A stretch of 39,163 nt of DNA from Spirochaetales bacterium (lineage in GTDB: Bacteria; Spirochaetota; Spirochaetia; UBA9216), in NCBI GenBank assembly GCA_016839055.1, contig JAEKNX010000025.1, positions 1-39,163 of the forward strand. The letters are read 5' to 3'. Under the pieces are notes generated by a model. That model saw only the letters and a list, made by a program, of their open reading frames with translations. It searched no databases and had not been told where the DNA came from. This document shows, piece by piece, positions 1 through 39,163 of the stretch (position 1 is its first letter; the number at the start of each line of letters is the position of its first letter). The position numbers were made by a program, and so were the translations under genes.

Positions 1-78
1 TTTTCTGATTTTTAGACTTAAATTCACCAGGTTTCCGGGAAATTTATCCGGGGGGCGATATAACTTTTCCTATCAATA

Positions 79-303
79 AACATTCCGAACGACGGTGTTC
101 AGTTCATTCCCGGTATGGATGAAGAAATGAAAGCTAAAATCGTTGCCGCCCTCCTTAAGATTGCAGCTACCGATGAAGGCAAAGACGCTCTCAAGACCGC
201 ATACCAGTGGAACGCTCTCGAAGAGCATGACGACACCTTCTACGATCCGTTCAGACAGGTTCTCCAGGCCGCAGGCCTCAGTATCGAAGAACTGAACAAA
301 TAA
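79..303 (+). pseudogene. phnD: 3' remnant of phosphonate-binding protein PhnD
   Basis: The reading frame from about base 79 to the stop at 301-303 matches the C-terminal end of periplasmic phosphonate/phosphite-binding PhnD proteins: an IPNDGVQF strand, then an AYQWNALEEHDDTFYDPF segment ending in a short helix. An in-frame TAA lies at 61-63, and bases 1-78 do not continue the family in any frame, so about three quarters of the gene is missing. The first in-frame ATG (115) lies inside the conserved domain and is not a real start. Its position just before phnC and phnE is the usual phn order. Either the gene was cut by a rearrangement or bases 1-78 are a poor-quality contig edge. Confidence 0.75.
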
Positions 304-330
304 ATTGAAATCAATAAGTTGATTTCAATT
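303..330. repeat. 12-bp perfect inverted repeat behind phnD remnant
   Basis: AATTGAAATCAA at 303-314 and TTGATTTCAATT at 319-330 are perfect reverse complements around a 4-base loop. It follows the phnD stop directly. A weaker hairpin (TGTTTCCTT with AAGGAAGCA, one wobble) follows at about 340-361. These probably shape the mRNA 3' end after a highly expressed binding-protein gene. Confidence 0.5.
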
Positions 331-387
331 CGGAGTTCGATGTTTCCTTAAAAGGAAGCATTAAACATCCACAAAAATATTTTTTAG

Positions 388-419
388 AGGGACTGTCTTA
401 AGTGTGCAGTCCCTTTTTT
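388..419 (+). terminator. Intrinsic terminator or attenuator before phnC
   Basis: An 8-bp stem (AGGGACTG 388-395, CAGTCCCT 407-414) with an 11-base loop is followed by a T run (414-419). The phnC ribosome-binding site GGAGG (420-424) begins right after the T run. This would reduce read-through from phnD into phnC and phnE, the common way of making more binding protein than permease. Confidence 0.7.
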
Positions 420-428
420 GGAGGCCCA

Positions 429-1223
429 ATGCTGGAAATTCGCAACCTCACCAAAATCTATAACGACGGTACCGAAGCACTTAAAAATATCAGCTTCAAA
501 GTCGAAGACGGTGAGTTTCTTGTAATAATAGGTTTATCAGGATCCGGTAAATCCACCCTTCTCAGATGTATAAACAGATTGATCGAGCCGACCGAGGGAG
601 AAATCCTCTGGAACGGAAAAGATATCGCAAAGGCTGACGGAAAGTCTCTCAGGGAAGCCCGCCGCCAGATTGGAATGATCTTCCAGCATTTCAACCTCGT
701 TAAACGGTCAAGCGTAATGACAAACATACTTGCCGGACGCCTCGGCTATGTTAAACCTTCATCGAGTCTACTTCATCACTTTCCGGCTTCCGACAGAAAG
801 AAGGCCTTCGAGGCTATGGAGATGGTTGGGATAACCGACCAGGCCGAGAAACGGGCTGACGAACTATCAGGCGGTCAGCAGCAGAGGGTCGGTATTGCCA
901 GAGCGCTCATGCAGGATCCGTTGATGATCCTGGCAGATGAGCCTGTAGCAAGCCTTGATCCTGTACTTGCTCACTCTATCCTCGGCTACCTCGATGAGAT
1001 AAATAAGAAAAGGGATATTACGATCATGTGCAGTCTTCATTATCTGGATCTTGTTCAGCAGTACTCATCGAGAGTCATAGGACTCAGGGACGGCAACCTC
1101 GTTTATGAAGGCAGCAATGCCGAGATACGCAGGATGACTGATGGTGAGTTTAAGGAGATCTACGGTGAAGAAGCCGTCAGGGTTAACGCCGGCTCGCTAA
1201 CCGGAGGTATTGAAAATGAGTAA
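429..1223 (+). CDS. phnC: Phosphonate ABC importer ATP-binding protein PhnC
   Basis: This 264-residue ATPase would power uptake of phosphonates or phosphite from the cytoplasmic face of the membrane. It shows Walker A GLSGSGKST (about residues 35-43), the Q-loop in IFQHFNLVKR, the signature LSGGQQQR, Walker B LMILADEP and a switch histidine in CSLHYLD. The NLVKR and SSLLHHF segments are typical of PhnC. I start at ATG 429, giving MLEIRNLTKIY, because GGAGG lies at 420-424; the longer frame from 402 would begin inside the terminator hairpin. It overlaps phnE by 8 bases, so translation is coupled. Length is normal for the family. Substrate cannot be read from the ATPase alone; the phnD remnant and phnE support it. 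Confidence 0.9.
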   Translation: MLEIRNLTKIYNDGTEALKNISFKVEDGEFLVIIGLSGSGKSTLLRCINRLIEPTEGEILWNGKDIAKADGKSLREARRQIGMIFQHFNLVKRSSVMTNILAGRLGYVKPSSSLLHHFPASDRKKAFEAMEMVGITDQAEKRADELSGGQQQRVGIARALMQDPLMILADEPVASLDPVLAHSILGYLDEINKKRDITIMCSLHYLDLVQQYSSRVIGLRDGNLVYEGSNAEIRRMTDGEFKEIYGEEAVRVNAGSLTGGIENE

Positions 1224-2724
1224 TGCTCTAAAAACAAGAAAACCCCTGATTCCGCCCCCTGTTGCCGCAGTTATGTCGGCGATAGTACCGGGACTCGGGC
1301 AACTTTTATCATTTAGAGTCAGGCGCGGACTGCTTCTGCTTTTTTCATTTGTCAGTATTGTCGGATTATTCATCTGGAGGCTTACTATACTTGCCCACAG
1401 GGAAGTTACCTTTGGCGATCAATTCGTTAAATCTTTCAGCAGACAGCCTGCATTCGTAATATTTATCTGTGCTTTGGTGGTCGCCTTATGGGTATGGATC
1501 ATTGTCGATGCATATAAAATGGCAAAGGGCAAAAAAGATAAGGGTGCCGGAATATTTGCTCTTGTGCTTGTCCTCTTCTTTTCACTCGGCTGGCAGATAA
1601 GCGAAATTAACGTTTACAAGATGGTTAAGGAATTTCCTGAAGCATGGCCTCCGCTGTCGCGTATTCTCTGGCCCTGGGAAGCCGCGGTTACCCGCGACAC
1701 CTCATCGGTTGAAGCCGAGGCAGCAATACTTGCTGATGATTCAGTCAACCCTCCGGCAGCACCTGAATACATCGAAGGCAAACCATATTTAAAATCAACA
1801 CCGACTTTTGGAAACATGTCGACACTCGATAAAAAAAATCTGGCTGTGAAGGGCTCGGTCCTTCATCTTGAAGGCAGCGGCTTCGAACCCGACACCCTGA
1901 CCTATATCTTCTGGGAGGACTCTATCGGAAATGAGTTCCGGCCCCGGCAGGACGGTGATTATGTAAGCTTTGTGACTGATGCTGACGGAAGCTTTGTTTT
2001 TGACCTCGTCATGCCGTACCGCCTGACGCCGCCGAGCGCCGTCGGGCAACAGATTCATCACGTTCACGTACGACAGACCTCGGATGTCGGCCCTTTAAAA
2101 GCGAGTGAGCCTCTCAAGCTTACAATTGTACTGATGCTTGAGACCATCTTTATGGGAATGATGGCGACCTTCTTCGGTATTATACTCGCCATTCCATTAA
2201 GTTTTCTCGCGGCCCGCAACATGATGTCCGGGTCATGGATTACAATGGCTATTTACTGGATTATCAGGACGATTTTCAATATAACACGCTCGATCGAGCC
2301 GATGATCTGGGCACTCATCGCTGTTGTCTGGGTAGGACTAGGTCCCTTTGCGGGTATCATTGCCCTTACAATCCACACAATCGCCGCACTCGGCAAATTG
2401 TATTCGGAATCGATCGAGAGTATCGACCCGGGTCCAATTGAGGCAATACAGGCAACGGGAGCTAACAAACTGCAGACAATAATGTTTGCCGTTGTTCCGC
2501 AGATGATTCCGCCATTCGTATCATTTACAATCTACCGCTGGGACATCAACGTCCGTATGTCCACCGTTATAGGTATGGTCGGCGGAGGCGGTATAGGATT
2601 CCTTCTCGTTCAGTACATCAGACTCCTGGACTACAAGTCAGCTGGAATTGCAGTATGGTTTATAGCCGTAACAGTCGCAATCCTTGACTATGTAAGTTCG
2701 AAGATCAGAGAGAAGTTTATTTAA
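1216..2724 (+). CDS. phnE: Phosphonate ABC permease PhnE, long form with extracytoplasmic insert
   Basis: The C-terminal half (about residues 300-502) is a PhnE/binding-protein-dependent permease, with several membrane helices and the ATPase-docking EAA loop EAIQATGANKLQ near residue 409, followed by the GMVGGGGIGFLLVQYIR segment typical of PhnE. The protein is about twice the usual length (250-280). The extra N-terminal part has a PGLGQ motif near residue 25, about three hydrophobic segments (about 15-55, 75-100, 110-130), then a soluble region (about 180-300) with a GSGFEPDTLTYIFWED stretch resembling an Ig/TIG-like beta fold. Start is ATG 1216, eight bases after GGAGG (1203-1207). It is the last gene of the phn unit, followed by a terminator. 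Confidence 0.85.
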   Translation: MSNALKTRKPLIPPPVAAVMSAIVPGLGQLLSFRVRRGLLLLFSFVSIVGLFIWRLTILAHREVTFGDQFVKSFSRQPAFVIFICALVVALWVWIIVDAYKMAKGKKDKGAGIFALVLVLFFSLGWQISEINVYKMVKEFPEAWPPLSRILWPWEAAVTRDTSSVEAEAAILADDSVNPPAAPEYIEGKPYLKSTPTFGNMSTLDKKNLAVKGSVLHLEGSGFEPDTLTYIFWEDSIGNEFRPRQDGDYVSFVTDADGSFVFDLVMPYRLTPPSAVGQQIHHVHVRQTSDVGPLKASEPLKLTIVLMLETIFMGMMATFFGIILAIPLSFLAARNMMSGSWITMAIYWIIRTIFNITRSIEPMIWALIAVVWVGLGPFAGIIALTIHTIAALGKLYSESIESIDPGPIEAIQATGANKLQTIMFAVVPQMIPPFVSFTIYRWDINVRMSTVIGMVGGGGIGFLLVQYIRLLDYKSAGIAVWFIAVTVAILDYVSSKIREKFI

Positions 2725-2748
2725 CAGTTGATTTTTTTATAAAAGAAA

Positions 2749-2780
2749 GCCCGCAGGGATTGTTCCCGGCGGGCCTTTTT
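2749..2780. terminator. Bidirectional terminator between phnE and the lipoprotein gene
   Basis: GCCCGC (2749-2754) pairs with GCGGGC (2769-2774), followed by TTTTT on the plus strand. The bases before the stem are A-rich on the minus-strand exit side (T-rich when read in that direction), so the hairpin can serve both converging units. Confidence 0.75.
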
Positions 2781-2794
2781 AACTATTTTTTTCT

Positions 2795-4612
2795 TTAAAA
2801 ATATGGAACTAAGGTAGTAGTTGTAGGGATTGTTGTATCACCCAGGCCCAGCTGGGAGGAAGAGTTAGATCCCCAGGCAATGACATCTCCGCTGGCTGAA
2901 ATTCCAAACCTTGAATTACCGGAACACCCGCTCTGATCCCCAAGAGTGGCAATAATACCAATTGAAGCCGGAGTATAATTGAGGTTGGCCGGAACCGCAT
3001 ATTCACTATCATCAGAAGACGATGAACTATCTCCGAGCTGTCCAACACCATTATTCCCCCATGTCATGACTGATCCATCCGACTTTAAAGCCGAAGCATG
3101 ATAAGTTCCTGCGGAGATCTGGACTACGTCATTTAGATACCCGGAAGAGATCTCTACCTGTGTCGGTATCCTTGAATCGGAGAAAGAATCGTTTCCGAGC
3201 TGCCCATAATAATTGTAGCCCCAACTCCAAACAGTGCCGTCGCTTTTCAGGGCCAATGAAAAATTAGTACCAGCTGAGACAGCTGTAACCCCGCTCATAT
3301 CAGAGACTGTCGCCGGGCTGCTGTAAGTTGCGGTCGTTGTTGTGCCGTCTCCCAGTTGCCCAACCTGATTATTTCCGAATGAGACAACCGTTCCGTCCGA
3401 CTTTACTATTAGATAATGTCCTCCTCCCGCCGCAATGTCGATACAGTCTGAAAGATCGGGAATCTGCTGAGGAGTCGAGGTAAGTCCGTTCCCCCACACA
3501 TATACGCTACCGGTTGTATTGAGAGCGAGTGAACCCTCTAGACCTGAGGAAATCTTCGTAATAGAACTAAGCCCCGGTATTACTGTGGGCGTATTCTTAT
3601 CTGCGGTATCAGCACCAAGGCCTAACTCATTCAGACTGTTCTCACCCCAACCCCAAACGCTGCCGTCTACCTTTAATGCAAAGGAGTAATCATCTCCAAT
3701 TTCAGCGGCAGTGACATTCTCAATAGTAATTTTTGTCGGAACAGTCACACTAGTCACTGCCCCGAGCCCGAGCTGTCCTGCTGAACCGCTGCCGCAGGTC
3801 CATAGCTCTCCGTTCTTCTTTACAAAGAGGGTATGCGTTTCTCCGGAGCTTATCGACTTTACAAGAGTTTCGGTATCAAAGGACGTCCCGCCATCTTTTG
3901 TCTCCATGAAAAGCTTCAAGATGTCAATTGGCGAGAGCACTATGTTGTAAACTCTTAAATTGTCCACGGTACCATTCCAACTATATCCACCAGAATTGTT
4001 TCCGCCAATACTAAGTGACTCAAAGATGGAACTTGCAAGATCTCCATCATCACTGTCTGATCCAATATACACACCATCAATATACATCTTAATCCGTGTA
4101 TAGTCGTCTCCTGAATTTATCTTATAAGTATATCCAAGAATCGCTAGGTGATGCCAAGTTTCGTCATTATAATCTCCAATAGCTGTGATCGTGAGGGGAT
4201 ATGAGGCACCTACGTCCATTACAAAGCTTGGACTGTTATCATCGAAATCGACATAATAATCCTCCCCCTTGCCGACAAGACGAGAATAGTAGTCTTGGGA
4301 TTCTGACTGCTTGAACCAGAGAGATATCGTCAGATTAGGATTATCAGCAGACAGGCTGCCAATAATGCCGCAGTCAATGTAAGAATCATCTCCGTAAAGC
4401 GTGTAGGCTGATTCTGCGTCAGCAAAGTGTCCGGCAGTCAGCTCCGCAGATTTTGCTGAAGCATTGTTTATTACATCAGCGCTGTTTTTTGTGTCACCCT
4501 CGAAAGGATAGTAGGCAACAAGCCCCATATACGGATCAATCGGATTCGTAAACTCATGACAGCCGGTAAATACTAAAATTATCAGTGAAAGTGTTATAAT
4601 AAGTTTTTTCAT
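2795..4612 (-). CDS. LamG-domain plus RCC1-repeat surface lipoprotein
   Basis: This 605-residue protein starts with a lipoprotein signal peptide (hydrophobic run then FTGC, lipid-bearing Cys 18). Residues about 33-235 look like a concanavalin/LamG jelly roll, with LTISLWFKQ, the DETWHHLAILG strand and DNLRVYN near the end. From about residue 255 there are seven or so RCC1-type beta-propeller blades, each with a G-DGS-V-WG-N-GQLG pattern. It probably sits on the outer face of a membrane and binds glycans or proteins; no catalytic site is visible. ATG 4612 overlaps the stop of the upstream CsgG/PEGA gene as ATGA, so the two are co-translated. RCC1 propellers occur in many bacterial surface proteins, with no single function. 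Confidence 0.8.
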   Translation of the reverse strand: MKKLIITLSLIILVFTGCHEFTNPIDPYMGLVAYYPFEGDTKNSADVINNASAKSAELTAGHFADAESAYTLYGDDSYIDCGIIGSLSADNPNLTISLWFKQSESQDYYSRLVGKGEDYYVDFDDNSPSFVMDVGASYPLTITAIGDYNDETWHHLAILGYTYKINSGDDYTRIKMYIDGVYIGSDSDDGDLASSIFESLSIGGNNSGGYSWNGTVDNLRVYNIVLSPIDILKLFMETKDGGTSFDTETLVKSISSGETHTLFVKKNGELWTCGSGSAGQLGLGAVTSVTVPTKITIENVTAAEIGDDYSFALKVDGSVWGWGENSLNELGLGADTADKNTPTVIPGLSSITKISSGLEGSLALNTTGSVYVWGNGLTSTPQQIPDLSDCIDIAAGGGHYLIVKSDGTVVSFGNNQVGQLGDGTTTTATYSSPATVSDMSGVTAVSAGTNFSLALKSDGTVWSWGYNYYGQLGNDSFSDSRIPTQVEISSGYLNDVVQISAGTYHASALKSDGSVMTWGNNGVGQLGDSSSSSDDSEYAVPANLNYTPASIGIIATLGDQSGCSGNSRFGISASGDVIAWGSNSSSQLGLGDTTIPTTTTLVPYF

Positions 4613-6348
4613 TTTACAGTCCTCGCTCTAAGTTCTGCGATTTCCAAATCAAGTGCATTCATGGATTCAATCATAGGGCTTACGTCGGGCCCGGAATTGA
4701 AAGCCAACGGAGAAAGAACCGTGAACACGATCCCTACTCCACCTGCTACCAGAAATGTTATATCAAGCTGCTGGACTTCAGTCCTCTTTGCCAGTGCTAC
4801 AGTCGGGTCTGTAGTTTCCGTGTACTCGGTAAATGCAGCAACAGCCATGAAGTAGCTTATTCCCGAGGTTATAAGCCCCGCCCCACCGGCACCCAGACAA
4901 AGCCATCCCAGAGTATCATTGGCTGCCCTCTCTCCTGCGACAAGGTCATAGGAGGCCTGAACACCTGCACGCTGCCCCTCAAGTTCCGTTAGTCTCTCAA
5001 GATTCAGCAGGAACTTATACTGCATGTAGGCGCTGCCGTGGAGATCACCCAGGTCAGTATTCAATTTTGGGAAATCATGCTGGGAGGCTCTGAGATCTCT
5101 TTGTAGTAGTTCAATCTCATCTATGACCATCTTGCTCATAACTGGTGATTCGGATGCATTTCCAAGCTTGAGTTCAGCAGCATCATAACGTGATGTAAAA
5201 TATTTCTCTTCAAGTGCTCGCACCGTTTTTAAAGCCGGACTGAAATTAGTAGTGCGTCCCTTTGAGATATCTATTTCCTCTTTATAGGTTTCATACCGTC
5301 CGCCGACAACACTTATGGAATAACTTCCGGCCCAAAGATTAAGACGCCCGTTTCCACGAACAGAATAACTTTCTTCTCTGGAAGTAAGATCCGCCCTGAC
5401 ACCGTTAGGAAGCTGATAAGTTATAGTTCCGTAAGGCCGGGGATATGCATCGATCTTGGTACTGACACCATTCTCGACCTCTATATCGCCCTTCCAGAGG
5501 CTGTCGGAGCCTCTTAGTTCGACTTTATGGTTTCCAACGGCTATCCTTTCAAAAAAGCCGGTGCCGAGAGGCCCGAGCTTCCGTCCGTCAAGGTAGACAT
5601 CAACATTGCGGCTGCTTGATTTAATGAAAAGATTTCCATACATTTCTTCAAGCGAAAGTGATATCCGGCCGGTCTCTGCCGAAATCGTAACATCCTTAAC
5701 TCCATACAGGTTGCCTTTTTTTGCCTCTATTCTAATAGTTCCGATCGGAATACGGCTGATTAAATCAGGACTGACACCCTTTTTTGCACCATTTATATAT
5801 ATATCCGCCCCTGACGGAACAGTTTCTATTAAAACCTCACCGAAATCTTCGGCTATGCGTACATTGCTTCCCGAACTGAAAGTCAGGCCGGCAAGCTTGA
5901 ATGCCAGAAGTTCGGTTGCCTTTGTCATATCAGCCATGTTTGCCGCTTCAACATTGTCCGCTTTCACATTGCTGCCCTGGGCAACATCGATTATCTTCGC
6001 GTTCAGAATATATTTTCCCCCGATAACAGACAAATCACCGAGTATTATCTGCTCAGCCGCGAGTAATTCACCGAACTCGATAGCACATGCCTCGTCAGTA
6101 CAGCCCGACATCGAATAGGCCTGAGCATCTATGATCTCTTTTACCTGATTCTGCTCTATTACAAAAAAACTGTCGGTCTTCACAAGTGCTGTTTCAAAAA
6201 GCCCTGTCAGAACCTGAGCATCATTTTCCGAGACACCGATCGCATTGAAAGGAACCACGGCTATTCTGGGATTATCAATCGCAAAAGCAGGTACCACAAG
6301 CAGTGCTAATAATAGAAATAATAGATTTTTTTTCATTCGTTTTAACAT
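4609..6348 (-). CDS. CsgG-like and PEGA-domain envelope protein
   Basis: A signal peptide (LLFLLLALLVVPAFA) is followed by a CsgG/TolB-type domain (about residues 25-155: RIAVVPFNAIGV, LFETALVKTDSFFVIE, then LAAEQIILGDLSVIGGKY), which assembles lipoprotein-linked envelope complexes in other bacteria. At least two PEGA beta domains follow (about 165-310, e.g. VLIETVPSGADIYINGAKKG). Near the C-terminus are two hydrophobic helices (about 480-505 and 530-555), giving a membrane-anchored protein of 579 residues. I choose ATG 6348 because AGGGG lies just upstream; 6363 and 6336 are alternatives. Such proteins are common in spirochaetes. Role unproven; the coupled lipoprotein downstream is a likely partner. 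Confidence 0.75.
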   Translation of the reverse strand: MLKRMKKNLLFLLLALLVVPAFAIDNPRIAVVPFNAIGVSENDAQVLTGLFETALVKTDSFFVIEQNQVKEIIDAQAYSMSGCTDEACAIEFGELLAAEQIILGDLSVIGGKYILNAKIIDVAQGSNVKADNVEAANMADMTKATELLAFKLAGLTFSSGSNVRIAEDFGEVLIETVPSGADIYINGAKKGVSPDLISRIPIGTIRIEAKKGNLYGVKDVTISAETGRISLSLEEMYGNLFIKSSSRNVDVYLDGRKLGPLGTGFFERIAVGNHKVELRGSDSLWKGDIEVENGVSTKIDAYPRPYGTITYQLPNGVRADLTSREESYSVRGNGRLNLWAGSYSISVVGGRYETYKEEIDISKGRTTNFSPALKTVRALEEKYFTSRYDAAELKLGNASESPVMSKMVIDEIELLQRDLRASQHDFPKLNTDLGDLHGSAYMQYKFLLNLERLTELEGQRAGVQASYDLVAGERAANDTLGWLCLGAGGAGLITSGISYFMAVAAFTEYTETTDPTVALAKRTEVQQLDITFLVAGGVGIVFTVLSPLAFNSGPDVSPMIESMNALDLEIAELRARTVK

Positions 6349-6398
6349 ACTTCCCCTGAACATATAATTTTTATTTTTAGAAATACGAAATCATAGAA

Positions 6399-6428
6399 AG
6401 TATATCATGAGACCCTTAGAGCACTCAA
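6399..6428 (-). promoter_or_regulatory. Candidate sigma-70-type promoter for the CsgG/PEGA operon
   Basis: On the minus strand TTGAGT (6428-6423) and TATACT (6404-6399) are 18 bases apart and lie about 50 bases before ATG 6348. Good consensus match; not otherwise supported. Confidence 0.45.
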
Positions 6429-6483
6429 TTTATTTAAATTTATTTTTTAAGATTTTGCAGGGATCGCAGCGAAAGATATCTAT

Positions 6484-6818
6484 TTAACCGGAATTCCCTG
6501 CTCGTCTCCAGCCATAAACAATAATTGTATTCTTAAAAACATCAGCACGAACATCATGAAAACCGCGGCGCTTGAGTAAATCAACGTATTCATCCCGGTT
6601 CTTGAATTTCACAAAATCATACCAGCTTGTCCCCTCCCTGGGAAAAGCGTTCATAATAAAAAAAACACCGTTATTATTCAATACACGGGAAATTTCGGCT
6701 AATGATTTATCATAATCATCCCAGAAATTTATCGTATCGAAGGCTGTTAAAATATTGAAATAATTATCCGGATAAGGAATTTCAGATACCCCGTACTGAC
6801 AACTTAATATGCGAAAAG
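6484..6818 (-). pseudogene. 3' half of a SAM-dependent methyltransferase cut by an IS element
   Basis: The minus-strand frame runs without a stop from the IS boundary (6818) to the stop at 6484, about 111 codons. It matches the second half of class I SAM methyltransferases: EIPYPDNYFNILTAFDTIN (the acidic strand 4 region), then a FWDDYDKSLAEISRVLNNNG segment and GVFFIMNAF. The SAM-binding glycine loop is missing because the frame is interrupted by the IS end. The missing 5' half is not found on the far side of the IS. The gene is therefore dead. An internal ATG at 6681 could suggest a 65-residue protein, but it lies mid-domain. Confidence 0.75.
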
Positions 6819-6838
6819 TAAATTAAGTCTAAAAGGGA
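6819..6838 (+). repeat. Left terminal inverted repeat of the IS
   Basis: TAAATTA, three variable bases, then CTAAAAGGGA. This matches the reverse complement of 8068-8087 at 17 of 20 positions by eye. Confidence 0.7.
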
Positions 6839-6985
6839 TGCATCGATATGGTACTTCCTGCAGTTTTGCACCGGTGTTGATATCTGATAAACAGATTTTT
6901 CTAAGTCAAAAATGAAATATTTTGGATTTCATCAAGATGAGGATATACCTCGCCTATGGGAATGAAGAAATATTTCTATATTAGA

Positions 6986-8023
6986 TCAGCTGGCCCGGTA
7001 ATAGTGGTTGTGCAGTCCAAAGAGAATAGGTTTTTTCTTAATCGTTCCGGAAACATCAGGCGGCTTACCTTCTGGAATAGCTCCAAGGCCTTGATGAGGA
7101 CGAAATTTATTATAATATTCCATGTATGATTTCAAGATATTTCTTAATTGCTTCTCTGAGAAAATAATAAACCAGTCCAGACATTCCTGCCGGATAGATC
7201 TTATAAACCTTTCAGCATATGCATTAAGATTTGGTGAGTAAGGAGTAGTTGCAACTCCTTTGATTTCATATTCTTGATATGGGAAATACTTCAATTCACC
7301 TGAATTATCATGGATTAGATAAGAATCTGGATATAATTGCTCAAAATAACTGAATTGATTTCTTAGAAAGCGGATATTCGGATTCTGGGTAACATTATAA
7401 TGGACAATTTTCCTGCTCTTGAGCTCAATAATAAAGAAAACATAAAACCTCTTGAATCCAAAGGTATCAACAGTAAAGAAATCACAGGCGAATAATGATT
7501 GCCAATGAGCTTTCAGAAATTTACTCCATGAGTAATTGGGTTTTATCTCGCCTGATTTCCGGTAATCTTGTATTACTTTCCTGATGGTCTCTCTGGATAT
7601 ATCGATAGAAATCTTTGATAGCTCATCTTGAATGCGTTTGCAGCCCCAGAGGTAATTGTCAATTTTCATATCCCGGATTAAAAGCTTCATTGCCTTTGTT
7701 ATCGGAGGCCTTCCTCGCTTTTTGGTTTTCTTACTATCAAATGTCCAGTAGTCTTTAATTGCTTTCTTCCATCGGTATAGTATCGTCTCCGGGGTTACCA
7801 AAGTAAAATATCTTCTCGCTTTTGGATTACTTATAAACATTGACCGAATAAACCACTTTTCATGGAGAGAAAATGGCAGATTTATGTTCTTCTCATTAAA
7901 GTATCGTTTGTATCTTTGATTTTCCTGCCAGATTAGGGCAATTTTCGGTATGACTGATTTTCTGTTGATGATATAGAAAAGGGCGAACTCAAGAAGGTGA
8001 AACAATGATTTCAGAAGTAGCAT
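6986..8023 (-). CDS. IS transposase with integrase catalytic core
   Basis: A 345-residue DDE transposase. The N-terminal third is a helix-turn-helix DNA-binding region (TLVTPETILYRWKK, KRGRPPITKAMK). The rve integrase core carries the catalytic acids in FACDFFTVDTFG (first D), LIHDNSGE (second D) and NLNAYAERFIRSIRQECLDW (E), followed by the YYNKFRPHQGLG motif shared by IS3/IS481-type integrases. Length and motifs look complete, so the enzyme may be active. It reads opposite to the flavodoxin stump and in line with the methyltransferase stump. Confidence 0.85.
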   Translation of the reverse strand: MLLLKSLFHLLEFALFYIINRKSVIPKIALIWQENQRYKRYFNEKNINLPFSLHEKWFIRSMFISNPKARRYFTLVTPETILYRWKKAIKDYWTFDSKKTKKRGRPPITKAMKLLIRDMKIDNYLWGCKRIQDELSKISIDISRETIRKVIQDYRKSGEIKPNYSWSKFLKAHWQSLFACDFFTVDTFGFKRFYVFFIIELKSRKIVHYNVTQNPNIRFLRNQFSYFEQLYPDSYLIHDNSGELKYFPYQEYEIKGVATTPYSPNLNAYAERFIRSIRQECLDWFIIFSEKQLRNILKSYMEYYNKFRPHQGLGAIPEGKPPDVSGTIKKKPILFGLHNHYYRAS

Positions 8024-8067
8024 ATTGTTATAATCGGCATGCTAAAAGGTTAGAGAAAATGTAGAAT

Positions 8068-8087
8068 TCCCTTTTAGCGGTAATTTA
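8068..8087 (-). repeat. Right terminal inverted repeat of the IS
   Basis: Read on the minus strand: TAAATTA, CCG, CTAAAAGGGA. It pairs with the left end at 6819-6838 and abuts the flavodoxin remnant at 8088. Confidence 0.7.
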
Positions 8088-8285
8088 TTGTTAGTACGGG
8101 CTCTATATGAAGCTGTAAAAGAGACTGCTGATGAGCTTGTTGGTAGTTGGCCGGCGGACGGATATAGTTTTACTGAATCTAAAGCGATTGTTGATGGTAA
8201 ATTTATCGGGCTTGTTCTTGATGAGGATAACCAGCCAGAGCTGACTGAAGATAGAATTGAGGAATGGACTGCCTGCTTGAAGTAG
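8088..8285 (+). pseudogene. C-terminal remnant of a long-chain flavodoxin
   Basis: The 65-codon frame starts at the IS edge and reads LYEAVKETADELVGSWP, then FTESKAIVDGKFIGLVLDED, then a DRIEEWTACLK ending. This is the last third of bacterial flavodoxins (FldA type), the part around the isoalloxazine-binding loop and final helix. The FMN phosphate loop and N-terminal 100 or so residues are missing, and no proper start is present. In an anaerobe flavodoxin could have been an electron donor to the nitrogenase-like enzyme nearby, but this copy is broken. Confidence 0.75.
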
Positions 8286-8384
8286 AAATCGGATAATAAT
8301 AACTATTCTAATAGCGTCCTGCGGGTTTCTAAGCGCAGATGTTCTTTGGAGAACTAATCCGTTGATCTTTAAGGCGCTTGATTA

Positions 8385-8519
8385 ATGGGGAGCGCTTGTG
8401 GAGTATATACCCTCGTCAATGAACGTTATGGTGTTGTTGTCTATAATGAAGATGCTGTTGCAAAACAGCCTTTAAGTTTTAAAGATTTACTGCATCCAAT
8501 GGGAATACCTGAAGATTAA
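8385..8519 (+). CDS. Possible 44-residue small protein, unrecognised
   Basis: ATG 8385 opens a 44-codon frame ending at TAA 8517-8519, with AAGG about ten bases upstream. The peptide has a MGSACGVYTLVNERYGVVVY opening and a SFKDLLHPMGIPED ending. I do not recognise it. Bases after it (8523-8590) contain another readable stretch with an in-frame TAG, so it may be the front of a longer decayed gene. It could equally be a chance frame in a scarred region. Confidence 0.3.
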   Translation: MGSACGVYTLVNERYGVVVYNEDAVAKQPLSFKDLLHPMGIPED

Positions 8520-8601
8520 AAAAATGTAGATTGGAAGTAGTTTGCTGAAGCTCAGAATCTAATAAATGAATATTTTAAAAAATTATGCTAATAAGTTTGT
8601 T

Positions 8602-8640
8602 GTCCGGGGAGCATTACTGTTCCTCGGACTTTCTCTTTTT
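8602..8640 (+). terminator. Intrinsic terminator
   Basis: GTCCGGGGA (8602-8610) pairs with TCCTCGGAC (8621-8629) with one G-T wobble, followed by a T-rich tail (TTTCTCTTTTT). It ends transcription of the decayed plus-strand region. Confidence 0.7.
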
Positions 8641-8720
8641 CGGGGGGGCGGACACGGATTAGTATTTATTAATAATAGACTACTGCAGCCTTAATCTTCC
8701 ATAAACTATCAATAAAATAG

Positions 8721-8884
8721 GAAAATCTTGAAATACTCGGGCAACTGCTTGGATAGGAGGAGGTAGCCGAAGAGCATGTTCATTGGCGTGATTCGAGTAT
8801 TAATCAGCTGGCGATGGAAACAGGTTGGCTTAAAAATAATGAAAAAGTTTACCTTTTTTATAAAACCGTATGGGAGAGCTACAG
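8721..8884 (+). pseudogene. Decayed reading frame, unrecognised
   Basis: One frame reads ENLEILGQLLG, a TAG stop, then EEVAEEHVHWRDSSINQLAM and ETGWLKNNEKVYLFYKTVWE. It looks like former coding sequence with an in-frame stop. The second half vaguely resembles a small winged-helix domain (helix, then a WLxxxxKV wing), but I would not assign a function. It converges on the minus-strand methyltransferase at 8879. Confidence 0.3.
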
Positions 8885-9484
8885 GCTACCCATTGCGAAG
8901 AAGCCAGACTCCGACTCTTCAACAACAATCTGTTTGAAAGCGTATTCTGTGAATTTCCGCTGGAAAAACCTGTCGGCAGGGAGTAGATCCTTTGCGACGA
9001 CAGGGCTTTTCCTTTGGTGGCATTCTTCTATTTCCCGACGGTTCATTGAATGAGCTATAATAAGCCTGCCGTTCTTGCGGAGATATCGGGCGGAGTTTGC
9101 AAATACCAGATCAAAATTTTCGAAATGAGGAAAGGTGTTGAATATAATAATCTTATCCGCAAAAGAAGATTCATTCATTGGACTCAGGAAACATCTACAT
9201 AATACATTTATATCAGGAAACTTTTTTTTAAAGATATTTACCATTTTTTCGGAGTTATCGATTGCATTAATATTTTGAATGCCGTTTTTCAAGTAAAAGG
9301 GAATCATGATTCCAGTCCCGGACCCTACATCGAGGATATAGTCTGAAGATCGAAAATTAACTCTTTTAAATAATTGCTCAATAGAGTAATAATCACGATC
9401 CCGGATTCTACTATCCCATGTATCCGCCTTCCTGTCAAAAAAGCTGCGCCGGTTATCCGGTTTCGCAGCTAAAGCTGTTTTCAT
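8879..9484 (-). CDS. SAM-dependent methyltransferase at the end of the nitrogenase-like operon
   Basis: A 201-residue class I methyltransferase. The SAM-binding loop is YILDVGSGTGI (about residues 49-59); the acidic residue ending strand 2 is in INAIDNSEKMV. IIIFNTFPHFENFD lies in the strand 4 region, and a C-terminal part (RREIEECH, FFQRKFTEYAFKQIVVEES) follows. The start ATG (9484) overlaps the stop of the NifK-like gene as TAATG, so it is translationally coupled and probably acts in the same pathway. Small SAM methyltransferases are often found beside nitrogenase-like genes. The substrate is unknown; a tetrapyrrole, thioether or metallophore is possible. Complete for its family. Confidence 0.75.
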   Translation of the reverse strand: MKTALAAKPDNRRSFFDRKADTWDSRIRDRDYYSIEQLFKRVNFRSSDYILDVGSGTGIMIPFYLKNGIQNINAIDNSEKMVNIFKKKFPDINVLCRCFLSPMNESSFADKIIIFNTFPHFENFDLVFANSARYLRKNGRLIIAHSMNRREIEECHQRKSPVVAKDLLPADRFFQRKFTEYAFKQIVVEESESGFFAMGSL

Positions 9485-10635
9485 TAAAAGCTCAACTCTT
9501 CACCGGCATAAACAATATCATGATCCCAGTGAAGCCTGCTTGATACCGCAGGATGGGGGATTCCAATAAATTCTATATCGCTGCTGGGGCTGCTTTTCTC
9601 AATGAAGCCCTCGCAGAGTGGATCTCCGATGATTAAATCTGGTTTAAGACGGCTAATAAGCTGTTTGAGTTGCTTTTCTGAGTCGATAATCAAATCTGTT
9701 TCGGATCTGTAAACAGGATCGAGTGAGAAAAACGAAGCAGTATAAACATCAGTGATCTCTTTTTCAAGTCCGAGGTAGGCCTTTATGCTCATACTCCATA
9801 TCTGATCTCCAATGATTAGGGCACGCTTTACTCCCCTTTGTGTAGAGGGTTGAACTTCAGGAACGACTGGCACTTCGCTTTCCGGTGATTTTAGCATTTC
9901 AACAAGGTGGTCTGAAAACTGACGCCCTGCCGGCACGCCTGCTATGTAGGGAATCCCGTATTTCTTTTTCATGTATCTTGCTGCTTTCAGACCAGAGTAG
10001 GAGACGACAAGGTTTACCTCTGACATGAGTGCTTTTCTGATTGATTCCAGGCTGTTGTCTGCACCCCATATTCCGTTAACTTGAAGTCCGCGGTTTTCTA
10101 TGGCTCTTTTGATTGATTTAATCTGGGCTTCCCCCCAATAGTCCATCGGAGATGCTCCGATTATATTTACACCACTGCCTGTTGGTCTGTCTTCTATGAA
10201 GTTTTTCGCAAGCTCAAGAAATGCGTTTGAGGCGCCCTTCTCGTAGGTGAGAATACCGGTGGTGTTGATGGTGAATACCGGAATCCGCTGTCCGCGTCTG
10301 AGGATGTTTGCAACCCCCTTATGGTCACTTGCTATGACAGCCGAATTCGGGGTTCCTAAAATAGTAATGAAGCTAACATCTTTATCGCCTACGGAGTTGT
10401 CGATCTTTTCCTTAAGAATTTCCTCATCTCCGGTAATTGCTTTAACCTCACGCAGTCCGCTTGAGTAGATATGAGTATTATAGTCAAAAAAACGGGGTTC
10501 ATCATAGCCTGTTACATTTCCGATGCAGCCGTCGGCTCCATTAATAATTATTGCTCCGCCTAAGGTATATAATGCCGATGACGCTCCCGCGTAGTCTGGA
10601 GATAGTGGGGGGAGTATTTTTAGTAGTCCTTTCAT
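9484..10635 (-). CDS. Nitrogenase-like component 1, beta (NifK/BchB/BchZ-type) subunit
   Basis: A 383-residue protein of the nitrogenase component 1 superfamily, shorter than true NifK (about 520). The first Rossmann-like domain shows ALYTLGGAIIINGADGCIG with Cys 37; a later segment reads VSFITILGTPNSAVI where NifK has another cluster cysteine, here absent. A NIIGASPMDYWG turn and ANDSLESIRKAL-like helix regions follow. It therefore offers one cysteine for an interface iron-sulfur cluster and lacks P-cluster ligands. It lies 14 bases after the NifD-like gene with AAGGAAA as ribosome site and overlaps the methyltransferase. It should form a heterodimer or heterotetramer with the NifD-like partner. 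It is not molybdenum nitrogenase. The exact reaction cannot be read. Confidence 0.8.
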   Translation of the reverse strand: MKGLLKILPPLSPDYAGASSALYTLGGAIIINGADGCIGNVTGYDEPRFFDYNTHIYSSGLREVKAITGDEEILKEKIDNSVGDKDVSFITILGTPNSAVIASDHKGVANILRRGQRIPVFTINTTGILTYEKGASNAFLELAKNFIEDRPTGSGVNIIGASPMDYWGEAQIKSIKRAIENRGLQVNGIWGADNSLESIRKALMSEVNLVVSYSGLKAARYMKKKYGIPYIAGVPAGRQFSDHLVEMLKSPESEVPVVPEVQPSTQRGVKRALIIGDQIWSMSIKAYLGLEKEITDVYTASFFSLDPVYRSETDLIIDSEKQLKQLISRLKPDLIIGDPLCEGFIEKSSPSSDIEFIGIPHPAVSSRLHWDHDIVYAGEELSF

Positions 10636-10649
10636 GTTTTTTCCTTAAT

Positions 10650-11960
10650 TTAAACGACAAGGTTCTGGCTGTATACCAGCTCTTTGATGCTCATATTATA
10701 TTCATCCGCTTCAAGTATTTTATCAATTAGCTTGATAGTTCCAATGTAGCCGAAGAGATTATCATCATTTGAAATGTCGATCAGATAATCGACATCGAAA
10801 TAGGCCGGCGTGTCTAAGCCGAACCCGTAGTCTACATGTTCTACAGGCTCTTTTACTGAAGATAGCGAGGGCTCGACGCTTGGAATAATCTTTAGGTCGG
10901 GTGAATTCTCTTCAAGCCATGGAATATGTTCACGTTCGTAAGGTCTTATGAAGCCTGCTGTTATATAGCGAACTTTCATGCCCAGTTCGGTAAGAAACCG
11001 GGCAAGCTCGAAAGGAGCTGCCTGCAAAGTTGTTCCTATTACCGCGGTTTTACCTTCCAGGAATTGTTTCTTCGAATCGATGAAAGATAGTAACTCTTTC
11101 TGATATTCTTCAGTCTCTAATTTTACTCCGAGATATTCTTCAAGCAAACGGTAGTTTTCGCTGATCCCTTCGGGTCTGAATATGCTGTAAACAGGCAGAA
11201 AGCTCTGTCCCAGTTTTTTTTTCATATCCTCAACTGCCCTTAGTCCGGCAATGCCGATAAGCAGGTTGCCGACTGCGTGACCCAACGCCATGTGGGACTC
11301 AAAGGTTTTAAAGTTTCCGATGTGCTGAAGAGGTTTTAACCCTGCATTACTGAATATGCTATGAATTTCTGATTCAGGATCGATGGGGCAGGGGGTTCCT
11401 ATCACATTGTAGAGCCTAGGTATCTTTTCTTTATTCTGCAAAAAATCATGCATTGAGTTATAGATCATCATATCGGGCGGTTTTTTTGACAGCGACATCA
11501 GGGGGTTCATTTTTGCCCGCCGGATTGGAACTTTGTATTTTCTTTCAAGTCTGAAGAAAACGCTGTCATAATCTGAACCGAGAAGGTCATCAATACAAGT
11601 TGTAAATAGCATTATTCCCTTGGGACTGTCTTCCTCGATAAGTTCGGAAAGCGCTTCTTCTGTTTTCTCAAGATGATCTCCTGTAACAATGTCTACCTCA
11701 GCAATCGGAAGGTAGGATAGGCTGCCGGCGAGGCCTTCCTTCATAGTTGCTATTCCTCCATGCCGGCCGCAGCCCATGGGGATTACGAATACAACAGCTA
11801 TTTCAGGAACCTGGAAAGCCATTTTTACCATACCCCAATGACCGGCGCCCGGAGGGCAGAAGTGGGGGTAGGATTCTCTATCAATTCGATACTTTCGAGG
11901 TTCGACTTCCTGTATAAGATTCCTGACGGATATTGAATAAAGTGTATCGGTTGCGATCAT
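10650..11960 (-). CDS. Nitrogenase-like component 1, alpha (NifD/BchN/BchY-type) subunit
   Basis: A 436-residue member of the nitrogenase component 1 family. Three cysteines fall where NifD and BchN/BchY hold the interface cluster: Cys 35 in [10 protein letters not shown], Cys 64 in [10 protein letters not shown] and Cys 122 in [14 protein letters not shown]. The cofactor ligands of NifD (a Cys and a His in the C-terminal half) are not evident; the C-terminus reads [18 protein letters not shown]. With the single Cys 37 of the partner this gives the 3+1 arrangement known from chlorophyllide oxidoreductase. The start overlaps the nifH-like stop as ATGA. It probably receives electrons from the NifH-like protein and reduces an unknown substrate, plausibly a nickel tetrapyrrole or other cofactor precursor. 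Confidence 0.82.
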
Positions 11961-12712
11961 GATGATTTCCCTCCGATTATATTTTCAGCAATCGCCATGA
12001 AATTTTTAGAAATTGGTAAAGTCGGATCTCCTTCGATAACAGTCTGATTTCTATTTTCATAGATTTGGATATTATCGTCGCGTTCGACTGTGCCTATGAG
12101 TTTAGTGTCGGAGCTTACTATAAAATCATTGGCTATCTCTTCTTCATTTTTAACATTCCTCTTATTTAGTATTACTCCTAGGAGTTCGATACCATTGCGT
12201 TCGTGGAATGTTTTCACAGCTGTTCTGATATTCCCAGCAGCGAATATTGCCATTTTTTCTCCTGATGTGATTATTATAACCTCATCAGCATAACCGTTTC
12301 GCATGGGCATTGCAAAACCGCCGCAGACGACGTCACCAAGAACGTCATAAAACACAAAGTCGGGTTTGTATATCTCGAAGGCTTCGAGTTCGTCTAAAAG
12401 TTCGAAGGTTGTAACGATCCCCCTTCCTGCACAGCCTACTCCGGGGGTCGGCCCCCCTGCTTCAAAACATACTATATTTTTAAAACCGATATTAACAATG
12501 TCATCAAGATTCTCACAGTTTCCGTTTTCTTGCAGATACTGTATAACTGAGACCGTTTCTTTTCCGCCTGTCAGATTCAGAGTAGAGTCTGCTTTAGGAT
12601 CGCAGCCTATCTGCATGACTCTGTATCCCATTGACGCTATTGCAGCAGATAAGGAGCTTGTAACTGTTGATTTCCCTATTCCGCCTTTGCCATAGATAGC
12701 TATTTTTCTCAT
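11957..12712 (-). CDS. Nitrogenase iron protein-like reductase (NifH/BchL/CfbC family)
   Basis: ATP-dependent electron donor to the component 1-like pair. It shows the P-loop GKGGIGKST, the switch segment [11 protein letters not shown], and the two cysteines that hold the shared [4Fe-4S] cluster of the homodimer, in GVGCAGRG and [10 protein letters not shown] (Cys 94 and 130 from this start). Length (251) is close to CfbC/BchL-type proteins and below NifH. I start at ATG 12712 because GGTGA lies six bases upstream; an ATG four codons earlier (12724) has no ribosome site. First gene of a four-gene minus-strand operon. A decayed second copy, including its upstream DNA, lies at 25846-26082. Confidence 0.88.
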
Positions 12713-12743
12713 ATTATTCACCATGTAATTAGATTTTTAATTA

Positions 12744-12772
12744 AAGTTAATGCAAGTTAACTAAAAAGTCAA
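12744..12772 (-). promoter_or_regulatory. Candidate promoter of the nitrogenase-like operon
   Basis: On the minus strand TTGACT (12772-12767) is followed after 17 bases by TAACTT (12749-12744). The -35 is good, the -10 weak, so an activator may be needed. The stretch from the -10 to the start is also preserved in the decayed copy at 26052-26082. Confidence 0.4.
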
Positions 12773-12859
12773 TAATTACAGTAATAATAACTTTGAAAAA
12801 TAAGATTATTAAAATCCATATGTTTGAAGATGATTGCCTATATTACATCCTTCAAGCTT

Positions 12860-12988
12860 GATTTATATCATAGGGGTGTTCACTATGGGTCAAAAGCAAT
12901 TCAGGACAAGTTGAGAGATGAGAATCTTACTTCTGTACCATCGGGCTCTACAATAGCCAGAATAAGGTATAAGAAAGATTCCGGATAG
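12860..12988 (+). pseudogene. Transposase N-terminal fragment (helix-turn-helix)
   Basis: A 42-codon stretch reads DLYHRGVHYGSKAIQDKLRD, then LTSVPSGSTIARIRYKK, ending at TAG 12986-12988. This is the 'HYGSKAI-DKL-...-PS-STI-RI' DNA-binding part of integrase-type IS transposases, without the catalytic core and without a start. It differs from the IS at 6819. The remainder of this gap (12989-13225) holds no gene that I can see, only a small hairpin near 13096. Confidence 0.6.
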
Positions 12989-13225
12989 AGAGATATACTC
13001 AACTATCAGAATATACAATACTCCTATTTTCTTTATTTGTTATCATATTTAATTTTAAATAGACATCTTTAGGGAGGTCTCTAACCTGTAATGTTGGCAT
13101 GACGGTTGTCGTGCAGTCTTTGTGAATGATTAAATAAAAGGTGTTCTCATTCTTGGTGCGTTACTTCTTTAGAAATGGCTTGATAGAAATTCAGATGGTT
13201 GAGTAAGAACATAGAGCCGAGGCTG

Positions 13226-14002
13226 CTAAATAATCACGGAAATCCCCGCATCTTCAAGTTTTGCAATAAAATCAGGATCCGCTGATTCATCTGTAATTAA
13301 GGTGTCTATCTCTTCAATTGAACAAATTCTACTTAAGGCATTTTTTCCTAGCTTTGAGTGATCGGCGAGGACTATAACCCTGTCTGCTGCTTTTATCATC
13401 TGTTGCTTTACTGCAGATTCGATAAGAGTATGATCACTTAACCCTGTTTTAAGGGATACGGCTTTTACTGCAAGAAAAAGAATATCCACATGAATACCTG
13501 CAAAGAATTGTTCTGCAGGCTGCCCGGTCAGGGATCGGGAAAACTGATTAACAATTCCGCCTGGCAGTATCAGGGTTATGCCGTTAATTCCGGATAGAAT
13601 TTCAGCTGCAGCCAGCGACGGAGTTATAATGGTGATATGATCTTTTTTTGACAGTTCCTCAGCCAACTCCAGTGCTGTGGTTCCAGAGTCGAGAATGATG
13701 GTAGAACCGCTTCCTACAAGTGTTGAAGCTTTTATAGCTATATTATGTTTGCCTTTTTTTTGAATAGCCAAGCGATTTGAAAAGGGGCTTTGATCATGAA
13801 TTTGTTCAAGCAGGGTCGCTCCGCCCTTTGTTCGTAAGCAATAACCCATTTCTTCAAGCTCTATTAAATCGCGTCGAATGGTGTTCTCAGAAACCATGCA
13901 AGCTTGGCTAAGTTCAGATACCTTGACGGTTTTCTTTGCTTCAATTGCGGATTTTATTCTATCAAGTCTCTCTGGCTGCAGCAGTTTGTCATCTGGTATC
14001 AT
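13226..14002 (-). CDS. DeoR/GlpR-family transcriptional regulator
   Basis: A 258-residue repressor. The N-terminal helix-turn-helix (about residues 10-60: VKVSELSQACMVSENTIRRD, then LIELEEMGY and RTKGGA) is the standard DeoR motif. The effector domain has the phosphosugar-isomerase fold (LDSGTTALELAEEL, ITPSLAAAEIL, VILADHSKLGKNALSRI). Start ATG 14002 has AAGGAT upstream. DeoR proteins usually sense phosphorylated sugars; finding one between a nitrogenase-like operon and a nickel/lar operon is unusual. It is divergent from the importer operon at 14140 and shares its intergenic region, so it may control that operon, its own gene, or both. It might instead govern the Ugp-type importer. Confidence 0.85.
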   Translation of the reverse strand: MIPDDKLLQPERLDRIKSAIEAKKTVKVSELSQACMVSENTIRRDLIELEEMGYCLRTKGGATLLEQIHDQSPFSNRLAIQKKGKHNIAIKASTLVGSGSTIILDSGTTALELAEELSKKDHITIITPSLAAAEILSGINGITLILPGGIVNQFSRSLTGQPAEQFFAGIHVDILFLAVKAVSLKTGLSDHTLIESAVKQQMIKAADRVIVLADHSKLGKNALSRICSIEEIDTLITDESADPDFIAKLEDAGISVII

Positions 14003-14045
14003 ATCTTTAGTATATCCTTTTCTAAGGGCTTTGAAAAGGAAACAT

Positions 14046-14088
14046 TATGGTGAAAGTTGTGTTATTGTGATTGAAAAACACTTTTAAT
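14046..14088. promoter_or_regulatory. Possible operator (imperfect inverted repeat)
   Basis: An AAAGTTGTGTT arm and an AACACTTTT arm face each other across about 15 bases, overlapping the -35 of the promoter at 14071. Position suits a repressor site for the divergent DeoR-type regulator. Weak, by-eye symmetry only. Confidence 0.25.
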
Positions 14089-14099
14089 AGTGGTATATT
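14071..14099 (+). promoter_or_regulatory. Promoter of the importer/lar operon
   Basis: TTGAAA (14071-14076), a 17-base spacer and TATATT (14094-14099), 40 bases before ATG 14140. A strong sigma-70-type match in the right place. Confidence 0.6.
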
Positions 14100-14139
14100 G
14101 AGTAAATAAATATATATCACCATAAAAAGAGGAAATTTA

Positions 14140-15279
14140 ATGAAAAAAACTTGTTTATTGATTTTTTTAATATCTGTTATAGGTTTTCAGGTTTGGGCTG
14201 GGGGTGTTTCAGAAGATTCGGTAACGCCAGCCCCCTCCATGGAGATGACTGAAATTACCGACGCCCTCGGTCGGCAGTTACAGGTGCCTCAGAATCCTGA
14301 ATATATTATTTGCTCTGGTCCTGGAGCTCTAAGACTTGCAACATATCTTCAAGCTGAGGATCTTGTTGTAGCTGTTGACGATATGGAATCAGAGCGGCCA
14401 TCATTTGATGCAAGACCCTATGCGCTGGCAAATCCAGGCTTCACCAAGCTCCCGATATTCGGAGAATTTCGCGGACACGATAATCCAGAACTGATTTTGA
14501 CTCTTGAACCTCAGCCTCAAGTTATTTTCAAGACATATCCTACATCTGGATATGATCCTGCAGAGCTTCAAAAAAAGACCGGCATACCGGTTGTAACCCT
14601 CAATTACGGTGACTTGGTTGGAAACAGGGAGGCTCTTAACCATAGTCTGCGAATAATGGCTAAGATTCTTAATAAGACAGAGCGGGCAGAAAGTTTAATA
14701 ACATACATTGATGAGATGATTATTGATCTACAGACACGTGCAGCCTTGGTTCCTGAAGATCAGCGGATCTCCTGCTATGTGGGCGGTATTGCTTATTCAG
14801 GACCACATGGTATCCAGTCTACAGAGCCTGCGTATCCGCCTTTTCTTTTTACCAATGCTCTGAATGTTGCCTTTGAACCTAATAAACCGATAAAAGAACA
14901 GCGTCATGCAGATATGGCAAAAGAGCAAATCATCGAATGGGATCCTGAAGTAATCTTTATTGATGTTTCAACAATGCAGTCCGGTGATTTATCGGGAGCT
15001 TTATATGAACTGACTCATCAGAAGATTTTTGACAATATGAGGGCTGTTCAAGGTGGTAATATCTACGGGGTTTTACCCTATAACTGGTATACACAGAACT
15101 TCGGTTCAATACTTGCCGATGCCTATTATGTTGGAAAGGTGCTATATCCTGAAGCCTTCGGCGATATTGATCCGGTAAAAAAGGCCGATGATATCTATAC
15201 AGCCTTTGTCGGGAGACCGGTTTTTGAAAAATTGAACGAATCTTTCGGGAACCTTATTTTTTCAAAACTTGAACAGTAA
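14140..15279 (+). CDS. FecB/BtuF-type metal-chelate binding protein
   Basis: Periplasmic or membrane-tethered substrate-binding protein of the siderophore/haem/cobalamin class (379 residues). A signal peptide ends at AWAGGVSED, a spirochaete-like export signal with no lipobox cysteine. The mature part shows ITDALGRQLQVPQNPEYII, LTLEPQPQVIFKTYP and, in the second lobe, IIEWDPEVIFID and AVQGGNIYGVLPYNWYTQNF, the standard two-lobe fold joined by a long helix. An AGAGGA-type ribosome site precedes ATG 14140. It heads a seven-gene operon ending in larB, which argues for a nickel complex or nickel-carrying cofactor as ligand. Iron-siderophore or corrinoid uptake remains possible. Confidence 0.82.
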   Translation: MKKTCLLIFLISVIGFQVWAGGVSEDSVTPAPSMEMTEITDALGRQLQVPQNPEYIICSGPGALRLATYLQAEDLVVAVDDMESERPSFDARPYALANPGFTKLPIFGEFRGHDNPELILTLEPQPQVIFKTYPTSGYDPAELQKKTGIPVVTLNYGDLVGNREALNHSLRIMAKILNKTERAESLITYIDEMIIDLQTRAALVPEDQRISCYVGGIAYSGPHGIQSTEPAYPPFLFTNALNVAFEPNKPIKEQRHADMAKEQIIEWDPEVIFIDVSTMQSGDLSGALYELTHQKIFDNMRAVQGGNIYGVLPYNWYTQNFGSILADAYYVGKVLYPEAFGDIDPVKKADDIYTAFVGRPVFEKLNESFGNLIFSKLEQ

Positions 15280-15280
15280 T

Positions 15281-16354
15281 ATGGTATCCACTGAAGCAAG
15301 TCCGACGCTTTCGGGATACGGACATTATGTTGCCCTTAAGCGTTTTATCATTATTGTTCAGCTCTTTATGCTCATGGTGCTGATTGTTATTTCGGTTTCG
15401 CTGGGATCTGTAAATATTCCGTTCTTTGATACGCTAAATATTCTTCTTACACCAAAAGATATTAGCCGGTATCATTCTATAGTTCTTGGAGTCAGGCTGC
15501 CTCAAACATTAACCGCTATTGTCGCTGGAAGCGGCTTGGCTGTTTCAGGGGCAGTAATGCAGATTATCCTTCAGAATCCGCTTGGATCTCCCTTCACCCT
15601 CGGGCTTTCAAATGCAGCAGCATTTGGAGCCGCTTTTTCAGTGATGATTCTTGGTACCGGTGTTATGCATAGTACCGGCGCCGATGCCATAACTATAATG
15701 GCTCCATATAAAACCACCTTGTCAGCTTTTTCATTCTCTCTTATTTCTGCAGGTATTATTCTTGCGCTTGCTAGAATAAAGAAGGCGTCGCCGGAGGTAA
15801 TGCTACTCACCGGGGTTACCCTGAACTCTCTCTTTGTAGCCGGAACCATGTTTCTTCAATACTTTGCAGATGACGTCCAGCTTGCGGCTATGGTCTTCTG
15901 GACCTTTGGTGATGCGGGAAGGGCAAGCTGGTCTGAGCTCGGAATTATGACTGTTGTTACCTTAGCAGCTATTTGTTACTTTCTATTCAATAAATGGCAT
16001 TATAATGCTTTGAATATGGGAGATGAGACAGCCCAGGGACTCGGTGTTCCTGTTGACAGGGTTCGTATGATGGGAATGGTTGCGGCATCTCTTGTGACTG
16101 CCGTGTCTATATCTTTTATAGGTGTTATCAGTTTTGTCGGCTTGGTTGCGCCCCACATTACACGAAGACTGGTGGGAGAAGACTACAGGTTTTTTCTGCC
16201 GGCCTCAATACTGACAGGAGGGCTGCTACTGCTCTCCTCAGACATTGTGGCCAGACTAATTCTTGCGCCGAGGGTGTTGCCTGTAGCAATATTAACAGCC
16301 TTTCTTGGAGCTCCTGTGTTTATTTATCTTTTGATAACGGGGTATAGAAGATGA
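15281..16354 (+). CDS. FecCD/BtuC-type ABC permease
   Basis: Membrane permease for the binding protein before it; about nine or ten hydrophobic helices in 357 residues. Family marks include RLPQTLTAIVAGSGLAVSGA followed by MQIILQNPLGSPFTLG, the coupling region GVPVDRVRMMG, and ISFVGLVAPHITRRLVG near the C-terminus. I take ATG 15281, one base after the upstream stop; a TTG at 15269 would give four more residues and an overlap. The gene ends in an ATGA overlap with its ATPase. Length is normal. Confidence 0.87.
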   Translation: MVSTEASPTLSGYGHYVALKRFIIIVQLFMLMVLIVISVSLGSVNIPFFDTLNILLTPKDISRYHSIVLGVRLPQTLTAIVAGSGLAVSGAVMQIILQNPLGSPFTLGLSNAAAFGAAFSVMILGTGVMHSTGADAITIMAPYKTTLSAFSFSLISAGIILALARIKKASPEVMLLTGVTLNSLFVAGTMFLQYFADDVQLAAMVFWTFGDAGRASWSELGIMTVVTLAAICYFLFNKWHYNALNMGDETAQGLGVPVDRVRMMGMVAASLVTAVSISFIGVISFVGLVAPHITRRLVGEDYRFFLPASILTGGLLLLSSDIVARLILAPRVLPVAILTAFLGAPVFIYLLITGYRR

Positions 16355-17106
16355 CCTTAAACGTAGAAAGTTTGAGATTTGCGTATAAAGAAAATACTGT
16401 TCTCCACGATGTGAGTTTTTCAACAGGTGACGCGGGAATTACAGCCGTTCTTGGACCAAACGGTTCAGGTAAAACGACATTGCTGCGCTGCATAAACCGT
16501 ATACTCAAACCCCAAGGCGGCAGGGTTCTTTTGGATGATAAGCCTGTAGATAAGCTGACAGGGAAAGAGATAGCGAAATCAATTGCTTATGTAGCTCAAA
16601 AAACATATTCAGGAAATATCAGTGTCTTTGATGCTATACTTTTGGGTCGAATTCCGCATATTTCTGCAAATGTTTCTGATAATGATATGGCTGTAACTAA
16701 CGACGTTATCGAGCGCCTTGATATGGTTAGCTTAAGTCTGCGGATGCTCAATGAGCTTAGCGGTGGAGAATTGCAGAAGGTTTCCATAGCAAGAGCTCTT
16801 GTTCAACAAACTTCTCTGATACTGCTTGATGAGCCTACAGCTGCTCTGGATCTAAAGAACCAGATTGATATTTTAAAATTATTAGGTGAAATAACAGAGA
16901 AAAACCAAATCAAGGTGCTACTGTCAATACATGATTTAAACACTGCATTTCGTTATGCTGATCAGTTTATTTTTTTAAAAAATGGCAAAGTAGTTGGTTT
17001 CTCAGATCGCTGGGGAATTACGGCTGGGATGATCGAAAATGTATATAACGTTTCGGTCGATCTTCGATGGTTCGATGATATTCCTGTAATTACACCGGCA
17101 AATTAA
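16351..17106 (+). CDS. FecE/BtuD-type ABC ATPase
   Basis: A 251-residue cytoplasmic ATPase completing the FecBCD-type importer. Walker A GPNGSGKTT (about residues 36-44), Q-loop in AYVAQKTYSG, signature ELSGGELQKVSIARAL, Walker B LILLDEPTAALD and switch histidine in SIHDLN are all present. Start overlaps the permease stop as ATGA. The TsaA-FmdE gene follows after 15 bases. Confidence 0.9.
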   Translation: MTLNVESLRFAYKENTVLHDVSFSTGDAGITAVLGPNGSGKTTLLRCINRILKPQGGRVLLDDKPVDKLTGKEIAKSIAYVAQKTYSGNISVFDAILLGRIPHISANVSDNDMAVTNDVIERLDMVSLSLRMLNELSGGELQKVSIARALVQQTSLILLDEPTAALDLKNQIDILKLLGEITEKNQIKVLLSIHDLNTAFRYADQFIFLKNGKVVGFSDRWGITAGMIENVYNVSVDLRWFDDIPVITPAN

Positions 17107-17121
17107 TGGAGAAAACCATAA

Positions 17122-18195
17122 ATGGTAGAAATAAGAGAAATAGGAATTGTAAAGAACCAATATAAAGAACCGGCTGATCCGTTTGAGATGCGCAAGACGG
17201 AGAGTCTTATCGAGATTTATGAGGAGTTTTCTGAGGGTCTTTATGACATCGAATCGAACTCCTACCTTCAGATTCTTTTTCATTTTAACAGATCTGAAAC
17301 ATATAACCTGAAAGGTCGATGGTATCATGGCGATGAAAAAGGTGTTTTCGCCTGTCGAAGCCCGCACCGCCCGGGAGCCATAGGTCTTACAACGGTTAAA
17401 CTTGTTGAACGAAACGGAAACTTGCTAAGGGTAAAAGGTCTTGATGCCCTGGATAAAACACCTGTACTTGATATCAAGCCTTTTTTTGCTGAAGTTGACA
17501 GACCGGACGGAGCAGAGAACATTTATATTGATTTTCAAAAAAAGTATCCGCGTTCAAGCCTTACTTCATTAATAAAAAACCGGAATATGACTGCTCTGCT
17601 GTTGGAAACAGGTAAGCTTCACGGCCATTACTGTCCGGGTAGTGCTTTGGGTGTGGCTGCGACGGTTTACGGCCTTCATGCCTTTGCCTCAAAACACGGA
17701 ATATCTGTTGCTGCACTACAGGCCTCAGACGGTATGGAGGAACTTCTGGCTATCATCGAAATAAACAGCTGTTTTGCAGATGGGGTTCAGTTTGTCAGCG
17801 GATGTACTTTAGGAAATAATGGATTAATCTACAGGGATATAGGTAAAACTTCGGTAACCTTCTGTACGAGAAGCGGAAAAGGGGTCAGGGTTGCTGTAAA
17901 GAAAAACTATTCTGAAGTAATTAAGAAAATTGATCCTGACTTTTACCCTCTTTTCCAAAAATGTGTGGTAGAACACTCCCGGGAACCGGAGGTTCTGAAG
18001 GCTTTTAAGGAGTCTGCCCGGAATGTTTCATTTAAACTGGTGGAGTCTGTACAGGAAGATCTGTTTGCCCTTACTGAAATTGAAGTAAATCTTCCTGATT
18101 ACGCACCTATATGCGAGTCGGTTGTCTGTAAATCCTGTGCAAAGACAGACTATAGCATCCTTGATGGTACAGGTATTCGCAAGGAAGCATTATGA
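17122..18195 (+). CDS. TsaA/TrmO-like domain fused to an FmdE-like domain
   Basis: A 357-residue two-domain protein. Residues 1 to about 130 resemble TsaA/TrmO (VirR/YaeB) proteins, which methylate t6A37 in tRNA using SAM; the marker ACRSPHRPGAIGLT is at 77-90. Residues about 155-260 form an FmdE domain with KLHGHYCPGSALG (His 167, His 169, Cys 171) and two later cysteines (217, 228), likely metal or cluster ligands. The end has a small cysteine knuckle (Cys 331, 336, 339: CESVVCKSC). FmdE domains occur beside molybdenum, nickel and iron systems in anaerobes; their function is unsettled. GGAGA precedes ATG 17122; the stop overlaps larC. Here the TsaA half may methylate a small molecule rather than tRNA, which is inference. 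Confidence 0.8.
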   Translation: MVEIREIGIVKNQYKEPADPFEMRKTESLIEIYEEFSEGLYDIESNSYLQILFHFNRSETYNLKGRWYHGDEKGVFACRSPHRPGAIGLTTVKLVERNGNLLRVKGLDALDKTPVLDIKPFFAEVDRPDGAENIYIDFQKKYPRSSLTSLIKNRNMTALLLETGKLHGHYCPGSALGVAATVYGLHAFASKHGISVAALQASDGMEELLAIIEINSCFADGVQFVSGCTLGNNGLIYRDIGKTSVTFCTRSGKGVRVAVKKNYSEVIKKIDPDFYPLFQKCVVEHSREPEVLKAFKESARNVSFKLVESVQEDLFALTEIEVNLPDYAPICESVVCKSCAKTDYSILDGTGIRKEAL

Positions 18196-19397
18196 AAACA
18201 GTATTGTTCTATGAACCCTTCGCCGGTATAAGTGGTGATATGCATATAGGAGCTATGATTGATCTCGGAGTACCGGAATCATACCTGATAGAATCTTTGA
18301 AATCATTGAAGCTGCCTGGATGGTCTATCAGTTTTGGAAGGGAAAAGCGTTGCGGAATTGCCGGCACCCGGGCTGTCGTGAATATTGGTCACGGCCACGA
18401 AGATCATGACGAGCATGGACACCACCACCATCACCGAAATATCAGAGACATAGCACATCTTATTGAAAAAAGTAGCCTGAATGTTAACGTCAAAGATCTT
18501 ACCATGAAAATTTTTAATATTGTAGCAGTTGCCGAGGCGAAGGTTCATGAAATGCCTGTCGATGAGGTGCATTTCCATGAAGTCGGTGCTGTTGATTCGA
18601 TTGTTGATATCACAGCTGCCGCTATAGCAATCGATTATCTGAAACCTGATAGAATTATATCAACTGCACCAGAGTTAGGAGGAGGTTTTGTGAAATGTGC
18701 TCATGGAACCATTCCTGTTCCGGCTCCTGTTACCGTTGAGATCTTAAAGGGATTACCGGTGAGATTCGGAGCAGTACAATATGAAACCACAACCCCGACG
18801 GGGGCAGCAATTCTTTCAGCTTTAGTTGCTGAATTCGTAGAAAAGCCTGTGTTGAAAATTGAAAAGATAGGTTGCGGTGTTGGTACCCGTGATGCTGAGA
18901 TTCCGAATTTGCTGCGGGTCTATCTTGGAAAGACGCCCGATGTTTCCGCAGAACTTTCTGACGGAATCTCTTCAAAGGAAGCTCTGATGATAGAATGCAA
19001 TATAGATGATATGAATCCGGAATTATTTGGCCATGTGACAGAAAAACTGCTTGAAGCCGGTGCAAAGGATGTATTTATGACTCCTGTCTTCATGAAGAAA
19101 AACCGGCCTGGAATCCTTCTGTCTGTTATGTCTTCTATAGAAAATAAGGAGCGGATTCTTGGCATTATCTTTCATGAAACTACGACCGCAGGATTGAGAG
19201 AATACCCCGTTACACAGAAAATGCTTGAACGACGCTTTGAAACAATAAAAACCCATTATGGAACGATAAAAATCAAAAGCTTTTTTTATAAGGGGAAAAA
19301 GGTATCATCGAAGGCTGAATATGAGGATGTAAGGCGTCTTGCCTTAGAGCATAATGTCCCCATGAAAGAGATATATGAAGCTATTGAGCGCAGATAA
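18192..19397 (+). CDS. larC: LarC, nickel insertion protein for nickel-pincer nucleotide
   Basis: LarC inserts nickel into the bis-thiocarboxylated nucleotide P2TMN in a CTP-dependent step, forming the nickel-pincer nucleotide cofactor. Marks include FYEPFAGISGDMHIGAMIDL at the N-terminus, VDEVHFHEVGAVDSIVDI, PTPTGAAIL-type TTTPTGAAILSAL, and the C-terminal domain ECNIDDMNPELFG and VFMTPVFMKKNRPG. Residues 67-81 are a histidine-rich stretch (HGHEDHDEHGHHHHH), a likely nickel store. It is one continuous 401-residue gene, unlike the lactobacillus larC made by programmed frameshift. It overlaps the FmdE stop by four bases and ends in TAATG with larE. Confidence 0.93.
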   Translation: MKTVLFYEPFAGISGDMHIGAMIDLGVPESYLIESLKSLKLPGWSISFGREKRCGIAGTRAVVNIGHGHEDHDEHGHHHHHRNIRDIAHLIEKSSLNVNVKDLTMKIFNIVAVAEAKVHEMPVDEVHFHEVGAVDSIVDITAAAIAIDYLKPDRIISTAPELGGGFVKCAHGTIPVPAPVTVEILKGLPVRFGAVQYETTTPTGAAILSALVAEFVEKPVLKIEKIGCGVGTRDAEIPNLLRVYLGKTPDVSAELSDGISSKEALMIECNIDDMNPELFGHVTEKLLEAGAKDVFMTPVFMKKNRPGILLSVMSSIENKERILGIIFHETTTAGLREYPVTQKMLERRFETIKTHYGTIKIKSFFYKGKKVSSKAEYEDVRRLALEHNVPMKEIYEAIERR

Positions 19398-20191
19398 TGA
19401 CAATAGATAATAAAATAGAGCGTCTCAAGGATTGGGCTGAAGCTTATACAAGCTGTTCGGTAGCTTTTTCAGGCGGAGTGGACAGCACATTTCTGCTCTC
19501 AGCTTTACAAAGATATACAAGCCTGAAGGTTCATGCTGTTACCTTATTTCCGCCTTATGTTCCGGTTTGGGAAGTTGCAGAGGCCAAGCAGTTTGCAATA
19601 TCATCGGGCATAGATCATGTGATAATTCCTGTGGATATTCCTGATGCCATACGTACCAACCCTGTTAATCGTTGTTATCTATGTAAGAGTCAGATTTTTA
19701 GTCGAATAGTAGAACAGGCTTCTAAGGAGGATTTGGATGTTATTGCAGACGGTACGAATGCTGATGATGATCCGGAGGAGAGGCCTGGAATGAAAGCTCT
19801 GTCTGAAATAGGGATTCAAAGTCCGCTGAGGATGTGCGGACTCACAAAGAAGGATATTAGAAACCTCTGCCGTAAATGGAAGTTGCCGGTTGCCGGCAAA
19901 CCGACATACTCATGTCTGCTTACCAGGCTTCCGCATAATACCGAAGTAAATCCTTATGTCATTATACGTATTGAAAAGGCTGAAAGGTATCTTCACTCGC
20001 TTGGATTTCCGGCTGTACGGGTTCGCACCTCAGGTGATGGCAAGGCGGCACAAGTGGATGTAGCGCCTTTTGTTTTGTCTGCGTTGTCGTCTCCCGAAAC
20101 TATAAAATTAATTAATAGTCGATTTAAAGGACTTGGATACAGTAGTGTAACAATAGGAAACAAAGATGAAGAAAATAGAAGAGATACTTGA
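19397..20191 (+). CDS. larE: LarE, sulfur transferase for nickel-pincer nucleotide
   Basis: LarE turns the dicarboxylated nucleotide made by LarB into the dithiocarboxylate P2TMN. The 264-residue protein has the PP-loop SGGVDST (25-31) for adenylation, the NRCYLCK motif (Cys 93, Cys 96) and KPTYSCLLTRLPH, where Cys 173 matches the position of the sacrificial sulfur-donor cysteine in known LarE. The EADGTN-like element ADGTNADDDPEERPG is also conserved. Start ATG 19397 shares a base with the larC stop. It overlaps larB by 26 bases. Complete. Confidence 0.92.
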   Translation: MTIDNKIERLKDWAEAYTSCSVAFSGGVDSTFLLSALQRYTSLKVHAVTLFPPYVPVWEVAEAKQFAISSGIDHVIIPVDIPDAIRTNPVNRCYLCKSQIFSRIVEQASKEDLDVIADGTNADDDPEERPGMKALSEIGIQSPLRMCGLTKKDIRNLCRKWKLPVAGKPTYSCLLTRLPHNTEVNPYVIIRIEKAERYLHSLGFPAVRVRTSGDGKAAQVDVAPFVLSALSSPETIKLINSRFKGLGYSSVTIGNKDEENRRDT

Positions 20192-20903
20192 GAAGGTAAA
20201 GTCAGGAGAACTGGATATTGAGCAGGCCTCCGAAAACGTTGAAGCCCTTTTTTTTAAGGATCTTGGTCATACCGTTATTGACATGGATCGCGAGCGGAGA
20301 ACTCGTCAGGCTGAGGTGATTTACTGTGCCGGCAAAACGGTTGAACAGATAAAGGATATACTGTCTGCTCACGAGCTTGAACAGAATGGAGTTCTATGTA
20401 CTCGGATGAGTAATGAGATTTATGAACAGATCAAGGAGCATTTTCCGGCTGGTGAATATGATTCTGTTTCAAGACTCTTTATGCTTCAAAAAAAACAACG
20501 GTTTTTAAATCGGGGGTATATAGCAGTAGTGAGCGCCGGAACTTCGGATAAACCTGTAGCGGAAGAGGCGGCACAGACTATTGAGTTTTACGGACATGAG
20601 GCCCGCAGGTTTAATGATGTTGGAGTAGCAGGACTTCACCGGCTTCTCAGGCATATTGATGAGATAAGGGGCGCAAACGTTATTATAACCGTAGCAGGAA
20701 TGGAAGGTGCTCTTACAAGTGTTGTCGGCGGATTAGTCGGGGTGCCTGTAATAGCAGTTCCTACAAGCGTTGGGTACGGGGCAAGCTTTCATGGCTTCAC
20801 AGCCCTTCTGTCAATGCTGAACAGCTGCGCTTCCGGGGTCTCTGTTGTTAATATAGATAACGGGTTCGGTGCCGGATACCTATCTGTGATGATTAATAAT
20901 TAG
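20166..20903 (+). CDS. larB: LarB, nicotinate adenine dinucleotide carboxylase/hydrolase
   Basis: LarB carboxylates the pyridine ring of nicotinic acid adenine dinucleotide and splits the phosphoanhydride, the first step to the nickel-pincer nucleotide. The 245-residue protein has the PurE-like C-terminal domain: AVVSAGTSDKPVAEEA, RFNDVGVAGLHRLL, VVGGLVGVPVIAVPTSVGYG and SVVNIDNGFGAGY. AGGAA lies seven bases before ATG 20166, inside larE. It closes the operon; no larA (lactate racemase) follows. No strong terminator is seen until 21288. Confidence 0.93.
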   Translation: MKKIEEILEKVKSGELDIEQASENVEALFFKDLGHTVIDMDRERRTRQAEVIYCAGKTVEQIKDILSAHELEQNGVLCTRMSNEIYEQIKEHFPAGEYDSVSRLFMLQKKQRFLNRGYIAVVSAGTSDKPVAEEAAQTIEFYGHEARRFNDVGVAGLHRLLRHIDEIRGANVIITVAGMEGALTSVVGGLVGVPVIAVPTSVGYGASFHGFTALLSMLNSCASGVSVVNIDNGFGAGYLSVMINN

Positions 20904-21044
20904 GGCTTGCTGACCGCAGATAAGATTTATCAAACACGTGAAATCGTAATTTCTGTAAAGAGAACAATATCCGGATATTAGGATGAAGTCGACAGAATAG
21001 CCGTTAAGGATGGTTCAGAGTGGCTAAATGAAAATATTGATTAG
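20904..21044 (+). pseudogene. Decayed reading frame after larB, unrecognised
   Basis: One frame is readable as GLLTADKIYQTREIVISVKR, then a TAG stop, then DEVDRIAVKDGSEWLNENID and TAG at 21042-21044. It has coding character but no start and an internal stop. I do not recognise the family. From 21045 to 21287 I see no gene. Confidence 0.3.
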
Positions 21045-21287
21045 GATTGATAAAATCAAGACTGAAAGAAACAAGCGAGACTTATATTTATATCTTAATA
21101 CTGGTGTTAAACCTTGATAAAACATGTGCAAGGCTGTCCTAATGACCTGCGGGATCATCCAACCTAGGTTAGTTGTTTTTAGCCTTAGTTTGTAAAACAA
21201 ACTTTTATTTTCGCGATCTTCAGGCTATTCTGATTAAAATATAGGGCTTTTTAGTCTAAAAATCTGTAAAAATACTATGTTTTGGTA

Positions 21288-21320
21288 GCTGTCCGATAAC
21301 TTTCTAAGTTATCGGACAGC
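21288..21320 (+). terminator. Long perfect hairpin, probable terminator of the lar operon
   Basis: A 15-bp perfect stem (21288-21302 with 21306-21320) and a 3-base loop. The tail is CTTATATAAT rather than a clean T run. It is symmetrical enough to work in both directions between the plus-strand lar genes and the minus-strand small genes. Confidence 0.6.
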
Positions 21321-21374
21321 CTTATATAATAAAAGTGTAGATAAAAAAGTTAGTAATAGCAATGAGGGTGAGAA

Positions 21375-21571
21375 TTACCGCTTAACGATAAGCACCTCAC
21401 CCCCATTTATAAATTTTTCAAAGGCTCTTCTATCGTGGTTTTTTTCTTCACGATAGAAATGCTGCAGAGCCGCCCTTGCCTCCTCAATCCTGGTTTTTTC
21501 TGACATAACACGGTAAAAATTCGTCATCGCTTTTTTTCTTTCATAGAGTTCCTTCAGGGTTTAGTTGTCAT
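21375..21571 (-). pseudogene. Small basic protein, frameshifted; possibly still made from 21527
   Basis: The 50-codon frame from ATG 21527 reads MTNFYRVMSEKTRIEEARAA, then an LQHFYREEKNHDRRAFEKFI helix and a VLIVKR end. Upstream, coding continues as LKELYERKKA but is one base out of frame with an ATG at 21571 (MTTK) that overlaps the preceding gene stop as ATGA. One added base in AAACCC would restore a protein of about 66 residues. I do not recognise the family. It pairs with the membrane-anchored small gene upstream. Sequencing error and true decay cannot be told apart. Confidence 0.45.
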
Positions 21572-21856
21572 CCCTTTAATAGTGTTAGATGTTCATTCTC
21601 CTCGTCTATTATTTCATCGATAATCATCCTGCGTTTGGAATTTTTGAGCTTGTCTCTGGCGGCGGCCAGCATTATCAGATAAGTATCTTCAAAGCTCTCT
21701 GCGGCCTTCATTATTGAAGTCTGAATGAGCTCGCTGTTTGTCTTGATGTTTTCTTCCTGTATTTTTTTTGGGAACAAAAGATTCCCCAATATAGAGTAGC
21801 CTGAATATAATAAAAAGGACACCGGCGGCAATTATAATATTTACCGAGAATGTCAT
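21568..21856 (-). pseudogene. Small single-span membrane protein, frameshifted in a run of eight A
   Basis: From ATG 21856 the frame reads MTFSVNIIIAAGVLFIIFRL, a plausible membrane anchor, up to VPKK. At an A8 run (minus strand; T8 at 21762-21769 on plus) the sensible frame shifts to IQEENIKTNSELIQTSIMKA and continues through a helical DKLKNSKRRMIIDEIIDEE tail to the stop at 21568. Seven A would give one protein of about 95 residues. This is either a homopolymer sequencing error, a dead gene or slippage-based phase variation. Function unknown; the following small gene is coupled by ATGA. Confidence 0.45.
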
Positions 21857-22441
21857 ATACTGTCAAATTTACTACTTGTTTATCTTCAAGATGAAGACTT
21901 CTATGAATTATTTTTATACAGAATCGGCTCACACTCAGAATTGTTTAATTAATTCCCGTACTGACAATAAATTATTGCCAAAGGAGAATCCTGCATTGAT
22001 TCTGCCCGAATAAAACTGAGTAGCAGTTAAGCTTGTAGTGTAGTTTAAATCTGTCGGACTCTTTAATGATGAATATCCACATTCAAGCTAACAAAATCCG
22101 ACAAGAAAAATGATTGAGCTATAATAACTATCATAACTAAATAAATCGTAAATGCTGACCTTCTAACCTGATCTTTTGTGGATGTTTATATAACAAGATA
22201 ATAATTAAGATAACTAACAGGGAGAAGCCGGGGTATCAACAGTAAATCAAAGCGGCAAAGACTGTGCTCGACTATTTGATTGAGAGGGATTTATCCAGAA
22301 CACTGCGCCAAGAAGCTTTAAGTAGTAAAAAAATAAAAATCTAACAATCATAATAAAAGCTCTCTGAAATTTATCCGAACTATAACGTAATAATAATATT
22401 ATGCTCTTAACTTTAGGTAATCAAATAAGTCGGAGGACTAA
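21857..22441. other. Gene-poor stretch with one decayed coding fragment
   Basis: No intact gene is visible. At 22261-22344 a plus-strand frame reads TVLDYLIERDLSRTLRQEAL and ends at a TAA; it has no start and looks like a remnant. GGAGGA at about 22432-22437 is the ribosome site of the following binding-protein gene. I could not pick a convincing promoter. Confidence 0.4.
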
Positions 22442-23761
22442 ATGAGAAAAATATTTTTATCAGTGATGTTTGTACTTGCTGTTACTGTCGCAGTTTTTGC
22501 TGGCGGTGTTCAGGAGACAAATGTAAAAGAAGCGACACAAATCTACTTCTGGCATGCATTCAGTGACGCCCCTCGGTCAGGTTGGATACAGGACAGAGCT
22601 GATGAGTTTAATGCTTCACAGGATGACTTTAGGATCATTGTTGAAGCAAAGGGTTCATATAGAGATACACTTCAGGCTGCTGTTCTTGCAGATAAGCAGG
22701 GTGATGCACCGCACATTGTTCAGGTCTTTGAGGTAGGTAGCCAGCTTGCTTTTGATACTGGAATATTCAAACCTATTGCTGAAATAGGAAGCTTTGACAC
22801 GTCTGACTACATTAAGCCGGTACTTAACTATTATACAATCAACGGTAAGGTTAATTCCATTCCATTCAACAGTTCATCACCTGTTCTTTACATCAATCGA
22901 GACAAGATGGTTGAAGCAGGATTTGATGCAAATTACGTCCCTGCAACATTTAGCGATGTAATTAAGGTTCTCGAAGTTGCAAAGGCTAAAGGTGTTTTGG
23001 GAGCTAAATACTCCATGAACCTTCACGGCTGGTTTTACGAGCAATGGATGGCTGAGCAGGGTGCTATGATGGTAAATAACGGAAACGGCCGCGATGACAG
23101 AGCTACTGAAACTCTGCTTGACAGTAGCCCCTCCGTAAAAATCGGTAATTTCATGTCAGAGCTTGCAAAAAAAGATCTGTATACATATACAGGAAAACTT
23201 GAAGATTGGGGCGGTTCTGATGCTATATTTCAGGAAGGCAAGGCTATGATGCATGTTACTTCAACCGCAGACCTTGGAAATATTTCATCAGCAGTAAACG
23301 GTAAGTTCAATCTCGGGGCAGGTTTTCTACCGATTGCAGACGGTGTGGAAAGAAACGGAACAGTTATCGGTGGTGCAAGTGTCTGGGTTGCAAAGAATCA
23401 TCCTGATAATGAGCTTACCGCCTCATGTGATTTCATCCTTTATATGACAAATACTAAAAACATGGTCAGTTGGCATAAGCTTACTGGTTACTATCCTGTA
23501 AGAACCTCTTCTATAAAGGTTCTTACAGCAGAAGGTTGGTTTGATAGTGATGTCAACCAAATTGTTGCTTTCGATCAGCTTCTTGCAACAAAGACAAATA
23601 AGGCGACAGCAGGCGCGATAGCCGGAACTCTTCTTGAAAACAGGTCAATAATTGAAATGGCTTTCCAGAAAATCATTCAGGGTGGAGATGTTAAAGCCGC
23701 TCTTAGTGAGGCAAAGATTCTCTCTGATGCTAAACTTGCAGAGTACAATGCTAATTTCTAA
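22442..23761 (+). CDS. Family 1 (UgpB-type) extracellular solute-binding protein
   Basis: A 439-residue binding protein for a CUT1-type ABC importer. Signal peptide ends at VFAGGVQETN, the spirochaete-style export signal. The mature chain shows IYFWHAFSDAPRSGWIQ, then YRDTLQAAVLADKQGDAPHI, and GYYPVRTSS close to the family's final lobe, most like glycerol-3-phosphate binder UgpB. GGAGGA precedes ATG. The two permeases follow. Sugars, glycerol-3-phosphate or another polar solute are possible; I cannot decide from sequence. Its base use is like its neighbours. Confidence 0.82.
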   Translation: MRKIFLSVMFVLAVTVAVFAGGVQETNVKEATQIYFWHAFSDAPRSGWIQDRADEFNASQDDFRIIVEAKGSYRDTLQAAVLADKQGDAPHIVQVFEVGSQLAFDTGIFKPIAEIGSFDTSDYIKPVLNYYTINGKVNSIPFNSSSPVLYINRDKMVEAGFDANYVPATFSDVIKVLEVAKAKGVLGAKYSMNLHGWFYEQWMAEQGAMMVNNGNGRDDRATETLLDSSPSVKIGNFMSELAKKDLYTYTGKLEDWGGSDAIFQEGKAMMHVTSTADLGNISSAVNGKFNLGAGFLPIADGVERNGTVIGGASVWVAKNHPDNELTASCDFILYMTNTKNMVSWHKLTGYYPVRTSSIKVLTAEGWFDSDVNQIVAFDQLLATKTNKATAGAIAGTLLENRSIIEMAFQKIIQGGDVKAALSEAKILSDAKLAEYNANF

Positions 23762-23788
23762 ATAGTATTAATTACAAACAATGTCGGT

Positions 23789-23810
23789 GTGCCTTTGTTT
23801 TCAAAGGCAC
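23789..23810 (+). promoter_or_regulatory. Intercistronic hairpin after the binding-protein gene
   Basis: GTGCCTTTG (23789-23797) and CAAAGGCAC (23802-23810) form a perfect 9-bp stem with a TTTT loop between binding protein and permease genes. It has only a weak T tail, so it more likely stabilises the upstream message or partly attenuates than fully terminates. Confidence 0.6.
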
Positions 23811-23837
23811 GCTGGTTATTCTTTAAGGATACTTTTA

Positions 23838-24776
23838 ATGTCAAATAATAATGAAAATGCCGTCTTTACCGGCGGCTGGAAGATTTTGCTGTTTATATTG
23901 CCGACAATCTTAATCCTTGTAGTTTTCCTGTACTTCCCGGCATGGCATTCGATTGTATTGAGTTTTTTTAGAAGCAATCTTTTTCTTGGTACCCGTAAGT
24001 TTATCGGTTTTGAGAACTTTCGAAATCTATTCATTGGTCCACTCGCACCGGCGTTTATTCAGAGTCTGTTTCAGACAATCTTTCTAAGTCTGTTTATAGT
24101 AATAATCGGGCTGCCAATTTCAGTCTTTCTTGCAATCCTAGCGAATAAGAAAATCCGGGGAGCAAAAGTATATCGTATGCTTTTAATATGGCCTTTTGCA
24201 TTGTCTCCCGCAGTTGCAGGAACAATATTCCTCTTTATTTTTAATCCTGAAGTGGGAATAATAAATACCTTGCTGGATTCTTTGTTTTCAATAAAACCGC
24301 GATGGTTGGATTCTCCGATACTTGCTGTTATCCTTGTTATATTTGCAGCTGTGTGGAAGAACCTAGGGTACAACATAGTTTTTTATCTTGCAGCTCTTCA
24401 AAACATTCCATCTGAGCCTCTTGAGGCTGCGGATATAGATGGTGCAGGGCCGTTTCGGAAGTTTTTTAATATTGTGTTGCCGCTTCTAAGTCCTACAACA
24501 TTTTTTCTGCTGTTTACTAATCTTAGCTATGGATTTTTCGAAACTTTTGGTCTTATAGATATTCTCACATCTGGAGGCCCTGTTGGTCCTCCGGGATTTC
24601 TTGATCATAGCGGAATAACCACAACTATAATGTACAAGGTTTTTGAAGACGGATTCGGAGGCAGCAGCAATATGGGCTTTGCTGCTGCTGAAGGAGTAAT
24701 TTTGCTGATTATGGTAGGCATTTTTGCCTATTTTCAATTCAGTCATCTTGGAAAAAGGGTTCACTACCAGGGGTAA
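23838..24776 (+). CDS. UgpA-type ABC permease
   Basis: First membrane subunit of the CUT1-type importer, 312 residues with about six helices. The EAA loop is EPLEAADIDGAGPFRKFFNIVLPLL, the segment docking to the ATPase. I start at ATG 23838 (MSNNNENAVFTGG) because AAGGA lies nine bases before it; the longer frame from 23781 reads through the hairpin. The next permease begins 3 bases after its stop. Confidence 0.85.
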   Translation: MSNNNENAVFTGGWKILLFILPTILILVVFLYFPAWHSIVLSFFRSNLFLGTRKFIGFENFRNLFIGPLAPAFIQSLFQTIFLSLFIVIIGLPISVFLAILANKKIRGAKVYRMLLIWPFALSPAVAGTIFLFIFNPEVGIINTLLDSLFSIKPRWLDSPILAVILVIFAAVWKNLGYNIVFYLAALQNIPSEPLEAADIDGAGPFRKFFNIVLPLLSPTTFFLLFTNLSYGFFETFGLIDILTSGGPVGPPGFLDHSGITTTIMYKVFEDGFGGSSNMGFAAAEGVILLIMVGIFAYFQFSHLGKRVHYQG

Positions 24777-24779
24777 TTT

Positions 24780-25706
24780 ATGTCTGATGTAAAATTGAAA
24801 AGAAGAAAGAATATTTATTATAAAGAATCCGTTTGGATTCATGTATTGCTGATCATTACAGTTATAATTGTATGCTTTCCAATCCTCTTTGCGTTTATTA
24901 AATCTACTCAGAGTACCGCCGAGGTACTTTCGCCTATGATGCATCCGGGCACAAGTTTTTTTCATAATATCAAACGGGCGTTGATTGATTACAAACTCGG
25001 TTTATACATGAAAAACTCACTGATAATTTCCGTGGCGGTTACGGCAGGTAAAATTGTTCTGTCCTTTATGGCAGCTTTCGCGCTTGTGTTTTTCAAGTTT
25101 AGAGGTAAAGAGATTCTCTTCGCATTCATCATTATTACGCTGATGCTTCCGACCGAGGCGCTTATACTTGGATTGTTTGATCTGGTTGCCAACCATCCGG
25201 CACAGAATATCGGTGATTTTCTGAAATGGATTCTGAATCCGACGGAACTGTTGTTTCAGCCTATAAAATACGGATTTGGCTGGTCACAGAACTATCTGGC
25301 TATTATTGCACCGTTTATGGCTTCCGCTACAGGAGTTTTTCTTTTTCGGCAGCATTTCAGCTCAATCCCTCGTTTAATGGTTGATTCAGCTATAATAGAC
25401 GGGGCAGGGCCGCTTATTTTTATTTTTCACATACTAATACCAATGAGCAAAAACACAATCGGTGCACTTGCGCTGATACAGTTTATCTATGTATGGAATC
25501 AGTATCTCTGGCCAAGAGTTATAGTTCGCTATGATGTAAATCAGGTTGTGCAGGTCGGACTTAACAAAATTATTGCCACAGGAGATGCAGTCTATTGGGG
25601 GGAGGTAATGGCTGCAACCGTGATAGCACTGGTTCCGCCGCTTATTGTTTTTGGACTACTTTATAATTCATTTATGAAAGGGTATGCATTAAGCTCGAAC
25701 AAATAA
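24780..25706 (+). CDS. UgpE-type ABC permease
   Basis: Second membrane subunit, 308 residues, about 30 longer than typical because of a loop near residues 135-170 (VANHPAQNIGDFLKWILNPT and following) before the helix pair that precedes the EAA loop. The EAA loop reads MVDSAIIDGAGPLIFIFHIL, followed by WNQYLWPRVI, which is characteristic of CUT1 permeases. No ATPase of this importer is encoded here; a shared MalK/UgpC-type ATPase elsewhere is the usual explanation. Confidence 0.83.
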   Translation: MSDVKLKRRKNIYYKESVWIHVLLIITVIIVCFPILFAFIKSTQSTAEVLSPMMHPGTSFFHNIKRALIDYKLGLYMKNSLIISVAVTAGKIVLSFMAAFALVFFKFRGKEILFAFIIITLMLPTEALILGLFDLVANHPAQNIGDFLKWILNPTELLFQPIKYGFGWSQNYLAIIAPFMASATGVFLFRQHFSSIPRLMVDSAIIDGAGPLIFIFHILIPMSKNTIGALALIQFIYVWNQYLWPRVIVRYDVNQVVQVGLNKIIATGDAVYWGEVMAATVIALVPPLIVFGLLYNSFMKGYALSSNK

Positions 25707-25845
25707 TTAATGTCTCTTCTGAAAAAAGGAAATAGAAAAACCTGTGCCTATCTCGGAATTTGGAAGTTGAATTTTTCCATGGTTCCGTTCCTTCGCGGCA
25801 ATTTGCTTCCTTTTTTTGGCAACACGTATATCCTCTATCGAGAAA

Positions 25846-26082
25846 CATAAAACACAAAATCTGGGTTGTATCTCGCGAAGGCTTCGAGTTCGTCTAAAAG
25901 TCCGAAGATTGTAACGATCTTCCTTCCTTCTCCGCCTGTCAGGTTCAGGGTGGAGTCCGCTTTAGGATCTCAGCCTATCTGCAGGACTTTGTAACTGTTG
26001 ATTTTCCTATCCTGCCTTTGCCATAGATGGCTATTTTTCACATATTATTCACCATGTAATTAGATCTTTAATTAAAGTTAAC
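25846..26082 (-). pseudogene. Decayed second copy of the nifH-like gene
   Basis: The stretch aligns base by base with the functional gene at 11957-12712. Bases 25846-25928 match about 12342-12424, then a gap, then 25929-25990 match about 12567-12625, then another gap, then 25988-26082 match about 12657-12757. The last part includes the start codon context and about 45 bases of upstream DNA. Two internal deletions and point changes destroy the frame. The remnant points away from nikB at 26200, so its former 5' end faced the nik operon. Confidence 0.85.
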
Positions 26083-26093
26083 GCGTATAAACA

Positions 26094-26122
26094 TTGACAA
26101 AATATTTTTATCAGAGTAGGTT
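26094..26122 (+). promoter_or_regulatory. Candidate promoter of the nik operon
   Basis: A perfect TTGACA (26094-26099), 17 bases, then TAGGTT (26117-26122). It lies 70-100 bases before nikB and directly next to the nifH-like remnant. The -10 is weak; TAATAT near 26148 is an alternative. Confidence 0.4.
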
Positions 26123-26199
26123 GCTTGTATTGTGGATAGGGTAGTTTAATATAGTTACGCTAACCTAATTTATTATTAATTGAATAAGTTGGATGGTCT

Positions 26200-27177
26200 A
26201 TGGTTTATATAAAAATTCTATTCCAGTATATACTGGTTTTTTTCGTGATTCTTATAATTAACTTTGCACTTCCGCGGATAGCTCCGGGAGACCCTGCGAT
26301 ATATCTTGTAGGTGATGATATTCAGTACATGTCTGAAGAGGAGCGTCTTCAGGTACTCAAAGAGTTCAAGCTCGATCTCCCTGTGATGCAGCAGTTTAAA
26401 AATTATATTACAGGGATCTTTAAAAAGGATCTCGGTGTTTCAATTATCTATGGACGCCCCGTTTGGGATATTCTTAGAGATAGGCTGCCATGGACATTTC
26501 TGATTATGGGTGTTGCAATGCTGTTCAGCGCGTCGATAGGTATAATTTTGGGAGTCATCGGAGCATGGAAGAGGGGCGGGCGCCGTGATATCGGTTCCCT
26601 CGTTATAGTTATGACACTCGGTTCTGTTCCGCCGTTTTGGGTAGCCATGCTGCTGATTACCTTGTTTTCTGCAAAACTGCATTGGTTTCCGTCTTTTGGT
26701 GCCTATGCAATTGGGGCAATACCCGGAACCTTTGCGTATTTTGTTTCTGTCCTTCAGCGAATTATTCTTCCTGTTCTGACATTGACCCTTGTTAAAACCG
26801 GGGCCATGTTTTTGACTGCGCGCTCGTCAATGGTAATAGCCATGGAAGAGGATTATGTGATGCTTGCTCATGCTAAGGGTTTGAAAGAGAAAACGGTGAT
26901 TTTTAGGCATGCGCTCCGCAACGCTGTGCTTCCGATCTACACCAATATCATGATGGGTCTTGGAGCAATGGTGGGAGGGGCTGCAATAATTGAAACGGTT
27001 TTCTCTTACCCCGGACTTGGAAATACTATCTATGAAAGCGTAACAGCCCGTGACTACAGTCTTCTTCAGGGGAGCTTTCTGGTTGTCTCAATTAGTATTC
27101 TCTTTTTTAACTTCATTGCTGATCTCGGGTATCCACTACTTGATCCCAGAGTACGCAAGCAGACTGTAGGGAGGTAG
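26200..27177 (+). CDS. NikB/DppB-type ABC permease
   Basis: Inner-membrane permease of the nickel/peptide importer class, 325 residues. N-terminal helix VFFVILIINFALPRIAPGDP is the family opening. The EAA-type loop is EDYVMLAHAKGLKEKTVIFRHALRNAVLPI, here split by its usual turn, followed by GGAAIIETVFSYPGLG and LLDPRVR at the end. Nickel rather than peptide is inferred from the NicO and CooC genes in the same operon. The next gene starts 4 bases later. Confidence 0.82.
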   Translation: MVYIKILFQYILVFFVILIINFALPRIAPGDPAIYLVGDDIQYMSEEERLQVLKEFKLDLPVMQQFKNYITGIFKKDLGVSIIYGRPVWDILRDRLPWTFLIMGVAMLFSASIGIILGVIGAWKRGGRRDIGSLVIVMTLGSVPPFWVAMLLITLFSAKLHWFPSFGAYAIGAIPGTFAYFVSVLQRIILPVLTLTLVKTGAMFLTARSSMVIAMEEDYVMLAHAKGLKEKTVIFRHALRNAVLPIYTNIMMGLGAMVGGAAIIETVFSYPGLGNTIYESVTARDYSLLQGSFLVVSISILFFNFIADLGYPLLDPRVRKQTVGR

Positions 27178-27181
27178 CAGG

Positions 27182-29710
27182 ATGAAAATATTGAATTTGA
27201 ACAAGTCGGAACATCGTTTTCGTTTAGTGGGAATATTGCTGGTTTCTTTTTTTCTGGTGACAAGTGTCTTTGCTCCGGTTATTGCTCCATACGATCCGTA
27301 TGAGAGAGTTGGAACGCCGTTCGAGCGTCCTTGTCTTGAGCATATTCTGGGTTGTAATGATGTAGGTCATGATCTGTTCTCTGAACTTATATATGGAGGA
27401 AGGGTTTCTCTTTTTATTGGCCTTTTTGCTTCATTTTACTCGACTCTTGTTTCTTCCCTGCTTGCTCTTGCGGCCGGTTATTACGGCGGCAGAACAGACC
27501 GGCTGATAATGCGGACTGTAGATGTTGTTATGTCTCTACCGTTTCTTCCTCTTGTTATTGTGCTTGGGGTATTTCTCGGCCCTGGCATAAGTACTCAGAT
27601 TATTGTAATAACAACCGTAATGTGGGCGCATCCTTGCAGGGAACTCAGATCTCAGGTTATGAAAATAAGGGAGAGCGGGTATATAGATGCCGCCCGTTCA
27701 ATGGGGGAGCGGTCTATTGTTACAGTTTTTCGTCATGTGCTTCCAGAGTTGATGCCGCTGATTGTTCCTCAGTTTGTGCGGGTTGTACAACAGGCTATAA
27801 TGATTGAGTCATCACTGAGTTTCCTTGGATTAGGCGATCCGGTGCTTAAGAGTTGGGGATCTATTCTTTTCTTTGCTAATACCAGAGCCGCTTTTCTTAC
27901 CGGTGCCTGGGTTAATTGGGTGCTCCCCCCTGGGCTTTGCATTGCTATGACGGTTCTGGGGTTTTCTTTTATTGGTTTTTCACTTGGCGGCAGGATCGGT
28001 CTTAGCTACTATCCTTTCGGCTCATTTATATTAAAGCGAAAGAAGACCTCTAATGATGCTCCGGCTGATGATGTCAGGTTATCAGTTAATGAGCTTGTGA
28101 CAGTTTATAATCCGGTACTGAATCAATGTGTTGCTGTGAACGATGTTTGTTTTGATGTTAAAAAAGGAGAGATGCTTGGTCTTGTGGGAGAGTCCGGCTG
28201 TGGAAAGTCTACTATTGCTATGTCTGTTTTGGGAATGCTGCGATATCCGGCCGAGATTTCACAAGGAGTAATTATTCTGGACGGCAAGGACCTTCTAAGC
28301 TTTTCAAGGCAGAACTTTGCGAAAATCAGGGGGCGGCGTATTGCCTATATTCCGCAGAATGCTATGAATGCCCTGAATCCGGTTGTTTCAATAAAAAAAC
28401 AGTTGATTGAGGCCGTTTTAACTCATCAGACCATTAGTCGCGCCGCTGCTGTTGAAAGGGTTCGCGAGGTTTTAGAAATGGTCGAAATACCAGAAGACAG
28501 GATTAATGCATTTAATCATGAACTCTCCGGCGGTATGAAGCAGCGGGTTGTCATTGCAATGGCGCTGGTAAACAATCCGGACTTTCTGATTGCAGACGAG
28601 CCTACTACAGGACTCGATGTTCTTGTTCAGCAGGAGATAGTCCGGCTGCTCGTACGGCTCAAACAACAGCTTGGATTGAGTATCCTCTTTATTACCCATG
28701 ATCTGCCGCTTGTTATGACTTACTCCGATAAAATGGCTGTAATGTATCAGGGAGAGATCGTCGACAGCGGATCCGTCGATGAAGTTTATTATAATTCGAC
28801 GCATGTTCACACTAAAGCTCTCTTTTCCAGCTTTCCCTGTCTGTTTGAGCAGAAGCGATGGAAGAGGGATGCTTTTCTGCAGGAAGGCCAGGCCTCGCTT
28901 GTTCTTGAAAATGTTACAAAGAGTTTTTATAGTAAGAGAGGGTTGTTTGCGAAGGGGCTTAAGCCTGTTTATGCGGTGAAGGATGTTAGTCTGTCGGTTA
29001 TGCCTGGTGAGGTAGTCGGGCTTATAGGCGGAAGCGGATCCGGGAAGTCGACAATCGCGCGTCTTGTGATGGGGCTTGAGACTCAAGACGAGGGAAAGAT
29101 TTTTATTAACGGGCTTGAACTTGCAGGTAAGAGCAGAAGGATGAAACAGGAAATTCTGCGGGACATTCACCTTGTCTTTCAGGATCCATATCAGTCGATG
29201 CGCAGTCATATGAAGATTTTCGATATTGTTGCAGAGCCTCTTCGTATTCACGGCACCAGAGGCCGTGCAGAGATAGACGCACGGGTGCGTAATGCCCTGC
29301 GTGAAGTTAGTTTACCCTGTGATGACGGCTTTCTACTTAGGCATCCTTCAGAGCTTTCAGGAGGTCAGCGGCAGAGATTGTCCTTTGCAAGAGCTATTGT
29401 AATTAATCCTAAGTTTATTATTGCCGATGAGCCGACATCGATGCTTGACGTGTCACTGCGCAGCGGCCTACTTGAATTGATGGAGAAGCTCCGTTCAGAT
29501 CATGGGGTGGGCTTTGTTTTTATTACTCATGATCTTGCCCTTGCAAGGCATTTTTGTGACCGCCTGCTTGTGCTGAACGATGGTTCAATTATAGAGCAGG
29601 GGGAAAGCGATGATGTAGTTTTTTCGCCTGTAGAGAATTATACCAAGCGGCTTATTTCAGCTGTTGAAGAGCCTGATTTGATGAAGTCTTCCAGGGCTCT
29701 TTCGGTATAG
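27182..29710 (+). CDS. Triple fusion: NikC-type permease + NikD-type ATPase + NikE-type ATPase
   Basis: One 842-residue frame encodes three importer subunits that are normally separate. Residues 1-280: permease with YDPYERVGTPFERPCLEHIL, the EAA loop GYIDAARSMGERSIVTVFRH and SLSFLGLGDPVLKSWG. Residues about 300-555: first ATPase with Walker A GESGCGKST (about 336), IPQNAMNALNPV, signature ELSGGMKQRV and Walker B FLIADEPTTGLD. Residues about 570-830: second ATPase with GGSGSGKST (about 616), VFQDPYQSM, ELSGGQRQRLSFAR and FIIADEPTSMLD. All ATPase motifs look intact, so the fusion should be active with NikB and a binding protein (32384). Permease-ATPase and ATPase-ATPase fusions are known; the triple form is unusual. 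Confidence 0.87.
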   Translation: MKILNLNKSEHRFRLVGILLVSFFLVTSVFAPVIAPYDPYERVGTPFERPCLEHILGCNDVGHDLFSELIYGGRVSLFIGLFASFYSTLVSSLLALAAGYYGGRTDRLIMRTVDVVMSLPFLPLVIVLGVFLGPGISTQIIVITTVMWAHPCRELRSQVMKIRESGYIDAARSMGERSIVTVFRHVLPELMPLIVPQFVRVVQQAIMIESSLSFLGLGDPVLKSWGSILFFANTRAAFLTGAWVNWVLPPGLCIAMTVLGFSFIGFSLGGRIGLSYYPFGSFILKRKKTSNDAPADDVRLSVNELVTVYNPVLNQCVAVNDVCFDVKKGEMLGLVGESGCGKSTIAMSVLGMLRYPAEISQGVIILDGKDLLSFSRQNFAKIRGRRIAYIPQNAMNALNPVVSIKKQLIEAVLTHQTISRAAAVERVREVLEMVEIPEDRINAFNHELSGGMKQRVVIAMALVNNPDFLIADEPTTGLDVLVQQEIVRLLVRLKQQLGLSILFITHDLPLVMTYSDKMAVMYQGEIVDSGSVDEVYYNSTHVHTKALFSSFPCLFEQKRWKRDAFLQEGQASLVLENVTKSFYSKRGLFAKGLKPVYAVKDVSLSVMPGEVVGLIGGSGSGKSTIARLVMGLETQDEGKIFINGLELAGKSRRMKQEILRDIHLVFQDPYQSMRSHMKIFDIVAEPLRIHGTRGRAEIDARVRNALREVSLPCDDGFLLRHPSELSGGQRQRLSFARAIVINPKFIIADEPTSMLDVSLRSGLLELMEKLRSDHGVGFVFITHDLALARHFCDRLLVLNDGSIIEQGESDDVVFSPVENYTKRLISAVEEPDLMKSSRALSV

Positions 29711-29715
29711 GTGGC

Positions 29716-31494
29716 ATGGAAGTATTGCATAATAAATCTGTTTTTATTTTATCCCTTGTCTTAATTCTTCTCGGTATAACCTCCGTTCCGGCGTTCTGCC
29801 ATATAAATGATGAGGTGGCAATGAGAACGGGGATATTCTTTGAAGATGAGGGTATTGCCTTGACTCTTGAAATAGATGCCGGAATGCTTTTCGGACAGTA
29901 CTATCTTGAAATTCTGGATCTGGATAGAGATGAAATTTTTGGAACTGAAGATGTTCAGAAGTTTTCAGAGTTCGTAGTTGCAGGGTTACGGCTTCGCATA
30001 AACGATCTTAAGGTTCTTCCCGAGTTCGCGGGAGCAAGTTGTGCCTCGTTTGAGGAATTTGTTGCTGGTTTCTGTTATATCAAGCTTTGTTACATAATTC
30101 CGTATCCTGAAGATTTGGACAGGGTTTGCACTTTTTATTATGAAAATTGTCTTGAGGCCGAGATTGCAATATATTCGCTGAGCATAAGCGATACTGCCGG
30201 TTCTCCGATCAGCATAATTAAAGAAGAGCGCAATGAAATTCTGCAGGATTCCGTCACTATAACTTTTAGCAATGCGGCATCGACTGATGTTCAGGCTGAG
30301 GTAACTCAACAGCCTAGTCAGGAACCTGTTGAAGTGGCCGTTGTTGAGGTGGAAAGTAAAGCACAGCCTGTGATGCTTCCGGAAACTGAGCTTGCCGGCT
30401 CTGCGATGCTGATAAATAGGCTAAAAACCGGTGAAGTAAATTTTCTTGTACTAATTGTCCTTGCCGTAGTGATTGGTTTTTTACACGCCTTTACTCCGGG
30501 GCACGGAAAGTCTCTTGTAGGAGCTTATCTTGTCGCAAACCGGGGTACGGCTTCCCAGGCCTTGGGATTGGGGCTGATCGTGACCCTTACTCATACTGCA
30601 AGTATCTATGTTTTTGGCGGTCTTGCGTCGGCTGCGGCCTATTTTTTCATGCCGTCAAAGATTGTTCCGGTAATGACTGTTGTTTCAGGCGTCCTTGTCG
30701 TAATTATAGGGATATGGTCGGCAGTCCGAAGGCTTATAGGGCTTGAGGTTGATCACGCCCATATTCTGCCGAATTTGAAAGTTCTTAAAGAGGATCACAT
30801 CAACATTCTCGTCGACGGAAGTGCTGTAGAATCTTCCGAATTTCTTATTATTGAGGCTGAAGAAGATTGGGTTCAAAAACAGCTTCAGGCTGCCGGAGCT
30901 GAGGGAATAAATATCTGTTCTCCGGGCTGTGAGACCCATAATTTTATGCCTGCGATAGCGGCTGAGCGGCAGAATACACAGCTTGTCATGACAGCTGTCG
31001 AAACAGGTGCGGTGGATGCAATTGTCAGTAGAAGAAGCGGTCTTGCTGAGAAGATGCAAAACAAGAAATCGCTGCCGAATGTTGATATCTATCTTTCTCT
31101 GGACAGCCGGATCGAAGCTGCTGAGCTGCTGAGGCAGGCTTTGAGTAAGTATAATGACAGAGATGGAATAACGATTCCTGAAGAGGGATTATCCTGGAAA
31201 AAGCTGATCCCTCTCGGAATCGCTGGAGGGGCGGTACCATGTCCTGATGCTCTGGCCATCCTTCTTGTTTCGGTTTCGCTTGGCAGGGTGGCGTTAGGGC
31301 TCGGGATCGTGTTTGCGTTCAGCACGGGACTGGCTGCGGCTTTAGTATTAATTGGAATGACAATAGTTTTTTCCAATAAATTGATTTCGGGAACAAGCGG
31401 CTACCGCAAAATTGCAGGATTTTTACCGTATTTTTCAGCCCTGTTCCTTATTGGTCTGGGTGTTTACATGATTATAAATAATATTGGATTTTAG
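29716..31494 (+). CDS. NicO/RcnA-family nickel transporter with inserted CO-dehydrogenase-like segment
   Basis: A 592-residue membrane protein. Signal or first helix (about 8-28), then an extracytoplasmic domain (about 30-230) with an EILDLDRDEIFG motif as in other NicO/HupE-like proteins. The transporter core has VIGFLHAFTPGHGKSLVGAY (about 245-264) and GLIVTLTHTASIYVFGG, and closes with GGAVPCPDALAILLVSVSLG (about 503-522) and two further helices. Between the halves, where relatives have a short His-rich loop, residues about 350-490 resemble a piece of CO dehydrogenase CooS: NLKVLKEDHINILVDG, QAAGAEGINICSPGCETHN and ETGAVDAIVS. Most C-cluster ligands of that piece are absent. It should move nickel or cobalt; the insert may bind or deliver nickel. 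Confidence 0.8.
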   Translation: MEVLHNKSVFILSLVLILLGITSVPAFCHINDEVAMRTGIFFEDEGIALTLEIDAGMLFGQYYLEILDLDRDEIFGTEDVQKFSEFVVAGLRLRINDLKVLPEFAGASCASFEEFVAGFCYIKLCYIIPYPEDLDRVCTFYYENCLEAEIAIYSLSISDTAGSPISIIKEERNEILQDSVTITFSNAASTDVQAEVTQQPSQEPVEVAVVEVESKAQPVMLPETELAGSAMLINRLKTGEVNFLVLIVLAVVIGFLHAFTPGHGKSLVGAYLVANRGTASQALGLGLIVTLTHTASIYVFGGLASAAAYFFMPSKIVPVMTVVSGVLVVIIGIWSAVRRLIGLEVDHAHILPNLKVLKEDHINILVDGSAVESSEFLIIEAEEDWVQKQLQAAGAEGINICSPGCETHNFMPAIAAERQNTQLVMTAVETGAVDAIVSRRSGLAEKMQNKKSLPNVDIYLSLDSRIEAAELLRQALSKYNDRDGITIPEEGLSWKKLIPLGIAGGAVPCPDALAILLVSVSLGRVALGLGIVFAFSTGLAAALVLIGMTIVFSNKLISGTSGYRKIAGFLPYFSALFLIGLGVYMIINNIGF

Positions 31495-31577
31495 GAGGAA
31501 TGATAAAAACCTCCATGTTTTTTATCATTTTGAAGTTTGCAAGCAAACTTCACCTCTGTAACCCGCATCCATGCGGG
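31495..31577 (+). promoter_or_regulatory. Hairpin-rich leader before cooC
   Basis: Three stem-loops in 80 bases: TGATAAAAA (31501-31509) with TTTTTATCA (31519-31527), which competes with GGAGG/CCTCC pairing; a perfect 10-bp stem TGAAGTTTGC/GCAAACTTCA (31531-31552, 2-base loop); and CCCGCA/TGCGGG (31562-31577). The cooC ribosome site follows at about 31588. It is likely an mRNA processing, attenuation or stability element within the operon. Confidence 0.5.
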
Positions 31578-31600
31578 AATTCTTTATAGGAGATTACTTA

Positions 31601-32368
31601 ATGAAAAAAATTGCAGTATGTGGAAAGGGCGGAGTGGGTAAGACCACTTTCGCCTCACTGTTAATTCATGCGCTTGCTGATGAAGGCAGGACGGTTTATG
31701 CCATAGATGCCGATCCGAACCCTACCCTTGCTGAAGCCCTTGGATTTTCGGCGGATACTATTAGTAGAATTACCCCGATTATAGAGATGAAGACGTTAAT
31801 TGAAGAAAGAACCGGCGCAAAAAGTGGTGAATACGGTTCATATTTCAAGATGAATCCAACGGTAAAGGATATTCCGGCAGAGTATTCGGTTAAGAAGGGT
31901 AATATTAACTATTTGATGATGGGCTGTATGCGCGGAGCTGGCAAAGGCTGTGCGTGCGCAGAGAATGCCATGCTGAGATCTCTTGTTACTCATCTTATGG
32001 TAAAAGAGAAGGAAACTGTCGTAATGGACATGGTTGCCGGTACAGAACATATGGGTCGGGGGACGGCCAAGGCTGTCGACAGTCTGATCGTTGTTGTTGA
32101 ACCTGGAATTCGGAGTATTAAGGCGGCCAGGGAGTTCAGTAAAATGGCAGGCGTCTTGGGCATTAAGAATATTCACGTAGTTGGAAACAAGGTGAACGGA
32201 CTTGATGATGAGAATTACATCAAATCTAATATGTCTGATTTCAAGATTGCAGGATTTATGCCGTTGAACTCATCGGCCGTAATTGCTGAGCGTCAGGGGG
32301 CTGTTCTATTTGAAATATCTCAAAAGATGAGAAGCAGCGTTCAGAATATTATGAAAAACATATTTTAG
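31601..32368 (+). CDS. cooC: CooC-type nickel-inserting ATPase
   Basis: A 255-residue MinD-type P-loop ATPase of the CooC family, which helps to put nickel into the C-cluster of CO dehydrogenase. It shows deviant Walker A GKGGVGKTT (8-16), YAIDADPNPTLAEALG, and the nickel-binding CxC pair at Cys 117/Cys 119 in GKGCACAENAM, then VVMDMVAGTEHMGRGTAKAV typical of CooC. I start at ATG 31601 after AGGAGA; the upstream ATG at 31571 lies within a hairpin. Neighbours are a NicO transporter with a CooS-like insert and a NikA-like protein. No CO dehydrogenase gene is in the window, so its client is elsewhere or is a different nickel enzyme. Confidence 0.87.
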   Translation: MKKIAVCGKGGVGKTTFASLLIHALADEGRTVYAIDADPNPTLAEALGFSADTISRITPIIEMKTLIEERTGAKSGEYGSYFKMNPTVKDIPAEYSVKKGNINYLMMGCMRGAGKGCACAENAMLRSLVTHLMVKEKETVVMDMVAGTEHMGRGTAKAVDSLIVVVEPGIRSIKAAREFSKMAGVLGIKNIHVVGNKVNGLDDENYIKSNMSDFKIAGFMPLNSSAVIAERQGAVLFEISQKMRSSVQNIMKNIF

Positions 32369-32383
32369 TAAAAGGAGAATAGA

Positions 32384-34057
32384 ATGAAAAGAATTATTTG
32401 TATAACAGCCGCTATAGTACTGTTGTTGGTACCGGCCTTTGTTTTTGCTGGCGGGAAGCAGGAAGCTCCTAAGGCGGCTGGGGAAAAAGGCCCTCAAACT
32501 GCTGAGGAGTTGACAATAGGCATCTATAATGATGCGGGTAATGTCACTATTTGGGGTGGCGGGGCGTACAGCCCATGGGTTCTTGACTCTGTCTGTGAAC
32601 GCCTTACCGGCCCCAGCCCCTCAGGAGAAGAGCTGGAGATGGTTTTGGCTGAATATGTTAAACCTGTCACTGATGACAATACCGTCTGGGAAATAAAACT
32701 TAAGGCCGGCGTTAAGTGGCATGACGGAACTCCACTAACTTCTGAAGATGTCAAGTTTACTATAAATTATAATCGTGAAGGGCCTTCAAACAACCGCTAT
32801 TCACATCATACCAGTGCTGTGCCGCGGCTTCCGGGTGAGGGCATCACTATTATCGATGAGCTTACCCTTAGGGTTACCGGTGCATTTCCCATGCCATATT
32901 TCGATCGCGAACCATGTGCCGAGCTCCCTATTGTTCAGAAGGCTCAATGGGAGAACATCGAAGATCCGAGGCAGTTCGTCGGAAAGTCAATTGGCACCGG
33001 GCCTTATATGCTAATTGATTACAAGGTCGGGGAGTACTATAAACTTGAAGCTAACCCTGATTATCACATGGGAAAACCGCTTGTAGGTAGACTTACTCTT
33101 GTTGTTATAAAGGATCTTTCGACAATGTTTACTGCCCTTCGAAGCGGAGAGATTGACGGGGCAGCCCGGACTATGCCTGTTGAACTAGTTGCAGACTGGA
33201 AGGGTGATCCGAATCTGAATATTGTTCAGGTTCCGTATATGTGGGGGGCCTGCGTTACCCTCGATAATAAGAATCTGCCTTTCGGAGATTTGAAAACCCG
33301 TAAGGCACTTAGTTTATGTATCGATCGTGATGAACTACTCGAAATAGTAGCTCTCGGTCAGGGACTTTCAGGAACCCTCGGTTATCCCCATCCGGAAGCC
33401 TTTCATGCAAGCCCGGATAGTTTTCAAGCTTATGACCCGGCTGCCGGTAAAAAAATGTTTGACGAGCTTGGCTATATCGATGTTGACGGCGATGGTTTTA
33501 GGGAAAATCCCGATGGAACTAAGCTTGACTGGAGGATTATTGCTGAGACTAGTCAGCCTCTATATGTTAGAGCAGGAGAGATTTTAGTTGATCAGTTGGA
33601 GAATGTTAATATCAGAGCCCATGTTGAAGCGATGGAGAAGGCTTCCTTTTCGGAAACTCTCTATAAAAAAGGTAACTACAATATGTCTGTAGGTGAGTTT
33701 GTCCCTCATGGGCTTTGCGATGACGATATGATGATGGTTCTTCAGTACGGAGAGAAGAAGACCGATTTAATGCCGTATGCTGAAAGAGATCAGGCTCTTC
33801 TTGATTGGAAGGCCGCAGGGGACAAAGAAGGCAGGCTGGAAGCTTCATATAAGCTGCAGGCTCTTATTAACAAGTATCCCAAAAGGGTCATGCTTTGGTA
33901 CCCTCATGGATTCTTTGCATATAATAAAAATGCATATGATAACTATTCAATAGTCAGGGGCTATAATATTTTTAATAAATATTCATTCATTCCCAATGAT
34001 GCTCGTGATGGATTTGTTCTTGAGGATTATCCACAGACCGGTTTTGATAATATGTAA
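32384..34057 (+). CDS. NikA/DppA-type family 5 substrate-binding protein
   Basis: A 557-residue periplasmic binding protein of the nickel/peptide class. Signal peptide ends at VFAGGKQEAPK. Family marks: WEIKLKAGVKWHDGTPLTSE, IGTGPYMLIDYKVGEYYKLE, and VTLDNKNLPFGDLKTRKALS. It is the expected partner for NikB and the triple-fusion protein, although separated from them by the NicO and cooC genes. AGGAG precedes ATG 32384. The ligand could be a nickel chelate (as in NikA with a small organic ligand), a peptide or another polar compound; the context favours nickel. Confidence 0.83.
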   Translation: MKRIICITAAIVLLLVPAFVFAGGKQEAPKAAGEKGPQTAEELTIGIYNDAGNVTIWGGGAYSPWVLDSVCERLTGPSPSGEELEMVLAEYVKPVTDDNTVWEIKLKAGVKWHDGTPLTSEDVKFTINYNREGPSNNRYSHHTSAVPRLPGEGITIIDELTLRVTGAFPMPYFDREPCAELPIVQKAQWENIEDPRQFVGKSIGTGPYMLIDYKVGEYYKLEANPDYHMGKPLVGRLTLVVIKDLSTMFTALRSGEIDGAARTMPVELVADWKGDPNLNIVQVPYMWGACVTLDNKNLPFGDLKTRKALSLCIDRDELLEIVALGQGLSGTLGYPHPEAFHASPDSFQAYDPAAGKKMFDELGYIDVDGDGFRENPDGTKLDWRIIAETSQPLYVRAGEILVDQLENVNIRAHVEAMEKASFSETLYKKGNYNMSVGEFVPHGLCDDDMMMVLQYGEKKTDLMPYAERDQALLDWKAAGDKEGRLEASYKLQALINKYPKRVMLWYPHGFFAYNKNAYDNYSIVRGYNIFNKYSFIPNDARDGFVLEDYPQTGFDNM

Positions 34058-34123
34058 TATTTTGAGTCTCTTCTTCCGGCAGGTGGAATGTCGGGAGGGG
34101 GCTTTATTATAAAGGTGATAAAA

Positions 34124-34939
34124 ATGAATAAAACAGTAGACTGGAATGAGCTTTGGGGGATAAATCTTCTTAATGCATCATGGCGAAGGAATCGGGAGAA
34201 TCCTGTTGCTTTGTGGGATAAACGAGCTATTGCATATAACAGGATGATTGCATCACGTACTGCACAGACAGAACAGATAATGAATAAGCTTGAGATCAGA
34301 GCTGATGATTGTGTTCTCGATATCGGTTCAGGCCCGGGAACTCTCACTATCCCTCTTGCAGAAATAGCTGCCGAGGTAACGGCTGTTGATCCGTCGAGTA
34401 AAATGATAGACTGTATAAAAGAGAAGGTGAAAAAGGCTGGATATGAAAATATCAGTTATGTAAACAGAACCTGGGAAGATGCTATCTCAGGTATTGATTT
34501 TGATAACATAGATGTTGTTGTCGCTTGTCATTGTCTTATAATGCCTGACATGAAAGAAGCTCTCAGGAAGATGAATGCCGCTGCCGGGCGCCGGGTTTAT
34601 CTTTTCAGATTTGCGGGCATAACAGGAGGGGCTTTTGAAAAGTTGTGGCCGGAATTATATGATGAAAAGTTTAGGCCTAATCCGGATTATATCTATATAG
34701 TAAATATTTTGCATCAGATGGGAATCTATGCCGATATTGAGATTCTTGAGCAAAGAACAACGCGTATTTTTTCCTCCTGCGATGAAGCTGTTGATGATCT
34801 GTTGGAAAGTTTTGTTGACCCTCCGGAAAATGCGCGACAGATTATTTACCGATATATGAAGAAGACTCTTGAATCTAAAAACGGAGCTCTCTGTTTAGAG
34901 CAGGATTTCAAGGTCGCAATGATTAGCTGGCATAAATAG
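34124..34939 (+). CDS. SAM-dependent methyltransferase closing the nik operon
   Basis: A 271-residue class I methyltransferase with a distinctive N-terminus, WNELWGINLLNASWRRNREN, then the SAM loop CVLDIGSGPGTLTIPLA and acidic ITAVDPSSKMID-like strand VTAVDPSSKMIDCI. I start at ATG 34124 (MNKTVDWNELW) because AAGGTGAT lies upstream; the longer frame begins at 34088. It is the last gene of the nik/NicO/cooC unit. Related methyltransferases with this N-terminal signature accompany metal uptake genes in anaerobes as I recall, but the substrate is unknown. Metallophore or corrinoid/tetrapyrrole methylation would fit the context. Confidence 0.75.
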   Translation: MNKTVDWNELWGINLLNASWRRNRENPVALWDKRAIAYNRMIASRTAQTEQIMNKLEIRADDCVLDIGSGPGTLTIPLAEIAAEVTAVDPSSKMIDCIKEKVKKAGYENISYVNRTWEDAISGIDFDNIDVVVACHCLIMPDMKEALRKMNAAAGRRVYLFRFAGITGGAFEKLWPELYDEKFRPNPDYIYIVNILHQMGIYADIEILEQRTTRIFSSCDEAVDDLLESFVDPPENARQIIYRYMKKTLESKNGALCLEQDFKVAMISWHK

Positions 34940-35046
34940 TCTGAATAGAGCCTTGGTGTTTTTCGGGCTGAATACTGAGTTTTCTCTGCAACAGATGAAG
35001 AATCGTCAATGCTATGACGTATTTATGGAAATAAGTTAGAGCTAAG

Positions 35047-35080
35047 GGTCAAGGGTATCCCGTAAAGGATACCCTTGACC
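35047..35080. terminator. Strong bidirectional terminator hairpin
   Basis: A perfect 14-bp stem (35047-35060 with 35067-35080) and 6-base loop CGTAAA. It separates two converging units, the plus-strand nik operon and the minus-strand exporter gene. No long T run. Between 34940 and 35046 I see no gene. Confidence 0.65.
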
Positions 35081-35084
35081 TACA

Positions 35085-36539
35085 TTAACCTGCAGGCACG
35101 GCTTCAGGGAGTCTCCAACGGCCTGCCATATCCTGTTTTTCGACGAGGCTGCGGTAAAGTCCTCCCTCGGTCATTAGCTCTGAATGTCTGCCGCTCTGTA
35201 CAATTTTACCCTCATCAAGAACAAGGATATTGTCCGCCGATCTTATGGTGTTCAGCCTGTGCGCTATGACAATGACCGTCCGGTCTTCTGCTAACCTACT
35301 GACTGCCTTCTGAATTTTTACCTCATTAATTGGATCGACGTTGCTTGTCATCTCATCGAGTATTACGATGGGAGCGTCATTCAGAAAGGCCCTAGCTATC
35401 GACAGCCGTTGTTTCTGGCCGCCAGAGAGGCCTATACCGTTTTCTCCGATAACTGTCTGATATCCTTCCGGCAGATTCAAAATGAAATCATGAATCATAG
35501 CTTTTTCCGCCGCAGCGAAAATATCTTCAGGAGAAGCATTCCGGCATCCTATTCGGATATTGTTATAGATAGTGTCGGCGAAGAGGATAACATTTTGCAT
35601 GACGATACTGATACTGCCGAGAAGATCGTCATATGCAATCTCCTTCGTGTCTATTCCTCCGATTTTTATACTGCCCTCATTGGGATCCCAGAAGCGCAGG
35701 AGCAGATTTGTGAGCGTTGTCTTTCCCGAACCTGAAGGCCCGACCAGTGCCGTGAGCGAACCCTGCGGAATTCTGAAATCTGCGTCCTGAAGTCTGAAGC
35801 CGTCCTCTTCATAACCGAATTCAACATGTTCAAAGTATATATCGAAATTGGAAGGTTTCTGCGGATTATCAGCTTCAGGAACCGGAGGGGCATCAGTAAC
35901 CGATCTTATCCTATTATAGCTGTCCTTAACCTTGAGGTAGTTAAGCCAGTGGCTCTCCATGTTCATGAAGGGTTTAAAAAACTCACGGCTTATTATTATG
36001 AACATCAGATAATGAAAAATCGACAGCTCGTTTCTGAATGCAAGAAAAGCTCCTGTACACGCCAACAGTGCGAACCCGAGTTCTATTACAAGATTGTAGC
36101 CTCCGAGAAGAAGGGCTGAAAAGCCGGCAGCCTTCTTGCTGTTTTTTCCGAAATCTTCGGTACTCTTATTAAGTTTATCTTCGAAATCCCGGCTTTCACT
36201 GAAGGTCTTGAGGACAGGTAGTCCTTTGACATATTCAACGAAGAGGCTGACCATGTCTGCGAGTTTGTCGTTGACGGATTTCTGGATTGATTTTCCCTTT
36301 TTAAGGCCTACCCACAGAATAATCAATCCTATCGGCAGAAGACTTATCATAATAAGACCCATTTTAATATTGACTGTAAAAAGGCCTGCACCTAGAATTA
36401 ATGCAGTCAGAAAATCGCTTGTCATTCTTGTCCATAGATGTCCGACCACATTCTCCATGGAATCGACATCTTTATGAATTATGGTCAAAAAATAATATAA
36501 TATCCTGCATACAGTAAGAATGTGAGAGTAATTTCGCAT
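35085..36539 (-). pseudogene. N-terminally truncated ABC exporter (permease-ATPase)
   Basis: The frame encodes the back part of a type IV ABC exporter half-transporter. Homology begins near residue 22 (HKDVDSMENVVGHLWTRM) in the middle of the membrane domain; the first two helices, about 120 residues, are missing. The ATPase is complete: Walker A GPSGSGKTT, signature LSGGQKQRLSIARAFL, Walker B IVILDEMTSNVD and H-loop IVIAHRLNTI. Family proteins are about 580 residues; this is at most 484. The break is about 70 bases from tRNA-Leu, suggesting that insertion or deletion at the tRNA removed the 5' end. The protein is probably non-functional unless another start supplies the lost helices. Confidence 0.7.
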
Positions 36540-36548
36540 CTTTACATT

Positions 36549-36632
36549 GCCCAGGTGGTGAAATTGGTAGACACGCTAGGTTCAGGGTCTAGTGCTCTTA
36601 CGGGTGTGCTGGTTCGAGTCCAGTTCTGGGCA
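36549..36632 (+). tRNA. tRNA-Leu, anticodon CAG
   Basis: An 84-base cloverleaf: acceptor GCCCAGG pairs with TCTGGGC (one G-T), D-loop AAATTGGTAGAC, anticodon loop with TTCAGGG (CAG), a long variable arm (GCTCTTACGGGTGT), T-loop GTTCGAGTC, discriminator A. Close by eye to the bacterial tRNA-Leu(CAG) pattern. The CCA end is not encoded. Confidence 0.93.
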
Positions 36633-36635
36633 AAA
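36615..36635 (+). repeat. tRNA 3'-end direct repeat, copy 1
   Basis: The last 18 bases of tRNA-Leu plus three A form a 21-base sequence repeated exactly at 36796-36816. Such duplicated tRNA ends mark integration sites of mobile elements or tRNA-linked repeats. Confidence 0.75.
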
Positions 36636-36638
36636 AAA

Positions 36639-36670
36639 GGCAAGCTTGCAATGCAGGCTTGTCTTTTTTT
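36639..36670 (+). terminator. Terminator of tRNA-Leu
   Basis: GGCAAGCTTGC (36639-36649) pairs with GCAGGCTTGTC (36653-36663) with two wobbles, followed by seven T. Confidence 0.8.
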
Positions 36671-36816
36671 GTATCAGGAAGAACTGGCGAGATCCGAAGG
36701 AACGGCGCGAAAACCTGGAGCGCAAATCGACAGGACGTCGATTTAGTGACGCAGGCGGCCAGGAACCTGGAGGCAGGATGCCGATGGGTGGATGGCGAGT
36801 CCAGTTCTGGGCAAAA
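36671..36816 (+). repeat. tRNA-linked repeat unit ending in tRNA 3'-end copy 2
   Basis: This GC-rich unit holds a small hairpin (AAATCGAC/GTCGATTT near 36724-36745) and ends with the second copy (36796-36816) of the tRNA-Leu 3' end. No tRNA body precedes that copy, so it is not a second tRNA. The reading frames across it look like chance frames. It may be an attachment-site scar or a repeat tied to tRNA ends. Confidence 0.55.
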
Positions 36817-36840
36817 TAAACCCTTTCGGGGGAAGAGATT

Positions 36841-36877
36841 AGGAGTTTGGTCAAATTGTGATGAACTCCTTTTTTTG
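36841..36877 (+). terminator. Second terminator after the tRNA repeat
   Basis: AGGAGTT (36841-36847) pairs with AACTCCT (36864-36870), followed by a run of T to 36877. Having its own terminator behind the duplicated tRNA end implies that the whole tail was copied from a tRNA locus. Confidence 0.6.
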
Positions 36878-36937
36878 TGTCAAATTTTGGACTGACGCCA
36901 GTATTGACGCCAGAAAAAAGGTGATTGGTCGGATTGA

Positions 36938-36974
36938 ATGTGGAAAAGTTTCTATATTAGACTAGAAGCATGAC
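36938..36974. repeat. Palindromic repeat, diverged copy
   Basis: ATGTGGAAAAGTTTCTATATTAG-like sequence (36938-36960) then ACTAGAAGCATGAC. It is a weaker relative of the repeats at 37018 and 38271. From here to the IS21 remnant no gene is visible. Confidence 0.4.
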
Positions 36975-37017
36975 TTCAGTTTTATAAAACTATGAGCTGG
37001 GATAATAGAAGTCAGAA

Positions 37018-37085
37018 AGTTGAACATATTTCATTATCGGAATATGGAAGAATTTCCACATTAGTTGAAAAAGCCATCGCATGAT
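37018..37085. repeat. Palindromic repeat, copy A
   Basis: About 68 bases: AGTTGAACATATT, CATTATCGG, then the near-palindrome ATATGGAAGAATTTCCACAT, then TTAGTTGAAAAA and GCATGA. A similar block lies at 38271-38345 on the other side of the IS21 remnant. Confidence 0.6.
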
Positions 37086-37229
37086 TTCGAGGAAGTGACG
37101 GATTTTAATATATTCGAGTAGGTGCTGATTTATCAGTACAAAGGATCTTTACAGTTATTACTTTCAGAAAAGGTTGGCCGGACTCTCTCTTTTCCCGTAC
37201 TTGTTTGTTGCATAATATAGATACCCAGA

Positions 37230-38199
37230 ATTGCAAACCAGAATTCCCCACTTTTGCAGAATGGAATTCCCCATAAATGCAAAAGCCATCACAGGCTCCC
37301 GCTGGGCCGCCGACCTTTGTAATAACGACAAAACAAGGGAGGCAACAGAGAAGGATGCTTGCAATGGCCGAGATAAATATTATCAGAGATGATTATTTTC
37401 GTGAAGGATTAAACATATCGGAAATATCAAGAAATAACGGAATAGATAGGAAAACAGCGAGAAAATATGTAATGGCGGATAACTGGAATAACAAACCACT
37501 ATGCTGCAGCAAAAATAAGTCCAAACTTGATCCGTACAAAGCCTTGATAGATTCCTGGATTAAAGAAGACTGCAAAAGAAGAAGGAAGCAGCGTCATACT
37601 GCCCAGAGGATACACAACAGGCTCTGCGACGAAATCGGTGAAGACTTTGATTGTTCATACAGAACCGTAGCAGCCTATGTTTCGCTAAAACGAAAAGAGA
37701 TTTTCAAGATAAGCTCAATGGCTCTTCCATTGCAGCATAAAGCAGGAGAAGCCCAAGCTGATTTTGGGCAGGCTGATTATATTGAATGGAAAACTTATTA
37801 ACGGTCATTATTTAATCCTGTCATTACCTCACAGCAACGGTGGATACATCCAGCTGTTTAAGGGAGAGAAAAGACGGAAAAAGACTGCTGACTGATCGAT
37901 TTCTGCGGTTCCAACAGCATTATGGTTTTGAAGCGGCCTTCTGTAATCCTGCATCAGGAAATGAAAAAGGACATGTAGAAAACAAGGTTGGATATCTAAG
38001 ACGAAATCTACTGGTTCCTGTTCCTGAGTTTGACAACTTGATTGATTTCAATAAAGAACTTCTAAAAAAATGTGATACCGATCACATGAGGCCCCATTAC
38101 CGAAAAGAAATCTCTATAGAAACTCTAATTGAAGATGATACAGCAGAAATGCTTGAGCTGCCTCGTGTACTGAGGTTGCGGATTAAAATAAATAAATAA
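37230..38199 (+). mobile_element. Remnant of an IS21-family element
   Basis: Two GAATTCCCCA motifs 23 bases apart (37241, 37264) before the gene look like the multiple transposase-binding repeats of an IS21 end. The istA gene is broken and no istB follows. The right end cannot be placed firmly; TAACTCACG occurs twice at about 38200 and 38240. Confidence 0.7.
37355..38199 (+). pseudogene. istA: IstA transposase of IS21 family, frameshifted and internally deleted
   Basis: From ATG 37355 the N-terminal part (EINIIRDDYFREGLNISEIS, the helix-turn-helix, then RRKQRHTAQRIHNRL and GEAQADFGQADYIE with the first catalytic D) is readable. Near 37788 one base is lost and the sense continues in another frame as NGKLINGHYLILSLPHSNGG and YIQLFKGE. 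At about 37875 a deletion joins this to DRFLRFQQHYGFEAAFCNPA and EKGHVENKVGYLRRNLLVPV in a third frame. The middle third, with the second catalytic D, is missing. Dead gene. Confidence 0.8.
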
Positions 38200-38270
38200 A
38201 TAACTCACGACCTCTTCCGGTGTCCGGATGAGAAAAAATAACTCACGGGCTACACTACGTGCAGCTATGA

Positions 38271-38345
38271 AGTTGAACATATTACATTATCGGCAGTCTT
38301 TAATATGTAAGAATTTCCATATTAGTTGAAAAAACTATAGCATGA
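38271..38345. repeat. Palindromic repeat, copy B
   Basis: AGTTGAACATATTACATTAT, then an extra insert relative to copy A, then ATATGTAAGAATTTCCATAT, TTAGTTGAAAAA and GCATGA. Same order as 37018-37085. Confidence 0.6.
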
Positions 38346-38362
38346 GATGTAATAACCGAGTT

Positions 38363-38725
38363 TTATAAATAAGTTTTATAGTTGTGACCTAGAACCTCTC
38401 CAAGTCTCTTTGCAAGATCAAGAGAGATGTTTCTCCGGCCTTTTTCTATGTCGGAAATATATTGTTTTGAACGCCCTCCGATTGCTTCACCTAATTCTGT
38501 TTGAGTCATTTTCAAGTTTGAACGATGAATCTCAACAGTTTCTCCGGGGGTAGGCTTCATTTCATTAAACCAGTCAGTCGAGGTGATTTCGATGAGTTCA
38601 TCTTCATCTTCTATAATCTCGACCAGGTCTTCCCCAAAATCTTTCTTGAGAAGGTCAATCAGCGGCTTATATTCCTCTCCCTGGATTTGAATATCAATAT
38701 GGGGCGTTTTCACGTGAACCTGCAT
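38363..38725 (-). CDS. HigA-type antitoxin with helix-turn-helix domain
   Basis: A 120-residue XRE-family antitoxin. The C-terminal half holds the helix-turn-helix (LKMTQTELGEAIGGRSKQYI then SDIEKGRRNISLDLAKRLGE). The N-terminal part is acidic (DLVEIIEDEDELIEITSTDW) and likely wraps the toxin. I start at ATG 38725 (MQVHVKTP) because GGAGG lies six bases before; the longer frame begins at 38740. It overlaps the toxin gene by 32 bases and is the second gene, the HigBA order. Confidence 0.82.
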   Translation of the reverse strand: MQVHVKTPHIDIQIQGEEYKPLIDLLKKDFGEDLVEIIEDEDELIEITSTDWFNEMKPTPGETVEIHRSNLKMTQTELGEAIGGRSKQYISDIEKGRRNISLDLAKRLGEVLGHNYKTYL

Positions 38726-38957
38726 AATAAACCTCCACAATTATTGAGTCGTCTTCATTTCTCCAACAAGCAACCCATTTATATGATAGGTGGCAATGAA
38801 ATTCATTTTTACCGAGTTTGCTGAAATTTGGCCATGATGGTTGAATCGGGCCATCAGCCTCAAGGTCAACGACCAAGGCTGCAAATTTCTTTTGTTCAGC
38901 AACAGGCATTTTTCGCAAGCTCTTTAGAACTTTGTTTTTCATTGTTACCTTGTACAT
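38694..38957 (-). CDS. HigB/RelE-type toxin
   Basis: A small basic RelE-superfamily toxin, a probable ribosome-dependent mRNA endonuclease. It shows KVLKSLRKMPVAEQKKFAAL, GPIQPSWPNFSKLGKNEFHC and HLSYKWVACWRNEDDSIIVE, ending YYAGSRENAPY. ATG 38957 (MYKVTMKNK) gives the usual family start; ATG 38942 has AAGGT four bases upstream and would fit the promoter better, since 38957 falls almost at the expected transcription start. The antitoxin overlaps its end. Confidence 0.8.
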   Translation of the reverse strand: MYKVTMKNKVLKSLRKMPVAEQKKFAALVVDLEADGPIQPSWPNFSKLGKNEFHCHLSYKWVACWRNEDDSIIVEVYYAGSRENAPY

Positions 38958-38962
38958 AAATA

Positions 38963-38991
38963 AATGTACCACTATAAAGGGTACTAGTCAA
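38963..38991 (-). promoter_or_regulatory. Promoter and likely operator of the toxin-antitoxin pair
   Basis: On the minus strand TTGACT (38991-38986), 17 bases, TACATT (38968-38963). The inverted repeat GTACC (38966-38970)/GGTAC (38980-38984) covers the spacer and -10, a good position for autorepression by the antitoxin. Confidence 0.5.
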
Positions 38992-39163
38992 TCTTAAAAT
39001 GAAAAATCTTCAAGTTTTCAGCTGCAATAATAACGTTATAAAATTTATCGACTATAGATGCCATCATTGAAAAAGTGGAATTCTCATTTGGAGGTAATTT
39101 AAAAGTTGAAGCAGCGGTAAAATTTCTGAGTATAACTATATGTGGGAACACAGCGAACATCAG
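38992..39163. other. Window end with a possible partial reading frame
   Basis: From about 39052 one plus-strand frame stays open to the window edge (IIEKVEFSFGGNLKVEAAVK then FLSITICGN), with GGAGG near 39091 but no good start. I do not recognise it and it may be chance. Confidence 0.2.

Follow-up and report, generated by a model that had tools for sequence, protein, structure and literature searches.

Gene content of the locus

The window (the whole stretch of DNA analyzed, 39,163 nt) contained a nitrogenase-like operon (nfl) in its left arm and a transport operon (nik) in its right arm, both on the same contig of a Spirochaetales genome. The features relevant to the analysis were the following:

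8879-9484 (minus): SAM methyltransferase gene at the end of the nfl operon, adjoining the end of nflK (PF08241, E 4.6e-12)
9484-10635 (minus): nflK, nitrogenase component 1-like (PF00148, E 8.5e-34)
10650-11960 (minus): nflD, nitrogenase component 1-like (PF00148, E 2.2e-25)
11957-12724 (minus): nflH, intact NifH-like ATPase/reductase (PF00142, E 2.7e-86), likely ATG at 12712
12746-12761 (no strand): palindrome GTTAATGCAAGTTAAC upstream of the active nflH, a perfect GTTAA-N6-TTAAC and possible operator
13226-20903 (plus, except deoR, minus): block of eight genes, namely deoR, btuFCD-like, trmO-fmdE, larC, larE and larB
22442-25706 (plus): Ugp-type importer, ugpBAE (UgpB orthologues at 61-76% identity)
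25846-26084 (minus): decayed 5' fragment of nflH, codons 1-121 minus deletions of 37 and 132 nt, plus 41 nt of upstream DNA
26077-26092 (no strand): putative degenerate counterpart of the palindrome, GTTAACGCGTATAAAC, between remnant and nikB, one mismatch from GTTAA-N6-TTAAC
26094-26123 (plus): nik promoter-like element beginning ATTGACAA, conserved upstream of nikB
26200-27177 (plus): nikB, nickel/peptide ABC permease (NF045470 nickel ABC permease, E 4e-74, below cut-off)
27182-34057 (plus): nikCDE fusion, nicO with a CO-dehydrogenase-like insert, cooC-like ATPase gene and nikA, assigned by family matches and in the same order in relatives

The products of nflH, nflD and nflK belonged to the nitrogenase superfamily and failed the curated nitrogenase, DPOR and CfbC models, placing them with the group IV nitrogenase-like NflHDK proteins, in which a NifH-like protein and two component-1-like subunits are likewise encoded in one operon. 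NflH scored far below the equivalog cut-offs for NifH, BchL/BchX and CfbC (290.5 bits with the CfbC model vs. a cut-off of 402). Beside the operon lay a decayed flavodoxin gene (8046-8282; TIGR01752, E 1e-21), a possible former electron donor.

In the right arm, NikB shared 68-74% identity with the NikB of the corresponding operons of relatives, and both NikA (85-88 bits) and NikB (185-249 bits) scored below the curated cut-offs for the nickel importer NikABCDE. We therefore infer nickel as the substrate from the neighboring nicO, cooC and lar nickel-pincer genes. Residues 353-438 of the NicO-type nickel/cobalt transporter (29716-31494) resembled anaerobic CO dehydrogenase (TIGR01702, E 1.4e-6). 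Relatives carrying the nik operon had a NicO of similar length, and NicO was not found on plasmids.

Most of the DNA between the arms corresponded to the eight-gene lar block, which was found with its gene order kept in two other spirochaete genomes (G009 and G035), with neither nfl nor nik in the 20 kb read. The block was conserved at loci L117 and L118, and a shorter btuFCD-trmO/fmdE form was observed in five more spirochaetes (L119-L123). Orthologues of ugpBAE with no such nfl or nik pair alongside were detected in six genomes (G002, G030, G031, G034, G050 and G054). Since both units are self-contained elsewhere, both can be read as arrivals in a gap of 13.1 kb. An earlier note on this DNA had proposed that the Ugp importer came in between the two operons; this is plausible but incomplete, as the lar block also lies there and fills most of the gap. 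Downstream of ugpE, a long imperfect hairpin (25719-25822; z-score -2.2), unique in the genome and ending in a T run, is possibly the ugp terminator. The whole locus was flanked by a transposase gene with an integrase core on the left (6986-8023) and by a second, fragmented transposase-like gene on the right (37277-38199), while a small HTH gene and its partner ORF near the contig end (38363-38972) resembled a toxin-antitoxin pair.

A decayed nflH copy upstream of nikB

Pairwise alignment showed that the segment at 25846-26084 (minus strand) matched positions 12346-12753 of the same strand, corresponding to the 5' part of nflH and the DNA upstream of it. Of the 239 aligned nt, 23 were mismatched (90.4% identity); the remnant also had internal deletions of 37 and 132 nt, and the homology reached 41 nt upstream of the likely nflH start codon. 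The earlier note had described a decayed second nifH-like copy with two deletions and about 45 bases of upstream homology, pointing away from nikB; all of this was borne out, nikB lying on the plus strand, although the end given for the copy (26082) fell 2 nt short. A BLAST search covering all 5.0 Mb of the genome gave E values of 4e-37 and 2e-25 for the two blocks of the remnant and detected no copy besides the remnant and the active gene. Similarly, the 15-mer TTAACTTTAATTAAA from the region upstream of nflH occurred at just two sites genome-wide, in the active copy and in the remnant.

The reading frame of the remnant was disrupted by two in-frame TGA stops, at R2 (AGA to TGA) and C37 (TGC to TGA), and by a frameshift resulting from the 37-nt deletion; in addition, codons 122 onward were missing. 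Decoding of the TGA codons as selenocysteine was rejected, since the gene would be disrupted regardless by the 37-nt deletion and the loss of its 3' half. Identity between remnant and active copy was 95% in the 41 nt upstream and 89% in the coding part, where the 65 aligned codons held 12 nonsynonymous and 9 synonymous differences. The resulting dN/dS of 0.37, based on few sites, was near the value of about 0.5 expected if one copy were free of selection and the other constrained. With the genome UBA5339 as an outgroup for the older state, wherever it permitted a guess (it is distant, at 65% nucleotide identity), most nonsynonymous changes were assigned to the remnant, and the active gene accounted for some of the synonymous ones. 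Given the small counts and the distance of UBA5339, the substitution pattern therefore offers support, short of proof; it fits a remnant that would have drifted freely since roughly the time of duplication, next to a constrained active copy. Homology to an intact gene, a broken frame and release from purifying selection thus identify the fragment as a pseudogene of nflH. It is now without coding function, while its final 40 nt or so may persist within the DNA upstream of nik.

Upstream elements and gene order in other genomes

The promoter-like element ATTGACAA was located 107 nt before nikB in the window and 69-128 nt before it in five other spirochaetes (G428, G562, G584, G591 and G486), with a chance of 0.6-0.9% per locus in shuffled sequences. 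Its presence at all six spirochaete loci therefore indicates orthology on the nik side of the gap. In the same five genomes, the palindrome GTTAG-N6-CTAAC, either perfect or differing at one position, was also present upstream of nik (loci L090/L091, L099, L101, L103 and L089), and it adjoined nflH as well in G562 and G584. No site for GTTAG-N6-CTAAC itself was present in the window, yet GTTAATGCAAGTTAAC and GTTAACGCGTATAAAC look like relatives of it, and, judging from these sequences, regulation of nfl and nik by a common regulator through the palindromes is plausible. Further exact copies of GTTAG-N6-CTAAC (L100:4488 and L100:9976) suggest a wider regulon. A DtxR-like metal box at 26150 (15/19 positions) was dropped, because shuffled windows hold about five sites scoring at least 13. 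Similarity between the nik leader and the region upstream of the active nflH did not exceed that of shuffled sequences.

The nik operon with nicO was rare: it was found in 3 of 196 relatives and in 3 of 393 genomes across the phylum (the genome under study counted in both), in 6 of 200 genomes of the family f42, and in 1 of 52 around a SAR324 metagenome-assembled genome (MAG). Ten other genomes had the same operon (nikB, nikCDE, nicO, cooC, nikA), and for six of these the sequence preceding nikB could be read. An intact nflH stood head to head with nikB in four (G428, G562, G584 and G591, all spirochaetes of family f42), followed by nflD, and then by nflK where the contig extended that far. 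The start-to-start gap between nflH and nikB was roughly 170-270 nt in these genomes, where start positions were set by alignment and are good to some 15 nt, vs. 156 nt between the start codon of the remnant and nikB in the window. In the SAR324 MAG (JANQGX010000064.1), nflH-nflD-nflK-nikB-nikCDE-nicO-cooC-nikA were collinear, in one direction, and only G486 had nik without nfl beside it. In G002, a genome of the same genus, the contig ended before nikB, and the nfl-nik junction was seen only in distant relatives. The proposal that nfl had once been divergent from nik, or had been duplicated there, finds support in the four intact divergent pairs and in the collinear SAR324 arrangement; a situation in which relatives always keep the two operons far apart, which would have spoken against it, was not encountered.

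The phylogenetic affinities of the two operons differed. NflH and NflK from the window grouped with UBA5339 and then with SAR324, while the four relatives with divergent genes represented another nfl subclade; in the nik genes, the window lay next to the f42 genomes, with SAR324 as the outlier. The nearest members of the window's own nfl subclade were either collinear (SAR324) or had no nik nearby (UBA5339, the nearest nfl kin). As the groupings disagree, either the divergent order is old and the nfl subclades diverged or were swapped beneath it, or it has two separate origins. The remnant itself shows that the window's own nfl subclade was once, at least in part, divergent from nikB. Two tandem nflHDK sets, one from each subclade, were observed both in G002 and in a Ruminococcus MAG (L037 and L054).

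Probable parting of the operons and its meaning

Since a living nflH occupies the same place and direction in four relatives, the remnant probably marks where back-to-back gene sets were parted, by about 13,000 bases. The explanation that best accounts for the data as a whole, to which we assign a probability of roughly 0.8, is that the remnant is an nflH fossil in its old place and that a divergent nfl/nik pair was later separated; that the remnant is a pseudogene in the former position of nflH, head to head with nikB, is held with still firmer confidence. The ancestor would have carried nflHDK and nik in divergent orientation around one short shared promoter region, the arrangement observed in the relatives. 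About 13.1 kb, now positions 12754-25845 with the lar block and ugpBAE, would then have entered the nflH-nikB gap, leaving the first 408 nt or so (from 41 nt ahead of the start codon through codon 121) on both sides in the same direction. The copy attached to nflDK would have stayed intact, whereas that on the nik side, severed from codons 122 onward, would have been inactive at once and have drifted thereafter with no sign of selection.

Direct repeats do bound the interval 12754-25845, with homology ending at 12753/26084 and 12346/25846, and the DNA at the junctions was unrelated, as in an insertion with a duplicated target; the flanks matched no better than shuffled sequences, and neither did 25707-25845 when compared with the nfl operon. 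Such repeats would be left by single-crossover integration or by another insertion with target duplication, and a one-step insertion appears to us an evenly balanced proposition as the route; relocation or insertion with a duplicated target may each account for the trace. Neither junction carried a recognizable transposase or integrase gene, and no close relative with an unoccupied insertion site was found. An ORF near the left junction (12797-12985) resembled a transposase on visual inspection but was rejected as one, having returned nothing from Pfam, NCBIfam, BLAST to the local transposase or plasmid tblastn. Direct repeats with a truncated, decaying copy are also known from ordinary pseudogenes formed by partial duplication or target-duplicating insertion, but in the window the repeat is about 0.4 kb long and the junctions are those just described.

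The main rival, which we consider rather unlikely, is a duplication of the whole nflHDK operon or of a longer stretch, after which deletions next to nik removed nflD, nflK and the greater part of nflH from one copy while the far copy survived, so that the order nfl-lar-ugp-nik would result from duplication and deletions together. A larger copy reduced in this way would leave the same trace, the survival of an nflH fragment only being explicable by deletion, and decayed genes, such as that for flavodoxin, do occur in the same area. Against this, a search of the window turned up no vestige of nflD, nflK or the methyltransferase gene, whether around the remnant or farther off, nflK is single-copy in the genome, and more events are needed. 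A chance origin, in which a copied piece of nflH 5' DNA happened to land before nikB although the operons had never been linked, is improbable. The absence of nik beside nfl in UBA5339 would agree with such a copy, as would the 90% identity between remnant and active gene, from which it follows that the duplication itself is not ancient; the remnant, however, has the position, direction and spacing of the intact nflH of the four relatives, and by a rough estimate a landing within 300 nt of nikB in the right direction would be expected about 3 times in 100,000 genome-wide, and in less than 1% of cases even within the window. Least probable of all is retention of the remnant for a function, as a nik regulatory element or an RNA acting on nflH: the GTTAA-N6-like palindrome and the well-conserved 41 nt upstream are retained, and relatives carry GTTAG-N6-CTAAC in the same intergenic DNA, but the coding part drifts by nonsynonymous changes and deletions, upstream identity is little above that of the coding part, the remnant is oriented to its promoter as nflH is and its own transcript would therefore be sense rather than antisense, no Rfam family matched within it (the sole match elsewhere was a tRNA), and a promoter scan was at chance level.

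Decayed gene fragments are commonplace; under the preferred reading of a parted divergent pair, however, this one exposes an nfl-nik linkage hidden by the present gene order. That linkage joins a nitrogenase-like reductase, nickel import and a CooC-type ATPase, persists intact in a SAR324 bacterium as well as in four spirochaetes, and offers nickel as a concrete hint at the role of one branch of uncharacterized nitrogenase-like enzymes. Group IV enzymes include some with sulfur roles and others without a known role (PMC9147875, PMC10418091, PMC12176620), homologues of this group are reported in termite-gut spirochaetes (PMC13067680), and no paper on nfl-nik linkage was found in the open literature searched. 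The linkage to nickel import in several genomes sets the nfl set of the window apart within group IV. Its three-gene plan is that of the methylthio-alkane reductase MarHDK, also of group IV, but the window lacks a recognized marB or sulfur genes and has nickel transporters instead. It also recalls CfbC/CfbD, the Ni-sirohydrochlorin a,c-diamide reductive cyclase of the coenzyme F430 pathway, in which a nitrogenase-like reductase is likewise tied to nickel; unlike that system, the locus is bacterial, has two component-1 genes instead of cfbD alone, and showed no F430 genes in the window. Tentatively, nflHDK and nikB-nikCDE-nicO-cooC-nikA might form a conserved functional unit in bacteria, with a shared promoter and a GTTAG-N6-CTAAC operator, whose reductase needs or acts on nickel. 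If so, a nickel-tetrapyrrole or other nickel cofactor would be an example of a target, and the remnant would show that an insertion is able to break up the unit.
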